NCBI GenBank assembly: GCA_015068085.1
Contig: SVLF01000009.1
Span: 1 to 64,000, forward strand
Direction of reading: 5' to 3'
DNA length: 64,000 bases
Source: Oscillospiraceae bacterium
GTDB taxonomy: Bacteria > Bacillota > Clostridia > Oscillospirales > JAAYXM01
Shown: positions 1-64,000 of the stretch, piece by piece
How the letters are laid out: each line of letters opens with the position of its first letter
How positions within the stretch are numbered: the stretch's first letter is position 1
Notes under the pieces: generated by a model
Told to the model about the DNA's origin: nothing
Seen by the model: the letters and a program-made list of their open reading frames with translations, nothing else
Database searches by the model: none
Position numbers and translations under genes: made by a program

Positions 1-76
1 TGTTGTGGTTGGCAAACCCACTTCTATTTTAAACAAAGGAGGATTATTTTTCCACCCATAGCTAAAGCTTTTTGGA

Positions 77-104
77 ACTACCGGCACTGCCGGTAGTTTT
101 CGTT
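77..104 (+). terminator. Intrinsic terminator of an upstream plus-strand gene
   Basis: ACTACCGG pairs with CCGGTAGT across a tiny loop and is followed by TTTTCG, so it reads as a rho-independent terminator on the plus strand. The gene it would end lies mostly or wholly left of the window. Bases 1-76 hold no recognisable gene; a Shine-Dalgarno-like AAAGGAGG at about 35-42 is not followed by a convincing start codon. Confidence 0.6.
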
Positions 105-112
105 ATCCAATA

Positions 113-156
113 AAACCCCACGCACGAACATAGCTTTGTGTTCGTGCGTGGGGTTT
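113..156. terminator. Terminator of the murA-walJ-rlmH-pgm transcript
   Basis: A perfect 18-bp inverted repeat (AAACCCCACGCACGAACA and its complement, 8-nt loop) sits 29 bases past the stop of the phosphoglucomutase gene. Read on the minus strand it is followed by TTTTATT, a usable U-tract. It could also stop plus-strand transcription that leaks past the hairpin at 77. Confidence 0.85.
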
Positions 157-184
157 ACTCTATTCTTATTATTTACGTATGTTT

Positions 185-1888
185 TCACTTCGCTATGTCG
201 TTTGCGGCAGAGGCGTAGGAGTCCGCTGTTTTGTTTGCTTCATCAAGAGTTTTGCCCGATGCGAGGATATACACCTTTATTTTCGGTTCTGTACCTGACG
301 GACGGATGATGAAGCTTGTTCCGTCCTCCATTTCAAAGTAAAGCACATTGCTTCCTGAAAGCGGAAGCGTCTCGCCGGTGTTTGTCTTGCCCGTAAGGTA
401 ATCACGCACGCACTTGACCTTTCCTCCGGCAAGCTCACAGGGAGGATTATTACGGAGGTTTTCCATAAGCTCGCGCATCTTCGCAAGTCCTGAAACACCC
501 GGCATAACAACGTTAACTGTGCGCTCGGCATATGCGCCGTATTTTTCATAAAGCGCCATCATCGCCTCATAAAGGCTCTTGCCCTCAGTTCTGTAATATG
601 CTGCCATCTCGGCAATCATCATAGTCGCCGTAACAGCATCCTTATCGCGGCAGAAATCGCCCATAAGATAACCGTAAGACTCCTCGTATCCAAGCAGAAA
701 TCCTTCGCTTCCCTCCTGCTCAATACGCTCGGCAATGAATTTAAATCCCGTAAAGGTTTCGTGCAGCTTCACACCGTTTGCTTCGCAAACGCGACGCGCC
801 ATTTCGGTAGTTACAATAGTCTTTACTGCATACGCATTTTCCGGAAGGGTTCCCGCCCGTTTCTTTGCGCCGATGATATAATCAAGAAGGAGAACGCCCA
901 TCTGATTTCCGGTTATCGTTACATACTCTCCCTCGCCGTTTCTCACAACAACACCCACGCGGTCAGCATCCGGGTCTGTACCGATAATGAGGTCAACATT
1001 CTCGCGCTTTGCAAGCTCAATTGCGAGAGCAAAGCCTTCGCGGTTTTCAGGGTTCGGGCTCTTCACCGTCGGGAAATTGCCGTCGGGCGTGCTCTGCTCC
1101 GGAACGCTTATAACATTGCGAAGTCCGATTCTCTTAAGGATTTCCGGAACAAGCTTATATCCCGTGCCGTGAAACGGCGTATAGACAATTTTAAAATCAT
1201 CGGCAACGGCGCGCGGTGCCTCGCGGTTTATTGCACACGAAAGCGCGTGGACAATAAACGCCTCGTCAACCTCCTCACCGATTACGGTGATAAGCCCGCT
1301 CTTTACAGCCTCATCATAATCCATAGTTTTAACGCCGGTGAAAATATCCGTCTTTTCAATTTCAGCAAGCACAACATCAGCTTCCTTAGGCGGAAGCTGT
1401 GCGCCGTCCTCCCAGTATGCCTTATAACCGTTGTATTCCTTCGGGTTATGGCTTGCGGTTATGTTGATACCGGCAATGCACTCCATCGCGCGCACCGCAA
1501 ATGAAAGCTCCGGTGTCGGGCGAAGAGATTCAAAAAGGTAAACCGAAATTCCGTTTGCCGCAAGCACGCACGCAGCCTCGCGCGCAAAGATATCGCTTCC
1601 GATACGGCAGTCCATACACACCGCAACACCGCGCTCCATAACCTTTTTGCCCATACCGCAAATGAGAGCGGCAAGCCCCTGCGTTGCCTGACGCACGGTA
1701 TATACGTTCATTCGGTTTATTCCCATTCCGAGAACACCGCGAAGCCCTGCCGTACCAAACTGCAGCGGCGCATAAAAGCGATCCTCAATTTCAGCATCGT
1801 TTCCTTTTATCGCAAGAAGCTCTGCTGTTTCTTCTTCATTAAGCACCCCTGAATTTAACCATTTTGCATATTCTTCTCTGTAACCCAT
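185..1888 (-). CDS. pgcA: Phosphoglucomutase/phosphomannomutase (alpha-D-phosphohexomutase family)
   Basis: Interconverts hexose 1- and 6-phosphates, feeding UDP-glucose and cell-envelope synthesis in the cytoplasm. The family signatures are all visible: the phosphoserine loop TASHNPKEYNGYK, the metal loop GTDPDADRVG, the sugar-binding GYEESYGYL and the C-terminal phosphate-binding RPSGTEPKIKVY. The ORF track begins 18 codons earlier, but AGGAGG lies just before the ATG of MGYREEYAKW, giving 567 residues, the usual size of the PgcA group. It is last in a run with murA, walJ and rlmH and is followed by a strong terminator. Whether glucose or mannose phosphate is preferred cannot be read from the sequence. 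Confidence 0.92.
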   Translation of the reverse strand: MGYREEYAKWLNSGVLNEEETAELLAIKGNDAEIEDRFYAPLQFGTAGLRGVLGMGINRMNVYTVRQATQGLAALICGMGKKVMERGVAVCMDCRIGSDIFAREAACVLAANGISVYLFESLRPTPELSFAVRAMECIAGINITASHNPKEYNGYKAYWEDGAQLPPKEADVVLAEIEKTDIFTGVKTMDYDEAVKSGLITVIGEEVDEAFIVHALSCAINREAPRAVADDFKIVYTPFHGTGYKLVPEILKRIGLRNVISVPEQSTPDGNFPTVKSPNPENREGFALAIELAKRENVDLIIGTDPDADRVGVVVRNGEGEYVTITGNQMGVLLLDYIIGAKKRAGTLPENAYAVKTIVTTEMARRVCEANGVKLHETFTGFKFIAERIEQEGSEGFLLGYEESYGYLMGDFCRDKDAVTATMMIAEMAAYYRTEGKSLYEAMMALYEKYGAYAERTVNVVMPGVSGLAKMRELMENLRNNPPCELAGGKVKCVRDYLTGKTNTGETLPLSGSNVLYFEMEDGTSFIIRPSGTEPKIKVYILASGKTLDEANKTADSYASAANDIAK

Positions 1889-1978
1889 TATGTATTCCTC
1901 CTTTTTATTTTCCGCTTTGCAGCATACCATCATCTTGTTCATTCTCCCGCTCCGCGGTAGAATATTGGTCTGTTATTT

Positions 1979-2452
1979 CTATTTATGATATCCCGAGCCT
2001 TCTTCTATCTTGAATGCACGGTAAATCTGCTCTAAAAGCATTACCCGCGCGAGATGGTGCGGGAAGGTCATCGGCGACATTGAAAGCCGCAGCTCCGCGC
2101 GTGCCTTGATACTCTCATCTATACCGTTTGAGCCGCCGATAATAAAACACAGTCTGCTTTTCCCCGAACATTTCAGCGAGGTTATCTTCTCTGACAGTGC
2201 TTCGCTGGATAGCAGTTTTCCCTCGATACACATACATATAAGATACGCATCCTTCGGGATTTTTGCTGAAATGCGCTCGGCTTCTGCCGAAAGAGCGCGG
2301 CGTATCTCGCTCTCATTTGCCGCCGGTGTTTCTGCAAGCTCGACGATATTCAGCTTACAATACGCACCCATACGTTTTTTGTATTCGTCGCACGCATCAG
2401 CAAAAAACTTTTCTTTAAGCTTCCCAACGCAGATAATATCAACGCTCAGCAT
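1979..2452 (-). CDS. rlmH: 23S rRNA pseudouridine-1915 N3-methyltransferase RlmH
   Basis: SPOUT-class methyltransferase that modifies pseudouridine 1915 in helix 69 of 23S rRNA using SAM. At 157 residues it has the normal length. The N-terminus (SVDIICVGKLKEKFF), the GGSNGID knot motif and the C-terminal FPHHLARVMLLEQIYRAF plus GSGYHK are diagnostic. Its ATG directly follows the TAG of walJ (TAGATG), so the two are almost certainly translationally coupled. The walJ-rlmH neighbourhood is also known from Bacillus. Confidence 0.95.
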   Translation of the reverse strand: MLSVDIICVGKLKEKFFADACDEYKKRMGAYCKLNIVELAETPAANESEIRRALSAEAERISAKIPKDAYLICMCIEGKLLSSEALSEKITSLKCSGKSRLCFIIGGSNGIDESIKARAELRLSMSPMTFPHHLARVMLLEQIYRAFKIEEGSGYHK

Positions 2453-3253
2453 CTACTTTCCCGCCTCCACGGTGACAACCTCTCCGCGCTCACCGCGCGG
2501 AGCAACGTACAGCATCATATCAACACCCGGAATTACTCCGCTTTGAGTAAGCGCTGTATGCGTTGCGGTGTAGGCTTCCTTAGGCGTGTTGCTCTCCGCA
2601 CTCAGATGTCCCAAAATTATATTCTTTGTTCCGCGCTTTACAGCCTCAACTGCAAGACGGGCGCACTCAGTATTGGACAGGTGACCGCGCTCACCAACGA
2701 TTCTCTGTTTTAAAAACACAGGATATCTGCAAGCACGAAGCCGCCTCTCATCGTAATTGGACTCAAGCAAAAGGATGTCCGAGCCGAAAAGATTCTCCGA
2801 CACCTCGCCATCCACATGGCCGATATCGGTTGCAATAACCGCACACTCGCTTTCCGAGCATATGCGATAACCTGTGCTTTCATAGGTATCATGCGGGGTG
2901 TGAAAAGGCTCGACGCTTATGCCGCCGACAGCTGTTTTCTCTCCTGCATAGACGCATTTTACCTTTCCGTAAAGTGCCTTTACCCGTTCTCCTATCCCGC
3001 GTGCTGTTCCGCATGAAGCATAGACCGGAATATCCGCCCGGCAAAGAAGCTTTTCCAGTCCGCAAATGTGGTCGCCGTGCTCATGCGTGATAAATATTGC
3101 ATCTATCGCAGACACGCCAAGTCCGAGCATTGAAAGTTCGCGGATGATGCGCGTGGCAGAGATGCCCGCATCAACAAGTATATGCACCTTTCCGTCAGAT
3201 ATGTATGTACAGTTTCCGTTAGACCCGCTTGCAAGCGGACATACCTTAAGCAT
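2453..3253 (-). CDS. walJ: MBL-fold hydrolase WalJ/YycJ
   Basis: Metallo-beta-lactamase-fold protein of the YycJ/WalJ group, 266 residues. The zinc ligands of the fold are visible as THEHGDHICG near residue 56 and further His/Asp residues (FHTPHDTYEST, ATDIGHVDG, GHLS). WalJ is linked to the WalRK cell-wall system in Bacillus and is proposed to be a nuclease-like enzyme coordinating division with DNA replication; the substrate is unsettled. AAAGGAG precedes the ATG. Here murA lies between it and walRK-yycHI, so it is on the murA transcript rather than the wal transcript. Confidence 0.88.
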   Translation of the reverse strand: MLKVCPLASGSNGNCTYISDGKVHILVDAGISATRIIRELSMLGLGVSAIDAIFITHEHGDHICGLEKLLCRADIPVYASCGTARGIGERVKALYGKVKCVYAGEKTAVGGISVEPFHTPHDTYESTGYRICSESECAVIATDIGHVDGEVSENLFGSDILLLESNYDERRLRACRYPVFLKQRIVGERGHLSNTECARLAVEAVKRGTKNIILGHLSAESNTPKEAYTATHTALTQSGVIPGVDMMLYVAPRGERGEVVTVEAGK

Positions 3254-3309
3254 TGTAACTCTCCTTTTATCAATAAAGGAACGGCGAGATTTCCGTTCCT
3301 TCGTTTTCT

Positions 3310-4593
3310 CTATTGTGCCTTTGCAACAGGGATATTGTCTTCAACCATTCTGATGTGTGCACCCAGCGCTGTAAGCTTTTCCACAATGTGCTCATAGCCA
3401 CGCTCAATATGGAGAATATCCTCAACCTCCGTTATTCCGTTTGCGGCAAGACCTGCAATAACGAGAGCCGCACCCGCGCGCAAATCACACGCACGCACCG
3501 GAGCGCCGGTAAGCGAATCAACCCCCTCGACAACAGCGGTTTTTCCGTCAACCTGAATTTTTGCACCCATTCTGCGAAGCTCTTCAACATACTGATATCG
3601 GCTGTCCCATACACCCTCGGTAACAATGCTCATACCGTTTGCAAGAGTGAGGATAACTGTTGCCTGCGGCTGCATATCCGTAGGAAATCCGGGATACGGC
3701 AATGTTTTAATGTTCGTATTTGAAAGAGGCTTTGTTCTCTTTATCAAAAGAGAATCATCATGCTCGGTAACCTCAACGCCCATTTCAAGGAGCTTTGAGG
3801 TTATACAGTCAAGATGCTTCGGGATAATGTTGCGGACAAGCACTTCTCCGCCTGCCGCAGCAACTGCCGCCATATATGTTCCTGCCTCAATCTGATCGGG
3901 AATTATCGTATAAGCGCCGCCTTCCATCTTCTTGACGCCGCGCACCTTTATAACGTCCGTACCCGCGCCGCTGACATTTGCACCCATGGAATTTAAGAAG
4001 TTTGCAAGGTCAACAATGTGCGGTTCTTTTGCCGCATTTTCAATAATGGTCGTGCCATCTGCAAGCACCGCTGCGAGCATTGCATTCATCGTAGCGCCGA
4101 CGGAAACAACATCAAAATATATCGACGATGCCGATAGCCTTCCGTGAGACTCAGCAATTACATAACCGTTCTGAACATCAACTGCAGCACCGAGCAGCTT
4201 GAACGCCTTTGTGTGCTGGTCAATCGGGCGGTCACCGAAATTACAGCCACCGGGCAAAGCAACCTGAGCTGAACCGAAACGCCCCAGAAGAGCACCGATA
4301 AGATAATACGATGCACGGATTTTTCTTGCCATATCGTAATCCGCACGGGTAGTACGGATTTTCGAGGCATTTATCTCAACACAATTTCGATTTATAAGCC
4401 TGACATCCGCGCCTATATCGCGCAAAAGATCAAGCATAAGCGTTACATCACGAATTTCGGGAATGTTTTCTATTCTGCATGTACCGTCAACAAGAAGAGC
4501 CGCCGGTATAATCGCAACAGCGGCATTTTTAGCACCGCTTATGGTAACTTCACCGCGCAGCTTATAGCCACCTTCTATAACATACTTTGTCAA
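3310..4593 (-). CDS. murA: UDP-N-acetylglucosamine 1-carboxyvinyltransferase MurA
   Basis: First committed step of peptidoglycan synthesis: transfers enolpyruvate from PEP to UDP-GlcNAc. The N-terminal GEVTISGAKNAAVAIIPA (Lys-Asn substrate pair) and the active-site loop LPGGCNFGDRPID with the catalytic, fosfomycin-targeted Cys are intact. The track starts at a GTG (4602), but GAGG is ideally placed 8 bases before the TTG at 4593, and a start reading M-TKYVIEGG matches the family N-terminus better; the GTG remains possible. It heads a transcript with walJ, rlmH and pgcA and has its own promoter. Confidence 0.93.
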   Translation of the reverse strand: MTKYVIEGGYKLRGEVTISGAKNAAVAIIPAALLVDGTCRIENIPEIRDVTLMLDLLRDIGADVRLINRNCVEINASKIRTTRADYDMARKIRASYYLIGALLGRFGSAQVALPGGCNFGDRPIDQHTKAFKLLGAAVDVQNGYVIAESHGRLSASSIYFDVVSVGATMNAMLAAVLADGTTIIENAAKEPHIVDLANFLNSMGANVSGAGTDVIKVRGVKKMEGGAYTIIPDQIEAGTYMAAVAAAGGEVLVRNIIPKHLDCITSKLLEMGVEVTEHDDSLLIKRTKPLSNTNIKTLPYPGFPTDMQPQATVILTLANGMSIVTEGVWDSRYQYVEELRRMGAKIQVDGKTAVVEGVDSLTGAPVRACDLRAGAALVIAGLAANGITEVEDILHIERGYEHIVEKLTALGAHIRMVEDNIPVAKAQ

Positions 4594-4699
4594 TACCGGC
4601 ACCTCTTTTTCCTATCATACTCATTTATCATTCTGCCAAAAAGCAAGTTTTTTTAATCATAAATCTGATAAAATTCAAATCTGAAATCCACCAATTAAA

Positions 4700-4728
4700 A
4701 TTATAGCAGACTTCTCTGCAAAATGCAA
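4700..4728 (-). promoter_or_regulatory. Sigma-A promoter for murA
   Basis: On the minus strand TTGCAT and TATAAT are separated by exactly 17 bp in the AT-rich gap between yycI and murA. The predicted start of transcription leaves a leader of roughly 100 bases before murA. No riboswitch fold was recognised in the leader. Confidence 0.75.
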
Positions 4729-4755
4729 AGATTATTTGTATATTTTGTAAAATTT

Positions 4756-5577
4756 TTATGCGCTTACAAATTTACCGCTCTGCATATCAACGTAAAACAC
4801 GCCTTTGTCAGTCGTTACGCAAAGCGTCGGAGACATCGAAACCCTTCCTGCAGCCGGAGTTTTTGAGATGTATCCGAGCGTCACCGAAGAAACCTTCAAG
4901 GGACACAGCGCTTCTTTCACCGCTCCGTCAGCAAATGAAAGAAGGAGGGCGGAGGTTTTCATCACTTTTCCGTCAGTCGGAATGCGCACACCCTTGCCAA
5001 TGAATTTTCCCGAAGCAATCACGCTTCCCGACGCAGAGATTCTGACCTCTATCCCGCAATCAAACACCGGAACGCCGGAAAACATCTGTGAAATTCCTAT
5101 GCTGTATCCTCCTTCATCAGACCGGCAGGTATAGTCACGCATCCCATCCGTTACGGCGAAGCTCCCTGCGACATCTTTTGCGAGAGCTTTTGCAGAGTCC
5201 TCATCGTCTATGTCTTTTCCCGATTCATAAACGAGCGAAAACACATCATTTGAGAACATAACGCTCCCACCTTCACCGGAGTAGGTAGTGCTTTCTCCGC
5301 TTTTTTCCTCGGTCACATTTCCGAAAAATGATACAGCGGCTTTTTTCATATCCGTTTTTCTCTGCAATACAGCAGGACGGATTCCTACAGAATCGAGCGG
5401 AACAAGCGTCTCATCCACATCTATCCCCTGTGCAGAAAGAATGCTGCAGACATCCGCACGCAAAGCCATTTCATCTTTTCTCACTCCATTATCGCGCGAT
5501 ATGTATACCACAAGAAGGAACACATCCACAGCAAGAAGCAAAGCGATAAGAATTGTTTTAGCTCTCGACCAGTTCAT
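4756..5577 (-). CDS. yycI: YycI-like WalRK regulatory membrane protein
   Basis: Membrane-anchored accessory protein expected to sit with YycH against the WalK kinase and tune its activity. A single N-terminal transmembrane helix (TILIALLLAVDVFLLVVY) is followed by an extracytoplasmic domain with the YycI repeat-like fold. The track ORF starts upstream inside yycH; AAGGAG best serves the second of two nearby ATGs (MNWSRAKT), giving 273 residues and a 20-bp overlap with yycH. Sequence similarity to YycI is moderate; position directly after yycH is the main support. Confidence 0.78.
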   Translation of the reverse strand: MNWSRAKTILIALLLAVDVFLLVVYISRDNGVRKDEMALRADVCSILSAQGIDVDETLVPLDSVGIRPAVLQRKTDMKKAAVSFFGNVTEEKSGESTTYSGEGGSVMFSNDVFSLVYESGKDIDDEDSAKALAKDVAGSFAVTDGMRDYTCRSDEGGYSIGISQMFSGVPVFDCGIEVRISASGSVIASGKFIGKGVRIPTDGKVMKTSALLLSFADGAVKEALCPLKVSSVTLGYISKTPAAGRVSMSPTLCVTTDKGVFYVDMQSGKFVSA

Positions 5578-6907
5578 TTTCATTCTCCTTTTCGGACAGG
5601 ATAAACCACGACGGAGAAAGCGTTGCGTTTCCGCCATCGGCATATCGCAAGCTTACATCGCCTTTCTTTTCCATTCCGGAAACCGCCGCAGCGACAAGCC
5701 TCAAATTCAGAATATCTGCACTTTGAGAGGTTATATCATATCCCCGCAGATTTGCCCTGACATCACTTATCATCTCACCGCGAAAGCTAACCCTCATAAA
5801 ATAAGTGCCGGAATTCATATCTACCGGAATTCCGTTAATATGTCTCCCGAAAATCACTTCGGCCTCATTGCCGTTTTCCAAAGCCGATATAAGATATATG
5901 CCTCCTGCTCCCGGGAGCTTTGAAGCAAGGGTTGCCGCAATTTTACGCGCTGCCTCAGTTTTTTCAAAAAGGAGAGCGCGCTCGCCCTTATGCTCTACGC
6001 TTATTCCTATTGTCTCATCGGCTTCCTCGCGCGGATCCGTATATGACACAAGCCCTGCGGGTGATATTTTCATCGTTACCATATCGGCAATATATACCTG
6101 CGTGCCGTCCGCCTCCGAATATGTTCCGGGCGAAACATCCCCCAGGGAAAACGCAGCAAGACAGCCATCCGTAACAGAAGCGGAAAACGTCGCATATGTG
6201 TTATATGCAGAAATTACGGCAGGCTTTGACGAAACGGAAGCAATCACCGTTTCCCGGTTTATTGCCTCAAAGTCCTTCACCTCGCTGTTACCGGCAAGAA
6301 CGGCATCCACTGCATTTACACCCGCAGCAATTGACATCAGCTCCTCCGAAGAAACAGAGGTGTTCACCGAATACACTTCATCCTCATTCGGGTTTTTGAC
6401 ATATAATTTTACATTTCGTTCATCTGCAGAGAACAGATAATACCTTCCGGAATATAAATTATCTTCAACATCTGCACCGAGCCACGTACAAATTGCCCCT
6501 GTCGGAACATTTCCGAAATAGTCGAGCAAAACGCCATTCCCGGAAAGCTTTTCTTCCCACACTCCGGCATCTGCAGCTTTCATATCACCGTGAAAATCAA
6601 ACACCCGCGCAAGAAGCGGACGCAAAGACTTGTATATCGCATCCGTCCTTTCACTTTCATAAACAGATGCACGGGAGAATCCGTCCCCTTTCACATAAAT
6701 GCTCATAGGCCGTATTCCGAACACGTCAAGATCTGTGCCCTCACCCTCGCCGGAAGTATTAAAGCTCATATCTATGCCGAACAGACTGTCTGTTCCGACA
6801 GTTTCAAACGGGCTGTCAAAAAACCATACGGTATAAGTAAGATAAAGCATTCCCACAAGCAAAAGGCATATGAACACATTTTTTATTCTTTCCCTCGTCG
6901 TGCTCAT
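5558..6907 (-). CDS. yycH: YycH-like WalRK regulatory membrane protein
   Basis: Second accessory protein of the essential WalRK system: one N-terminal membrane helix (VFICLLLVGMLYLTYTVWF) and a roughly 420-residue extracytoplasmic part. Its ATG overlaps the walK stop codon by one base (TAATG), which implies translational coupling. In Bacillus YycH and YycI form a complex that modulates WalK; that role is inferred from family and order. Length, 449 residues, is typical. Confidence 0.8.
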   Translation of the reverse strand: MSTTRERIKNVFICLLLVGMLYLTYTVWFFDSPFETVGTDSLFGIDMSFNTSGEGEGTDLDVFGIRPMSIYVKGDGFSRASVYESERTDAIYKSLRPLLARVFDFHGDMKAADAGVWEEKLSGNGVLLDYFGNVPTGAICTWLGADVEDNLYSGRYYLFSADERNVKLYVKNPNEDEVYSVNTSVSSEELMSIAAGVNAVDAVLAGNSEVKDFEAINRETVIASVSSKPAVISAYNTYATFSASVTDGCLAAFSLGDVSPGTYSEADGTQVYIADMVTMKISPAGLVSYTDPREEADETIGISVEHKGERALLFEKTEAARKIAATLASKLPGAGGIYLISALENGNEAEVIFGRHINGIPVDMNSGTYFMRVSFRGEMISDVRANLRGYDITSQSADILNLRLVAAAVSGMEKKGDVSLRYADGGNATLSPSWFILSEKENENELVES

Positions 6908-8661
6908 TATTCTTCCACCTTACCTTCCTTTGGAAGGGTTACAGACGCTGTTGTGCCTTTTCCGTAAACACTTTCTATCTTTATTTCTCCGCCGTGGTGT
7001 TCTGCAATTTCCTTTGCAATGGCAAGCCCGAGACCTGTGCCGCCCATTTCGCGGCTTCGTGCCTTATCAACGCGGTAAAACCTCTCAAACAGACGCGGAA
7101 TATCCTTTTCCGGAATGCCTATTCCGTTATCTTTTACGGTTATCTTTATGAATTCATCATAATTTTCTGCAGAAAAATCTATCTTTCCGTCCTTACCCGT
7201 ATACTTTACGGCATTTGAAAGAAGGTTTATAAACACCTGCTCTATACGTTCGCGGTCACCGTAAAAATCAGGAAGCGACGCATCTACCGAAAGCGTAAGC
7301 TTGTGCCCGCAACGGCGCGCCTCCATTTCCATTGCACGGTAGGCGTTTTCAACGCTTTTTCGCATGGAAAAGTTTTCGTGCTTCCAGTCCATTTTCGCAC
7401 TGTCAAGCCGGGACAGCGTCAGGAGGTCCTTCACTATTCGCGTCATTCTGTCCGTTTCGTTGAGAATAACATCAAAGAAGCGCTCACGCATCTCCGGCGG
7501 TGCATCCGGTGCTTCCGCAAGAGTTTCTGTGTAGCTCTTAACGTTTGTCAGCGGCGTGCGAAGCTCATGGGATACATTTGCAACAAACTCGCGCCGTGAG
7601 TTTTCAAGCTTTGCTGCTGTTGTGAAGTCGTGAATAATGGCAATAACGCCACCCGCTTCCTCAGCCTCGGTCCCGAAGCGCGCGAAGCTGACCTTCAGGG
7701 TTTTTTCACCGGTTTCCATATTATATTCCTCAAAGCTTCCGTCCATACCGGAAAGTGATGAAAAATCCACTCCGAGCTCCTTAAAGATTTCCGCATAAGT
7801 CTTATCCTTTTCCGTATCAAAGGACAGCATTTCAACAGCCGCCGGATTATAGTGAATCAACGTCCCGTCACCGGAAAACGCGGTAACCCCGTCTGTCATA
7901 TAAAGGAAGAGCGTGTCAAGCTTATTTCGCTCATCCTCCACCTTTGCAAGTGTTGCATTGAGTGCTGCTGCCATATCATTAAAAGTTTCGGTAAGCGTTC
8001 CTATCTCATCATTTGACTCGACGGCAAGCTCATACTCCAGTTCACCCATTGAAAGCTTTTTTGCACCCTTGGTTATGTTTTCAATCGGTGTTGTTATTGT
8101 TTTCGCGAAGAAAAAGCTTAAAATCACCGCGAAAAGAAGTGCAAAAACCATCGTTCGCAGAATAATCATAAACATTGACGCCGTAAGGCGCTGTTGATCC
8201 TGCTTTGTGTCCTTTATATAAACAATGTATTTTACTTCATCATCCACAACTATCGGATTTGCGCGGTCGATATATCCGCTTGATATTCTCTTTTCCTGAC
8301 CGATTTTTCCGCCGAGTGCAGAAATGATTGCAGGCGTTCTCACAACCTCGTCATCATTTGAACCGAAAAGCGTTTGCCCCGTTTTTCCGTCGAGTATGTA
8401 ATAATTACGGTATCCGCTTATTCTCATCGAAGAGGAATATGCCTCAAGCGCCAGAGAGAGCCTTTCCGCCCCGTTTTCCGCCCTCGCTTCGTTTTTGAGT
8501 ACAGCAAATACCTCGGCGTTGAAAACCGAGTTCATCTGCTCTGTGAAATCGTCAAAATAGTATACCGAAACCTGATTGAGCATAAAGGTCCCGACAATTA
8601 CCATTACAGAAACAATAAGCAGCACGAGCACAAGCACGAGCCTCATCTGAAGCGAACGCAT
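6907..8661 (-). CDS. walK: Sensor histidine kinase WalK
   Basis: Membrane sensor kinase for cell-wall homeostasis. Two transmembrane segments (about 7-30 and 163-187) flank an extracytoplasmic sensor domain. Then come a HAMP linker (TPIENITKGAKKLSMGEL), a PAS domain (about 245-345), the HisKA box FVANVSHELRTP with phospho-acceptor His365, and a complete ATPase domain: N-box near Asn483, DNGIGIP, and GGTGLGLAIAK. Its 584 residues and domain order match WalK/VicK. It follows walR by 35 bases and is coupled to yycH, so cognate partners are clear. Confidence 0.92.
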   Translation of the reverse strand: MRSLQMRLVLVLVLLIVSVMVIVGTFMLNQVSVYYFDDFTEQMNSVFNAEVFAVLKNEARAENGAERLSLALEAYSSSMRISGYRNYYILDGKTGQTLFGSNDDEVVRTPAIISALGGKIGQEKRISSGYIDRANPIVVDDEVKYIVYIKDTKQDQQRLTASMFMIILRTMVFALLFAVILSFFFAKTITTPIENITKGAKKLSMGELEYELAVESNDEIGTLTETFNDMAAALNATLAKVEDERNKLDTLFLYMTDGVTAFSGDGTLIHYNPAAVEMLSFDTEKDKTYAEIFKELGVDFSSLSGMDGSFEEYNMETGEKTLKVSFARFGTEAEEAGGVIAIIHDFTTAAKLENSRREFVANVSHELRTPLTNVKSYTETLAEAPDAPPEMRERFFDVILNETDRMTRIVKDLLTLSRLDSAKMDWKHENFSMRKSVENAYRAMEMEARRCGHKLTLSVDASLPDFYGDRERIEQVFINLLSNAVKYTGKDGKIDFSAENYDEFIKITVKDNGIGIPEKDIPRLFERFYRVDKARSREMGGTGLGLAIAKEIAEHHGGEIKIESVYGKGTTASVTLPKEGKVEE

Positions 8662-8696
8662 ACTGCAAGAACACTCCCTCTCCGGTCAGAATATTA

Positions 8697-9395
8697 TCAA
8701 TCAGAAAACATATAACCAGCACCGCGGCGCGTCACTATGCGCATCGGATTTGCCGGATCGTCCTCAAGCTTTTCACGAAGACGGCGCACCGTAACGTCAA
8801 CCGTGCGAAGGTCTCCGTAATAGTCATACTTCCACACATGTTCCATAAGCTCCTCACGCGAAAAAACCTGATTCGGCTGTGTTGCGAGAAACTTTATAAG
8901 ATCAAACTCACGCGGAGTAAGCTCAAGCTTTTCTCCGTTTTTCTTTACATCAAGGCTCTTTAAATTTATCACGATATTACCGAATACAAGGCGGTTTTCA
9001 TCGCCCGTATCCTCCGTTCCCGCCGGTGAAACGCTGCTTCTTCTTACATTTGCCTTTATTCTCGCCATCAGCTCACGCATTGAAAACGGCTTTGTTATAT
9101 AGTCATCCGCACCGAGCTCAAGTCCGAGAATTTTGTCAACCTCTTCTTCGCGCGCCGTAAGCATAATGATCGGCACATTAGAGGTCTTTCTCACTGCCTT
9201 GCATACCTCAAAGCCGTCAAGCTTCGGCAACATAACATCAAGAAGAATAAGGTCAGGTTTGTCCTCCAGCGCATGGGAAAGCCCATCCTCACCGTCGTAT
9301 GCGCAAACTACGGTGTAGCCTTCCTTTTTTAAATTAAAGTCAAGAATATCGGCAATTGCCTTTTCATCCTCGACAACAAGAATTTTCTTATCCAT
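8697..9395 (-). CDS. walR: Response regulator WalR
   Basis: OmpR/PhoB-type regulator partnered with WalK, expected to control autolysins and other wall genes. The receiver domain (1-120) carries the acidic pair in VVEDE, phospho-acceptor Asp53 in LLDVMLP, Thr80 and Lys102; the winged-helix domain (about 130-230) has the typical [15 protein letters not shown] recognition region. GGGAGG precedes the ATG. With only 30 bases separating it from the upstream NUDIX gene it may be expressed from the thiI-cinA transcript, possibly with an additional internal promoter. Confidence 0.94.
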
Positions 9396-9425
9396 ATCGT
9401 TATCCTCCCAAACGACTGATTTTTA

Positions 9426-9959
9426 TTATAATCCGAGCAGTCTCGCTGCACGCAAAATAAGCACAGCGGTCTTTGCATCGTCTATTCTCCCCTCATCGCA
9501 CATTGAAAGCGCGTCGGTGAGCTTGATTTTTTTAATTTGCAAAAATTCCCCCTCGTCCGGATGCGCCTCCCCCTCGTGAAGCCCTGTTGCAAGATACAAA
9601 TGTATCCTTTCTGTCATGCATCCCGGCGACGGATAAACGAAACCGAGATATTTCATCTCGTCCGCGGTATATCCGGTTTCCTCGCTAAGCTCACGCACTC
9701 CGCAGTCAAAATGAGGCTCATCGCCGTCCACCTTGCCGGCAGGAGCTTCAAGTATTTCAAGTTCAAACGGATAACGGTACTGCGAAACGAGAATTATTTC
9801 TCCGTTATCAGTAACCGGAAGTACCGCCACTCCATCGCAATGCTCACAAACCTCGCGGGTTGTTTTCCTCCCGCAAAGCTCTACCTCATCCTCGCGGATG
9901 TTCATTATTTTGCCTTTGAAATGATATTTTTGGCTTAATGTTTTTTCTATATTGGTCAT
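9426..9959 (-). CDS. NUDIX hydrolase, ADP-ribose pyrophosphatase type
   Basis: Predicted to hydrolyse ADP-ribose or related nucleoside diphosphate sugars. The NUDIX box is intact: GKVDGDEPHFDCGVRELSEE with the REL.EE.G core. The track ORF extends upstream through cinA in another frame; GGAGGGG nine bases before the ATG of MTNIEKTLSQKY gives 177 residues, the normal size of the NudF/YqkG group. It starts two bases after the cinA stop codon, so coupling is likely. Exact substrate is not determinable. Confidence 0.88.
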   Translation of the reverse strand: MTNIEKTLSQKYHFKGKIMNIREDEVELCGRKTTREVCEHCDGVAVLPVTDNGEIILVSQYRYPFELEILEAPAGKVDGDEPHFDCGVRELSEETGYTADEMKYLGFVYPSPGCMTERIHLYLATGLHEGEAHPDEGEFLQIKKIKLTDALSMCDEGRIDDAKTAVLILRAARLLGL

Positions 9960-9961
9960 AT

Positions 9962-11203
9962 TTATAACCCCTCCACTGCACGGCGCAGAAGATTGAAGGC
10001 TTCCTGTGCAGCGCGTTCCTTTGCAAGCTCTCTTCCGCGTGGCTGATAAATTTTTGAACATACCGTCACGCCCTTCACGGTTACGGCAACATAAACTGTT
10101 CCACCCGGGTTCTTTTCGTCTCCGGAGTTCGGATCTGCATAGCCTGTAACGCCGATACCTGCATCCGTTCCGAATTTTTCGCACGCAGCGGCTGACAGTG
10201 CCCGCGCGCATTCCTCACTCACAGCACCGTATGTGTCGAGAAGCCCGCTCTCTATTCCAAGAAGCTTCATCTTTATATCGTTTGTGTATGCGCACACCCC
10301 ACCGTAGAACACCTCGGACGAGCCGGGAATATCGGTAATGAGCTTTGCACACAGCCCGCCGGTGCACGACTCTGCAGTTGCAAGGGTGAGCCTTTTCTCA
10401 CGGAGGATTTCAAATGCCGCAGCATGAAGTGACGGAATATCAACACCGTACACAACATCACCTAAAATCTCTTCAACCCTCTCTATAACAGGGCGCGTTA
10501 TTGCATCTGCCTCTTCTTCTGTCTTTGCCTTTCCGGTAACACGCAAAAGCACCTCGCCATCCTTTGCATATGGCGCGAGAGTCGGGTTCGTCATCGTTTC
10601 GGCGAACGAGCTTATCCTGCTCTCAACCTCACTCTCACCCATTCCGTAAATATGAATACCATGGGAAACGAGGTGTGCATCGGAAAGCTTCTTAAGATAC
10701 GGCACCATACGGTATTTCACCATAGGAATACACTCGCGCGGAGGTCCCGGAAGCATAATCAGAATTTTCCCGCCATCCTCTATTGCACATCCCGGTGCTG
10801 TTCCCCAGTCATTTTCGAGCACTGTGCAGCCTTCCGGAAGATACGCCTGACGTGCATTGTTGTCCGTCATTTTGCGTCCGAGCTTTGTAAAATATCCCTT
10901 GATTCTTTCAAGCGAAGCTTCATGAAGCACGAGCTGCTTGCCAAAAGCTTCTGCCGCAACCTGCTTTGTAAGGTCATCAAAAGTGGGGCCAAGCCCGCCG
11001 GTGGTTATAATAATATCCGCGCGCTCCTTCGCGATAAGGATGCACTTTTTAAGTCTCTCGGGGTTATCGCCGACAACTGTCTGATAATATGCATTTATGC
11101 CAAGCTCAGACAATGCCTGAGCAACGGTTACGGCATCTGTGTTTGTGATCTCGCCGAGAAGTATTTCCGTTCCGACGGCGATTATTTCAGCTGACAAACT
11201 CAA
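9962..11203 (-). CDS. cinA: CinA-family protein (nicotinamide-nucleotide amidase / pyrophosphatase)
   Basis: Two-domain protein of NAD salvage: an N-terminal COG1058 (MoCF-like) domain beginning AEIIAVGTEILLGEITNTDA, with TTGGLGPTFDD, and a C-terminal deamidase domain with AESCTGGLCAKLITDIPGSS and GVTGYADP. Its 413 residues are full length. Translation appears to begin at TTG (track start), preceded by GAAGG; no better in-frame ATG exists nearby. Fifteen bases separate it from thiI. In some bacteria cinA is linked to competence; nothing nearby supports that here. Confidence 0.9.
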   Translation of the reverse strand: MSLSAEIIAVGTEILLGEITNTDAVTVAQALSELGINAYYQTVVGDNPERLKKCILIAKERADIIITTGGLGPTFDDLTKQVAAEAFGKQLVLHEASLERIKGYFTKLGRKMTDNNARQAYLPEGCTVLENDWGTAPGCAIEDGGKILIMLPGPPRECIPMVKYRMVPYLKKLSDAHLVSHGIHIYGMGESEVESRISSFAETMTNPTLAPYAKDGEVLLRVTGKAKTEEEADAITRPVIERVEEILGDVVYGVDIPSLHAAAFEILREKRLTLATAESCTGGLCAKLITDIPGSSEVFYGGVCAYTNDIKMKLLGIESGLLDTYGAVSEECARALSAAACEKFGTDAGIGVTGYADPNSGDEKNPGGTVYVAVTVKGVTVCSKIYQPRGRELAKERAAQEAFNLLRRAVEGL

Positions 11204-11218
11204 TTTTCTGCCTTCTCT

Positions 11219-12379
11219 CTATATGATTTCAATGTTTTCTATCGCCTCACGGCAAAGGGCATCAAACGGAAGCTTTTTCTCCTCTTCAAGGATATTTTCA
11301 AGCTTCGGCTTTGTTCGCGGATGCTTCGGCGTAAATACCGTACAGCAATCCTCATAGGGAAGTATTGATGTTTCAAACGTGTTTATTCTGCGGGCAATGC
11401 CAACAATTTCCTCTTTATCCATACCGATTACCGGGCGGAGAACAGGAAGCGATATGCCATTCTCGGTAACGCCGAGAGCCTCCATCGTCTGGCTTGCAAC
11501 CTGACCGAGACTTTCACCGGTAATGAGCGCCCCGCAATTATTCTCACGAGCAACCTGCTCTGCAATCTGCATCATAAACCGGCGCATAATAAGGGTGAAA
11601 TACTCTTCCTTACAGTTTGCGCGGATCTCTTCCTGAATTTTAGTAAACGGAACCATTGCAATTTTTATATTTCCCGCATATTTTCCGACAAGGCGTGCAA
11701 GCTCGATAACCTTTTCCTTTGCCCGTTCGGAGGTGTACGGATACGAGAAGAAGTGGATTCCGAAAAGCTCCACGCCACGCTTTGCCATCATATATGCGGC
11801 AACGGGGCTGTCAATTCCGCCCGATAAAAGAATTGCGGCGCGCCCGTTGATTCCGACAGGAAGCCCGCCCGCACCGGGAATCGGGTTTGCATGGACATAT
11901 GCAGCGCGGTCGCGTATTTCAACCTTGACTAAAACTTCCGGATTTTTTACATCTACTTCTATATTTTCAAATTCATCGTGAAGCGCCGAGCCTACCTCAA
12001 AGCAAATCTCCGGTGATTTTTTCGGAAACGACTTATCCGAGCGCTTTGCCTCCACCTTAAAGGTTTTTGCATTACTCAGCGTGTCACGGAGATACTCCTT
12101 TGAAACGGAAATTATTTTGTCAATATCCTTTTCGACCTCTGCCGCACGGGAAATATTTACGATACCGAACACGCGCTTTGCCTCATCAAGCGCCGCATCC
12201 ATATCGCAGTCGTCGCTCTGCGGTTCAACATAAATAGTTGACTGCATACAGTATATTTTAAACTCCCCGCAGTTTCTTATTCTCCACGCAAGGTTCTTCA
12301 TAAGCCTTTTTTCAAAGTTCCCGCGGTTAAGTCCTTTAAGTACAAGCTCTCCAAGCTTTAAAAGCAATATCTCTTTCAC
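11219..12379 (-). CDS. thiI: tRNA 4-thiouridine synthase ThiI
   Basis: Adenylates and thiolates uridine 8 of tRNA and may supply sulfur for thiamine. An N-terminal ferredoxin-like and THUMP part (about 1-165) is followed by the PP-loop ATPase motif LLSGGIDSPVAAYMM and the C-terminal EDCCTVFTPKHPRTKPKL signature. There is no rhodanese domain, the usual state in Firmicutes. The track starts at an upstream TTG; AAAGGTG lies 8 bases before the GTG of VKEILLLKLGELVLKG, which fits the family start, giving 386 residues. It heads the long thiI-to-yycI run and has its own promoter. Confidence 0.93.
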   Translation of the reverse strand: MKEILLLKLGELVLKGLNRGNFEKRLMKNLAWRIRNCGEFKIYCMQSTIYVEPQSDDCDMDAALDEAKRVFGIVNISRAAEVEKDIDKIISVSKEYLRDTLSNAKTFKVEAKRSDKSFPKKSPEICFEVGSALHDEFENIEVDVKNPEVLVKVEIRDRAAYVHANPIPGAGGLPVGINGRAAILLSGGIDSPVAAYMMAKRGVELFGIHFFSYPYTSERAKEKVIELARLVGKYAGNIKIAMVPFTKIQEEIRANCKEEYFTLIMRRFMMQIAEQVARENNCGALITGESLGQVASQTMEALGVTENGISLPVLRPVIGMDKEEIVGIARRINTFETSILPYEDCCTVFTPKHPRTKPKLENILEEEKKLPFDALCREAIENIEII

Positions 12380-12419
12380 GTTATGCGCACCTTTCAATCA
12401 TTTATAACTATACATTATA

Positions 12420-12448
12420 ATTATACATCATTTATTCAAAATAAACAA
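12420..12448 (-). promoter_or_regulatory. Sigma-A promoter for the thiI-cinA-NUDIX-walRK transcript
   Basis: On the minus strand TTGTTT and TATAAT are spaced by 17 bp. Transcription would start about 35 bases before the thiI GTG. Small gaps downstream (2 to 35 bases, no terminator seen) suggest it can drive all genes to yycI. Confidence 0.7.
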
Positions 12449-12532
12449 TACCACGAAATGGAAAAATTTATTTTTATTCCGGAATATCCGATGTTGACAA
12501 AAACGTTTTTGCACTGTACTCCCGATATACCC

Positions 12533-12575
12533 GAAGCGGCACACGCGCAACAATCTGTTGTACGTGTGCCGCTTC
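12533..12575 (-). terminator. Hairpin after the NodB-like gene
   Basis: GAAGCGGCACACG and its complement form a 13-bp stem with a second internal CAACA/TGTTG stem, just past the stop of the gene at 12587. There is no T-run on the minus strand, so it may be a weak terminator or an mRNA-end stabiliser rather than a classical intrinsic terminator. Confidence 0.5.
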
Positions 12576-12586
12576 TCCTGCATCAA

Positions 12587-13567
12587 TCAAAACTGAGGTT
12601 TCGGATAGTCCCTCTTGTTTTCAACAACAATGTCCATAATTTGCTCAAAGCTTTTCCACTCAACGCGGTCGGAAATAAGACGCTTTATCCTTTCTCCCAC
12701 AAGATCAAGGATTTTCATTCCCGTTCCCAATCCGTTTGAAATCAGAGACTGCCAGTGCGTCACAAGTATCGGATATCCTCCGGTTTCAAGCACCCGAATA
12801 ATAGCCCCTCCCTTACCTTCATCGGTTATAAGCAAATCTGCGCGCGATCTGATATATTCATCGCTGCAGTCAGCAGTATGGATGCTGTCCCACATTACAT
12901 CGCGGGTTGTCGCCGGAATTGAAACAAGGCATCTTCCTTCCTCTTCAAGCTCAATCCACGGTTTTGCATTCGGAACATCACGCAGGCTGCGAAGAAAAAA
13001 CCATGCTTTTTTCTTTCCCGTAACATCATAAACCGCCTTCGATACAGAAGCCGTATATTCATCTTCGACAGCTCTCCCGAAAGTCCATGGAGAAGTGACT
13101 CCGAAGGCATCAAATCCCGCTTTATTAAGCAACGTCAAGGCTTTTGCTATATACGGAGTGATTTGGGTTCTGTCAGTTTGCGCCGCCCATTGCTCTTCAT
13201 TCATTTCGAGCGCCGCTCCGGTTTCTATATCCACCGCTTTATGGTGTGTAAGCATCTCCGGACCGATTGTGAAATTCGGAACAATACGCTTTTTAACCGT
13301 ACCGAGCCACTCGTTGAGTTCTTCTTCCGAATGCCCTTCTATTCCGCTCAGTATATCACCTTTATTTCCCGGCATAGGAACAACGCTGAATTTACCTTTT
13401 ATCCCATGCTTTTCAACAATGCCGCAAAAAACATCAAGAAAAGAGTTGGGATACACCGGAAGAAGCGGTCTTCCGTCATCGGTGAATTTCGGTTCATGAT
13501 GTTCATGATACACAGATATTATCGGAGCTGAATCATCAATGATTATGCTTATCGGAATCTTTTTCAT
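12587..13567 (-). CDS. Uncharacterised NodB-like (polysaccharide deacetylase superfamily) protein
   Basis: 326 residues, no signal peptide. The N-terminus MKKIPISIIIDDSAPII resembles the first strand and Asp-Asp of NodB-fold deacetylases, and later His and Asp residues (TIGPEMLTHH, LVTHWQS) are placed like metal ligands in a beta/alpha barrel. I do not recognise an experimentally studied member. GAGGTGG precedes the ATG chosen here; the track ORF starts 18 codons upstream. Last gene of cassette 1, 54 bases after nagA, so it probably acts on the same imported sugar. Deacetylation is a hypothesis only. Confidence 0.6.
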   Translation of the reverse strand: MKKIPISIIIDDSAPIISVYHEHHEPKFTDDGRPLLPVYPNSFLDVFCGIVEKHGIKGKFSVVPMPGNKGDILSGIEGHSEEELNEWLGTVKKRIVPNFTIGPEMLTHHKAVDIETGAALEMNEEQWAAQTDRTQITPYIAKALTLLNKAGFDAFGVTSPWTFGRAVEDEYTASVSKAVYDVTGKKKAWFFLRSLRDVPNAKPWIELEEEGRCLVSIPATTRDVMWDSIHTADCSDEYIRSRADLLITDEGKGGAIIRVLETGGYPILVTHWQSLISNGLGTGMKILDLVGERIKRLISDRVEWKSFEQIMDIVVENKRDYPKPQF

Positions 13568-13621
13568 TCTCAAGCCACCTCGTAAATTGTATTTTTTCAA
13601 GCTTAATATTGTACGGAACAT

Positions 13622-14806
13622 TTAATTCTCCGCTTTTTCAAAAACCGCTTTTCCGTTTACCATCGTAAGAGAAACATCTATATTTTCATCGAATATAAGT
13701 ATATCTGCATAACCGCCTTCGCGGATATGTCCGCGGTCGCGAAGCCTTGCCATACGCGCAGGATTTGCAGATGCCATTCTTACGGCATCAGGAAGCGAAA
13801 CGTCCGCAAGCTCAATCATATTACGGACAAGCCTGTTCGTTGTGCAGACGCTTCCTGCAAACGCCGAGCGGTCGGGAAGCTTTGCAACTCCGTCCTCTAT
13901 TATGAAGTTCGGGTTGTCAAAAAGCTTTTCCGAGCCGTCGGGAAGACCTGCACACGGAATTGCATCGGTAACAAGCGCTATTCTGTCAATGCCTTTAAAC
14001 TTCACTATAAACTTCAAAAGCGAAGGAGGAAGGTGACGCCCGTCGGCAATTATCTCAACATCCATCCCGTCTATCATATATGCAGCTTCCACTATCCCCG
14101 CATAACGATATGCGTTCTTGCGGTGAACCGTGCTGCAGCCGGAATAGAAATGGGTTATAAGTCCGTAGCCGAGATCATATGCACGCATAACACAATCGTA
14201 ATCCGCATCGGAATGACCTATTGATGCAACAATTCCGTATTCACGGAGCGCCTTTGCAAAAGCTTCCGTTCCCGGAAGCTCGGGCGCCGAGCTCCAGCGG
14301 ATAAGCTTATCTCCGTAGTTTTCAAGAATATACATATAATCCTCGGGTTTTGGCGGAGTCATATACTTTGCCATTTGCGCGCCTGCCTGAACCGGAGAAA
14401 AATACGGTCCCTCAAGATGAAGCCCCGGCATATGTGCGCCGATTGCCTTTTCCGAATTTATACGGTTGTATTCATCGAGAGTATTGAACATTTTTATGTA
14501 CGACTTGACCGAACCGGAAGAGCCTGACGGAAGCATAACGGTTGTGCCGTTGCGTGCGTGAAGCTTTGACACCTCAATAAAGGCCTCAAGCTCGCCTTTC
14601 CGCAAATCATATCCGTTGCCGCCGTGGACGTGCATATCAACAAAGCCCGGAGAAATGTATTTTCCCTGCGCGTCGTGCGATATGTCAAACGGAAGCTCTT
14701 CTTTTGTAACAGACTTAATTCTTTCCCCGTCCGTATATACTGCCGTACCTTCAGGAGCAAAAGTGTTTCCGAGGATTATCCGTCCGTTATGGAATTTATG
14801 TATCAT
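13622..14806 (-). CDS. nagA: N-acetylglucosamine-6-phosphate deacetylase (NagA-like amidohydrolase)
   Basis: Expected to deacetylate GlcNAc-6-phosphate or a close relative in the cytoplasm. The amidohydrolase barrel motifs are complete: PGFVDMHVHGGNGYD, LHLEGPYFSP with the metal-binding Glu, GHSDADYD, THFYSGC and LVTDAIPCAGLPDG with the catalytic Asp. Its 394 residues match NagA. No nagB deaminase is present in the window. Sitting inside a polysaccharide cassette it suggests that the degraded polymer contains an N-acetylhexosamine, or that the enzyme has drifted to another N-acetyl sugar phosphate. Confidence 0.87.
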   Translation of the reverse strand: MIHKFHNGRIILGNTFAPEGTAVYTDGERIKSVTKEELPFDISHDAQGKYISPGFVDMHVHGGNGYDLRKGELEAFIEVSKLHARNGTTVMLPSGSSGSVKSYIKMFNTLDEYNRINSEKAIGAHMPGLHLEGPYFSPVQAGAQMAKYMTPPKPEDYMYILENYGDKLIRWSSAPELPGTEAFAKALREYGIVASIGHSDADYDCVMRAYDLGYGLITHFYSGCSTVHRKNAYRYAGIVEAAYMIDGMDVEIIADGRHLPPSLLKFIVKFKGIDRIALVTDAIPCAGLPDGSEKLFDNPNFIIEDGVAKLPDRSAFAGSVCTTNRLVRNMIELADVSLPDAVRMASANPARMARLRDRGHIREGGYADILIFDENIDVSLTMVNGKAVFEKAEN

Positions 14807-14816
14807 AGCTTTTCAT

Positions 14817-15893
14817 CTACCCCCGCATTAAGATACTGATTATCTGTTTACCCACAATATCTGCCATACGGAAAAATCCCGCATCCGTCGGATGCACACC
14901 GTCCACTCTGCACGATTCGGAAAACGGACCTTCATACAGCTTCTTTCCGTCAATAAAATACACATTTTCATCTCCGCCGCTGCGCGCATCCGAATATGTT
15001 TTAAATGCGATATCCCTTTTTTTCTCAATATTTTTCAACACCGGTGCATCCGCCGCAGACATAATTATTATCGGTAACTCCGGTTGCTTTTCGCGTATTT
15101 TATTGAATATCTGTGCATGCGTTTCCTGCAGGTAATCCATAGAAGGTGCATTGTAATCAAAATCATAAACAAACGCACTCATATCAAGCTCTGATATGTA
15201 GTCCACAATCGGTTCGTTTCCCATCGGTGCACCGGAAAAACCCAGATTAATATAATCGCAGTCATATTCGTGTGAAATAAGTGCCGTATATGTATTTCCG
15301 GGACGCGATGCACATGCACCCTGCGTAATCGATGAGCCGTAATATACAACAGGCAGTTTGTATGTATACTCCGAGCCGGCAGATATCTCCGCATTTTCCT
15401 CAACTCCTATACAGAGCTCCTGCACCGGATTATACGGCGGAAAATTAATTATAATTTCCCGTTTTTTTCTCCCGCCGAAATGATAAACGGACGAATATCC
15501 GTCCTCTATGCCGGACGACGGCATAAAGCTGTTTATATGTCTCGATTTGCCATTTTCAAAAATATACATATCAAATCCGGACGTGCCCATAAGCTGCATA
15601 TGTGAAAACCTTGTTATATAAGGCATCACGCATCTGATTGCTATATATTCGGAATCAGTTGAAAAACGGACTCTCCCGCCCGCAGTCTGAGCGGACAGCC
15701 GTTCAATTTTCTCCCCGCCCGCCTTTGCAATTTCTTGCGGAAGACGCCGAAATCCGTTATTCAAATCGCATAAACCGTAAATGCGAAACGAAGGATTTTT
15801 GACATCATAAAAAACACAATCGGAAACGTCAATATTCTTCTTCACTTCCAAATTGCGATCTATCTTTCCTATATCATTTTTCAAATCTGTCAC
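14817..15893 (-). CDS. Two-domain SGNH/GDSL hydrolase, probable carbohydrate esterase
   Basis: Predicted O-acyl esterase acting on sugars. An N-terminal beta-sandwich (about 25-175) precedes an SGNH domain with block I VVYYGSSITQG (Ser188), block II Gly in LGFSG, an Asn in YDFDYNAP, and the catalytic Asp331/His334 in DGVHPTDAG. There is no signal peptide, so it should work inside the cell on imported oligosaccharides. The listed start is GTG; AGGTG lies better for the TTG three codons in, so the true start may be 9 bases downstream. It lies 10 bases before nagA. Confidence 0.83.
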   Translation of the reverse strand: MTDLKNDIGKIDRNLEVKKNIDVSDCVFYDVKNPSFRIYGLCDLNNGFRRLPQEIAKAGGEKIERLSAQTAGGRVRFSTDSEYIAIRCVMPYITRFSHMQLMGTSGFDMYIFENGKSRHINSFMPSSGIEDGYSSVYHFGGRKKREIIINFPPYNPVQELCIGVEENAEISAGSEYTYKLPVVYYGSSITQGACASRPGNTYTALISHEYDCDYINLGFSGAPMGNEPIVDYISELDMSAFVYDFDYNAPSMDYLQETHAQIFNKIREKQPELPIIIMSAADAPVLKNIEKKRDIAFKTYSDARSGGDENVYFIDGKKLYEGPFSESCRVDGVHPTDAGFFRMADIVGKQIISILMRG

Positions 15894-15913
15894 CTACATA
15901 TTCAAATTCATTT

Positions 15914-17797
15914 TTACAGCTGAACGCTTTTAAGCTCAAGTGACTCAAGCTCAACTGTTTTTTCTTTTCCGGAGTATATGATTTTCGCCTTTACTGGCAA
16001 GTCGTAATCCGTATTGAGAAGATAAACTTTATTCCCTTCATATACTGAATACCGAAGCCGGTCGCTTCCGATAACCCTTATATCGCAGTTTCTCGCGCTT
16101 GCGGATATCATTTCGCGAACCACCGCCCTGTACAGCAAATACACGGCAGGGTTTCCGGGATAGTTCACGTTCGTTACCAGGGTTGCAACGCCGAGTCCTG
16201 CCTTATTCTCAATTACCATCGGAAGGTCTGACGGTTTTTCCACGAAACTGTCGCTTGCAAATGCAATATTCTTACCGCCGCACGTTGCAAACCTCGCGTA
16301 ATCGGCATAGCCTGCCGTAAACATCGCATCACAGCCGCCGCTTCTGTAAGTAGGGTATAAAACCCGCTCATCAAGAGAGTCATATTTGAAATTCACTCCG
16401 CTTACAACGCGCCGTATCTCTCCCATAAACCTGCAGCCGAAAAGCGCTTCAACCTTCTCGTCGGATACCATCTTATACTCTCCGCCGCGCTTTGTCTGTG
16501 TATTCAGATGGGCTGCACTCATAACAAGATGCCCGCCGCGGCGAACATATTCCGTAAGCTTATCCATATTTTCCTCAGTCATAGTGTTCCAGCCAAGGAA
16601 GATAAGATAATCATAATTTGAAAGATGTTCAACATCCGCTTCTATGGGAACAACATCAAAAAGACCGTATGCGGGAGCAGACGAGGTGTCATATTCGCCG
16701 TAATTTTCCTGCTCATACCACACTCTTTTTCCTGCAAGCTCCTGAAGCATCATCCACGAGTGTTCTGCCTCGTTATATCCCCATTCCTCGCGGTAAAACT
16801 GATTGTACAGGCAGCTTCTGCCCCATTTTCCTGCCCAACCGTCATACAAGCCGGACACAAACGCAACCTTCACCCTAGGACCGCCTGCGGGTCTTTTTTC
16901 TTTACTTATATATTCGCGCATCCCGCGAAGAACCCTCTTGTAATTCTGACATACCTCCGAATCCCCGGAAAGCTTCGTGCCATATGAATTAATACCGGCA
17001 TCTCCGCTTTCGAGCATAAACATCCGGGAGCCCGAAAGGTAGGCATATTTGTATGTAAGCTCAAGACGCTTCATTTTCAGCGGATCATCATGCCGGAGAC
17101 CGCCGTACCATTCGTGAGCAACAAATGTACCCCACATTTTAGCATCAAAAGCATTTGCGGTTCCCCTGAAAATCGAAACCGCTATATCGGTATTTCCCGG
17201 ACATATTTCAAGAATCGGAATATCAATTCCTGCAAGAGCATTCTGTTTTGCAAATCCGTTGGCTTCAACGCAAAGTGCACCCGGGGTTCCGTTTCTTTTT
17301 GCCGTATTTACAAAACGCGCAAATGTATCAACATATCCCTCAAAGGCCTGCTTCATATCGTCGTACCGGTTCAGACGGAAATTAAGCCACTTTTTCCCGT
17401 AATTAGCCATATCAACCGAATCTTCTCCAATGTCGGTATAATATCCCGGCAGCTTGCAGGCATACATACTCCCGGGTTCACCAAAAAGCTCCCCAAGATA
17501 GTATTCACCTGCAATTTCTTTTACCCGCGCTATGGTTTCCGGTTCTATCCAGCTTTCTTTTCCCTCCGGCGGATACTGCGTAAGATAGTTATGAACAAAG
17601 TATATTTTGTTGTCCGCAAGATACCTTGCCCACTCTACAAAATATTCCTGAGAAAACACATCACAGTTTCTCGGACGCAGCGAGACAAAATTAAAGCCGT
17701 AATCTATACAGCGTTCCTTTATCTCGTCAATAATCTTTTCCGGAACAAAGCTATGCTCACCTATCTGCACTCCGTTGAGGATCACTTCTTTTTCCAT
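15914..17797 (-). CDS. Uncharacterised cytosolic TIM-barrel-like protein, possible glycoside hydrolase
   Basis: 627 residues without signal peptide or membrane helix. The first about 330 residues read like a glycosidase barrel (FVHNYLTQYPPEG, GEYYLGELFGEPGS, ALCVEANGF, FVAHEWYGG, with several Glu residues at strand ends). The middle, about 340-560, looks like a class I glutamine-amidotransferase-like Rossmann domain (LSNYDYLIFLGWNTMTEEN, YVRRGGHLVMSAAHLNTQT), an arrangement seen in GH42-type enzymes. A small beta domain closes the protein. I do not recognise a named family. AGGAG precedes the ATG. It follows the binding-protein gene after a hairpin-containing gap, so a role in breaking down the captured oligosaccharide is inferred. 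Confidence 0.6.
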   Translation of the reverse strand: MEKEVILNGVQIGEHSFVPEKIIDEIKERCIDYGFNFVSLRPRNCDVFSQEYFVEWARYLADNKIYFVHNYLTQYPPEGKESWIEPETIARVKEIAGEYYLGELFGEPGSMYACKLPGYYTDIGEDSVDMANYGKKWLNFRLNRYDDMKQAFEGYVDTFARFVNTAKRNGTPGALCVEANGFAKQNALAGIDIPILEICPGNTDIAVSIFRGTANAFDAKMWGTFVAHEWYGGLRHDDPLKMKRLELTYKYAYLSGSRMFMLESGDAGINSYGTKLSGDSEVCQNYKRVLRGMREYISKEKRPAGGPRVKVAFVSGLYDGWAGKWGRSCLYNQFYREEWGYNEAEHSWMMLQELAGKRVWYEQENYGEYDTSSAPAYGLFDVVPIEADVEHLSNYDYLIFLGWNTMTEENMDKLTEYVRRGGHLVMSAAHLNTQTKRGGEYKMVSDEKVEALFGCRFMGEIRRVVSGVNFKYDSLDERVLYPTYRSGGCDAMFTAGYADYARFATCGGKNIAFASDSFVEKPSDLPMVIENKAGLGVATLVTNVNYPGNPAVYLLYRAVVREMISASARNCDIRVIGSDRLRYSVYEGNKVYLLNTDYDLPVKAKIIYSGKEKTVELESLELKSVQL

Positions 17798-17847
17798 TTT
17801 GCTTTTCTCCTATAACTCTGTCAAATCAGGGGCGAAATTCTCACAAA

Positions 17848-17890
17848 GGACATTCACGAATGTCCCAAGGGCGATTTTTAAATCGCCCTT
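17848..17890 (-). terminator. Tandem hairpins between binding-protein gene and downstream genes
   Basis: Two adjacent stems lie in the 138-base gap: AAGGGCGATT/AATCGCCCTT (10 bp) and GGACATTC/GAATGTCC (8 bp). Downstream on the minus strand is only TTTGTG, so termination is probably partial. Such stems after a solute-binding-protein gene commonly let that gene outproduce the rest of an operon; that role is inferred. Confidence 0.5.
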
Positions 17891-17935
17891 GCATTTTTAT
17901 CCCGTGTATATCAAGCTTTATATTTCTCGCATAAT

Positions 17936-19498
17936 TTATTTGGAATAGCTTTGATACGCCGCCTCATAAACTGCGAGAACATCATTTATCGGAAGCCCTG
18001 AAAGCTCTTCCTGGAATTTGTCCCATTCGGAAAGCGGACGCTGACCGAGAACGAATTTCTGGATATTTTCGCTTACAAAAGTACCGAGGGATGTGCTGAG
18101 GTCTGAAATTTTCTGTGCATCATCAACGCTGAGACTCATATACAGCGTCGGATCGAGTTCGGGATATGTATACTCAAGTATGAAATCGGTTGTTGCTGCC
18201 TGCTCTGCCGAAACAGCTGCAACTGCAGCCTCCGGATCCACTCTGAGATAGGTTCCTATCGTCTGGAAGCCGTATACATTCTTTACCACGTCTCCGTCTT
18301 TGGGCAGAATGAACTTTTTCTTGCCGTCAACCACCTCAAACGTTTCACCTTCCTTACCCCAGCTTATCGTCTGAGAGCCTTCATCCGAATAGAACCAGTT
18401 GACATACCGCATTGCGTTTGCTATGCTTTCTTCGTTTCCGGTATTCAATACACCAAATCCCATAGGATCAAAATTATACTTGTTTACCATTGCAACTCCC
18501 ATACCGTTCTCAGCTACGGGAGGAGCCATTGCCGCAAGCGTGAATTCCGGATTGACACTTCTTGCAAGAGAATTGAAAAAGTCCATACGGGTCTGGTACT
18601 CCGGCATAATAAATCCGCGGTCTGTTGATACAAGCTCCTGCCATGTGGATGTGTTTATGGAGAAGAAATCAGCAGGCATAAGCTTTTCGTCAACCATCTT
18701 CTTGAGGAACGAAACGATATCATACATTACTTCGCTTTCAGTCGTTCCGTAGCTCCATTTTTCGTTTTCAAAGTCATAATAGAAAGAGTAACGGAAATTC
18801 GGCTTCCATGACGAGCCCATAACGTTTATGTTGCTGAAGCCTTCGCGTAAACAGAACGGGTAAGAATCCGGATATAACTGCTTAAGCTCTTTTGAAACCT
18901 CATAAAGCTCATCTATTGTCTTAGGAATTTCGAGACCGTGCTTCTTGAAAATATCCTCGCGATACATCCATGTTCTGATGTTCGTTGCACGCTCCATACC
19001 GTAAATGGGAGCATAGTAAATCTTACCGTCTGTACCTCTGCGGGTGTCTCTCATCCATTGCTCGCTTTCGGGAAGAGAATCCCAGAACGCGTTATAATCC
19101 GCAAGAAACTCTTCATAGTCATCCAACGCAACAAACGCTCCCTGCTCACAGAAGCTTGAAAATGTGTTTGAGCGTCCCTGAAAACCGATTACATCCGGAA
19201 AATGCTCGCGCGATGCCATTATTAAGTTGAATTTAGTTGCAAATTCAGATGTAGGGATTGACGTTACGTTTACAGTTCCGCCAATGGCCTCTTTAATATA
19301 CTGCCAGACCTTCCAGTTTGCATCATACGGCCACGAACTTACGCTTCCGATCGTCACATTCAAAACGGCGTCATCCGGAATAACCTTACCGTCCGGAATG
19401 TCGTAGGATACTTTATTCGACACTGAGCTGTTTTCTCCGCACGCACAAAGCGCGAAAAGCATAACGGTTGCAAGGGTTAATGCAATAAGTTTTTTCAT
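17936..19498 (-). CDS. Extracellular sugar-binding lipoprotein (ABC family 1), cassette 1
   Basis: 520-residue solute-binding lipoprotein: a signal peptide with lipobox (LFALCAC, lipidated Cys at about 19), then a family-1 binding fold with Trp/Tyr-rich patches (SSWPYDANWKVWQYI). GGAGG precedes the ATG; the track ORF begins 15 codons earlier, inside the preceding gene. The stop of the giant SLH gene is only 19 bases upstream, so the two are co-transcribed. It is clearly paralogous to the lipoprotein of cassette 2 (same MKKLIA.TLATVMLFALCACG leader). No ABC permease or ATPase gene lies anywhere in the window, so its transport partner must be encoded elsewhere. Confidence 0.88.
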   Translation of the reverse strand: MKKLIALTLATVMLFALCACGENSSVSNKVSYDIPDGKVIPDDAVLNVTIGSVSSWPYDANWKVWQYIKEAIGGTVNVTSIPTSEFATKFNLIMASREHFPDVIGFQGRSNTFSSFCEQGAFVALDDYEEFLADYNAFWDSLPESEQWMRDTRRGTDGKIYYAPIYGMERATNIRTWMYREDIFKKHGLEIPKTIDELYEVSKELKQLYPDSYPFCLREGFSNINVMGSSWKPNFRYSFYYDFENEKWSYGTTESEVMYDIVSFLKKMVDEKLMPADFFSINTSTWQELVSTDRGFIMPEYQTRMDFFNSLARSVNPEFTLAAMAPPVAENGMGVAMVNKYNFDPMGFGVLNTGNEESIANAMRYVNWFYSDEGSQTISWGKEGETFEVVDGKKKFILPKDGDVVKNVYGFQTIGTYLRVDPEAAVAAVSAEQAATTDFILEYTYPELDPTLYMSLSVDDAQKISDLSTSLGTFVSENIQKFVLGQRPLSEWDKFQEELSGLPINDVLAVYEAAYQSYSK

Positions 19499-19517
19499 TT
19501 TGTTTACTCCTCCGTTC

Positions 19518-22500
19518 TTACTTGCTTTGCAGGGGCATTTCACTGCCCGTTGCTGTATAATCCATTATTCTCTTTATGAGTACTGCCACTTCTGCTCTTG
19601 TTGTATAATCTGCCGGTGCAATAAGCCCGTTTTTGCCGTTGACAAGACCTGCACCGATGAGCGCGGTTACTGCTTCGCGTGCGTAAGGTGCAACGGATGC
19701 ATAATCCTCATTTTTCGGTTCGTCGTAAACGCCGAACTCTACATTGAGCTTCTGTAGTACCCTGCAGACTATCACCATCATATCCTGACGGGTGATATTG
19801 TTGCGCGGTGCATAGCGGTTATCTCCTATACCGCTGACGATTCCTGTATTGCGTGCAATCACAAGTTCAGGTGCGAAGTAGTCTGCGGCAGATACGTCTG
19901 CAAAGTTCTCCGTGTTATCCGACGTGAGCCTGAACGCACGTACAAGCAGCAGTGCAAAGTCTGCGCGGGTTATGTTGCTTGCCGGCGAGAATGTTGTTTC
20001 CGATGTTCCGCGGATTACACCGCCGTCGGCAAGCGCGTTGATTGCGTTCTCCGCCCATGCGTGGTTAGAAAGGTCTGTGAAACGGAGTGTCTCCGTTTCA
20101 CCCGACGCGTCGGGTGCGTTTTCGGTGTTATTTTCATCAGATTTGTTTTCTTCCTGCGGGGTATCGGATGATCCGGCCCCTGCATCAGTACCGGAAGCAG
20201 CTCCGGTATCCGGTGCGGCACCGCCGCCACCGCCTCCTCCGCCGCCGGCAGAACCGTTTGCATTTTCCGAAGAACCATCAGACGGACGGTCGGAAGCTCC
20301 AGTCCCTGCACCATCCTGTGAGGGTTCATTCTTACTGCCCGTTGTGTTACCGTAAACCGTTACAGTAAAGTGAACCGTGCTTTCACGTCCGTCGCTGTCA
20401 CGCGCGGTTACTGCTACGTGGTTATCGCCAACCTGGCTGTCATCCGGTCTCCATGTGAACACGCCGGTTTCCGCATTAAGGCTTGCGCCTCGCGGAAGAG
20501 TTGTTCCGATGTAGGTGATCGACGGTGCATTGTTCTCAATGGGACTGTTCGCCTGTATTCCTACGTTTATCGAGCTTCCTGCCGATGTGCTTAACGTATT
20601 GGATATCGGCTCAAACTCCGGAACACTTCCGTCCACAAACGATGTCGGAATGCGGAAGCTCTGCCCTTCCTTAATATTGTACACATATCCGAGCTCCGTG
20701 TTCTTCTTATCCTTGTGCTTTCGGATAAGTGTAACGGTACCGAGATAAAGACGTACGTTTCCTTCCGCAAGCTCTTCCGCTTCATCGGTCGCGCTCTCTA
20801 TTTTATACACACCGTTTTCGACGGCATCATTATCTACATAGATGTATCTTCCTGCAATATCGGAAATGTCATCGCAATCAATATCAACATCAATGTAGTT
20901 TTCAATGGCAAGCTCCTTCTGGAAGGAAACTACCTTTCCTGTATACGCACCTGTTTTTTCGGTGGCGTCACCGATAACCGTACCGTCATTTATATAACGG
21001 TAAATCACGGCATCATTTCCGTTAAGTGTGTATACACCGACAAATCCCGAAAAATCGAATATATCTTTTTCCTGTCCGTTTTCATCTGTATCCCGTACCG
21101 TATACGTAACCTCATTGTTCGTTGCGTATATCACGTAATCCGTGAAAAGCTCTCCGCCGTTTTCGCGGACAACCTTAACGGCACGGACAATATCTCCCTC
21201 TTTTTCAGTTCCGTGCTTTACGACTGCAGTGACCGCGTCCGTCGATACTATATACGGAGTGTCACGGTACGGTTCAAAAACCGTAGTAAACAGACTGTCA
21301 AGCTTCTCATTTTCAGCTCCCTGCCTTTTTACAAGCACATAGTCCATAGTTTCCGGAAGCATCTTTGTGTCCGACCTTTTATGCATATAACCGCCGGCAA
21401 TTGCGACCTCACTTGCAGCAAAATTATTAAGCTGCGTCATACGGAGCTTAATTCCTTTTCCGTTCTTGAGAATCTTGCGATAGTCCTGTACATCAAACTC
21501 AACCGTAAACTTTTCTTCGGGCGAAGCGTCACGGCGGACATTTTTCAGCCACGTATATCCCCGCGGATATCTTGTTTCATACTCCCACGCATCCATTGTG
21601 TCCGGGTCTTCTCCGAAAGCGGCCTCCGGACCCGCATAAGAGCCCACAATATCATTGCCTTTCTCATCCTGTACCACGGGATCCTGAACTAACGAAAGCC
21701 CTTCTACCGGATATGCGTTTTCTGCCTGCGAGTGGAAGCTATAGGTATGCGTGTTTCCTCCGGTTACACGGAAAAAATCTATCGCATATTCAACATCGTC
21801 GTTTGCTTTAACGGAAACAAGTGTCCGTCTGTAGTTTTCCGTTTCGTTATATGCCTCTTTGTAGTCAACATCCACAAGCTTCACATCACCCGCATCATCA
21901 AAATGAAGCGGAGTTCCGTGTATTTTCGTCCGGTTTACAAGCTGCTCCTTTTCATTGACAACTACCGTGTTATGCGAAAGCGTTGTCCGCGTCCACTGCA
22001 GACGGCTCGGAAGATAGCTTGTTGTTTCAGGATATCCCAGATCCGGAGCAATGTCAAGTCCGAATGCATCCATACCAAGATTAAGTCCGTCACGGTGTGA
22101 ATGCTCCGCACCGATTCTGCCGAACCAAACCCAGAAGTCGCGCATATTGTTTACTTCCGTCAAAGCACTTGCCGAGCTATGATATTTTCCTCCGCGAAGC
22201 GCTGCAAATCCGTAACCGGTGAGCATCCCGCTTCCCAGACTGAAATCCCCTTTCTCGTCTATATACGCCAGAATATCCTCGTCTAAGCCCTCCGGATTTT
22301 CCGAAAAGATTCCGTAGGTTACTCCGTCCAGATTTCTGCCGGACATTTTATAGATATACTCTGCTACTTTCTTCTTATATTCTTCGTCGTCAAGATTCAT
22401 AAACAGGTCAAACCACGCAGACGTCGAACCGTTAACGCTTACACCCGCTGTTTCTCCCGAGTCGGCAATTGTCGGATGCTTGTTTTCAGTCAGAAGAATA

Positions 22501-25500
22501 TTCACCTGCGGATCGTGCATTTTCAGGAACTTCACAAGCTCATAAGGCTGATAATTTCCGCTTCCCTTGTATTTTGCCGCCGCACGTGCGAATACCGAGA
22601 AATTCGAAACCCAGCTTGTATTGTATCTCGGAGAGGCTTCATTTCCCATTCCGTCGCGGTCAACATCGTCAACCAATGTGGAAATGAAATTTCCGCCGAC
22701 GATATTTGTTTTCTCATCACCGGTATTCGTTCTGTATATCCATTCCATGATCTGATCGGTTTCCGGCTGCTTGTCTATAACAATTGCCGCAACCGCCGCA
22801 ACGCCCTGCGCATTACCGACATTCCCGACCATTCTGCCGTCCTGCAGCATCTCAAAGGATGCCAGGATAATTCCCTCTTCCCAATTCTTCCAGATTTTTG
22901 CAGAGCTTGATTTGTCATTTTCCAGCCCAAGCTTCTCTGCTCTTTTCGACAGCTCTTTTATCAGCTGCGGGTCTTCAAGAACGGGATAAAGCATATCCGC
23001 CGCGAATATGGTAGCTTTTCCGAAATACGACTCGTTTGTTCTTCCGAGAGCTGCTCCGTATCCGGCGCCGCCGTGTGTGTTGAGGAATTTATCCTTGAAA
23101 TAGTACATATCAAAATCCGGATAAAGATCTGCCGCACGGTCAAGCAGGAGTGCACCTGCCCGCCCATATTTCACATCATTTGTATACAGATATGCTTCAG
23201 CAAGGGTCTCCACCGTCAGATAAAGCTGTTCCCAGATTCTGAGGTTATACAAAGCTATATACCCTATGCGTTCTTCAAGACCGTCGGCATAGATACGTCC
23301 GGGGACATACCCCCATCCGTCATCTACGCCCCACATATCTCCGCCCTGCCACAGGACCTTACCGTTTTCATCCTTGTATGTACCGAGATCTGCTCCGCCG
23401 TTTTTGTCATTCCACGTTATCTTCTCGCCCCATGGGTCAGTGTTGCTTTTTCTTATTTCCTCGTAAAGCTCGTTATAGAGATACCCGTCCGGATTTCCGT
23501 ATCCGTAGAAGATGAACCATTCCGGTGTGTTTGCCTTTGCCGGCTTTTTGCATGTGCATTCCTCTCCGTCCGGATGGAAAAGCATCTTGTGGTGAGCCTC
23601 TCTTGCACGGTCTACACTGTAATACCCCTGTCTGTCAAGCCCGAGCTCACGGAAGCTTTCAAAATCGTTTGTCGGGAAAAGGCGCTTACACGCGTTGCAC
23701 TGTATCTTCCACGGGCGTTCAACAAAGTTGTACGATGTTCCGTGTATGTTGTAATAATCTTCCCCGCAATAACGGCAATAATTATAATAGTCATCGCCGC
23801 GCACACCGATCTGTCTTCCGCGCGGAAGCCCCTCGCCGGTCATTTGCTCCAGCATTGCGTCGACCAGCGGAAGCACCTTATCCGCATCTTTTATTGCGCT
23901 TTTCTGAGTTTCCTTTGCCCATTCATACTTTTCAATGTTTTTCTGCGCATTCTCACGCATTTCATATGTGTAATATGTAGGCTCGTCTTTTCCGTTGTCA
24001 AGGATAACGGTTACGTTCCTCTCAACGGATATCGGAGTTCCGTGAAGGTCTGCCGTCACTTCAAGTCTGAAGCTTCCCTCTCCTGTTATTTTGAGCATAT
24101 TTCCGGAAACTTCCACAACGCCTTCGCCGTTTACGGAATCAACCGTAATATTCTCTTCCGTAAGCGGAATATCTATCCTGTTATCGCTGTTCATCACCGC
24201 CACAAGCTTCAGAAGCTTTTTTTCGCGGACGTATAATATGTCATCGACATTGAAATCGATTTCCCTTATACCAGTATTGTCAATTACATTGAACTGAACA
24301 GTCTCGCTCAATTCACTTTCTCCGTCGCTTACCGTTACCTTTATACGCGCCTGCCCGTTGCCGACACCTCGCACAAGGCCCGTTCCGGTTACCGTGGCAA
24401 CGCTCTCGTCAAGCGAGCTGTAGCGGATATCCAAGCCTTCCAAAGGAACGGCATTTCCGTTAAGCTTTCTTACAATCAGCGAAAGCTGTGCCGTTGCTTC
24501 AAATTCGTTTGTATTGTATTTTATCTCGTATGTATCGGCGCTTATATTAAGCTCTCTGATTCCGTTCATTCCGTCAAGAGTGAAATTCCCCGCAAGCGCA
24601 CGCAACGTACCGTCCGGAACTGCATCTTCCGCCTCCTCCGGATTTTTTACTACAGGGCAGAAAACGAGATAGTATTCTCCCGCCTCCAGGACACGCTTTT
24701 TTAAAGGCGCCGTCTTCATTGTAGCATCTGCGGAAGCGCTGTCCGTACAAAGCACAGAGCCTATCATATTTTTCGCGGTCAGGTTTTCGCTTGTAAGTAC
24801 ATTTTTGTCTTCCTCACCGGCAACCACCGGAATGAGGTGATAGTTCATATAAACGTCAAACGGCATCGTTTTTCTCTGTCCGTTTTCATTAACGGCAAAG
24901 TCTCCGTCAATTTTATACTGCGTGGTATTCTTGTACGTGCCGTATGAAACCTTCGGCTGATATATCCCGCCTTCTTCAACACGGATTTTTATCGCCCACC
25001 AGTTATCGCGCATTGCACGGATGGCAATACCGCGCCCTTCCATATAAACGAGATCCGCACCGCTTGTTGTCGTTGTGTTCACTCCATAGTCCGTCCACCA
25101 GTACGACAAACGGCGGTTACCGGCATATGCCCACAAATTGTTGTTGGTTTCATATGTAAAGTCGGTAAACAAAATGCTTGTATCCTTTGAATTTCCCATA
25201 CGGCTTGCTATGTCGTATGTAACAACAACATCCGGAATAGCCGGAGGTTCAACCGTAAGATGCAGTGTTTCCGATACCGACACTCCTTTGTTTTCAACCG
25301 TCACGGTTATATCGGTTTCACCGCGTCCTATGCGCTCAATAACGCCGTTTTTGTCCACGGATATCAGTGTTTCATCATATCCGGAGTATATGGCCTCCGC
25401 ATCTTCAATAACCTCTCCGTCCGACATATATGCGGCCACGTCAAGGTCATACGCATCGGCGCCCAGCACATCGATCTCCATGGGGACACCCTCGGCATTT

Positions 25501-26252
25501 ACGCCTCCGTCAAGAATAAAATCTCCGGCGATGCCGCGCAGGGTTGAGGTGGTTTTATCATATCCTGCCGGCCTCTGCGGAAAATTAACCGTAACAGGAA
25601 CAAAAACAAGATAGTATTCACCCTTCTTAAACTCACGGGGCGCGAATTCATCCGTTGAAGCAATAACCGATGTTCCGTCTCCGCCGCTCCCGTTTGTACA
25701 ATTGACGCTGCCGATAAGATTCTGCGGCACAATAAAGGCGTCGCTTTTAAGATCCGTGCTCACGCCCGCATCGCTTACCGGAACAAGATAGTAATTCATT
25801 CTCACTTCAACCGGATCCGTAGTTATCATGGGATTTGTTCCCGTTGTATCTGTGAAGTACACATTGTTCTTGTAAGTTCCGTAATAAGCATACGGCTGAT
25901 AATAACCGGTTTTCGGCACATTTATCTTTATTGCCCACCAGTTGTTATAATCCGAGCGGATGGCGATACCGCGGCCTGATCTGTAAGCAAAATGTGAACC
26001 GCTTGACGGAGGAACATCCGTCCCGCCGCTCGCCCAGCTGTATGCCGATCTGCGGTTCGCGGCATATTCCCACATTTTATGATTTTTTGCATATTTAAAA
26101 TCAGAAAATTTGGCGCTTGAATTTGCCATGCTTCCGGAAATGTTATATACAAGCTTCACTCCCGAAAGCTCCGGCGCTTCTTCTGCAGATACCGAAGGAA
26201 ATAACGGTATAAGCAGGGAAACCGCCAGAATCAATGATAAAATCCGTTTCAT
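19518..26252 (-). CDS. Giant secreted heparinase II/III-like protein with Ig-like and SLH domains, cassette 1
   Basis: 2244 residues. Order: signal peptide (1-23); two copies of a roughly 220-residue beta-sandwich-like module (31-253 and 341-563), each followed by a Big_2-type Ig domain; a further Ig-like stretch to about 750; a helical heparinase/alginate-lyase-type domain from about 760; a heparinase II/III-like beta domain about 1345-1750; an Ig-like He_PIG domain (1880-1968); a Gly-rich linker with nine Gly in a row; three SLH domains (2058-2232). Cys826/829 and Cys852/855 form a CxxC...CxxC site followed by RLFPTNDFESF. HSHRDG (His1384, His1386, Asp1388) and SHNTVVV (His1427) mark the likely lyase centre. 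It should be tethered to the wall by SLH and cut an extracellular polymer, probably uronate-containing. Substrate unknown. Confidence 0.83.
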   Translation of the reverse strand: MKRILSLILAVSLLIPLFPSVSAEEAPELSGVKLVYNISGSMANSSAKFSDFKYAKNHKMWEYAANRRSAYSWASGGTDVPPSSGSHFAYRSGRGIAIRSDYNNWWAIKINVPKTGYYQPYAYYGTYKNNVYFTDTTGTNPMITTDPVEVRMNYYLVPVSDAGVSTDLKSDAFIVPQNLIGSVNCTNGSGGDGTSVIASTDEFAPREFKKGEYYLVFVPVTVNFPQRPAGYDKTTSTLRGIAGDFILDGGVNAEGVPMEIDVLGADAYDLDVAAYMSDGEVIEDAEAIYSGYDETLISVDKNGVIERIGRGETDITVTVENKGVSVSETLHLTVEPPAIPDVVVTYDIASRMGNSKDTSILFTDFTYETNNNLWAYAGNRRLSYWWTDYGVNTTTTSGADLVYMEGRGIAIRAMRDNWWAIKIRVEEGGIYQPKVSYGTYKNTTQYKIDGDFAVNENGQRKTMPFDVYMNYHLIPVVAGEEDKNVLTSENLTAKNMIGSVLCTDSASADATMKTAPLKKRVLEAGEYYLVFCPVVKNPEEAEDAVPDGTLRALAGNFTLDGMNGIRELNISADTYEIKYNTNEFEATAQLSLIVRKLNGNAVPLEGLDIRYSSLDESVATVTGTGLVRGVGNGQARIKVTVSDGESELSETVQFNVIDNTGIREIDFNVDDILYVREKKLLKLVAVMNSDNRIDIPLTEENITVDSVNGEGVVEVSGNMLKITGEGSFRLEVTADLHGTPISVERNVTVILDNGKDEPTYYTYEMRENAQKNIEKYEWAKETQKSAIKDADKVLPLVDAMLEQMTGEGLPRGRQIGVRGDDYYNYCRYCGEDYYNIHGTSYNFVERPWKIQCNACKRLFPTNDFESFRELGLDRQGYYSVDRAREAHHKMLFHPDGEECTCKKPAKANTPEWFIFYGYGNPDGYLYNELYEEIRKSNTDPWGEKITWNDKNGGADLGTYKDENGKVLWQGGDMWGVDDGWGYVPGRIYADGLEERIGYIALYNLRIWEQLYLTVETLAEAYLYTNDVKYGRAGALLLDRAADLYPDFDMYYFKDKFLNTHGGAGYGAALGRTNESYFGKATIFAADMLYPVLEDPQLIKELSKRAEKLGLENDKSSSAKIWKNWEEGIILASFEMLQDGRMVGNVGNAQGVAAVAAIVIDKQPETDQIMEWIYRTNTGDEKTNIVGGNFISTLVDDVDRDGMGNEASPRYNTSWVSNFSVFARAAAKYKGSGNYQPYELVKFLKMHDPQVNILLTENKHPTIADSGETAGVSVNGSTSAWFDLFMNLDDEEYKKKVAEYIYKMSGRNLDGVTYGIFSENPEGLDEDILAYIDEKGDFSLGSGMLTGYGFAALRGGKYHSSASALTEVNNMRDFWVWFGRIGAEHSHRDGLNLGMDAFGLDIAPDLGYPETTSYLPSRLQWTRTTLSHNTVVVNEKEQLVNRTKIHGTPLHFDDAGDVKLVDVDYKEAYNETENYRRTLVSVKANDDVEYAIDFFRVTGGNTHTYSFHSQAENAYPVEGLSLVQDPVVQDEKGNDIVGSYAGPEAAFGEDPDTMDAWEYETRYPRGYTWLKNVRRDASPEEKFTVEFDVQDYRKILKNGKGIKLRMTQLNNFAASEVAIAGGYMHKRSDTKMLPETMDYVLVKRQGAENEKLDSLFTTVFEPYRDTPYIVSTDAVTAVVKHGTEKEGDIVRAVKVVRENGGELFTDYVIYATNNEVTYTVRDTDENGQEKDIFDFSGFVGVYTLNGNDAVIYRYINDGTVIGDATEKTGAYTGKVVSFQKELAIENYIDVDIDCDDISDIAGRYIYVDNDAVENGVYKIESATDEAEELAEGNVRLYLGTVTLIRKHKDKKNTELGYVYNIKEGQSFRIPTSFVDGSVPEFEPISNTLSTSAGSSINVGIQANSPIENNAPSITYIGTTLPRGASLNAETGVFTWRPDDSQVGDNHVAVTARDSDGRESTVHFTVTVYGNTTGSKNEPSQDGAGTGASDRPSDGSSENANGSAGGGGGGGGGAAPDTGAASGTDAGAGSSDTPQEENKSDENNTENAPDASGETETLRFTDLSNHAWAENAINALADGGVIRGTSETTFSPASNITRADFALLLVRAFRLTSDNTENFADVSAADYFAPELVIARNTGIVSGIGDNRYAPRNNITRQDMMVIVCRVLQKLNVEFGVYDEPKNEDYASVAPYAREAVTALIGAGLVNGKNGLIAPADYTTRAEVAVLIKRIMDYTATGSEMPLQSK

Positions 26253-26277
26253 CTGCGTGCTCCTTCCTTTTTATTAT

Positions 26278-26301
26278 AGCGGAGAGGGAGCCCTCTCCGC
26301 T
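26278..26301. other. Intercistronic hairpin between the 618-aa and 2244-aa genes
   Basis: AGCGGAGAGGG and its exact complement with a 2-base loop fill the short gap upstream of the giant gene. No T-run follows in the direction of transcription, so it is more likely an mRNA processing or stability element than a terminator. Equivalent hairpins occupy the matching gaps of cassette 2. Confidence 0.55.
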
Positions 26302-26319
26302 ACAGGTATGTTTTGGATG

Positions 26320-28176
26320 TTATTCTGCTGGATTTACGGATACATACTTGGTCTTGTAGCTTGCGCCATTGTCCAATGTATAAATAATGTATCCTGTTGC
26401 TTCTAATGTTCCTTCTTCCGGAACGGTGAACTGGTTATGCTTTTCTTTTCTCTGCGAGGTGTAAGTCTTTATGGATGCAGTATCTTTACCGAAAATGATA
26501 CCTGCTTCAACGATTTCATAGTCACCTGCATCATATTCAAGCATATATGCCTTGTGTGCATCGCTATAATCAAGAATTGCAACAGGAACTTTGTCTGTTA
26601 TTTCTTTAGTTCCTTCCGTGATATCCGTTGCATCCCATACGTTAAACTTATAAGTAGTGCCGTATGCTACAGGTTCTCCGTCACGCAGCCATGCAGTATT
26701 TGCGTTTGCCTTGTTAAGCTCTACCGGTGCGTTGTAAGTACCTGCATCAGCTACTGCTGCACCATTGTGCTTTACACCTGTAATCGCAGATGCAGTATAC
26801 TGTGCAACTGCGTTTGTTGTACCTGCAGCAAGCGTCTGCTTTGCTGTGAATGGCTTGTTTCCGTCTGTGAACCATCCAAGGAATGTTCCAAAGCCTGTAA
26901 GTTTCGGTGTGAAGAGCGTAGTCTGCTCATTATATACGCTTTCTGTCATAGAGCCGATGTATGCACCATTCTGATTCCAAAATGCTACATTTTTATTATC
27001 CTCTTTTTCATAAACAGCTGTGAGGTATGTATTTGACCAGACAGAATACGTATCGCCGTCAATATCAACCCATGCATTTTTATCAGAGGTATCTGCTCCG
27101 CGCTTCCAGCCTACAAATTTGTAACCTTCAATGTTCTGTTTATGAGCAGTTAATGTTACCGACTCTCCGCGGTTAACAGAATCAACGGCAATTCCGGTAA
27201 ACCCGTCAATATTTGTTGTCTGTGCAAAGGAAACTTCTCCATACGCAGTTTCGTCCTCTTCCGGTTCTTCTGCCGGTGCGGTGACGGTTACCGTAACAGC
27301 GGTAGACTTGGTTCCGTCCGATGTTTCTGCCCAGATTTCTGCTTCGCCGCCTGCCTGCGCGGTGATCTCTCCGTTTGCAGTTACCGTCGCAACTCTTTCA
27401 TTTGATGATTTGTACGTAATAAAGCTTCCTGCAACAGGCCTTTCAACACGGGTTTCATCTGTTCCGTCCGTTGTGCCGGTAACCTTAACAGATGCTGTTG
27501 TTGTCACGTTTTCTTCAAGATCAAGAGAAACATTTTCAACCGATGTCACAAAAGTATGACCAAGGATTTTTGTAAGTGAAACAGCATTGAATTCATAATT
27601 ATTACTACCTTTAAGTTCTAAAGCCGTTATCAGTTCGCTTTCGCCATCGGAATACACTGCTTTTCCGGCAGAATATGTCGAGTTAAAATATCCGGCCAGT
27701 GAAGTTGACGCTATGTTATTCGCAGGAACAGCATATTTATCATACGTATCCTTTCCGGAAACGTAATCTGCCATATACCAGTTAAAATCTCTGCCTCCAG
27801 ATGCGGTGTTATTTACACCGACAGAAGGAATATAGAAACCTTCAGAAGCAGGTGCTTTCAATGCCAATGAAAACTGAGCTGTAACACCTTTGTCTTTCAT
27901 GTACATTCGCACAGGTCCTCCGCTAAGCATAAGCAAAACATTGGAGTTTGTTAACGCCTCGACAGCATCCGGAGCATCGAAATAGCGCCAGTTTGTGTTT
28001 CCAATCGCCGTTTCTTCGATTACTGCATTGTATACCGTAATAGTTGTAAGCGAGCGAGCAACACCCGTTTTCGGATAAGCGTACGTCTCCGTATACGGTT
28101 CTTCAGCTGCAAAGGCAGCAGGGATAAGCGAAAATACGAGCGCGATTGTGATAAGTGCCGATAATAATCTTTTCAT
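26320..28176 (-). CDS. Secreted Ig-like/InlB-repeat protein, cassette 1 companion
   Basis: 618 residues, no named family. Signal peptide 1-23 (AAFA|AEE); an N-terminal beta-rich module (about 28-205) resembling the modules at the start of the giant protein; a Big_2 Ig domain (about 210-300: YKSSNERVATVTANGEITAQAGG); two InlB B-repeat-like units (about 310-465, with GYKFVGW and FGTFLGWF); and a C-terminal domain (about 466-618) shared with the 570-aa protein of cassette 2 (VEAGIIFGK here, IKEAGILFGK there). There is no SLH domain, LPXTG motif or lipobox, so it should be released or held non-covalently. Carbohydrate binding is inferred. An AraC-site promoter lies directly upstream. Confidence 0.75.
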   Translation of the reverse strand: MKRLLSALITIALVFSLIPAAFAAEEPYTETYAYPKTGVARSLTTITVYNAVIEETAIGNTNWRYFDAPDAVEALTNSNVLLMLSGGPVRMYMKDKGVTAQFSLALKAPASEGFYIPSVGVNNTASGGRDFNWYMADYVSGKDTYDKYAVPANNIASTSLAGYFNSTYSAGKAVYSDGESELITALELKGSNNYEFNAVSLTKILGHTFVTSVENVSLDLEENVTTTASVKVTGTTDGTDETRVERPVAGSFITYKSSNERVATVTANGEITAQAGGEAEIWAETSDGTKSTAVTVTVTAPAEEPEEDETAYGEVSFAQTTNIDGFTGIAVDSVNRGESVTLTAHKQNIEGYKFVGWKRGADTSDKNAWVDIDGDTYSVWSNTYLTAVYEKEDNKNVAFWNQNGAYIGSMTESVYNEQTTLFTPKLTGFGTFLGWFTDGNKPFTAKQTLAAGTTNAVAQYTASAITGVKHNGAAVADAGTYNAPVELNKANANTAWLRDGEPVAYGTTYKFNVWDATDITEGTKEITDKVPVAILDYSDAHKAYMLEYDAGDYEIVEAGIIFGKDTASIKTYTSQRKEKHNQFTVPEEGTLEATGYIIYTLDNGASYKTKYVSVNPAE

Positions 28177-28248
28177 TTTAAAACCCCTTTTCTGTTCATT
28201 TCTTTTATTATAAGCGGCGGAAATAAGTCTACCTTACTTTAATTTTAT

Positions 28249-28299
28249 CTTATATGTATTTGAAATCAAATGTACAAAAAAGTATAAAACTTGTACTAT
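28249..28299 (-). promoter_or_regulatory. AraC-type operator A and promoter of the 618-aa gene
   Basis: Minus-strand TTGTAC and TATAAG are 17 bp apart, a promoter that looks weak without help. The 23-base sequence at 28277-28299, containing AAAACTTGTACTAT, abuts its -35 and recurs with 21 of 23 bases identical at 29488-29510. Placement touching the -35 fits a class II activator site. That the divergent AraC protein binds here is inferred. Confidence 0.6.
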
Positions 28300-28308
28300 T
28301 TTTACCGC

Positions 28309-29370
28309 TTATTTCCTGATATCGTCATACGCATAATCAAGGCCGAGTCCGCGGAGATCTGCAACAACATTGTTTTTCTCTGCATTGTACATTTCCCATA
28401 TAACGCGCAGGCTCTGCAATGCTGAACGTGCATCCGTTATCGGTCTCTTTCCTGTATTTAAGCAGTCGATGAAATGCTCTACCTCATAGTTTGTGTAAAC
28501 ACCGGTCTGGTCCGCTTTCCATATTACGCTGTAGCTCGTCCGTTCTTCAACACCCGGAACGTGGTCAAGCATTGCATTGTACAAACGGATTTCTCCCTTG
28601 GTATATTCAAGCAGACCCTTTTCGGTATGAATCTGATACGAGCTTCCGAAGCGCGTGCCGCGTGCTCCCCACGTTGCGCCGTGGTATCCTATCGCTCCGT
28701 TTTCAAACTTAAACGAAGCAACGCTTGTTCCCTCTTCTATAATCCACTCCGTACCGACGCGTGTGCCGAAATGCGCGCCCGAAACAGGATTTCCGAGGAA
28801 GCGCATAAGAAGATCCACATAATGGCAGCCGTGGCTGAAAAACTGACCGCCGCCGAGACGTGAGGTTGCGCCCCAGCCGACCATTCCGTCCGGATTCTTT
28901 GAACGTACAAGCTGTTCTGTCCAGATTGACATCTGAATGATTCTTCCGTAATCGCCGCTGTCAACAAGCTCTTTAAGCTTTACGATACCCGGCAGAAACG
29001 GAACGGGATACGCACACATAAATGTCAGATTTTTTTCATCGCATAACGCAATGAGGTTAAGGCATTCCTGCTCGCTGTTGCACAGCGGCTTTTCCATGAG
29101 AAGATGCTTGCCGTGTGTCGCAAAAAACATGCCACATTCATAATGCAGATCATGCGGAACGGCAATCAGAACCGCATCAACGTAATCTAAAATAGTGTGA
29201 TAATCCGTTGTTATGTAGGGATCGTCCAGAACCTCCGCAGCTGCCTGTGCGTTTTCAAGCTTCACATCGCAGACAGCGGTAATCTCCAGCCCCTGAACCC
29301 TTTTCACACCGCGCAGATGGTTTCCCATCATTTTTCCGCATCCGACAACACCTAATCTTACTTTTTTCAT
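28309..29370 (-). CDS. Gfo/Idh/MocA-family NAD(P)-dependent oxidoreductase, cassette 1
   Basis: 353 residues, cytosolic. The N-terminal Rossmann fold starts VRLGVVGCGKMMGNH, the catalytic-type EKPLCNS motif is present, and the C-terminal alpha/beta substrate domain contains GGGQFFSHGCHYVDLL with the His commonly used in catalysis. Members oxidise or epimerise sugars and cyclitols, and some (GH109) cleave glycosides through NAD. Strongly paralogous to the gene at 45331. As first gene of cassette 1, divergent from its AraC regulator, it probably handles the monosaccharide product. Specific reaction unknown. Confidence 0.87.
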   Translation of the reverse strand: MKKVRLGVVGCGKMMGNHLRGVKRVQGLEITAVCDVKLENAQAAAEVLDDPYITTDYHTILDYVDAVLIAVPHDLHYECGMFFATHGKHLLMEKPLCNSEQECLNLIALCDEKNLTFMCAYPVPFLPGIVKLKELVDSGDYGRIIQMSIWTEQLVRSKNPDGMVGWGATSRLGGGQFFSHGCHYVDLLMRFLGNPVSGAHFGTRVGTEWIIEEGTSVASFKFENGAIGYHGATWGARGTRFGSSYQIHTEKGLLEYTKGEIRLYNAMLDHVPGVEERTSYSVIWKADQTGVYTNYEVEHFIDCLNTGKRPITDARSALQSLRVIWEMYNAEKNNVVADLRGLGLDYAYDDIRK

Positions 29371-29389
29371 TGCTTTCTGTCCTTTCCTG

Positions 29390-29417
29390 TTGACATTTTG
29401 TTTAATCTGGATATAAT
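29390..29417 (+). promoter_or_regulatory. Sigma-A promoter for the cassette 1 AraC gene
   Basis: TTGACA and TATAAT, both perfect consensus boxes, are spaced by 16 bp on the plus strand, with a leader of about 100 bases before the araC-like ATG. The operator copy at 29488 lies inside that leader, so the regulator could repress its own synthesis. Confidence 0.75.
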
Positions 29418-29452
29418 TATTATGTCACCAATAATTTTTCCACGTTGAGGTC

Positions 29453-29510
29453 ATTATACTCTTACCGCATGAAAAAGTACATAGACTAAAAAGTTCAAAA
29501 CTTGTACTAT
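29453..29510 (-). promoter_or_regulatory. AraC-type operator B and promoter of the Gfo/Idh gene
   Basis: The second copy of the 23-base element (29488-29510) lies upstream of a minus-strand ATGTAC-18-TATAAT promoter leading into the oxidoreductase gene. Relative to site A about 7 bases are inserted between the element and the -35-like box. Both promoters therefore share operator and a non-consensus -35, as expected for co-activation. Confidence 0.55.
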
Positions 29511-29525
29511 CTAAGAGGTTTTACT

Positions 29526-30398
29526 ATGGAAAAATATATTTTTAAGCATTCGTTACCCCGGAACGTTTCTGTTTCATCTCTTATAACCGTATACAGCAGG
29601 GTCGCTTTATACGACAGACCTGTCAAAAGCGAGTCTCATGATTTTCCGGAAATGGTTTTTCTTCGCGAAGGTTCCACAAACGGGCATACAATACTCGACG
29701 GTGTGCGGTATCCGTTTTCAAAGGGACAGCTTTTTATCATTCCTCCCAATGCCGTCCACGGTGTACGGAGCAAAACCAAAGCGGTTGTCGACATCATAAG
29801 CTTCGAATCCGATTCGGATATTTCTGCGCTTTATAACAAGAAGGCAATAACCTTAAACGCAAGCCAGCTGCACGCCTTTGACGAGCTCATCCACCTTGGA
29901 GTAAGGCTTTTTGAAGATCTTCCGTCGCCCGGGCACCAAAAGGGAATGTCCCTTCATTCCAGAGCTACCCCTCTCCTTCTTCAGCGGTTTAAAAATAATC
30001 TGGAGCTTTTTCTTATTGATTTATTGCTGAGCCGGTCGGACGGTAACCGGTTTTCTTCCACGGGAGCCGAAATATCATCTGAAGAGCAGTTTGACGTAAT
30101 TGTCAGCTATATGAAAATAAATCTCGATAAACAGCTGTCTCTTGAAGACCTGGCAAAAGAGCATTCGTTGAGCATAACCAAAATCCAAAAGCTTTTTTAT
30201 AAGTACACCGAACAGGCACCTATACAGTATTTTCTTGACCTGAAGCTTAATGCTGCGAAAAAAATGATGACATCCACCTCGCTCAATCACGCCCAGATTG
30301 CCGAAGCGCTGGGCTTTTCGTCAGCTTCATATTTTTCAAAGCTGTTCAAGAAGAAAAACGGGATGTCACCGTCGGAATATATAAAAACTCTTCTGTAA
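29526..30398 (+). CDS. AraC-family transcriptional regulator, cassette 1
   Basis: 290 residues from the ATG preceded by AAGAGG; the track ORF starts eight codons earlier at a TTG. The N-terminal cupin-like sensor (about 1-110; HDFPEMVFLREGSTNGHTI, IPPNAVHGV) should bind a sugar ligand. The C-terminal double helix-turn-helix (about 190-290) has LSLEDLAKEHSLS and the AraC signature IAEALGFSSASYFSKLFKK. Divergent orientation to the oxidoreductase makes it the likely activator of cassette 1. It is paralogous to the regulator at 46495. Confidence 0.88.
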   Translation: MEKYIFKHSLPRNVSVSSLITVYSRVALYDRPVKSESHDFPEMVFLREGSTNGHTILDGVRYPFSKGQLFIIPPNAVHGVRSKTKAVVDIISFESDSDISALYNKKAITLNASQLHAFDELIHLGVRLFEDLPSPGHQKGMSLHSRATPLLLQRFKNNLELFLIDLLLSRSDGNRFSSTGAEISSEEQFDVIVSYMKINLDKQLSLEDLAKEHSLSITKIQKLFYKYTEQAPIQYFLDLKLNAAKKMMTSTSLNHAQIAEALGFSSASYFSKLFKKKNGMSPSEYIKTLL

Positions 30399-30432
30399 AG
30401 AATAATCCTTTGTAAATTAACAAAAAAGAACA

Positions 30433-30484
30433 GAGCACAGAAGCGGAAAGAGCTGTCTTTTTTCGCTCCTGTGCTCATTTTTTT
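30433..30484 (+). terminator. Intrinsic terminator after the cassette 1 AraC gene
   Basis: GAGCACAG/CTGTGCTC closes a longer stem with internal GAAAGA/TCTTTTTTC pairing and is followed by ATTTTTTT. It separates araC from the next gene's promoter, which begins about 10 bases later. Confidence 0.75.
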
Positions 30485-30494
30485 GCATCCGATG

Positions 30495-30523
30495 TTGACA
30501 TTTGTGTGTTTATGTGGTATTAT
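30495..30523 (+). promoter_or_regulatory. Sigma-A promoter for the deoR-phosphodiesterase-MFS operon
   Basis: TTGACA, 17-bp spacer, TATTAT. Transcription would start about 18 bases before the deoR ATG, leaving GGAG at the extreme 5' end of the mRNA. Confidence 0.8.
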
Positions 30524-30547
30524 GTGGGATATGGAGTTGGTGTATTG

Positions 30548-31324
30548 ATGCTTGCAAATGAAAGACATTCAAAAATCCGCGCCGCACTTGCAAAAACCGG
30601 CGCGGTTACCGTTGCCGAGCTTGCAAAAGCTTTCGGTGTTTCTGACGAAACCGTGCGCCGCGACCTGCTCGCGCTTGAGCGCGAAGGCGTTCTTTCCCGC
30701 GTACACGGTGGCGCAATTGCGGTGGCTACGATCAAACCCGCAGGTGAGTTTTCCGTCCGCATTGACGAACATCGCCGCGAGAAAAATGAACTTTCTCAAC
30801 TTGCCGCAGAGCTTATCGAAGAAGGCGACATCATCGCTGTTGATGCCGGAACTACCGCACTTGAATTCGCCGATGTGATAAAAGATAAATTCAAAAATCT
30901 CACTGTCATTACCCATTCGCTCGGTGTTTTCAACATCCTTTCCCACTCAGAGACAATACAGACCGTTCTTGTCGGCGGAAGCTACGACAAAGGAGAAGAT
31001 GCATTCTGGGGGCATCTCACCGCACAGAACCTGCGTTCGCTCCACGTTGCAAAAGCCTTTATTTTCCCCACGGGCATTTCACTCTCTTGTGGAATTTCGG
31101 ATTTCCATTTAAAGCTTGCCGATGTTCAGCACACGCTCCTTTCCATTGCAGACAAAATCATTGTTCTTGCCGACAGCTCAAAATTCGAAAAAACGTCGCT
31201 GTGCAAGCTGTGTGATTTAAATCCCGAGCACATCTACGTAACCGATGGAAATCTGCCCGACACTATCTTTAACCTGTACCGCGAAAACAATCTTACAATT
31301 CTGAAAGGAAAGTGCCAAAAATGA
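30548..31324 (+). CDS. DeoR-family transcriptional regulator
   Basis: 258 residues. N-terminal DeoR winged helix (VTVAELAKAFGVSDETVRRDLLALEREGVLSRVHGG) and C-terminal sugar-phosphate sensor domain (DIIAVDAGTTALEFA, VILVGGSY-like TVLVGGSYDKGEDAFWG). DeoR proteins usually repress until a phosphorylated sugar binds. The ATG at 30548 follows GGAG at 11 bases; the track start 14 codons earlier would fall near the predicted transcription start and is rejected. Its stop overlaps the next start (ATGA). Likely autoregulates the three-gene operon. Confidence 0.87.
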   Translation: MLANERHSKIRAALAKTGAVTVAELAKAFGVSDETVRRDLLALEREGVLSRVHGGAIAVATIKPAGEFSVRIDEHRREKNELSQLAAELIEEGDIIAVDAGTTALEFADVIKDKFKNLTVITHSLGVFNILSHSETIQTVLVGGSYDKGEDAFWGHLTAQNLRSLHVAKAFIFPTGISLSCGISDFHLKLADVQHTLLSIADKIIVLADSSKFEKTSLCKLCDLNPEHIYVTDGNLPDTIFNLYRENNLTILKGKCQK

Positions 31325-32082
31325 ACAAAAAAGTTATTCTTATCCTCGCCGACGGTATGCGTCCTGATTCTATGGAGCATCTTCCGTACGTACAAAAGCT
31401 TATGGGAGAAAGTGCGTATACCATGCGCGCGCAGACCGTTTTCCCGTCAGCCACGCTTCCGTGCCATATGTCTCTCTTTTTAGGCGTTCCGCCCGAGCGC
31501 CACGGCACAACCACCAACCTGTATATGCCGCCCGTGCGTCCGATTGACGGAATTTGCGAGCAGCTGAACAACGCAAAGAAAACAATTGCCGTTTTCTATG
31601 ACTGGGAACAGCTCCGCGACCTCTGGCGGCCGGGGAAAATAGCTTTTTCGATGTTTTCGCGCGGTAATTATGAAATAAGTGATGCAAAACACACTGGCTA
31701 TGCAATAAACTATATTGCCGAAGAAGCACCGGACTTTGTTTTCCTGTATCTCGGCTTTCCCGACGGTGCGGGGCATAGCTTCGGATGGATGGGTGAAGAA
31801 TATATGGAGTCCGTCCGTGCTACGTGGGAGAATATTGAAAGAGTAGTTGAAAAATACCGTGATGAATACACATTCATTATAACCGCAGATCACGGCGGAC
31901 ACAACCGTATCCACGGAATGGATATGCCGGAGGATATGACAATCCCGCTTATTCTGCTCGGTCCGGACTTTGCCCCGGGAGAGATAGAACGCGACGTAAA
32001 TATTATGGATATCACCCCGACAATTGCACGTCTTACGGGCGTGGACGAAAGCCCCGAATGGGAGGGGAATGCTCTTATATGA
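31321..32082 (+). CDS. Alkaline-phosphatase-superfamily phosphodiesterase (nucleotide pyrophosphatase-like)
   Basis: 253 residues, no signal peptide, so cytosolic. The metal-binding start ILILADGMRPDSME (Asp11), the nucleophile region SATLPCHMSLFLGVPPERHG with Thr, and TADHGGHNRIHG with Asp and His ligands match the NPP/phosphodiesterase group. It is shorter than secreted NPPs. Overlaps deoR by 4 bp and the MFS gene by 4 bp. Inferred role: hydrolysis of a phosphodiester or phosphorylated compound brought in by the neighbouring transporter. Confidence 0.78.
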   Translation: MNKKVILILADGMRPDSMEHLPYVQKLMGESAYTMRAQTVFPSATLPCHMSLFLGVPPERHGTTTNLYMPPVRPIDGICEQLNNAKKTIAVFYDWEQLRDLWRPGKIAFSMFSRGNYEISDAKHTGYAINYIAEEAPDFVFLYLGFPDGAGHSFGWMGEEYMESVRATWENIERVVEKYRDEYTFIITADHGGHNRIHGMDMPEDMTIPLILLGPDFAPGEIERDVNIMDITPTIARLTGVDESPEWEGNALI

Positions 32083-33269
32083 ACACTTCAATGACGAAAA
32101 AGAGGACTAATCTTTTAATTTTCCTCTTCTCTGTAATGTATTTCACAAGCTATATCTCCCGCATAAACTTTGGTGCAGTTCTCCTTGAAATGGTGCGCGC
32201 AGAGGGATTTTTAAAAAGCGATGTTTCTCTTGCCGTAACCGCAAGCTTTATAACCTACGGCGCAGGTCAGCTCGTCAGCGGATATATGGGCGACCGCATA
32301 AATCCGAAGCTACTTATGCTTGGCGGGCTTTTGCTCACAGCGCTTATGAATCTTTGTATTCCTTTCTGCCCCACGCCCGGAATGATGGTCGGCATATGGG
32401 CAGTAAACGGATTTGCACAAAGCTTTATGTGGCCGCCACTTGTAAAAATTATGACCGGACTTTTCGATGATGAAACCTACCGCATCGCAACGGTGCGCGT
32501 ATCGTGGGGAAGCTCAATCGGAACGATCGCCGTTTATCTTCTCTCCCCGCTGTTTATCTCAACAGTTGGCTGGAGAGGTATGTTCTTTTTCTCCTTTGGG
32601 ATGTGCATTATAATGGCTTTTGTCTGGATGCTTGCGCTTCGTAATACCGATACCTCCGTTTCTGCGAAATCAAACAGCGCAGAAGCCTCGTCCGAAAGAA
32701 AAAATCCTTTTTCCGGATTTGCTCTTGTTGCAATAGTTGTTGCAATAATCTGCCAGGGGGCGCTGCGTGACGGCATAACGACGTGGATGCCGACGTATAT
32801 TGCCGAGGTTTACGACCTCGGAAGCTCGATATCAATCCTCACCGGCGTTATTCTTCCTATATTCAGCATAATCTGCTTCCGCGCAACGCTGTGGCTTCGT
32901 AACAGCAAGGTTAGAAACGAGCTTACGCTCTCTGCGTATATTTTTGTTGTCGGCGTTGCCGCGGCAGTGCTTCTTGCGTTTTTGTCATCCGGCAGTGCCG
33001 CGCTCTCGGTCTTTCTCTCCGCAACGCTTACGGGCGCAATGCACGGCGTAAACCTTCTGCTCGTCTGTATGGTTCCTATGTATTTTAAAAACACCTCTAC
33101 CGCATCGGGCGTTCTCAATTCCTTTACCTATCTCGGAAGTGCGCTTTCTACCTATGGCATTGCGCTTATCTCCGAAAGCTTCGGCTGGAACGTAACCATA
33201 TGGGTGTGGGCTTCTCTTGCGCTTTTCGGCGGGCTCCTCTGCGCCGCCGCAACACGAAGACGCGGATGA
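32079..33269 (+). CDS. MFS transporter, organophosphate/phosphate antiporter (GlpT/UhpT) type
   Basis: 396 residues from the ATG that overlaps the preceding TGA. Twelve hydrophobic segments are expected; helix 1 ends SYISRINFGAVLLEM, and GAGQLVSGYMGDRINPKLLMLGG matches the helix 2-3 loop of the OPA family, which exchanges sugar phosphates or glycerol phosphate for Pi. GGAGGGG is 11 bases upstream. Coupling to a DeoR regulator and a phosphodiesterase supports a phosphorylated substrate; a plain sugar substrate cannot be excluded. Confidence 0.8.
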   Translation: MNTSMTKKRTNLLIFLFSVMYFTSYISRINFGAVLLEMVRAEGFLKSDVSLAVTASFITYGAGQLVSGYMGDRINPKLLMLGGLLLTALMNLCIPFCPTPGMMVGIWAVNGFAQSFMWPPLVKIMTGLFDDETYRIATVRVSWGSSIGTIAVYLLSPLFISTVGWRGMFFFSFGMCIIMAFVWMLALRNTDTSVSAKSNSAEASSERKNPFSGFALVAIVVAIICQGALRDGITTWMPTYIAEVYDLGSSISILTGVILPIFSIICFRATLWLRNSKVRNELTLSAYIFVVGVAAAVLLAFLSSGSAALSVFLSATLTGAMHGVNLLLVCMVPMYFKNTSTASGVLNSFTYLGSALSTYGIALISESFGWNVTIWVWASLALFGGLLCAAATRRRG

Positions 33270-33305
33270 ATTGTAACATAAATATCTCTATACTTGTTAC
33301 TTCTT

Positions 33306-33347
33306 AAATAGAAGACCTGCGGGATAATCCTCGCAGGTCTTCTATTT
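33306..33347. terminator. Bidirectional terminator between convergent MFS and cassette 2
   Basis: AAATAGAAGACCTGCG and its exact complement make a 16-bp stem with a 10-base loop; T-runs lie on both flanks. It ends the plus-strand MFS operon and minus-strand cassette 2, whose last stop codon is 7 bases away. Confidence 0.9.
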
Positions 33348-33353
33348 TGCTTG

Positions 33354-34907
33354 TTATTTCATTCTGTTATAAGCGCTCTCGTATATCGAAAGAAGTTCAT
33401 CAACACCAAGGTTTTTAAGTTCATTTCTGAACTCATCAAACTCCGAAAGCGGTTTTTGACCGATGATAAACTTATGTATGTTTTCGTTGAAGTAGGTATC
33501 TATTCCCGTCCCGATTTTATCAATCTGTGCTGCCTCTTCGTCAGTAAACGCAACAAAGCTAAGAGGATTAAAATAAGGCATCGTGTGTTCAAGTACCATA
33601 TCACGTGTTTCGGCAATATCCTCAGATTCAGAAGTGAGAACAGAGTCGGAATCAATTTTCGAGAACGAACCGTAAGAATTGAAGCCGTAAAGTGTTTGTA
33701 TCTGTGTTCCATTCTCATCTTGAATAAACATCTTTTTACCGTCTTTTATTTCAAAGGTTTCTCCCTCTTTACCCCAAGAAACAAGCTCTACTGCCTCGTC
33801 TGTATAAAGCCAGTCTATATACTTCGCCGCATTTATAATTCTCTTTTCATCTACAGAATTGCAGATTGCAAGTCCGTACGGATCGTAATTATACTTATTC
33901 ACCATTGCAACACCATTTTCAGCATCAGCTACCGGCGGAACCATAGCTGTAAGGTTAAACTCAGGGTTCTTTTCCCGACAAAGAGAGTTGAAGAAATCTA
34001 TCCTGGTCTGATATTCAGGCATAATAAAGCCACGGTCGGTAGTGATAAGCTCCTGCCAGTTCGCGTTTGAAATATTCATAAAGTTCGACATAAGGAGTTC
34101 TTCGTTAATCATTTTGTTATAGAATGTAAGCACATTAAGCATAGTCTCTTCGAGCGCACCATAACTCCATTTTTCGTTCTCGTAGTCATAATACACGGAT
34201 ATTTCCCAATAGGGTTTCCACGAAGAACCGGTTACGTTTAAGTTTGCTAATTTTGAGCGAACTGCAAAGGGATAGGAGTCAGGATATATTTCTTTGAGTT
34301 TTTTACAAACCTCATATAACTCATCAAAGCTTGTCGGTACAGAAATGCCATGCTTATCAAAAATATCTTTTCGATAAAGCCATGCTCGGACATTCTGAGT
34401 TTTCTCACGACCGAAATTAGGAATGAAATACTGCTTACCGTCCGCCGAACGACTCATATTCACCTTTTGACTGTATTCGTCCTCAGAAAGGCTGCTATAA
34501 AACCTCATAAGATTCGGCATGCACTCTTTTACATTCTCAACCGCAATCACAGCTCCCTGACGAGAATACTTGTCAAGCTCATTTTTATTGTTGAAAACAG
34601 CAATATCCGGAACTGTTTTTGCATCGGTAAACATAAGTGTGAGCTTTGTGGCATATTCCGACTCGGGAACTGCATTTACATTAAGCGTTGCTCCGCATCC
34701 CTCTTCGATATACTGCCAAACCTTCCAATCTTCATCATATGGCCAACTTGGGTGCGAGCGAATGCAGATTTGTATTACATCTTCTTTTGTAAGAGGGTCT
34801 GTGCTTTTCACGTTTTCCAAAACAGTTTCTTCTTTGGTTTCGCCGCCGCAAGCACAAAGCGCAAATAGCATTACCGTTGCAAGAGTTACTGCGATAAGTT
34901 TTTTCAT
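33354..34907 (-). CDS. Extracellular sugar-binding lipoprotein (ABC family 1), cassette 2
   Basis: 517-residue paralogue of the lipoprotein at 17936, with the same leader and lipobox (LFALCACGG) and the same aromatic patch HPSWPYDEDWKVWQYIEE. GGAAAGG precedes the ATG. It is the last gene of cassette 2, 87 bases after the giant SLH gene, with a hairpin in the gap. As in cassette 1, no permease genes accompany it; cassette 2 also lacks the esterase, nagA and NodB-like genes. Confidence 0.88.
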   Translation of the reverse strand: MKKLIAVTLATVMLFALCACGGETKEETVLENVKSTDPLTKEDVIQICIRSHPSWPYDEDWKVWQYIEEGCGATLNVNAVPESEYATKLTLMFTDAKTVPDIAVFNNKNELDKYSRQGAVIAVENVKECMPNLMRFYSSLSEDEYSQKVNMSRSADGKQYFIPNFGREKTQNVRAWLYRKDIFDKHGISVPTSFDELYEVCKKLKEIYPDSYPFAVRSKLANLNVTGSSWKPYWEISVYYDYENEKWSYGALEETMLNVLTFYNKMINEELLMSNFMNISNANWQELITTDRGFIMPEYQTRIDFFNSLCREKNPEFNLTAMVPPVADAENGVAMVNKYNYDPYGLAICNSVDEKRIINAAKYIDWLYTDEAVELVSWGKEGETFEIKDGKKMFIQDENGTQIQTLYGFNSYGSFSKIDSDSVLTSESEDIAETRDMVLEHTMPYFNPLSFVAFTDEEAAQIDKIGTGIDTYFNENIHKFIIGQKPLSEFDEFRNELKNLGVDELLSIYESAYNRMK

Positions 34908-34958
34908 TTTGAAATTCCTTTCCTGTTTTTGTTGTATTTGGTAAATAAATTCTGATTA

Positions 34959-34982
34959 GCGGGCGGAGCTATGCCCCGCCCC
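34959..34982. other. Intercistronic GC-rich hairpin before the cassette 2 binding-protein gene
   Basis: GGGCGG pairs with CCGCCC around a 9-base GC-rich loop in an otherwise AT-rich gap. No T-run follows on the minus strand. It may be a small dispersed GC-rich repeat or an mRNA-stability element shielding the lipoprotein message. Confidence 0.4.
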
Positions 34983-34994
34983 TACAAAATGGAT

Positions 34995-37900
34995 TTATTT
35001 CTTTACGTAATCCAATATTCTCTTTATGAGAACCGCGACTTCCGCTCTTGTTGTGTAGTCAGTCGGAGCGATGAGATTGTTCTTACCGTTGACGAGACCT
35101 GCGCCGATGAGCGCGGTGACAGCTTCCTTTGCGTAAGGAGCAACGGTGTCAAAGTCGGGGTATTGCGGTTCGTCATAAATGCCGAACCCTACATTGAGTT
35201 TCTGCAATGCCCGATATACGATTACCATCATATCCTGGCGGGTTATGTGGTTTCGCGGGGCGAACTTGTTATCACCGATGCCGTTGACGATGCCTGTGTT
35301 TCGTGCTATTGCAAGCTCTGTTGCGAAGTAATCGGAAGCAGATACGTCTGCAAAGTTCTCTGCGTTGTCCGATGTGAGATTGAATGCACGGACAAGCAGC
35401 AGGGCGAAATCCGCGCGGGTTATGTTTGCGGCGGGGGCGAATGTGGTTTCGCTTGTTCCGCGTATTATGTCGGCTGCGGCAAGCGTGTTTATTGCGTCCG
35501 CCGCCCATGAGTGGTTGCCGAGATCGGTGAATTGAGGTTTTTCCACCTCATCCGCCTCGTCTCCGCTCGGCACCTTCTCCTCGAGGAGAAGGCTTTCATC
35601 ATCGTCCTTTTCATCGGAGGTATCGGTTTGGTCGGTGTTTGTTGTGTCATCCGGTTTGTCGGACGGTGCGGCACCGCCACCGCCTCCGCTGCCCCCGCTG
35701 CCTGCAGCGCCGGAATTTCCCGTTACTTCTTTATCTCCGGAGGTTTCTTTATCAGTTGAAGTTCCGGTTCCGGTTGTACGTCCGTAAACGGTTATCGTAA
35801 AGCGAACCGTTGATGCGAGATCACCATCAGATGCTGTGACTGCAACGTGATTATCTCCGACCTGACTGTCGTCCGGCTTCCATGTCAGAACTCCGGTTTC
35901 TTTGTTGAGCGACATTCCTCGCGGTAAAACAGTTCCCGAAAGAGTAAGCTCCTTTCCGCTTTCGCTTGTTGCCGAAATCGGAATTGAAATCGAGCTTCCG
36001 GCAGAAACTGCGGCATCTGCTACAGGTGTAAATTCCGGTGCCTCTGATTTATACGTTGCAAGCGGAATCTGTGCGACCTGTTCTTCGGCAATATTATAAA
36101 TATACTCCTTTTCTTTGTTGCTTGAAGCCTTATGACTTCGGATGAGTGAAACGTCTCCGACGCCGACGGTAAGCTTTCTTCCGTTCTTCTCGGCGCTTTC
36201 GATTATGTATGATCCGTTATCCACGCCGTCGTTTTTTATGTTGATGACGTTTCCGATAATTGAATTGCAGTCAAGGCTTTCGTAATCCTCATCAAGCTCA
36301 AGTTCTATAAAACTTTTGTATTCAGTTGCCCCTGTAAACTCATTCACCGTCCCCTTGGGAAGCCCCTGAGTAAAGCCTTTGACTCTGCCTTTCAATGCGG
36401 CATATTCGGCTTCTGTCTGACCTAACTTTGTTCCGTCCATAAGGTAGCTTCTGACTACCTCGCCCTGACCGTCAAGCGTATATACACCTACAAAACCGCA
36501 GAATTCGAAAAGTTCTCCGACGTTATACGTTACCTCGTTGTTTGCGGCATAGATTACATAATCGCACCTTCCGCTATTGAGCTTGACCTTTATTGCTGCA
36601 ACAGGCTCTGACGGACTCATCGGTTTTCCGTCAGCACGAGTTACCTCTACGCGTTCAAGGCTCTCTATCGCACTCTGCCCGATATACGGTTCAAGAGCTG
36701 TTGTGAAAAGCGTATCGAGATTTTCTCCGCTTCGCCTTACAAGGAGATATCTAAACTTTTCGGGATTGCCCTTCGTTGTGGGAGCCTTTCCGTCTGCGAG
36801 CGCGACCTCGCTTACCTCAAAATCATTGAGCATTGTAAGGCGCAGATGCCAATCCTTCTTGGGATATGACTTCATTGCCGGACGCAAACGCTCTACCTTG
36901 AAGTCCGCCATAAACGTCCCCGTCTTCGGATTCTTTGCGCGTTCGACGTTATAAAGCCAGTTATAGCCGTTATCGAGCTTATACCTTGTTGTGTCACCGA
37001 AAGGAATGTCTGCTCCCGCATATGTTCCCATAGGCTGTGGAACCATCGTCACGCCTTCCATGTTGGCCTTTTCAGACTGGCTGTGAAAGCTATATACATG
37101 CTCATCTCCGCCTACTACCCGGAAAAAGTCCAGTGCATAGGATACCGTGTCATCCACATCTACAGAAACAACGGTTCTGCGATAGGTGCTTGTGTGCATC
37201 GGATAGAACTCAGCTCCGTCAGCATCCATAACCTTAACCTCACCCGAATCATCAAAGTGCAGAAGATCAGCTGTTTTCAGTCCTCTGGTCTGATGCTCGT
37301 CATTTACAACAACCGTGTTGTGCGATACGGTGCCTGCCGTCCACTGTGTACGCGTTACCGCACCTTCGCCCGTCATCTCAGCAGGATATCCGTGGTCGGG
37401 AGCCATATTGAGTCCATATGCATCTATACCGAGATTCATACCGTCATGGTGCTTATGACTAACGGCAGTTCCAAAGTACATCCACCAGTCACGCATCGTG
37501 TCATTAACAACCGATGTATCCCTGCTTTCAAAACGTGTACCGTCGCGCAGTGCAGCAAAACCGTATCCCGTGGACGCCGAGCTTTTTGACTCGTCATACT
37601 CACCATAGGCTTCTATAGCAGAGTTCACCTCATCCTGAATTGACTCCGGATTTTTTGTGAAAACGTCATAGTGAAGATCTTCAAGGGCTCCTCCCGAGTT
37701 CAGGTATAGACACTGTGCAAAATACGGGTCCTTTGTTGCCTGCCATCCCGCAAGCAACAAGCTGTTGTTCATACGCCCATCCTCACCCGCGGTGCCTCCA
37801 TCGTCGCCGATGTTTGCACGTCTTCTGCCGGCAAGACGCGTCGGAGTATAAATCTTCAGCATTTTTATGAATTTCGGGTTTTTTAACAGATTATCTTCTT

Positions 37901-40900
37901 CTGCTACTTCGGCATAACTGTTCAGATTTTGCGCTGTTTCAAGCAAATTCTCCGGCCATATTGAGTTGTATCCCATTGTGGACTCATTCCCGAAGCCGTC
38001 GCGGGTTACAACATCTACAATCTGGGCAAGTACGTTCCCGCCCGTACACCATGCTTCACCTTTGGCTGTACTTGCATATCTCGTTCCGTTTTGCATTACG
38101 AAATCTATCATTTCCTGCGTTTTTGGCTGAGTATCAAGCACGATTGCCGCTTTTGAAAGTAAATCCTGCTTAAAACCGTAATTTCCGGCAAACTGATCTC
38201 TTTTTGTTCCCTCAAAAATTTCGATAAGAAAGTTTTCTTCAATATTGCGCCTTATGGCTTCTCCGTCTCTTTTGTCGTTTTCAAGACCGTATTTTTCTGC
38301 CTTTTCCGCGAGATAGCTTACAACTTCTGCCCTGTCATACAAATCAAAGAAAACGTCATATGCATCGACGATATCTTCGGTGAAGAATGCCGCATCCCAT
38401 GTATTTCCCAAAATTTTCCCATCTCCAAATCCACTGACAGAAGGGAAAAACGGGCCGTAATATTTCTCTGTATCATAATCCGGATAGAAATCGGCAACTC
38501 TGTCGATAAGCTTTGCACCGGCTATTCCATACTTCTCATCGCCGGTGTATATATACGCATCTCTAAACGCTTTCAGAGATGTGTGAACAAGACCTTCATA
38601 TCCTTGCAAATTCAACCAGATACCAAAGAAATTATAATACGGAATGTAGGCATGCGTTTCACCGGTTCCATTCGGAGACAACCTTCCCGTCTCATATCCA
38701 AAGCCATCGTCGACGCCCCAGACATCTGCGATATTTTCCGGTTCTTTCGGAAGCTTTCCCCATCCGTGCGTTATCGGATCACCTGTCCTCGGATCTTTCC
38801 CGGTGTCACGAAGCTCAGAATATAAATCATTTTTCAGATAGCCGTATCCGTAAGTTCCGCCAAACATCTCCTGGTGTCTTTTAAGCCCGAGTTCTCGGTC
38901 AAATTCCCCTCTCTCATTAAGAGCAAGCTTATAAAACGACTCGAAGTCATTTGACGGAAAAAGGCGCTTGCAATCCGGACACTGAACCTTCCACGCCCGG
39001 GCGAGCGGATCTACTTTAAAACCGTATCTTCCATACTTTTCCCAAACATCACACCCGCAATAACGGCAATATCTCGGCTCCGGATCATCTTTTTTGCAGA
39101 GATAGAAGGCGCGAGGAAGCCCATCAGAGGTAATTGAGTCGTATATTAAATCAACATGCTGTAAATATTTATCAGCAGTTTTAACGGCTGTGTCTTTCAG
39201 CTCCTTTGCCCATTTGTATTTTTGAACATTCTCACGCGCTGCAACAATTTTCTCCGGTGTGTAAAAGCTTGCTGCAACCTTTCCGCGGCGGACGGATACA
39301 GAAAGCTCTGCATAACGGGTTACGCCTTCAAGCGTTACGGCAACAGCTATTTCCGCAGTGCCTTCTTCTCGCGGGAATATGTGTCCGTTGGAAGAAACCT
39401 CAACAACATCTGTGTTGTTGCTCTCAAACGTAATATCAGCATCTGCAACATCAAGCGTTTTTCCCGTATCGTCGAAAGCCGCAACGCTTATGTCAAAGCC
39501 GTCAGATCCATATTTAATAACCTGTGACGGTACACTCAGGGAAACGGTTGTAAATCCGCTTGACAAAACGATTACCTTTGTTTCGGCAACCACACTGTTT
39601 CCGGCAAGTGTTACGGTTGCACGAACCATCGTTTCGCCTGCATTTACAGCAACGAGCTTTCCGTTCTCAAACTTTACGATGTTTTCGTCGGTGTCGTAGC
39701 TTACGGTAAAATCATCGGCCGAAATCCCAGCACCACTTTCAAGGTATGCATCGATCTCAGGTTCGGCTGTTTCTCCCGGCTTCAGCTGATACACACGCTC
39801 GCCGAACTCGGCGCGAAAGATTTTCTCATCCGTAACCGTTATTGTGCACGTCTCGCTTTCTGCCTCATCACCCAGGCACCATACACGTACACCTGCAGTA
39901 CTGCTTCCGGTTAATGCAGCACGTAGCTTTCCGTCACGAAGTTCCAGAGCATCCCCGCCGAGCACAAGCTCATATCCTGCGTCACCGCTCTCATTTCCCA
40001 AATCATCCGGGCCGAAAACATATTCTCCTCCACTTGTAAGGGCTACGACGACGGAATATGCAAGCGACTCTCCGACGGCAAGAGTTTCACGCGCCGGTAA
40101 TGTCTCCACTTTTTCAATCTGCGGCTTTTCCTCAAGATATTTCAAAGAGAGTCGTCGCAGATATTGCTTTATTCCGTTTTCTCCGCCCTTCCCGTAGGTT
40201 CGTACCTTAAATTTGTGAATGCCCTTTTTTAAAAATACCGGATTGAGTTTTACAACCGGCTTTATTGAGAGAAGCGTATCCTGCGGACCATACATACCGT
40301 AATCACCTATGTATTGTCCGTCTATATAGAGATGCGTATAACCACCTTGCGGCGCGAGCGCACCCATAAAGCTCGGCTCATACCATCCGTCGTAATCTAC
40401 GGAGATATTTATAACGGTGTCTGCTTCTCTCCCCGGAACTATGCTGTTAATTCCGACTATCATTGCATAACCGTTGTTGCAGCAAAGCCCCGGATTTTTT
40501 GATACATTCGAAACAATATAATTCGAGGTATTTTCAAGGTCAAGCTCCCATCCGAGCTTTCCTACCGTTGCCGCTGTTGCCGCCACATTTTCAGGCAGCG
40601 CTTGGAAGTCGTAAACCTTATCCTTTGGCTCTTGCGGGATAACCTCTATGAAAAAGACTTCACTGTCAACGCTCTGACCATCCTTTGTCACCGTAGCAAT
40701 AACTCCCGCGTTTCCTTCCTTCTTACCACTTACAGTACCGTCTGCAGATACGTCAAGATATTCCGCATCTTGCAAAGTTGCAGGCGAAAAGCTGAGTGTA
40801 CACTCCACGCCGTCTATATAACTTTTCATACCACTTGTATGATACGCCCTTGCGGAAAGCTTCTCGGAAAAGCCCTTTTCAACTCTTGGATTTCCGCTTA

Positions 40901-43484
40901 TAACAACACGCTCAAGAGGAGTCCCGTCCGTTACACTCAGGGAAAAGCTTGTTTTTTTCGTCGCGTCCCCGCTCACGGCGTACACTGTAATAAGTGTTGT
41001 TCCCGACGCTTTTGCCGTAATTTTTCCGTTTTCGTCAACTGCTGCCACTGCAGGGTTTTCACTCTCATAAAGAAGCATATTCCCTGCCGCGCTCATATCC
41101 ACTTCGCTGCCTGTTGTGTCATAGCAAGTTACCGATACGTCTGCGCTTGCACCGACCTCAAGAGTCTCCGGTGCCTCTGCCACGACCTCATTAAGCTTAA
41201 CGTCAAGTCCCGAAAGGGAAACAGATATAACACCCCTCTGCGGTACACCGCCAATCGTCAAATCGGCATAGACTTCGCATTCGCCGTTGCCAACTGCCGT
41301 GATTGTGCCGTAGTCGTCGACTGTTGCAACCAATGGGTCAGATGTCGAATACTTAAAAGCAAACGGTTTAGCCGGGTCGCCCAGTACAATTTCTTTGCCT
41401 GTTCCGGATATTGCCACCGCTGTTGTTTTGAAGGTATCAAAGGTCTTAGCGCCTTCAAAGCTCTTTTCCGGCAGGAAATTCACTTTATCAAAGGTCACCT
41501 CGTGAAACGCGAGGTTTGAAAGCAGCATTTCCGAACCGAGAGAATTCGTCACCCTTGTAAGAATAGTGGCATCACATGCCATGCCTTCTGCATCCCAGTT
41601 GACATATATGGGATCAGTTCCGAAGATCGTCCACGGCTTATCTCCCTCAGTTTCCTCCCATATCTGCCATGTTGCTTGGTCATAGCTTGTAACAGCTGTT
41701 CCCGTGCGCTTATAATAAAACGGGTTTATAAGTATCTCGGGAAAAGTTTTTACATTCTGAATCTTTGCAAGTCCCGTAAATTCATAGATTTTCCCGATCT
41801 CCATGTTTATAAGCCCGTTGTGAGCTTCTTCATTTTCTCCGTTGTTATAAAGGTTCGCTTGCTCAATTCGTATAATTTTTATGCCCGTAGGCTCAAGATT
41901 CGGCTTATCATCTACAACAAGCTTTAAGATGCGTGTCTTCTTGCCGGTGATTTCTGATTTCGTATCTAAAAACTCATAATCAAACGTATCTCGAGTCAAA
42001 TTTCTGGTAGCTTGCCACAACGCCTGAGTAACCTTCAGACCATTATAAGAGTTGTCATTGAAATATACGCCCCGCTCAAATTCACCGTGACGCACCCCGT
42101 GCCTTGTGAAGAGATTTTCGCCGACAACGGCAACGGAAACCGTTTTGCTTATCTCATCATCACCGAGGCTTGCCGTGACCGTTACATCTGCACGACCCAT
42201 TTTGAGAGCCGTGAATTTTCCATCGTCCTCTGCAAGGATTTCGTCATCGTCAATCTCATAGGTAAGCTCAATATTTCCTCCGAGCGGATTTCCGTCGGCA
42301 TCGGTTACCTTCAGGAAATTTGAAGTTCCCACCTCAATATATCCGAGCGCAAAGCCTGCCAAAATCTCGTCAGGAAGGCTTTCCGCATCTGCAGGCGCTG
42401 TGACAGAAAGCGGTGCTCCCGCGCTTGTGATTCTAACGCCGCCTGCGGAAATCTCGGCATATATCTCACACTCTCCGCCGCGCTTTGCGTATACCTCGCC
42501 TGTTTTTTCATCAACATCAGCGATGCGGCTATCGGAGCTTTTATATGTTATCTCCGCATTATCAAGAGCAAAAGCTTCTCCTAGCGTATCAAGCGCAGAA
42601 ACAGAAGCATATGTATATTCTCCGGCGGTCAGGCTGCTTTCATCAAGTGTAGCCACGGCACTCTGAAGCTTTCCAAGCTTCTTTCTGAGCTTGATATTCG
42701 CAAGCTGAAGCTTGTTGTTCACATTCGCACCGTTTAATCGCACAACCAAAATATAGTGCGTGGCTTCGCCGATATCAAGTCCTTCGATAGTGGGCGGTGC
42801 AGCAGGCGTAATGCTTCCCGAGAAAACTCTGTTTATATCCTGGATATAATAGCTACCGGAATCCTCGCCTGCTTCATAGGGTGCAAAAAAGATATCACAG
42901 CTCGGCGGTACCACTGTACTGGCAAATTTGAATGTAAGCTCGTGCGTCCCGCGGGTCTCCGGTGCATCAAGCTTTAAGGCAAACCACGCGTCTTCAAGCT
43001 GAGCCTGATATTGTCCGGTTTTTTGCGTCCCGCCTGCCGCAGCAGCAAGTGTTTCTGCCCATTTCAATGCCGGTGAGAACGAAAGCCCGGGATCCATTCC
43101 CTGCAACAACCTGAGACTTGCACCTTTGATCTCGTCATACGGTGCCGCTGCCCAATCAATTTCCCTGCTTCTTATCCACGTTACATCAGTTTTTGAAATA
43201 ACATCGTGAAGAGTTATCGATGTTGTTGCTTCATCAAAAAACTGCTTTATGTTATCAGAGACGTCAAAGCCCTTCCAGTTTCGTGTATTTATTGAATACC
43301 AATCTCTTCCGGTAACCGTCGGGTCTATTGAAGTCGTCTTTTTTAACGTCGTTCCGTCTGTAACAAAACTATAGACCGTCTCTACAAAAAGCTCATCCTC
43401 ATCTGCAGCACTTGCAAAAGGGATAACCGGCGCAAGTGAAAGGCAGATACTGAGCGTTAAGATTGCGGCGATTATTCTTTTCAT
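34995..43484 (-). CDS. Giant secreted heparinase II/III-like protein with many Ig-like and SLH domains, cassette 2
   Basis: 2829 residues from the ATG after AAAGGAG; the track start is 17 codons earlier. Order: signal peptide 1-26; an N-terminal module (about 35-270) closely related to the 570-aa protein; at least six Big_2-like Ig repeats; a CBM-like jelly-roll stretch (about 957-1118); more Ig repeats to 1400; the heparinase/alginate-lyase helical domain; a beta domain with SHKHHDGMN (His2010, His2012, Asp2014) and SHNTVVV (His2055); an Ig-like domain (about 2484-2568); a Gly-rich linker; three SLH domains (2650-2829). Cys1473/1476 and Cys1502/1505 repeat the CxxC...CxxC plus FPSNDFESF site of the cassette 1 protein. 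From about residue 1405 to the end it aligns with that protein; the N-terminal halves differ. Wall-anchored polymer lyase is the best inference; substrate unknown. Confidence 0.83.
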   Translation of the reverse strand: MKRIIAAILTLSICLSLAPVIPFASAADEDELFVETVYSFVTDGTTLKKTTSIDPTVTGRDWYSINTRNWKGFDVSDNIKQFFDEATTSITLHDVISKTDVTWIRSREIDWAAAPYDEIKGASLRLLQGMDPGLSFSPALKWAETLAAAAGGTQKTGQYQAQLEDAWFALKLDAPETRGTHELTFKFASTVVPPSCDIFFAPYEAGEDSGSYYIQDINRVFSGSITPAAPPTIEGLDIGEATHYILVVRLNGANVNNKLQLANIKLRKKLGKLQSAVATLDESSLTAGEYTYASVSALDTLGEAFALDNAEITYKSSDSRIADVDEKTGEVYAKRGGECEIYAEISAGGVRITSAGAPLSVTAPADAESLPDEILAGFALGYIEVGTSNFLKVTDADGNPLGGNIELTYEIDDDEILAEDDGKFTALKMGRADVTVTASLGDDEISKTVSVAVVGENLFTRHGVRHGEFERGVYFNDNSYNGLKVTQALWQATRNLTRDTFDYEFLDTKSEITGKKTRILKLVVDDKPNLEPTGIKIIRIEQANLYNNGENEEAHNGLINMEIGKIYEFTGLAKIQNVKTFPEILINPFYYKRTGTAVTSYDQATWQIWEETEGDKPWTIFGTDPIYVNWDAEGMACDATILTRVTNSLGSEMLLSNLAFHEVTFDKVNFLPEKSFEGAKTFDTFKTTAVAISGTGKEIVLGDPAKPFAFKYSTSDPLVATVDDYGTITAVGNGECEVYADLTIGGVPQRGVISVSLSGLDVKLNEVVAEAPETLEVGASADVSVTCYDTTGSEVDMSAAGNMLLYESENPAVAAVDENGKITAKASGTTLITVYAVSGDATKKTSFSLSVTDGTPLERVVISGNPRVEKGFSEKLSARAYHTSGMKSYIDGVECTLSFSPATLQDAEYLDVSADGTVSGKKEGNAGVIATVTKDGQSVDSEVFFIEVIPQEPKDKVYDFQALPENVAATAATVGKLGWELDLENTSNYIVSNVSKNPGLCCNNGYAMIVGINSIVPGREADTVINISVDYDGWYEPSFMGALAPQGGYTHLYIDGQYIGDYGMYGPQDTLLSIKPVVKLNPVFLKKGIHKFKVRTYGKGGENGIKQYLRRLSLKYLEEKPQIEKVETLPARETLAVGESLAYSVVVALTSGGEYVFGPDDLGNESGDAGYELVLGGDALELRDGKLRAALTGSSTAGVRVWCLGDEAESETCTITVTDEKIFRAEFGERVYQLKPGETAEPEIDAYLESGAGISADDFTVSYDTDENIVKFENGKLVAVNAGETMVRATVTLAGNSVVAETKVIVLSSGFTTVSLSVPSQVIKYGSDGFDISVAAFDDTGKTLDVADADITFESNNTDVVEVSSNGHIFPREEGTAEIAVAVTLEGVTRYAELSVSVRRGKVAASFYTPEKIVAARENVQKYKWAKELKDTAVKTADKYLQHVDLIYDSITSDGLPRAFYLCKKDDPEPRYCRYCGCDVWEKYGRYGFKVDPLARAWKVQCPDCKRLFPSNDFESFYKLALNERGEFDRELGLKRHQEMFGGTYGYGYLKNDLYSELRDTGKDPRTGDPITHGWGKLPKEPENIADVWGVDDGFGYETGRLSPNGTGETHAYIPYYNFFGIWLNLQGYEGLVHTSLKAFRDAYIYTGDEKYGIAGAKLIDRVADFYPDYDTEKYYGPFFPSVSGFGDGKILGNTWDAAFFTEDIVDAYDVFFDLYDRAEVVSYLAEKAEKYGLENDKRDGEAIRRNIEENFLIEIFEGTKRDQFAGNYGFKQDLLSKAAIVLDTQPKTQEMIDFVMQNGTRYASTAKGEAWCTGGNVLAQIVDVVTRDGFGNESTMGYNSIWPENLLETAQNLNSYAEVAEEDNLLKNPKFIKMLKIYTPTRLAGRRRANIGDDGGTAGEDGRMNNSLLLAGWQATKDPYFAQCLYLNSGGALEDLHYDVFTKNPESIQDEVNSAIEAYGEYDESKSSASTGYGFAALRDGTRFESRDTSVVNDTMRDWWMYFGTAVSHKHHDGMNLGIDAYGLNMAPDHGYPAEMTGEGAVTRTQWTAGTVSHNTVVVNDEHQTRGLKTADLLHFDDSGEVKVMDADGAEFYPMHTSTYRRTVVSVDVDDTVSYALDFFRVVGGDEHVYSFHSQSEKANMEGVTMVPQPMGTYAGADIPFGDTTRYKLDNGYNWLYNVERAKNPKTGTFMADFKVERLRPAMKSYPKKDWHLRLTMLNDFEVSEVALADGKAPTTKGNPEKFRYLLVRRSGENLDTLFTTALEPYIGQSAIESLERVEVTRADGKPMSPSEPVAAIKVKLNSGRCDYVIYAANNEVTYNVGELFEFCGFVGVYTLDGQGEVVRSYLMDGTKLGQTEAEYAALKGRVKGFTQGLPKGTVNEFTGATEYKSFIELELDEDYESLDCNSIIGNVINIKNDGVDNGSYIIESAEKNGRKLTVGVGDVSLIRSHKASSNKEKEYIYNIAEEQVAQIPLATYKSEAPEFTPVADAAVSAGSSISIPISATSESGKELTLSGTVLPRGMSLNKETGVLTWKPDDSQVGDNHVAVTASDGDLASTVRFTITVYGRTTGTGTSTDKETSGDKEVTGNSGAAGSGGSGGGGGAAPSDKPDDTTNTDQTDTSDEKDDDESLLLEEKVPSGDEADEVEKPQFTDLGNHSWAADAINTLAAADIIRGTSETTFAPAANITRADFALLLVRAFNLTSDNAENFADVSASDYFATELAIARNTGIVNGIGDNKFAPRNHITRQDMMVIVYRALQKLNVGFGIYDEPQYPDFDTVAPYAKEAVTALIGAGLVNGKNNLIAPTDYTTRAEVAVLIKRILDYVKK

Positions 43485-43525
43485 TTTCGGAATTCTCCTT
43501 TCCCGTTCTTCTTTACCTATGCGTT

Positions 43526-43547
43526 GGGCGGACAAAATTGTCCGCCC
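43526..43547. other. Intercistronic hairpin between the 570-aa and 2829-aa genes
   Basis: GGGCGGACAA pairs perfectly with TTGTCCGCCC over a 2-base loop. It occupies the same position as the cassette 1 hairpin at 26278 although the sequence differs. No T-run follows on the minus strand. Confidence 0.55.
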
Positions 43548-43555
43548 ATGCTTCT

Positions 43556-45268
43556 TTAATTGCCATAATTTATTTCTATTGCATCGGTGTAAATAACCTT
43601 GTCGTTATACATCACATATCCGCGGGCATAAAGCTCCATATCCTGATCGCCCTCCGGTGCTGCCGTGAGCTGACCATGACCATCTTCTTCAAGATACTTT
43701 GCCGTTGCCTTTGAATATGCGCTTTCCACATTAACCTTTTCAGTCTTTCCGAAAAGAATACCGGCTTCCTTGATTGTATACTCTCCCTTGTCATACTCAA
43801 GCATAAAGTTTTCTCCACCGTCACTCTCGAGCACTGCAAGCGGGATTTTGTCTGCTATGTCTTCGCCGTTGTATTCATCAATATCGTCGGGAGCTTTAAG
43901 CCATGTGAAGAACTCGTAATTTTCGCTGTATGTTACAAGCTTTCCGTTTCTTGTCCAGCCGGTTTCTGAACCGTTGTTCTGAACCGCTTGGTCGTAATCG
44001 TCGACAGCAGTGTACTGTGCCATTGCCTTTGAAATGCTCTCGGGAATTTCAACTGTTGCATCCGTAAACGTTGTCTTGTTGTCCTCAAGAATCCAATTTA
44101 AAAAGCTGTATCCCGTAAGCGTCGGCTGTGTCGGGAGCGCAGTAACCTTTCCGTCCGTTACTTCTTTGCTGTCAACAAACTCACCGTTCCAGTTGAAGAA
44201 GTCGAGATACTTTGTATCTTCTGTAGCTTCTGTATAAATCGCGGTAAGGGCGATGTTTGCATAGGGGTTTATTGTTACGGTCTTCTCTGAGCTATAGTAT
44301 CTGCCCGTTGCGGCGCTGCCGAGCACCCAATAACGGAAGGTGTAGCCTTCTTTTTCACCTGCAGTTGCGGAAATTCCCGTTCCTGCAGTCACAGAACCGA
44401 AAAGCTTATTATTTTCTCCGCCGGTTACCGTTACGGCATCAGAGTCTTCAACGTTGTCAAACACGCCGTAGTTTATGGTTGTAGGTGCAGCAGTTTCATC
44501 CTTGGTAAGGGTGATGTTTGCGATTTGAATCTTGTTGTATCCGCTCTTACCATTTAATCGTATACCTAAAATATAATAGTCTGCTTCATTTTCAATCTCA
44601 ACATTTTCAATGACAATCGTCTGAGAATCAGCATATTTCATACTTGTATTTTGAGCAATTCTATTAATATCCTTTACATAATAGCTTCCAGAATCTTCTT
44701 CCTCCTCATACGGTGCCCAAAAGATATCACAACTCGGTGCTATTGCAGTTGATGTCAAGCCAAAGGTCAATTTATATCTTCCTGAAGTCTCCGGAACATC
44801 AAGTTTAATTGCAATCCATGCATTGTCAAGATGCCCTATCTGTGTAGTGGTTGCGTCTATTTTTAACGACATATATGATTGGAAGATAATACCTGCGTCT
44901 TGTCCCTGCAATAATCTGGTTTTTGTATATCCAAGTGTAGTCTCACTCGAATTGTAATAGTTCTGACTTGTCGAACATTTTATATCATTATCGAAAGCTA
45001 CTTCTGTTGCTTCTTCGGCAAAAAAACGTTTTATATTGTCAGAAGCATCAAAGCATTTCCAGTTTCGTGTGTTTGTCGAATACCAACATCCATTAGCAGA
45101 GGTCACTGTAGGATTAAGAGGTATTGTCCTTTTCAACGCGACTTTGTCGCTGGGGACAGTAAAATCATACACCGTCTCATTCTCATTTGCGGCACTTACT
45201 GCCGGAAGAAATGCCATCACCGAAAGGCACATGCTGATTGTTAAAATCGTTGCTAAAAATCTTTTCAT
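43556..45268 (-). CDS. Secreted InlB-repeat protein, cassette 2 companion
   Basis: 570 residues, no named family. Signal peptide 1-26; residues 33-256 closely match the N-terminus of the 2829-aa protein (NTRNWKCFDASDNIKRFF here, NTRNWKGFDVSDNIKQFF there; PSCDIFWAPYE and SGSYYVKDINR in both); InlB B-repeat-like units about 260-420 (GYTFRYW, GYSFLNW); a C-terminal domain shared with the 618-aa protein. It lacks the Big_2 domain found there and has no SLH or sortase signal. AGGAGG precedes the ATG. Shared targeting of the same glycan as the giant enzyme is inferred. Confidence 0.75.
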   Translation of the reverse strand: MKRFLATILTISMCLSVMAFLPAVSAANENETVYDFTVPSDKVALKRTIPLNPTVTSANGCWYSTNTRNWKCFDASDNIKRFFAEEATEVAFDNDIKCSTSQNYYNSSETTLGYTKTRLLQGQDAGIIFQSYMSLKIDATTTQIGHLDNAWIAIKLDVPETSGRYKLTFGLTSTAIAPSCDIFWAPYEEEEDSGSYYVKDINRIAQNTSMKYADSQTIVIENVEIENEADYYILGIRLNGKSGYNKIQIANITLTKDETAAPTTINYGVFDNVEDSDAVTVTGGENNKLFGSVTAGTGISATAGEKEGYTFRYWVLGSAATGRYYSSEKTVTINPYANIALTAIYTEATEDTKYLDFFNWNGEFVDSKEVTDGKVTALPTQPTLTGYSFLNWILEDNKTTFTDATVEIPESISKAMAQYTAVDDYDQAVQNNGSETGWTRNGKLVTYSENYEFFTWLKAPDDIDEYNGEDIADKIPLAVLESDGGENFMLEYDKGEYTIKEAGILFGKTEKVNVESAYSKATAKYLEEDGHGQLTAAPEGDQDMELYARGYVMYNDKVIYTDAIEINYGN

Positions 45269-45330
45269 TGTAAATTTCTCCTCCTAAAAATTTATATTAT
45301 ATATTTAAAAGCTTTAAGCTTTTACTTTCT

Positions 45331-46374
45331 TTAAACCTCAAGCCCCATTCCGCGAAGGTCTGCAACAACGCCGAGCTTTTCAGCTTCATACAGCTTCCAT
45401 ATAACGCGGAGCCCCTGCAGTGCTGAATATGCATCGGTCTGAGGCTTCTTTTTGTTTATTACGCAATCAACAAAATGGGCTACCTCGTGCTGGGTTTCCT
45501 TGCTTACGCCGTTCGGACGCTTCCATACAACTCTGCAGCGCTGCGGCTCCATATCCTCCTTGCCCGGCTCATGCTCAACAAGACCGTCGTAAATTCTTAC
45601 CTCTCCGGACTCAAACTCAAACTCAAGCAGCCCCTTTTCGGTCATAATCTGGAAGTCTGCTCCCATACGTGTGCCGCGTGCACCCCACGTTGCACCGTGA
45701 TAGCCGATAGCTCCGTTTTCAAACTTTAAGATAACAGCGCTCGTTCCTTCCTTGAGCAACCACGGCGTTCCGACATTCGTGCCGAAATGCGAACCGGAAA
45801 CGGGGTTTCCGCAGAACCACAAAAGAAGGTCTATGTAGTGACAGCCGTGGGAGAAAAACTGACCGCCGCCAAGGCATGCCGATGCGCCCCAGTCTGTCTC
45901 CTTAAGAACGGTAAGCTGTTCTGTCCATATTGACATCTGCATTATTTTGCCGAACTCTCCGCTGTCCACAAGTTCCTTAAGCTTAACAATGCCCTGCCAG
46001 TAGCGCACCGGATATGCGCACATGAGAGTTACTTTCATTTCCTCACATACGGAAATGAGCTTTAAACACTCTTCCTCCGTATTGCACAGTGGCTTCTCCA
46101 TAAGAATGTGTTTTTTGTTTCTTGCAAAAAACACACCGCACTGATAATGGAGGTGGTGCGGAAGCACAACAAGAACGGCATCAACATAATCAACCATTGT
46201 TGTGTAATCCGTTGTCACGTATGGACTATTGAGGACTGTTGCAACATTCTCTGCTCTTTCTTTTGCCACATCGCACACGGCGGTGATTTCAACATTATCA
46301 AGAAGTGAAATTCCCGCAGCATGGTTTTTCATCATTCCGCCGCAGCCGATAAGCCCCAACCTGATTTTTTCCAT
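45331..46374 (-). CDS. Gfo/Idh/MocA-family NAD(P)-dependent oxidoreductase, cassette 2
   Basis: 347-residue paralogue of the enzyme at 28309: IRLGLIGCGGMMKNHAAG dinucleotide fold, EKPLCNTEEE, and GGGQFFSHGCHYIDLLLWF. The near-identical active-site stretches suggest the same or a closely related reaction on a different sugar. First gene of cassette 2 and divergent from its AraC gene. The 62-base gap to the next gene contains an AAAAGCTT-type palindrome (45307-45323), too weak to call a terminator. Confidence 0.87.
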   Translation of the reverse strand: MEKIRLGLIGCGGMMKNHAAGISLLDNVEITAVCDVAKERAENVATVLNSPYVTTDYTTMVDYVDAVLVVLPHHLHYQCGVFFARNKKHILMEKPLCNTEEECLKLISVCEEMKVTLMCAYPVRYWQGIVKLKELVDSGEFGKIMQMSIWTEQLTVLKETDWGASACLGGGQFFSHGCHYIDLLLWFCGNPVSGSHFGTNVGTPWLLKEGTSAVILKFENGAIGYHGATWGARGTRMGADFQIMTEKGLLEFEFESGEVRIYDGLVEHEPGKEDMEPQRCRVVWKRPNGVSKETQHEVAHFVDCVINKKKPQTDAYSALQGLRVIWKLYEAEKLGVVADLRGMGLEV

Positions 46375-46400
46375 TTTTTTCTTCCTTTTTAAAATTATTC

Positions 46401-46465
46401 TTGACTTTATCAGTCTTTATATAATATTATAAAATAAAAAGGTAAAAATGTATTTACACTATTTT
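46401..46465. promoter_or_regulatory. Divergent control region of cassette 2
   Basis: Plus strand: TTGACT, 18 bp, TATTAT leads to the AraC gene. Minus strand: a TATAAT (46426-46431) leads to the Gfo/Idh gene with no good -35. Upstream of it, 46441-46465 reads ATAGTGTAAATACATTTTT on the minus strand, which resembles the cassette 1 operator (ATAGTACAAG...ACTTTTT) but is clearly diverged. A related but separate AraC operator is inferred. Confidence 0.4.
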
Positions 46466-46494
46466 GCATAATTACATTGAAAGGCGGCAAGAAA

Positions 46495-47373
46495 ATGCTA
46501 AAGTTCAACGGAATTCCGGTACCGGATTTTATTACAATTGAATCTTTCATTTCCGTTTTTCGCCAAAAGCATGAAGATCTTATATACGAGGAATGCTACA
46601 ATATCGGTGAAGCGCACAACTTCTGGGAATTTCTGTATCTGGAGGAGGGCGAAATCAATGTTCTTGTCGACGGCGAGCTTCATTGCTTGCTCCCTGGACA
46701 GCTTATTATCTATGCGCCTTTCTCATTCCATAGTGTTTCAAGCTCGTCGGATGCAGTTATCAACGTTGTAAGCTTTTCCTGCAAGTCAAGCTCTCTTTCC
46801 GGCCTTTCGAACATCGCAATAGACCTGTCAAGCGAGCAGGTTTCAGCGCTCCGCAGCATTATAACTTTGAGTGAGGAGTGTTTTTTTCTTCCTACTGAAA
46901 TATCAGACGAACGAGGAATGTTTCTGCGCAAGGATATTCCGAATCTTGCATTGCAAAAATTGGCAAAGCTTGTTGAGCTGTTTCTCATTGACCTTTGCCG
47001 GAATTATTCACCGGTCAGCAAAGCAAACACCGATGACAAAAATAACCCTCTTGATGAACAGTTTGCGGCTCTTACAACATTCCTGTCCTACAATCTGCAC
47101 AGGTTCTTGTCGGCGGAAGAAATCAGCTCTGAGCTTTCAATCAGCGTTTCAAAGCTCTCAAAGCTATGTAAGGCACAGTGCGGTTGCGGTCCGATAGACT
47201 ATTTTCTCTCTCTTAAAATAGGCGCGGCGAAAAGAATGATAAGCGAAAAGCGCTTAAACCTTACGCAGATATCTGAAAAACTCGGTTTTTCATCCGTCCA
47301 CTATTTTTCAAGACTGTTTAAGGCGAAAACCGGCATAACTCCGTCCGAGTACGCCAAAAATGCAGAACATTGA
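46495..47373 (+). CDS. AraC-family transcriptional regulator, cassette 2
   Basis: 292 residues from the ATG after AAAGGCGG. Cupin-like N-terminal sensor (AHNFWEFLYLEEGEINVLVDG, YAPFSFHSV) and C-terminal double HTH ending in ISEKLGFSSVHYFSRLFKAKTGITPSEYAK. Paralogue of the regulator at 29526, more diverged in the sensor half than in the DNA-binding half, which fits recognition of different ligands. Expected activator of the cassette 2 operon. Confidence 0.88.
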   Translation: MLKFNGIPVPDFITIESFISVFRQKHEDLIYEECYNIGEAHNFWEFLYLEEGEINVLVDGELHCLLPGQLIIYAPFSFHSVSSSSDAVINVVSFSCKSSSLSGLSNIAIDLSSEQVSALRSIITLSEECFFLPTEISDERGMFLRKDIPNLALQKLAKLVELFLIDLCRNYSPVSKANTDDKNNPLDEQFAALTTFLSYNLHRFLSAEEISSELSISVSKLSKLCKAQCGCGPIDYFLSLKIGAAKRMISEKRLNLTQISEKLGFSSVHYFSRLFKAKTGITPSEYAKNAEH

Positions 47374-47391
47374 TTTGAGCATATGATTAGC

Positions 47392-47434
47392 ACAGCAAAA
47401 GCACGGAACCTTTTTGTTTCCGTGCTTTTGCTGT
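47392..47434. terminator. Bidirectional terminator between AraC and SLH genes
   Basis: ACAGCAAAAGCACGGAA pairs exactly with its complement (17 bp, 9-base loop) between the convergent AraC and SLH genes. T-rich sequence lies in and next to it in both directions. Confidence 0.8.
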
Positions 47435-47458
47435 ATTAGTCTTTCTTTGTGTTTTTCC

Positions 47459-48763
47459 TTATTTATATTCACTAAGATTTTGCAGCGGGGTGATTTTTAC
47501 ATCCGCGCCTGTTTTTATATTCGTCATTTCGTATGTTACAGAGATATCCGTTGTCTTTTCGTCTGCTGCAACTGCCATTTTCATATCACCTGACATTGAT
47601 ACAAGCTTTTCTCCGCGGAGCTTTACCGACATTGTAAGTAATACATAATCTGCCATATCTTCAGTCTCAATCAAGCCTGCTATTGCATTAATACCACCCG
47701 GTGCGCATGTGACATTGTACATTTCATAACCGTCGGCAGTTTTCTTTACCTCTATATCCTTAATAAGGCAAATCGGGTTTGCTTCCGTCTGCATATTGAT
47801 ATCCATTGTTTCCAAAGCATCCGAATATGAAAGCTCCGCTTTCTGCTTTTGTCCGGAAACGTCAATGTAGAGCCAGCCGTCTGCAAAATAGTAGCTTACC
47901 GGCATTTCAACATTCATTTTGCCCTCACCTATACCCGTGAGTGCTTTTATCGTGCCCTCATATTTCATTTTGCTTTTATCCGGATTTTCCGCATCAATAT
48001 CTGCCGCAAGGCTGAGAGCATAGTCCATTTTCATATTCTCAACGCCATCAACAGCAGACGTCATATTCATTTTGATATCTGTCGAGAGTGTTGTGACATT
48101 GTTTACCGTTTTTGACGCTTCTGTATATTTACGGTAATTTTCAAAAAACTCAATATATCCCTTATCATCTGCAACTGCACCGGAGGCTTTGAGCTTTGTA
48201 AGCAGGTCTGCCTCTCCGGATTTCGGAGCAACAGAAAGCGCCGTGAAGCTCATTGCGGCGACATTATCGCGCAGGAACACATCTCCTGCACAGTTTACAA
48301 AGTCAACAACGCCGCACTCTTCCGCAAAAGCAAGAGCGTCTGCGTATGTAAAATCGCCGTTTTCGCCGTCAGTATATCCGAGAGCGCGAAGAAGGAATGT
48401 CGCATACTGCTGCTCGGTGCACTTATCGGAATAACCGAACGTAGTTGCGCTTGTTCCTTTTGTGAGTCCGGCATTATGCAGATACTGAACATACGGTTTT
48501 GCCCAATCTGCAACATCCGTATACGGCGCGGTATACGAAAGCGAAAGAGCATCGTCCTCCGCGCCGAGCAGGCGCACAAGCATCGTTGCCGCCTCCGCAC
48601 GAGTCGGTACACGGTCAAGCTCATAGCCGTTCTGCGTTCCGCGGAAAAGCCCCATTTCATTCAGTGCATCCGCACAGTGGTCAAAGCTTGAGGCAAAAGC
48701 AACCACTGTGAGCACTGCTGTAAGACAAACAGCGATAAGCACCTTTTTAAACATCTTTTTCAT
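47459..48763 (-). CDS. SLH-domain cell-surface protein
   Basis: 434 residues. Signal peptide about 1-24; SLH repeats about 27-70, 78-130 and a degenerate third to about 190 (VPTRAEAATMLVRLLGA, TTFGYSDKCTEQQYATFLLRAL). The C-terminal half (about 195-434) is a beta-rich domain (TTLSTDIKMNMTSAVDG, YYFADGWLYIDVSGQKQKAEL) like the LolA/LppX-type fold in DUF6612 proteins. Unlike the giant proteins, the SLH domains are N-terminal and their sequence is distinct. AAAGGAAC precedes the ATG. Function beyond wall attachment is unknown. Confidence 0.8.
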   Translation of the reverse strand: MKKMFKKVLIAVCLTAVLTVVAFASSFDHCADALNEMGLFRGTQNGYELDRVPTRAEAATMLVRLLGAEDDALSLSYTAPYTDVADWAKPYVQYLHNAGLTKGTSATTFGYSDKCTEQQYATFLLRALGYTDGENGDFTYADALAFAEECGVVDFVNCAGDVFLRDNVAAMSFTALSVAPKSGEADLLTKLKASGAVADDKGYIEFFENYRKYTEASKTVNNVTTLSTDIKMNMTSAVDGVENMKMDYALSLAADIDAENPDKSKMKYEGTIKALTGIGEGKMNVEMPVSYYFADGWLYIDVSGQKQKAELSYSDALETMDINMQTEANPICLIKDIEVKKTADGYEMYNVTCAPGGINAIAGLIETEDMADYVLLTMSVKLRGEKLVSMSGDMKMAVAADEKTTDISVTYEMTNIKTGADVKITPLQNLSEYK

Positions 48764-48877
48764 TTTATACCGTTCCTTTCTTTGTGTTCAAGACACAAAA
48801 TAATGTATTATAAATTCAAAATGCTCTGCATTTTGTTACATTCCCTGCCTGAATTTATTCATACTACGCTTGAGCTT

Positions 48878-50479
48878 TTACTGCTTTTTAAAGAGAAGAG
48901 CAGCAATTTTCTCGCCCTTAGGAAGTCCGAGAACATCCTCCCGTGTTATTCCGCGCGAGAATATCATCGCTGCAAAATATACTGCCACGCCTACGCATAT
49001 GGAAGCCGCAACGGAGATAAGATTTCCCGCAAACGGGAGAAGCATATGATAAACGAAATACACCGCCACCCCCATAACGGCGCAGGAAATAAGCGGTCGC
49101 AGATACGTCTGCACAAAACCGGGCTTGAATCCAACAAGGCGGGCAAGGCATATCATATTGAGCACCGTTATTATCACATAACATAGCACTGTTCCTATCG
49201 CCGCACCCGAAAGCTCGATGCCGGGTATTGCAATGAGCACATAGTTTGCCGCAACCTTCACCACCGCACCGACAAGCATTGTGATAAGCGGTATTGTAGC
49301 ATGCCCGAGTGCCTGCATTGAAGTTGACGTAAGAGATGATGCGCAGAGGAAAAACGATGCAATTCCGAGTATAGTAAGCACGGGAGCCGCTATCGCAACA
49401 TCCGATGCCGAGGTGTAGAGAATTGAAAGCACAGGCTTTGAGAGGACGGATATCCCAACCGCAGCGGGAAGCGTGAATATAACAACTATCCGAAGCGCGG
49501 AAAGAAGCGTTTTTGTGAGCTTTTCGCGGTCTCCCACAGCGTGCGCCGCGGAAATAGTCGGCGTAACACTCACGTTGAGCGAAATGATGATGGACGGAAC
49601 AAGATTGAAAATCGGAAGTGCATAGTTTTCATATATTCCGAACATAGATGTCGTCATCTCGGAATCATATCCGAGCGAGGCAAGACGGTTTGTTATAAGG
49701 AACATATCAATAGTACTGGTAACATTCATAACGAGAGAGCCGAGAGTTACCGGAACTGCAATTTTCAAAAGCGAAGAGAGAATTTCACTGCTCTTTCTTA
49801 TCTGTTCCCCGCCGTCCGGAAGTCTTCCTTCGTTTGAGCGCTTGCGCCATGCAAAGAAAAGCATCATAAGAACGGTGAGCACGGTGCCAAATGTTATTCC
49901 GGTTATTATTCCGGCGGATATGTATTTTCCGTCATATCCGTTTTTCAGTAATATCCACGCAAGCGCAAGACCGACAAAAAGGCGGGAGAGCGCCTCAATT
50001 ATCTGCGAAAGCGCAGTTGGCACCATATTTTCGTGTCCCTGAAAATACCCGCGGAACGCCGCTGTGCACGCCATAAAGAGAACGGCGGGCGCAAGCGCAA
50101 CTATGCTGGGTGCTGCGTTGATATCATTCGTTGCAAGAGCAAGCTTTTCAGAAAAAGCAATAAGTACTATACATCCTGCAAGACCTATCGTAATGCATAG
50201 GCTCATTGCGGTTTTGAAAATGCGGCTTGTCTCACGCGGACGCGAAAGCGCGCGGCTTTCCGAAATCATCTTTGATATCGCAATCGGGATTCCCGCCGTA
50301 GCAATGGTAAGCAATATCGAGTAATAGCGGTATGCCATGCTGTAAAGTCCCATCGTGTATTCTCCGACGAGATTTGTGAGCGGGATGCGGAACACCGCAC
50401 CGATTACCTTTACAAGAATACTCGCAACCGCGAGAATAAGCGCACCTTTTACAAAAGATGCCTCTTTTTTCTGAGCCAA
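48878..50479 (-). CDS. spoVB: SpoVB/MurJ-family polysaccharide transporter (MOP flippase)
   Basis: 533 residues with about 14 hydrophobic helices; starts at TTG preceded by AGGAGG. ILVKVIGAVFRIPLTNLVGEYTMGLYSMAYRYY is the family N-terminus. SpoVB-like flippases move lipid-linked precursors across the membrane and are needed for spore cortex; a vegetative lipid II flippase role is also possible, and the two cannot be separated from sequence. Last gene of the ycxB-AGCS-pyrF-GNAT-spoVB run, 13 bases after the acetyltransferase. Confidence 0.83.
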   Translation of the reverse strand: MAQKKEASFVKGALILAVASILVKVIGAVFRIPLTNLVGEYTMGLYSMAYRYYSILLTIATAGIPIAISKMISESRALSRPRETSRIFKTAMSLCITIGLAGCIVLIAFSEKLALATNDINAAPSIVALAPAVLFMACTAAFRGYFQGHENMVPTALSQIIEALSRLFVGLALAWILLKNGYDGKYISAGIITGITFGTVLTVLMMLFFAWRKRSNEGRLPDGGEQIRKSSEILSSLLKIAVPVTLGSLVMNVTSTIDMFLITNRLASLGYDSEMTTSMFGIYENYALPIFNLVPSIIISLNVSVTPTISAAHAVGDREKLTKTLLSALRIVVIFTLPAAVGISVLSKPVLSILYTSASDVAIAAPVLTILGIASFFLCASSLTSTSMQALGHATIPLITMLVGAVVKVAANYVLIAIPGIELSGAAIGTVLCYVIITVLNMICLARLVGFKPGFVQTYLRPLISCAVMGVAVYFVYHMLLPFAGNLISVAASICVGVAVYFAAMIFSRGITREDVLGLPKGEKIAALLFKKQ

Positions 50480-50492
50480 AACAAACTACCTC

Positions 50493-50966
50493 CTAAATAT
50501 CAAGCAGCATAACAATCTGCCGCACGGTTTCCTCCGTTTCGCGGAATATCTCATAAAAACCGTGTTTTTTGTAAAAAGCATACGCCGATGCGTTGCTCTC
50601 TGCAACACGCACACTGACGTGCTTTTTCCCTTCTTTTTTATACTTTTCCGCCGCATATGAAACCAGCCCGAAGCCCAGCCCCATCCGGCGAGAATCCGGC
50701 TTTAAATACAACAGGGAAATATGCCCGGCCCCCGGATAAAGCAACACACTGTCATCAAGCATTATGATTCCCGCTTCCCGCTCGCCGAGATAGCCAAATG
50801 CGATGTTTCCCGCATCGCGCCGGAGCAGTCTTCGCGCCTTTGCGGCGGCATCGCGGGCATATAACAGCTCTTCACCGAAGATTTCCCTCCACGCCGCGGC
50901 ATAATATTCGCTTATTTTTTCTTTATCCCGCGGCAACACCGCAAGTTTTATCTGTACTTCATTCAT
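50493..50966 (-). CDS. GNAT-family N-acetyltransferase
   Basis: 157 residues. The acetyl-CoA loop is RRMGLGFGLVSYAAE, followed by VRVAESNASAYAFYKKHGFYE, a typical GNAT C-terminus. The start is 7 bases after the upstream stop codon and has no clear Shine-Dalgarno site, suggesting translational coupling. The substrate cannot be predicted. Confidence 0.82.
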   Translation of the reverse strand: MNEVQIKLAVLPRDKEKISEYYAAAWREIFGEELLYARDAAAKARRLLRRDAGNIAFGYLGEREAGIIMLDDSVLLYPGAGHISLLYLKPDSRRMGLGFGLVSYAAEKYKKEGKKHVSVRVAESNASAYAFYKKHGFYEIFRETEETVRQIVMLLDI

Positions 50967-50973
50967 TTTTTAA

Positions 50974-51807
50974 TCAGAAGCAAAGGCGCAGATCGCGGCA
51001 GACTTTCTCCGCCGCCGCCTTTACTCTCTCTCCGAAATCTCCCTCTCCGGACGGCGCGGTTATCGGGCGGGTTACATATACAAGACCACCAAGCCCGCGC
51101 ATATCAAACGCTCCGGTAAGGTCGTGGGCGCTTACCTTTTCGCCGTCATATCCGGTAAGCAAAAACAGCATTTTCTTGTATGTGCGCCGAAGCTCTGCTA
51201 TCGTTTTGTTATCAACACCGCCGAGCATTACGCCAATATCGGAATACCCCATATCACCGGTGCGTTTATCTCCCCACATCGCCGCCTTTTCGCATACCGC
51301 GCGGTAGACTGTCCTGAGTCCTGCCATAAGCTCCTGAAAATCCTGCGGAGAGCCGCTGTCTGAGCGGGAGAGAACAAAAACGCTTTTACTCTCATGCGCC
51401 GCCTTTTCAAAAAACGGAGCAAGCCCTGCGGCACCGAAATACGGGCTTACCGTCACACAGTCTGCGCCGAGAGTGTCAAAATAAAACTCTGCCTCGGCAG
51501 GCGATGCTGCGGGGTCTCCGCTGCATTTTGCATCCGCAATGGTGAAAAGCTCCCTTTCCTTCGCATAGGAAAGTGCATCGCTGATGACAGACACGCCATA
51601 CGGTAAAAGCGCGGGTATATTCACTGAAATTGCCGGAACAAGACCGCACACGGCATCTATTACCGCCCGGTTGAATGCCCGGATATTTTCCGACGCATTC
51701 TCTCCTTCCGAAAAGCTTTCCGGAAGCTCATGCCCGCCAATGTCAAGACCGACAACGCAGGGTGCCTTTCCTGTTATTATCTTCATGATAAGTGTATCAA
51801 ATGTCAT
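50974..51807 (-). CDS. pyrF: Orotidine 5'-phosphate decarboxylase-like protein (type 2) with altered active-site loop
   Basis: 277 residues from the ATG after AGAGGG (track start eight codons earlier). VVGLDIGGHELPE and the overall order match type-2 OMP decarboxylases, which make UMP. The catalytic loop, normally DAKRGDI, reads DAKCSGDPAASPAE: the Asp-x-Lys is kept but one residue is added before the second Asp. VTVSPYFGAAGL replaces the usual NPYLG, and the C-terminal phosphate-binding Ser-Arg region is VYVTRPI. There are no other pyr genes nearby. It may be a working variant or a paralogue with another job. Confidence 0.72.
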   Translation of the reverse strand: MTFDTLIMKIITGKAPCVVGLDIGGHELPESFSEGENASENIRAFNRAVIDAVCGLVPAISVNIPALLPYGVSVISDALSYAKERELFTIADAKCSGDPAASPAEAEFYFDTLGADCVTVSPYFGAAGLAPFFEKAAHESKSVFVLSRSDSGSPQDFQELMAGLRTVYRAVCEKAAMWGDKRTGDMGYSDIGVMLGGVDNKTIAELRRTYKKMLFLLTGYDGEKVSAHDLTGAFDMRGLGGLVYVTRPITAPSGEGDFGERVKAAAEKVCRDLRLCF

Positions 51808-51835
51808 TGTTTTACCCTCTTTTTTAAGCAACTTC

Positions 51836-53236
51836 TTATTGCCAGTAGTCCACCTTATGCGGAAGCTCTATATCTTTTACACGGAACGTCGGTTCAAGCC
51901 CTGCTTTTCTTTGTTCGTCATAATTGTGCAGAGCGCGAATGGCATACTTTGACAAAATAAGAATAACCGGCATATTTATAAGCGTCATCCCGCCCATTGT
52001 TATATCGGCAATATTCCACAAAAGATCGGCTGAAAGCCCCGCACCGACAAAAATAACAAGCGATGCAAGGATGTGGTAAACCCGCATAAAGGTCTTTCCC
52101 GGTTCTCTCCCAAGCATATATATAAGGCATTTGTCCACATAATAAAGATTTCCGAGAAGCGTTGTAAATGCGAAAAGAATCATTGCCGCAGTTATAAACA
52201 CAGGACCGAAACCACCAAGCACTGCCTGCAATGATGCCTGAACATACGGTGCACCGGAAAGCGCTTCCGTCGGCTCAACGCCCGAACACATACACATAAA
52301 AGCTGTTGCACTGCATACAAGCACGGTGTCAATGAATACGGAAAGTATCTGCACAAGCCCCTGCTTTGCGGGATGTGCTACCTCGGCAGAAGCCGATGCA
52401 TTCGGCGCAGAGCCAACGCCCGCCTCGTTGCTGAAAAGGCCGCGCTTTATTCCGTACATAACGCATGAGCCGGAAAAGCCTCCGAATATCGCTTCAAAGT
52501 TGAATGCATCTGAAAAAATGCGTGAGAATACCTGCGGAAGCATATCTGCATTAAGAATCACAATGAGAAGCGCAACGAGGATATATGCAACACCCATAAA
52601 GGGAACGAGTGCTCCCGTAATTTTGATTATGCGCTTTCCTCCGCCCATAAGGCAGAAGCACACCACCGCCGAAAGAATAAGACCTATTATCCACGGCGAA
52701 TATGTCGGATTATAAAACTCATACGCAGAAAACGTTGACTGCAAATTATATGACGCAAGCATATTGAATCCGAAGCCGTAGGTGAGAATTAAAAACACAG
52801 AAAAGATAAGCGCAAGTGTGCGGCTTTTAAGCGTTGCCTCAATATAATACGCAGGACCGCCGTAAGAGCCGTCTCGTCCGCGCTTTTTATAAATCTGCGC
52901 AAGCGTACTTTCAACAAAAGCGGATGCACCGCCGATAATCGCAATAAGCCACATCCAGAAAACAGAGCCGAATCCGCCAAGACACAGTGCCGTTGAAACA
53001 CCGATAATATTTCCCGTTCCGACACGTGATGCGGTAGACACCATAAGTGCCTGAAATGATGAAACTCCCTTTCCGTCCGCAGGCTTTTCCGTAACGGCAC
53101 GAAGCTGCTCGCCAAAAAGACGGAACTGCACAAAGCGCGTCCGCACCGTAAAATACAGTCCGCCCGCCACAAGAAGAATAACAAGCACATACGTGTACAT
53201 TGCGTTGCTTATATTGGCAACAATTGCATCCAACAC
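51836..53236 (-). CDS. AGCS-family sodium:alanine/glycine symporter
   Basis: 466 residues, about 11 membrane helices. The N-terminal TVRTRFVQFRLFGEQLRAV and ASRVGTGNIIGVSTAL are the AGCS signature; GLFSNEAGVGSAPNASASAEVAHPAKQG is also diagnostic. Starts at GTG with AGGTGG seven bases upstream. It imports alanine or glycine with sodium; the choice is not readable. Downstream of ycxB by 23 bases and upstream of the pyrF-like gene by 28, so one operon. Confidence 0.9.
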   Translation of the reverse strand: MLDAIVANISNAMYTYVLVILLVAGGLYFTVRTRFVQFRLFGEQLRAVTEKPADGKGVSSFQALMVSTASRVGTGNIIGVSTALCLGGFGSVFWMWLIAIIGGASAFVESTLAQIYKKRGRDGSYGGPAYYIEATLKSRTLALIFSVFLILTYGFGFNMLASYNLQSTFSAYEFYNPTYSPWIIGLILSAVVCFCLMGGGKRIIKITGALVPFMGVAYILVALLIVILNADMLPQVFSRIFSDAFNFEAIFGGFSGSCVMYGIKRGLFSNEAGVGSAPNASASAEVAHPAKQGLVQILSVFIDTVLVCSATAFMCMCSGVEPTEALSGAPYVQASLQAVLGGFGPVFITAAMILFAFTTLLGNLYYVDKCLIYMLGREPGKTFMRVYHILASLVIFVGAGLSADLLWNIADITMGGMTLINMPVILILSKYAIRALHNYDEQRKAGLEPTFRVKDIELPHKVDYWQ

Positions 53237-53259
53237 TTTGATTCCACCTTATAACTAAA

Positions 53260-53754
53260 TTACTTTTTCTTTATTTTTACCTTTTTTGCAGGAACATATT
53301 TTTCTATGTAAGACAAAAATATGTTTTTCTGCTCCTCATTCTCAAAGCTGCGTTTCGGGAAATAAAACGCCTTGCGCTTTGTGAGAAATACATAATAGCT
53401 GTCCTCCGATTCACGGACGGAATACACATCTGCCCACGGAAGGCGGGTCTCTCCCGATGCCGCGCTCTGGCGGATTTCATCATCATCAATTTCAAGATAA
53501 AGCTCGCTTGATGCGCCAAACGCCGCATATCTGTTTTCCGCACGCTTGAACACCCCGCGCTTTCTCAATATGTATATTATCGGAAAGAATATCACAAAAA
53601 GCAGAAAGCCTATTATAAGGTTGTGGCTTAATCCAAAAAACGTGAATGCTATTGCAAGTGCGAGCAGCGCTGCAAGCACGGTAGATGCCGTGCGGACCTG
53701 AAACCAGCAAAGACCGCTGTAATCCTCTGCAAGAAAATCTGTCCTGAACTTCAT
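53260..53754 (-). CDS. YcxB-family membrane protein
   Basis: 164 residues with two adjacent hydrophobic segments (about 24-65) and a C-terminal beta-rich domain (about 85-155: RLPWADVYSVRESEDSYYVFLTKRKAFYFPKRSF) typical of the YcxB-like, PH-like fold. AAAGGAG precedes the ATG. Function in this family is unknown; here it is the first gene of the transcript that carries the alanine symporter. Confidence 0.75.
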   Translation of the reverse strand: MKFRTDFLAEDYSGLCWFQVRTASTVLAALLALAIAFTFFGLSHNLIIGFLLFVIFFPIIYILRKRGVFKRAENRYAAFGASSELYLEIDDDEIRQSAASGETRLPWADVYSVRESEDSYYVFLTKRKAFYFPKRSFENEEQKNIFLSYIEKYVPAKKVKIKKK

Positions 53755-53798
53755 TTTAAACTTCTCCTTTCAGTCGGCAAAAACAACATACTCTTATA

Positions 53799-53827
53799 AT
53801 CATACCCCGCTTTTGCACTTTTTGCAA
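53799..53827 (-). promoter_or_regulatory. Sigma-A promoter for the ycxB-to-spoVB operon
   Basis: Minus-strand TTGCAA, 17-bp spacer, TATGAT in the gap between ligA and ycxB. The leader is about 40 bases. Confidence 0.65.
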
Positions 53828-53858
53828 GTATTATTGCTTCTGTTTTACAATAATTTCA

Positions 53859-55886
<2,028 letters not shown>

Positions 55887-55979
55887 TCAGCTTATGTACA
55901 TTTATTTTATCATATACGGTGAATGTCCGTTGCCCGGATAAAAATCCTTTTTAATGGCAATAACTTCTTGCCGCATTTC

Positions 55980-56834
55980 TTATACAACAGCCAACACTAT
56001 TCCGAAAATGATAATTCCGGCGCACAAAAGCTTTCGCGCTATTTTTTCTCCGTAAACAAACTTGCCGCTGAGAATTGCCACGATTACCGCACTTTGCTTA
56101 AGAAGAGTCATGACCGTCACCCGGCTTGCCTCATAAGAATTTGCAATGAAAAGCAAACGGTCACCCGCAATCAGAAGAAAGCTCAGAATATAAATATACG
56201 GATTTTTTGCACAGCCTCTGATATCTGCCTTTTGTCCTTTGATGCAAATATATGTATAGTACATTACAGAAAGCATAAGCATAAACCAGAACTGCAGCTG
56301 GATACTGCTGACTGCTTTTGTTGACATAATATACTTGTCCATTATTCCCGATACCGCATTCAAAAGACATGAGAAGAGAACAAGCCACACATACCTGCCG
56401 TCTGTTTTTCTGTCAGCCCCATCCTTTTGCCGGTTTACAAGATACAAGCCGGCAACAACAAGAAGCAAGCTTATGATCCCCTTTAAAGTCAAGCTTTCGT
56501 TCAGGAAAATCACGCCCATAAGCGTTGAAAAAACCACACGCGACAAATCCATAACGCTGTAAAGGCTGACTGACAGTTTTTTCACCGCCGCAAAAGTTGC
56601 AAGCCATGCAAAGAAAAGCACAAAAGACTTTACCGCAATTAAAGCAAGCGACACAGCATCAACGGAAAACACATCCCGCGCCATCGGCACCGTCATCAGA
56701 AATCCGATAAATGTATATGCAAATAACGCACTCATCAAATCGTGCTTTTCAAGTATCTTCTTCTTGATCGGCTCGCGCGCACCTTTGAATATACCGTATA
56801 ATAAAACAAAAATCACCCAAAGTTCCAAATACAA
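55980..56834 (-). CDS. EamA/DMT-family transporter
   Basis: 284 residues with ten predicted helices in two repeats of five, as in drug/metabolite transporters. The track start is TTG close behind GAAGGAG; the TTG two codons later has better spacing. Substrate unknown. Has its own promoter; not obviously linked to ligA or yunB. Confidence 0.78.
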   Translation of the reverse strand: MYLELWVIFVLLYGIFKGAREPIKKKILEKHDLMSALFAYTFIGFLMTVPMARDVFSVDAVSLALIAVKSFVLFFAWLATFAAVKKLSVSLYSVMDLSRVVFSTLMGVIFLNESLTLKGIISLLLVVAGLYLVNRQKDGADRKTDGRYVWLVLFSCLLNAVSGIMDKYIMSTKAVSSIQLQFWFMLMLSVMYYTYICIKGQKADIRGCAKNPYIYILSFLLIAGDRLLFIANSYEASRVTVMTLLKQSAVIVAILSGKFVYGEKIARKLLCAGIIIFGIVLAVV

Positions 56835-56937
56835 CCTTCTCCTTCGTTAAACATCATTACTATCCTTATGTCAAGTCAGGACTAAAAAACATTATCCTGT
56901 TATCACCAAAGCACTTTCGCACTACTGTAATAAAATT

Positions 56938-56966
56938 ATTATATCACAAATGGTTTTTCTGTTCAA
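56938..56966 (-). promoter_or_regulatory. Sigma-A promoter for the EamA gene
   Basis: Minus-strand TTGAAC, 17-bp spacer, perfect TATAAT. It leaves a leader of about 95 bases with no recognised riboswitch. Confidence 0.72.
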
Positions 56967-56989
56967 GAAAAACCAAGAAGCGCAGCTTC
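56966..56989 (-). terminator. Possible terminator of yunB
   Basis: A short GAAGC/GCTTC stem followed by TTGGTTTTTC lies 30 bases past the yunB stop. The stem is only 5 bp, so this is a weak call. Confidence 0.35.
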
Positions 56990-57018
56990 GGAAAATCTCT
57001 GATTATCTTAATTATCCT

Positions 57019-57681
57019 CTATCCCGCATACTCTTTCCCCGTGAAGAAATCCGGAACTGCGCCGACGATGACGGTTTCGGCAACGCAAACGCTCAGTCCT
57101 ACATCCGTTCCTATCTCGCGCCCTGCAAACATCATCCCCACGTTTATTGTAAAATCAATCATAATGCGGTGGCACGTCTGATTTATCCCCGCCGCTTCAA
57201 ACGTGTTGCGATATTCGCCATTAACGCTTGACACCCACATTGTGCGGAAGGTTATATCCGGACCTTTGCCGGTAAGAAAATCTATCCCGGTAAGGTTTCC
57301 GAGCGGGATTTTTATCGCATCCTCTGTTCTTTTAAACATCTCATCCGACAGGCGATTGACAACTCGGAGCTTCAAGAGATTAAGCCTTTTTATATCCGTT
57401 GTTATTGATGATACGTCACCCGCTGCATTTCTCTCTATATGCACAAGGTCATCGTAATCCGCGCCATCGCGCAAAAGCTCCTCCTCAACCGTTCTGCCGA
57501 CAATGTCAAAGGCGATGCTTTCAAGCTCGGACTGCGCCACCTCACGCAGCATCGGCGAGGTTTTCATATTGAAAAATGAGAATATACCGACGGATATACC
57601 CGCAAGCAGAAGCAGCACAGCAACACCTTTCCGTCCTGCCTTTCCTCGCTTTATTCTCCTTCTTTTTATCTGAAGCCGCAT
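57019..57681 (-). CDS. yunB: Sporulation protein YunB
   Basis: 220 residues. A basic N-terminus and one membrane helix (VAVLLLLAGISVGIFSFF) are followed by the YunB domain: AQSELESIAFDIVGRTVEEEL, KIPLGNLTGIDFLTGKGPDI and the C-terminal TDVGLSVCVAETVIVGAVPDFF. In Bacillus yunB is made in the mother cell under sigma-E; a convincing sigma-E promoter was not identified here. Its presence is the best evidence in the window that the organism forms spores. GGGAGAG precedes the ATG. Confidence 0.88.
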   Translation of the reverse strand: MRLQIKRRRIKRGKAGRKGVAVLLLLAGISVGIFSFFNMKTSPMLREVAQSELESIAFDIVGRTVEEELLRDGADYDDLVHIERNAAGDVSSITTDIKRLNLLKLRVVNRLSDEMFKRTEDAIKIPLGNLTGIDFLTGKGPDITFRTMWVSSVNGEYRNTFEAAGINQTCHRIMIDFTINVGMMFAGREIGTDVGLSVCVAETVIVGAVPDFFTGKEYAG

Positions 57682-57763
57682 ATTGCATCTCTCCCGAAAT
57701 TATACTCATATAAATTTTATGAGGGAATACATATGAAAAAATACACTTTATGCATAAAATTGC

Positions 57764-57793
57764 TTGACGTATCGGACATTGCGGCGGTATAAT
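57764..57793 (+). promoter_or_regulatory. Sigma-A promoter for the metF operon
   Basis: TTGACG, 18-bp spacer, TATAAT. The leader is only about 25-30 bases, too short for a SAM or cobalamin riboswitch or a T-box, so methionine control is not exerted by such an element here. Confidence 0.78.
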
Positions 57794-57822
57794 ATTTTTA
57801 TTACATATATAAGAGGTAAGTT

Positions 57823-58701
57823 ATGAAAATTATAGACTTGTTGTCCGAGAAGAAACTTTCGCTTTCGTTTGAGGTGTTCCCGCCCAAAACAGAAATGGGA
57901 TTTGACAGCGTGAAGGACGCAACAGAGGAAATCGCAAAGCTCCGTCCGTCCTTTATGAGCGTCACGTATGGCGCCGGTGGCGGCACAAGCCGCTACACGC
58001 TTGACATCGCCAAAAACATAAAAGCACGTTACAATGTGCCGACGCTTGCGCATCTCACCTGCGTCTCCTCCACAAAAGAAACCGTCCGGAATATGATTGA
58101 AAACATAAAAGCCGCGGGCATTCAAAACATAATGGCACTGCGCGGCGATATTCCCGAGGATAAGCTTTCTGAGGACAGAAGCCGCTGGGACTACACCCAC
58201 GCGATCGACCTTATCCGCGAGCTTCGCGAGGCAGATGGGAATTTCTGCATCGCGGGCGCATGTTATCCGGAAATACACCCTGAGAGCGAAAACCAGAAGG
58301 ATGATATCGCACATCTTAAAGAAAAGGTTGACGCAGGATGCGATTTTCTTACAACGCAGATGTTTTTTGACAACAACCTTTTATATAATTTCTTATATAA
58401 AATTCGCGAAGCGGGAATTACAGTGCCGATTGTTCCCGGAATTATGCCGATAACCAACGCCAATCAGGTTGAACGCGCAATGAAGCTTTCCGGCTCGTTT
58501 ATGCCGCAACGCTTTAAAAGTCTTGTCGATAAATTCGGCGAAAGTCCCGCGGCAATGAAGCAGGCGGGCATTGCATATGCAACCGACCAGATTATTGACC
58601 TTTACGCAAACGGAATCACCAACGTCCATGTATACTCCATGAACAAGCCGGATATCGCAGGAAAAATTCAGAGCAACCTCTCCGATATCCTCGGAAAATG
58701 A
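57823..58701 (+). CDS. metF: 5,10-methylenetetrahydrofolate reductase MetF
   Basis: Reduces methylene-THF to methyl-THF for methionine synthase. 292 residues, the normal length. LSFEVFPPKTEMGF carries the catalytic Glu; SVTYGAGGGTS, LRGDIPED, CIAGACYPEIHPES and TTQMFFDN are conserved family motifs. AGAGG precedes the ATG. The stop overlaps the next start by 4 bp (ATGA), so it is translated together with the MetH reactivation protein. Confidence 0.95.
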   Translation: MKIIDLLSEKKLSLSFEVFPPKTEMGFDSVKDATEEIAKLRPSFMSVTYGAGGGTSRYTLDIAKNIKARYNVPTLAHLTCVSSTKETVRNMIENIKAAGIQNIMALRGDIPEDKLSEDRSRWDYTHAIDLIRELREADGNFCIAGACYPEIHPESENQKDDIAHLKEKVDAGCDFLTTQMFFDNNLLYNFLYKIREAGITVPIVPGIMPITNANQVERAMKLSGSFMPQRFKSLVDKFGESPAAMKQAGIAYATDQIIDLYANGITNVHVYSMNKPDIAGKIQSNLSDILGK

Positions 58702-59294
58702 GTATGGAAGTGATAACAAAAACATATCCCGCACCGGACATCAACGTGCGCGAAGCTCTCCGCTATGCAGGATGCTCCGGAGAAAACGATGAAATACTTG
58801 AACTTTTTCACAGCTGTGCGGATGAAGCAGAGCCGCTTTTCGCATATAAGGTATGTTACTGCATACTTGATACAAAAATACAGAACAGCATATGCGATTT
58901 CGGTCACTTTTCGGTGCAGTCGGAAACACTTGCAAAAAATCTCTCCGGTTGCGAACATGTCCTTCTCTTTACCGCAACCGTCGGCACAGCGCTCGACCGT
59001 CTTATCGCAAAGTACGTGCGGCTTTCCCCTGCACGGGCGGTTATGCTTCAGGCACTGGGCACTGAGCGCGTTGAGTCACTTTGTGATATATTCTGCGGAG
59101 ATTTTGAAATCGAAAACAGCGTAGTTTTAAAGCCGCGTTTTTCGCCGGGCTACGGAGATCTTTCCCTTGAGGTGCAGAAGGACATTTTTTCTGTTTTGAA
59201 CTGTCCGAAAAACATCGGCGTTTATTTAAACGACAGTCTTTTGATGTCTCCGTCAAAGTCAGTGACGGCTTTTGCGGGGATAGCTGAAGTCTGA
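58698..59294 (+). CDS. Stand-alone MetH activation-domain protein
   Basis: 198 residues matching the C-terminal reactivation domain of cobalamin-dependent methionine synthase, which uses SAM and an electron donor to rescue oxidised cob(II)alamin. RFSPGYGDLSLEVQ corresponds to the SAM-binding RxxPGY motif. LLFTATVGTALDRLI and SPSKSVTAFAGI are typical of the free-standing form known in Clostridia and Thermotoga. It sits between metF and metH, neatly supplying the part that the metH gene lacks. Confidence 0.87.
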   Translation: MSMEVITKTYPAPDINVREALRYAGCSGENDEILELFHSCADEAEPLFAYKVCYCILDTKIQNSICDFGHFSVQSETLAKNLSGCEHVLLFTATVGTALDRLIAKYVRLSPARAVMLQALGTERVESLCDIFCGDFEIENSVVLKPRFSPGYGDLSLEVQKDIFSVLNCPKNIGVYLNDSLLMSPSKSVTAFAGIAEV

Positions 59295-59357
59295 ATGAAT
59301 TCAGACAGAGAAGAGAAAAGAGCTAAAAGTGAAGAGTGAAAGGAATAGTCATAAATT

Positions 59358-60185
59358 ATGAACTTTTCAGAATTTTTAAGTAATAATATTGTTTATCTCG
59401 ACGGCGGTATGGGAACGCTTCTTCAGGCAAAAGGGCTGCTTCCCGGCGAGCTTCCCGAGCGTTGGAACATAACCCATCCTGATATCATATGCGATATCCA
59501 CAAGGCATATTTTGATGCCGGAAGCAACGTTGTTACCGCAAACACCTTCGGTGCCAATGCGCTGAAGTTTGACGATGCCGAGCTTGAAGAAATAATCAGT
59601 GCCGCACTTTCAAACGCGCGTCGTGCAAGAAAAGAAAGCGCTTCCTCCCGGGAAAAATTCATTGCGCTGGATATCGGTCCTTCCGGCAAGCTTCTTTCTC
59701 CGCTTGGTGACCTTGATTTTGAAGATGCAGTAAAGCTTTTTGCGAAAACCGTGCGTCTCGGCACAAAACACGGCGCAGACCTTGTTATAATCGAAACGAT
59801 GAACGACAGCTACGAAACAAAGGCGGCTCTTCTTGCAGTAAAGGAAAACTGCAATCTGCCTGTGATCGTTTCCAACGCTTACGGCGCAGACGGAAAGCTT
59901 ATGACAGGTGCATCTCCCGCTGCAATGGTAGCTCTTCTTGAAGGCATGGGTGCGGATGTTATCGGTGCTAACTGTTCTCTCGGCCCGCGCGAGCTTCGCA
60001 GTGTTATGGAAGAGCTTCTCGCCGTTGCATCTGTTCCTGTTGTTTTCCAGCCGAATGCAGGGCTTCCGAAATCGCTCAACGGTAAAACCGTTTTTGATGT
60101 TGATGCAGAAGAATTTTCCGAAGGTTGCAGAGCTTGTAAAGCTCGGCGTGCGCGTTGCAGGCGGATGCTGCGGCACAACGCCTGA
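59358..60185 (+). CDS. metH: MetH N-terminal fragment (homocysteine-methyltransferase domain), frameshifted
   Basis: Reading frame 1 of the metH gene, 275 codons. It carries most of the homocysteine domain: YLDGGMGTLLQAKG at the start and the first zinc ligand region GANCSLGPRELRS. After VDAEEF the homology ends and 22 unrelated residues follow to a stop, because the frame has shifted. As read, the fragment lacks the paired zinc Cys (GGCCGTT) and cannot be catalytic alone. No strong Shine-Dalgarno site precedes its ATG (GTGAAAGGAATAG lies 15-20 bases upstream). Confidence 0.82.
   Translation: MNFSEFLSNNIVYLDGGMGTLLQAKGLLPGELPERWNITHPDIICDIHKAYFDAGSNVVTANTFGANALKFDDAELEEIISAALSNARRARKESASSREKFIALDIGPSGKLLSPLGDLDFEDAVKLFAKTVRLGTKHGADLVIIETMNDSYETKAALLAVKENCNLPVIVSNAYGADGKLMTGASPAAMVALLEGMGADVIGANCSLGPRELRSVMEELLAVASVPVVFQPNAGLPKSLNGKTVFDVDAEEFSEGCRACKARRARCRRMLRHNA
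60114..60117 (+). other. Frameshift point in metH (extra T in a TTTT run)
   Basis: Reading GAA-TTT and then skipping one T gives EEFPKVAELVKLGVRVAGGCCGTTPEYI, an uninterrupted homocysteine-domain sequence. The shift is therefore one surplus T in TTTT. It could be a real mutation, an assembly error, or very unlikely a programmed shift. Confidence 0.8.
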
Positions 60186-61761
60186 ATATATAAAAAAGGT
60201 CGTAGAAAAAACGAAGGGCATCGCGCCCGTCGCAGTTGCCGACAAAAATCTGACTGTCATTTCATCGTATACCCACGCAGTAATGCTCGGAAACGAGCCG
60301 ATTCTCATCGGCGAGCGCATCAACCCCACAGGAAAAAAACGCTTTAAGCAGGCACTTCTTGAGAACGATATGAACTATATTCTTGCAGAAGGTGTAAATC
60401 AAGAGGAGCGCGGCGTTCATGTTCTTGATGTCAACGTAGGTATTCCGGATATCGACGAAAAAAGAATGCTTACAGATACGGTATGCGAGCTTCAGGCGAT
60501 ACTTAACTTGCCTTTACAGATTGATACTTCAGATACCGGGGCCATGGAAAGTGCGCTTCGCCGTTATAACGGAAAAGCGATGATTAATTCCGTCAACGGC
60601 AAAGATGAGAGCATGAAAGCTGTCTTCCCGCTCGTAAAGAAATATGGCGGTGTCGTCGTTGCGCTGACGCTTGATGAAAACGGGATTCCCGAAACGGCAG
60701 ACGAACGCTTTGCAATTGCTGAAAAAATCCTTTCTGTTGCAGAAGGCTACGGAATTGCAAAAAAGGATGTTGTCTTTGACACTCTCGCTATGACGATAAG
60801 CGCGGATCCTTCTGCCGCGCTCACAACGCTCCGCTCTCTCAAACGTATAAAGAACGAGCTTGGAGTTCACACCTCTCTCGGCGTCTCAAATGTATCCTTC
60901 GGACTTCCTAACCGCGATGCGATAAACGGAACGTTTTTTGCGCTTGCTCTTGAAAACGGACTTTCCGCCGCGATAATGAATCCGTATTCACAGGATATGA
61001 TGAAAGTATATTATACCTACCGCGCACTTCATGGACTTGACGAAAACTGTGCGGATTACATTTCTGCTGCAGAAAGCTTCATCACCGCGCCTTCCGCAGC
61101 CACAGCTACGGTAAAAAAAGACGAGGCTGAGTTTAAATCCGAGCTTTCAGAGGCCATAATCCGCGGCTTTAAGGATAAAGCCGCGCAGCTCTGCGCCGCA
61201 CTTCTCTCTTCATCTGCTCCGCTTGACATTGTTACTAATGAAATAATTCCCGCTCTTGACACCGTAGGACGCGGCTTTGAGAATAAAACAGTATATCTCC
61301 CCCAGCTTCTTATGAGCGCCGAGGCGGCAAAAAGCGCTTTTGAAAAAATCAAAGGCGCAATGCAGACAGACGGTGAAAATGCACCGTCAAAGGCAAAATT
61401 CGTCCTTGCCACGGTACATGGAGACATCCACGACATCGGCAAAAACATAGTAAAGCTTCTTCTTGAAAATTACGGCTACGGTGTTGTTGACCTCGGCCGT
61501 GATGTCGCACCCGGAGAAATTGCCGAAAAGGTCTGCGAGCTTCACGCGCCGTATGCCGGGCTTTCTGCTCTTATGACAACCACCGTTCCTGCAATGGAAG
61601 AAACAATAAAGCTTCTGCGAAAATGTGCGCCATGGTGCAAAATAATTGTCGGCGGCGCGGTACTCACGGCAGAGTATGCCGAAAAAATCGGTGCGGACTT
61701 CTATGCTCCCGATGCAATGAGCGCTGTGCGTCGGCTTGAAGAAATGTGTCCAAATGTCTGA
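60118..61761 (+). CDS. metH: MetH C-terminal part (end of homocysteine, folate and cobalamin domains), frameshifted
   Basis: Second frame of metH; the track shows it from 59938 but homology begins at about 60118. It holds the zinc Cys pair GGCCGTTPEYI, the pterin-binding barrel (IGERINPTGKKRF, LDVNVGIPDID, DTLAMTISADP), the helical cobalamin cap (about 61100-61350) and the B12-binding Rossmann domain with HGDIHDIGKNIV, whose His ligates cobalt. The SAM reactivation domain is absent and supplied by the upstream gene. Joined, the two parts give about 800 residues, the size of short Firmicute MetH. A terminator follows. Confidence 0.85.
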   Translation, partial: PKVAELVKLGVRVAGGCCGTTPEYIKKVVEKTKGIAPVAVADKNLTVISSYTHAVMLGNEPILIGERINPTGKKRFKQALLENDMNYILAEGVNQEERGVHVLDVNVGIPDIDEKRMLTDTVCELQAILNLPLQIDTSDTGAMESALRRYNGKAMINSVNGKDESMKAVFPLVKKYGGVVVALTLDENGIPETADERFAIAEKILSVAEGYGIAKKDVVFDTLAMTISADPSAALTTLRSLKRIKNELGVHTSLGVSNVSFGLPNRDAINGTFFALALENGLSAAIMNPYSQDMMKVYYTYRALHGLDENCADYISAAESFITAPSAATATVKKDEAEFKSELSEAIIRGFKDKAAQLCAALLSSSAPLDIVTNEIIPALDTVGRGFENKTVYLPQLLMSAEAAKSAFEKIKGAMQTDGENAPSKAKFVLATVHGDIHDIGKNIVKLLLENYGYGVVDLGRDVAPGEIAEKVCELHAPYAGLSALMTTTVPAMEETIKLLRKCAPWCKIIVGGAVLTAEYAEKIGADFYAPDAMSAVRRLEEMCPNV

Positions 61762-61776
61762 ACATGATATTTAAAT

Positions 61777-61819
61777 AAAAATGAACGCAAAAAGTTCGTC
61801 TCTTTTTGCGTTCATTTTT
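61777..61819. terminator. Bidirectional terminator between metH and pncB
   Basis: AAAAATGAACGCAAAAAG pairs perfectly with CTTTTTGCGTTCATTTTT (18 bp, 7-base loop), giving A- and T-tracts on both sides. It serves the convergent metH and pncB genes. Confidence 0.9.
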
Positions 61820-61831
61820 ATATTCTGCTTT

Positions 61832-63268
61832 TTAATGTGCATCAAGAAGGTTTTTGCGGACTGTCCAGAGCTTTTCGGACAGGTCAACGATATACTTGTG
61901 CGGGTTTTCAAAGCGGCAGACCTCAGCCCACAGCTCATCCGTCGATTGCGCACAGTAGTCGCGGATTTCTTCAATCGTGCGGTCTTTATACACGCACTGT
62001 CCCTTGTCGTAAATCTTCTCAAGAAGCGGACGCGCCGTGAAGTTTTCAATCGTTTTACGCTTCCACGTATGCTCAGGATGGAAAAGCTCATACGGCACAT
62101 TGCTCTCTATAACCTCGTCATGGAGCGTAATAACGTCTGCCATCGCTTTTCCGCTTTCGTTGTCGAAAAGGCGCCATACCTGTTTGAAGCCGGGGAGCGT
62201 GATTTTCTCGATATTCTCCGAAAGCTTAATTTTCGGGATTATTTCGCCATCCGACTCAACACCGACAAGCTTGTACACTCCGCCGAAAACCGGCTCACTG
62301 CGCGAGGTGATAAGCCGCTCGCCAACTCCGAAAATGTCTATCTGTGCCCCCTGCATAATAATATCACGGATGATGTATTCATCAAGTGCGTTGGATGCAA
62401 TAATTTTACAATCGGGATATCCGGCATCATCGAGCATCTTGCGCGCTTTCTTTGAAAGATAAGTCATATCTCCGCTGTCGATACGGATGCTCTTCGGGCG
62501 GCATCCGCGCGGTTTCAGCTCTTCATCAAAAACCTTTATCGCGTTTGGTATGCCGGATTTTAAAACATTATACGTATCAACAAGGAAAGCGCAATTATCC
62601 GGATATGTCCGTGCGTATGCACGGAAAGCATCAAGCTCTGTCGGGAACATCTGAATCCAGCTGTGCGCCATTGTTCCGGTAGCCGGAACGCCGAAATCCC
62701 GCTCTGATATCGTACACGCCGTCCCCATGCATCCGCCGATATACGCCGCACGCGCACCGTAGATTGCACCGTCATATCCTTGAGCACGGCGTGAGCCGAA
62801 CTCCATAACCGGACGCCCCTGTGCCGCACGGACGATGCGGTTGGATTTCGTTGCAATAAGGCTCTGGTGGTTTATCGTGAGAAGAACCATAGTTTCAATC
62901 ATCTGTGCCTCTATCGCCGGACCGCGCACAACAACAATCGGCTCTCCCGGGAAAATGGGCGTTCCCTCCGGCACTGCCCACACATCGCATGTGAATTTAA
63001 AATCTCGCAGATAGGAAAGAAACTCCTCATCAAAAATCTTCTTTGAGCGGAGATATTCTATATCCTCGTCGTCAAACTTAAGCGTTCTGAGATAATCGAC
63101 AAGCTGCTCCACGCCCGCCATTATCGCAAAGCCGCCGCCATCGGGAATCTTTCGGAAAAACATATCAAAATACGTTACCGTATCCTTCATTCCGTTTGAA
63201 AAATAACCCTTTGCCATCGTAAGCTCATAAAAATCCATAAGCATAGTCAGATTTATATCTTTTTTCAT
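61832..63268 (-). CDS. pncB: Nicotinate phosphoribosyltransferase
   Basis: First step of NAD salvage from nicotinate. 478 residues from the ATG preceded by AGGAG; the track start 14 codons earlier would lie upstream of the predicted transcription start. LTMLMDFYELTMAKGYF is the family N-terminus; EFGSRRAQGYDGA, GTMAHSWIQMF with the conserved His, and IRIDSGDMTYLSKKAR follow. Slight extra length at the C-terminus includes a CVYKDRTIEEIRDYC stretch typical of the Firmicute form. Confidence 0.93.
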   Translation of the reverse strand: MKKDINLTMLMDFYELTMAKGYFSNGMKDTVTYFDMFFRKIPDGGGFAIMAGVEQLVDYLRTLKFDDEDIEYLRSKKIFDEEFLSYLRDFKFTCDVWAVPEGTPIFPGEPIVVVRGPAIEAQMIETMVLLTINHQSLIATKSNRIVRAAQGRPVMEFGSRRAQGYDGAIYGARAAYIGGCMGTACTISERDFGVPATGTMAHSWIQMFPTELDAFRAYARTYPDNCAFLVDTYNVLKSGIPNAIKVFDEELKPRGCRPKSIRIDSGDMTYLSKKARKMLDDAGYPDCKIIASNALDEYIIRDIIMQGAQIDIFGVGERLITSRSEPVFGGVYKLVGVESDGEIIPKIKLSENIEKITLPGFKQVWRLFDNESGKAMADVITLHDEVIESNVPYELFHPEHTWKRKTIENFTARPLLEKIYDKGQCVYKDRTIEEIRDYCAQSTDELWAEVCRFENPHKYIVDLSEKLWTVRKNLLDAH

Positions 63269-63297
63269 ATCCTTATCTCCTGTATGATGATAAGAAT

Positions 63298-63326
63298 ATT
63301 TTACCACCATCCGCGCATTTTATCAA
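63298..63326 (-). promoter_or_regulatory. Sigma-A promoter for pncB
   Basis: Minus-strand TTGATA, 17-bp spacer, TAAAAT. Transcription would start about 23 bases before the pncB ATG, which supports the internal start chosen. Confidence 0.75.
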
Positions 63327-63375
63327 GAGGAATAAATTTTTTCTCATCTGCACATTTTTCAGCTGCTTTTTTTCC

Positions 63376-63404
63376 TTGAAATCGCTTGTTATTTGTGGTA
63401 TACT
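63376..63404 (+). promoter_or_regulatory. Sigma-A promoter for the creatininase-family gene
   Basis: Plus-strand TTGAAA, 17-bp spacer, TATACT, divergent from the pncB promoter. The leader is about 25 bases. Confidence 0.78.
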
Positions 63405-63434
63405 ATATAAAAAATATGCAAGGAGCGAATCATA

Positions 63435-64000
63435 ATGGAAACAAGATGGCTTTATACCACAAGCGAGAATTTTGCCGCACTTCGTGATGCATCCGAAAAG
63501 GTTTGCGTTATCCCGATGGGTTGCATTGAAAAGCATGGGCTTCATCTCCCGCTCGGTACCGATATAGTTAAGGGCAGCTACATAGCACACCGCGCTTCAC
63601 AGCTTGAAACGGTCTGCATTTTCCCCGATTTCACCTTCGGTGATGTTCCGAGAGGTCCTCACGCCTACCGTCCGGACGGAACAGTTTGCCTTGATGTTCG
63701 CGTGCAGATAACTCTTCTTGAACAGCTTTGTGAGGAAATTGCCGCAAACGGATTCACTAAAATTCTTGTTGCCAATTCCCACGGCGGAAACACTCATTGG
63801 CTCAACCAATTTTCCCGAAATTGGAATATGAAGCCCCACAAGGCAGTTTTCGCATGGACAAAGGTTGATATAAAAGTCGCTCCCTACGGTATGGCAGAGC
63901 TTCTTCTTGAAAAAGGCTCCGGCGCAATCCCTGAGCTTACAAAAGAGGATGAGGAGCTTATCCTCCGCTATTACAACGAGAATATCCTGTTAGGTCACGC
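63435..64000 (+). CDS. Creatininase-family amidohydrolase, partial (runs off the window)
   Basis: Not in the ORF track because it has no stop inside the window; 188 codons are visible. ATG follows AGGAG by 9 bases. IPMGCIEKHGLHLPLGTDIV matches the creatininase metal site (usually GxxEQHGPHLPL) and VANSHGGNTHWLNQF is the second signature (NGHGGN). The family includes creatininase and enzymes acting on cyclic amides in coenzyme and nucleotide pathways; many members are uncharacterised. A link to NAD metabolism through the divergent pncB is only a positional hint. Confidence 0.82.
   Translation, partial: METRWLYTTSENFAALRDASEKVCVIPMGCIEKHGLHLPLGTDIVKGSYIAHRASQLETVCIFPDFTFGDVPRGPHAYRPDGTVCLDVRVQITLLEQLCEEIAANGFTKILVANSHGGNTHWLNQFSRNWNMKPHKAVFAWTKVDIKVAPYGMAELLLEKGSGAIPELTKEDEELILRYYNENILLGH

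Follow-up and report, generated by a model that had tools for sequence, protein, structure and literature searches.

A polysaccharide-use cassette with an unusual cytosolic tail in a ruminant-gut clostridial lineage: candidate steps for the breakdown of an acidic glycan

Introduction

Which glycan is processed by four tightly spaced genes that follow a giant surface lyase, and how would the cell deal with the unsaturated uronyl end that such a lyase leaves behind? The question is raised by positions 12587-17797 of a 64,000-nucleotide stretch of an Oscillospiraceae genome, the whole of which is called the window here. A first-pass annotation had read these genes as encoding a TIM-barrel-like protein, an SGNH esterase, NagA and a NodB-like protein, which together would deacylate imported oligosaccharides containing an N-acetylhexosamine inside the cell. 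It had further suggested that the TIM-barrel-like protein of 627 residues, or the Gfo/Idh enzyme of the same cassette, takes the place of an unsaturated uronyl hydrolase (GH88/GH105).

Results

Layout of the cassette

The locus belongs to a familiar type of polysaccharide-use cassette, probably one of many in this genome, and its cytosolic tail is unusual. Its features are as follows.

12587-13621, minus strand: 344-aa protein of an unrecognised family with only a remote NodB/GH57-superfamily resemblance (weak fold model)
13622-14806, minus strand: NagA-family deacetylase with an altered phosphate loop (TIGR00221, residue alignment)
14817-15893, minus strand: putative esterase with GxDLY and Lipase_GDSL_3 (SGNH) domains, without signal peptide (Pfam profiles; S188, N248, D331, H334)
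15914-17797, minus strand: 627-aa protein of GH42 architecture, first gene of the tail (AlphaFold, Foldseek, weak GLMA_2nd and GH42M matches)
17847-17891, minus strand: two near-perfect inverted repeats, adjacent to each other, in the interval that separates the four-gene tail from the binding-protein gene
17936-19543, minus strand: lipoprotein-type solute-binding protein (SBP_bac_1) of an ABC importer (profile match, N-terminus)
19518-26252, minus strand: 2244-aa SLH-anchored heparinase II/III-type protein (PF07940; motif residues conserved in relatives)
26320-28176, minus strand: 618-aa secreted Big_2-domain protein, upstream in the cassette (profile match, N-terminus)
28309-29370, minus strand: Gfo/Idh/MocA oxidoreductase, upstream in the cassette (profile matches)
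29502-30398, plus strand: divergent AraC-type regulator with a cupin domain (profile match)

The four tail genes are consecutive open reading frames, all on the minus strand and transcribed from 17797 to 12587 with spacings of 20, 10 and 0 bp, in the order 627-aa protein, SGNH protein, NagA and 344-aa protein. A hydrophobic N-terminus, called by a heuristic rather than by a signal-peptide program, is absent from all four products and present in the neighbouring surface and binding proteins. The sequence supports a reading of the four genes as a predicted intracellular, operon-like tail to the extracellular lyase and its importer. Each of the inverted repeats at 17847-17891 occurs nowhere else in the window, and the pair could possibly form mRNA hairpins that set the expression ratio between the binding protein and the enzyme genes. 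The four-gene combination has no second instance in the genomes compared and is not conserved as a unit, and relatives of its SGNH and 344-aa genes occupy other contexts; the set is therefore weak evidence for one defined glycan. Between this cassette and the second one of the window, a DeoR regulator, a type I phosphodiesterase and an MFS transporter stand in a row on the plus strand (30506-33269).

A large expansion of giant lyase-like proteins

The 2244-aa protein, with its catalytic domain at about 20616-23978 of the window, scores 33.2 bits against PF07940 (cut-off 24), and the residues of the lyase active-site motif (Asn, Tyr, His, Asp and His) are invariant in the aligned relatives and copies. 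Its similarity to solved structures is marginal, the best match being the alginate lyase AlgL17 (E 0.002). The genome as a whole contains 69 PF07940 matches, mostly in open reading frames of 2000-3200 aa, two of which lie in the window (19518-26252 and 34995-43535). Taken together, the open frames of the 69 comprise 165,357 codons and cover about 496 kb, equal to 15.6% of the assembly. In three congeneric genomes, 59, 57 and 21 such matches were counted.

The joint presence of a heparinase II/III-type enzyme, an importer and NagA, with GH88 and nagB in the genome, would fit a classical host glycosaminoglycan of the hyaluronan, chondroitin or heparan type, broken down by a Streptobacillus-like route with GH88 drawn from another contig. 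The glycosaminoglycan cluster of Streptobacillus moniliformis encodes PL12/PL8 lyases, a sulfatase, GH88 and an 'aldouronate'-type ABC importer (PMC5430744). However, in profile searches none of the cassette genes matched PL8, a sulfatase or GH88, and the marginal similarity of the lyase to solved structures also speaks against such a target, which we consider improbable.

The 627-aa protein has a GH42-like scaffold

The description of the 627-aa protein as TIM-barrel-like was borne out by structure prediction. Its AlphaFold model (pLDDT 90.7) consists of a TIM barrel with further domains, and Foldseek matched it, with probability 1.00, to GH42, GH35-GlmA and GH164 structures (E 1e-15 to 1e-20) and to a beta-1,2-glucosyltransferase. 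The fold is thus of the GH42 multi-domain type. No family profile passed its cut-off, GLMA_2nd reaching 21.8 (cut-off 27.7) and GH42M 17.2 (cut-off 25.8). We located conserved acidic residues on the barrel by combining the model's DSSP assignment with manual mapping of the strands. E107, at the end of strand 4 where the acid/base glutamate is expected, and E197 on strand 6 are present in 53 of 53 relatives, and E263 on strand 8 in 51 of the 53. At the strand-7 position of the clan GH-A nucleophile, E229, only 41 of the 53 carry glutamate and the rest have G, V, S, A or N; a reading of E229 as the nucleophile, made on the first 22 sequences, was dropped on this wider alignment. Two paralogs (L053:8644-10554 and L012:6296-8383) read AHAW and PHNW on strand 7, where most members have AHEW. 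Given the conserved glutamates on strands 4, 6 and 8 and the variable position on strand 7, the modelled protein is probably a glycosidase-like enzyme of an undescribed family, whose glycosidase chemistry is putative because the usual clan GH-A nucleophile position is not conserved.

The family has 14 copies in the genome. Its relatives are found in Clostridia from the gut of goats, sheep and buffalo, in further Clostridia, some of them digester-type metagenome-assembled genomes (MAGs), and also in Paenibacillus, Lentisphaerae, Armatimonadota, Planctomycetes and Bacteroidales. Eight of the 14 genes lie within 10 kb of a lyase match, which by position alone is not significant (P about 0.13) because lyases are so common that up to 39% of the genome falls within this distance; we accordingly rejected a statistical enrichment of the family near lyases. 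We tentatively propose, with less than even confidence, that the 627-aa protein founds a new glycosidase (or lyase or transferase) family, in which a GH42-like scaffold would carry a shifted catalytic set and the 14 copies would act as cytosolic processors of the products of the 69-member lyase family.

A NagA variant with an altered phosphate site

The identification of NagA holds: the protein scores 229.6 bits against the TIGR00221 equivalog, just above the cut-off of 225.65, and alignment to the Thermotoga maritima and Bacillus subtilis enzymes finds the metal ligands and the catalytic aspartate intact (H59, H61, E132, H198, H219, D281). A NagA copy elsewhere in the genome (C95) reaches 287 bits. 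In solved NagA structures the substrate phosphate is contacted by an asparagine, a backbone alanine and a conserved arginine (PMC6016474). In the window protein the asparagine is replaced by S222 and the alanine by G223, the arginine is kept (R234), and the dimer-interface loop carries a four-residue insertion within the motif HRKNAYRYAG, which starts at residue 228. NagA enzymes deacetylate the monosaccharide GlcNAc-6-phosphate, and those tested are inactive on unphosphorylated GlcNAc (PMC6016474). As known NagA enzymes need the 6-phosphate, the NagA step would act on a phosphorylated monosaccharide and not on the imported oligosaccharide, and because the phosphate-contacting asparagine is a serine here, the substrate may differ from GlcNAc-6-phosphate. 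Therefore, while the intracellular location of the set stands and an N-acetylhexosamine is plausible, deacylation of the imported oligosaccharide itself does not fit the NagA step.

In a DNA search, the HRKNAYRYAG motif turned up four times in this genome and a single time across 390 further genomes of the class. The sole outside copy (G191) has a NagB-family gene directly upstream and three Gfo/Idh genes downstream. Within the genome, the NagA genes of the window cassette (C65, window 13635-14814) and of a sister cassette (C37, L012:10246-11425) are 87.5% identical in DNA and their flanking genes 67-69%, which indicates that NagA moved between cassettes recently by exchange or conversion. A 95%-identical NagA occurs in a sister cassette with a GlcNAc-2-epimerase-family gene. 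The nagB gene of the genome, the G191 NagA beside its NagB-family neighbour, and the recurrence of NagA with 2-epimerase-family genes make an N-acetylhexosamine in the substrate plausible and the best single reading.

The NagA genes on C69 and C95 belong to different operons, and we rejected them as part of the same system. The C69 operon (L015:3475-11327) encodes IolB, an aldolase, a PfkB kinase, NagA, a NagB-like protein and an FGGY kinase, possibly an aminocyclitol or amino-sugar route; its KduI/IolB gene was discarded as a sign of uronate catabolism because it is IolB and not KduI.

The SGNH protein and the 344-aa protein

Both domains of the SGNH protein match their profiles far above cut-off (GxDLY, 95 bits; Lipase_GDSL_3, 115.8 bits), and the Ser-Asp-His triad is present (S188, D331, H334). 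The two-domain architecture and the lack of a hydrophobic N-terminus thus agree with the first-pass annotation. Esterase activity is predicted from the sequence in a family, Lipase_GDSL_3, that had no characterised member as of a 2022 review (PMC9487903); a literature search found no mention of GxDLY. The O-acylated glycan that had been proposed is likewise a prediction from this triad. Most genomes of the taxonomic family contain relatives of 45-55% identity, among them genomes where a relative of the 627-aa protein was not found, and in two sister species these relatives adjoin Gfo/Idh genes. With relatives so widespread and in other contexts, the window copy looks recruited.

The 344-aa protein, whose true start is likely M19 at about 13567, did not live up to its description as NodB-like. 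It has no meaningful sequence match in Pfam, NCBIfam or PDB (for Pfam and PDB even at E up to 10), and its fold is modelled with low confidence (pLDDT 66.8). Foldseek ranks a GH57 4-alpha-glucanotransferase first, followed by the peptidoglycan deacetylase PdaC and CmCBDA, among many other TIM barrels. D29-D30 are present, and E122-x3-H126 stands where NodB has H-x3-H. With the H-x3-H motif and the profile missing, we rejected an assignment to the CE4 deacetylases; on the fold model, 'NodB-like' is a lead, not an assignment. Relatives of this protein are encoded in another operon, together with xylose-isomerase-like and Gfo/Idh genes, and members of the family stand beside GNAT-type N-acyltransferase genes (L060:3144-8307 and L152:951-3287, with a matching operon at L061:9367-14966). 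The closest relative, at 65%, comes from another taxonomic family, hinting at lateral transfer of the gene.

Genes elsewhere in the genome resolve the GH88 puzzle

No GH88/GH105 gene was found in the window, as had been noted at first pass, and genes elsewhere answer the puzzle that this poses: two GH88/105 genes are present in the genome, both on other contigs. One (C72) directly follows a binding protein 60% identical to that of the window (17936-19543). The other, on C78, belongs to a region that contains heparinase II/III genes; about 9 kb away from it is a paralog with 86% identity to the binding protein of the second cassette. A canonical nagB, encoding GlcN6P deaminase, is found on C143 (295 bits, cut-off 237). 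The genome search that the first-pass annotation had called for thus recovers both functions, and of its proviso that GH88/GH105 genes might lie elsewhere under the same control, the first half is what we find.

A replacement of the unsaturated uronyl hydrolase in the cassette, whether by the 627-aa protein or by the Gfo/Idh enzyme, could draw on the copy numbers, 14 of the 627-aa family against two GH88/105 genes, and on the lack of GH88 in the window. However, loci in two other genomes (L121:2921-9157 and L130:8001-14245) share a conserved run in which a 627-aa relative is directly followed by GH88, with a calcineurin-like phosphoesterase and Gfo/Idh in the run as well, so that the three enzymes probably do different jobs there. 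In addition, the fold of the 627-aa protein is a GH42-like TIM barrel and not the alpha/alpha-barrel of GH88. We rejected the 627-aa protein as a GH88 substitute on the co-occurrence of both in one operon, and regard replacement in the cassette as very improbable. The same run also encodes a 307-311-aa protein with a FIDD motif at its start and no Pfam match.

The contents of sister cassettes bear on the nature of the glycan. The C37 cassette combines a lyase, two 627-aa genes, NagA, a GH28-like gene and a 2-epimerase, and a cassette of a sister species (G005) has a 627-aa gene, NagA, a GH28-like gene and an epimerase. In G005, moreover, a single gene run unites GH88 and a glucuronoyl-esterase-like gene with genes for a lyase, a binding protein and a 560-aa protein. 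The run at L219:1-12801, all on one strand, comprises GH88, a glucuronoyl-esterase-like gene (PF22244, 82 bits), a 2529-aa heparinase II/III protein, a 560-aa secreted protein and a binding protein, a content that suggests uronate esters in the substrate. The genome is related to 'Oscillospiraceae' MAGs of the ruminant gut, and the relatives are ruminant-hindgut and digester-type MAGs.

Several of these observations would suit a plant acidic polysaccharide rich in glucuronate or galacturonate as the target, with the NagA variant acting on another substrate or having simply been shuffled in out of a different cassette: the GH28-like genes of the sister cassettes, the glucuronoyl-esterase-like gene next to GH88 and a lyase in the sister species, the ruminant-hindgut and digester-type origin of the relatives, and a NagA that was recently exchanged and has an altered phosphate loop. 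Against it stand the neighbours of the NagA variant: in another genome the variant lies beside a NagB-family gene, and in sister cassettes beside a member of the GlcNAc-2-epimerase family. We hold a plant target of this kind to be unlikely, though less so than a host glycosaminoglycan.

Discussion

A candidate pathway

The reading that we favour, although we put it no higher than evenly balanced, is that the cassette tail dismantles oligosaccharides of an acidic glycan by way of the 627-aa protein, the SGNH protein and NagA, with GH88 and nagB encoded elsewhere. Gene order, domain identities, the occurrence of GH88 and nagB, and the return of 627-aa, NagA, epimerase and lyase genes in sister cassettes are observed, whereas the following catalytic steps and substrate are what we infer. 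Outside the cell, the SLH-anchored heparinase II/III-type lyase would cut an acidic polysaccharide into oligosaccharides, which the binding protein would deliver to the ABC importer. In the cytosol, the 627-aa enzyme would most likely hydrolyse one of the glycosidic bonds in the oligosaccharide, the SGNH protein would remove an ester group, and either of the two GH88/105 enzymes encoded elsewhere would take off the unsaturated uronyl end left by the lyase. The released N-acetylhexosamine would be phosphorylated by a kinase encoded elsewhere, the cassette itself containing none, which counts against the proposal, and the phosphorylated sugar would then pass to the NagA variant for deacetylation and on to NagB (C143). 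The 344-aa protein would probably serve as an accessory hydrolase or deacylase of the NodB/GH57 superfamily.

If this is true, an uncultured ruminant-gut clostridial lineage spends about one sixth of its assembly on giant surface lyase-like proteins, some of them paired with an uncharacterised family of GH42-like enzymes. The substrate of one cassette, once found, would reveal a major niche for uronic-acid glycans in the hindgut; it would also assign a first function to the 627-aa family, which is spread over several phyla, and perhaps to Lipase_GDSL_3 as well. Of the features described here, the lyase expansion and the uncharacterised 627-aa family merit further study.

Comparison with known systems

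The 344-aa protein has a weak fold match and an Asp-Asp motif in common with NodB/CE4 deacetylases and GH57, but differs from NodB/CE4 in lacking a profile match and in having E-x3-H for H-x3-H. Bacterial NagA (TIGR00221) and the window enzyme share metal ligands, catalytic aspartate and the phosphate-binding arginine; the window enzyme departs from it by the exchange of asparagine for serine at the phosphate contact and by the four-residue insertion. GH42 beta-galactosidases, the GH35 exo-beta-D-glucosaminidase GlmA, GH164 and the Ignavibacterium beta-1,2-glucosyltransferase combine a TIM barrel with a trimerisation-type second domain and a further domain, as does the 627-aa protein, whose identity to these enzymes is about 12% and whose strand-7 nucleophile position is not conserved. 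For the SGNH protein, both domains and the catalytic Ser, Asp and His match Lipase_GDSL_3 proteins with a GxDLY N-terminal domain (PF14606/PF14607; PDB 4lhs). At the level of the whole cassette, PL8, sulfatase and GH88 are absent, the lyase is a 2244-aa SLH-anchored protein, and the 627-aa, SGNH and NagA genes are present, all unlike the cluster of Streptobacillus moniliformis, with which the cassette nevertheless shares a heparinase II/III-type lyase, an ABC importer with its binding protein and the cytosolic processing of oligosaccharides.
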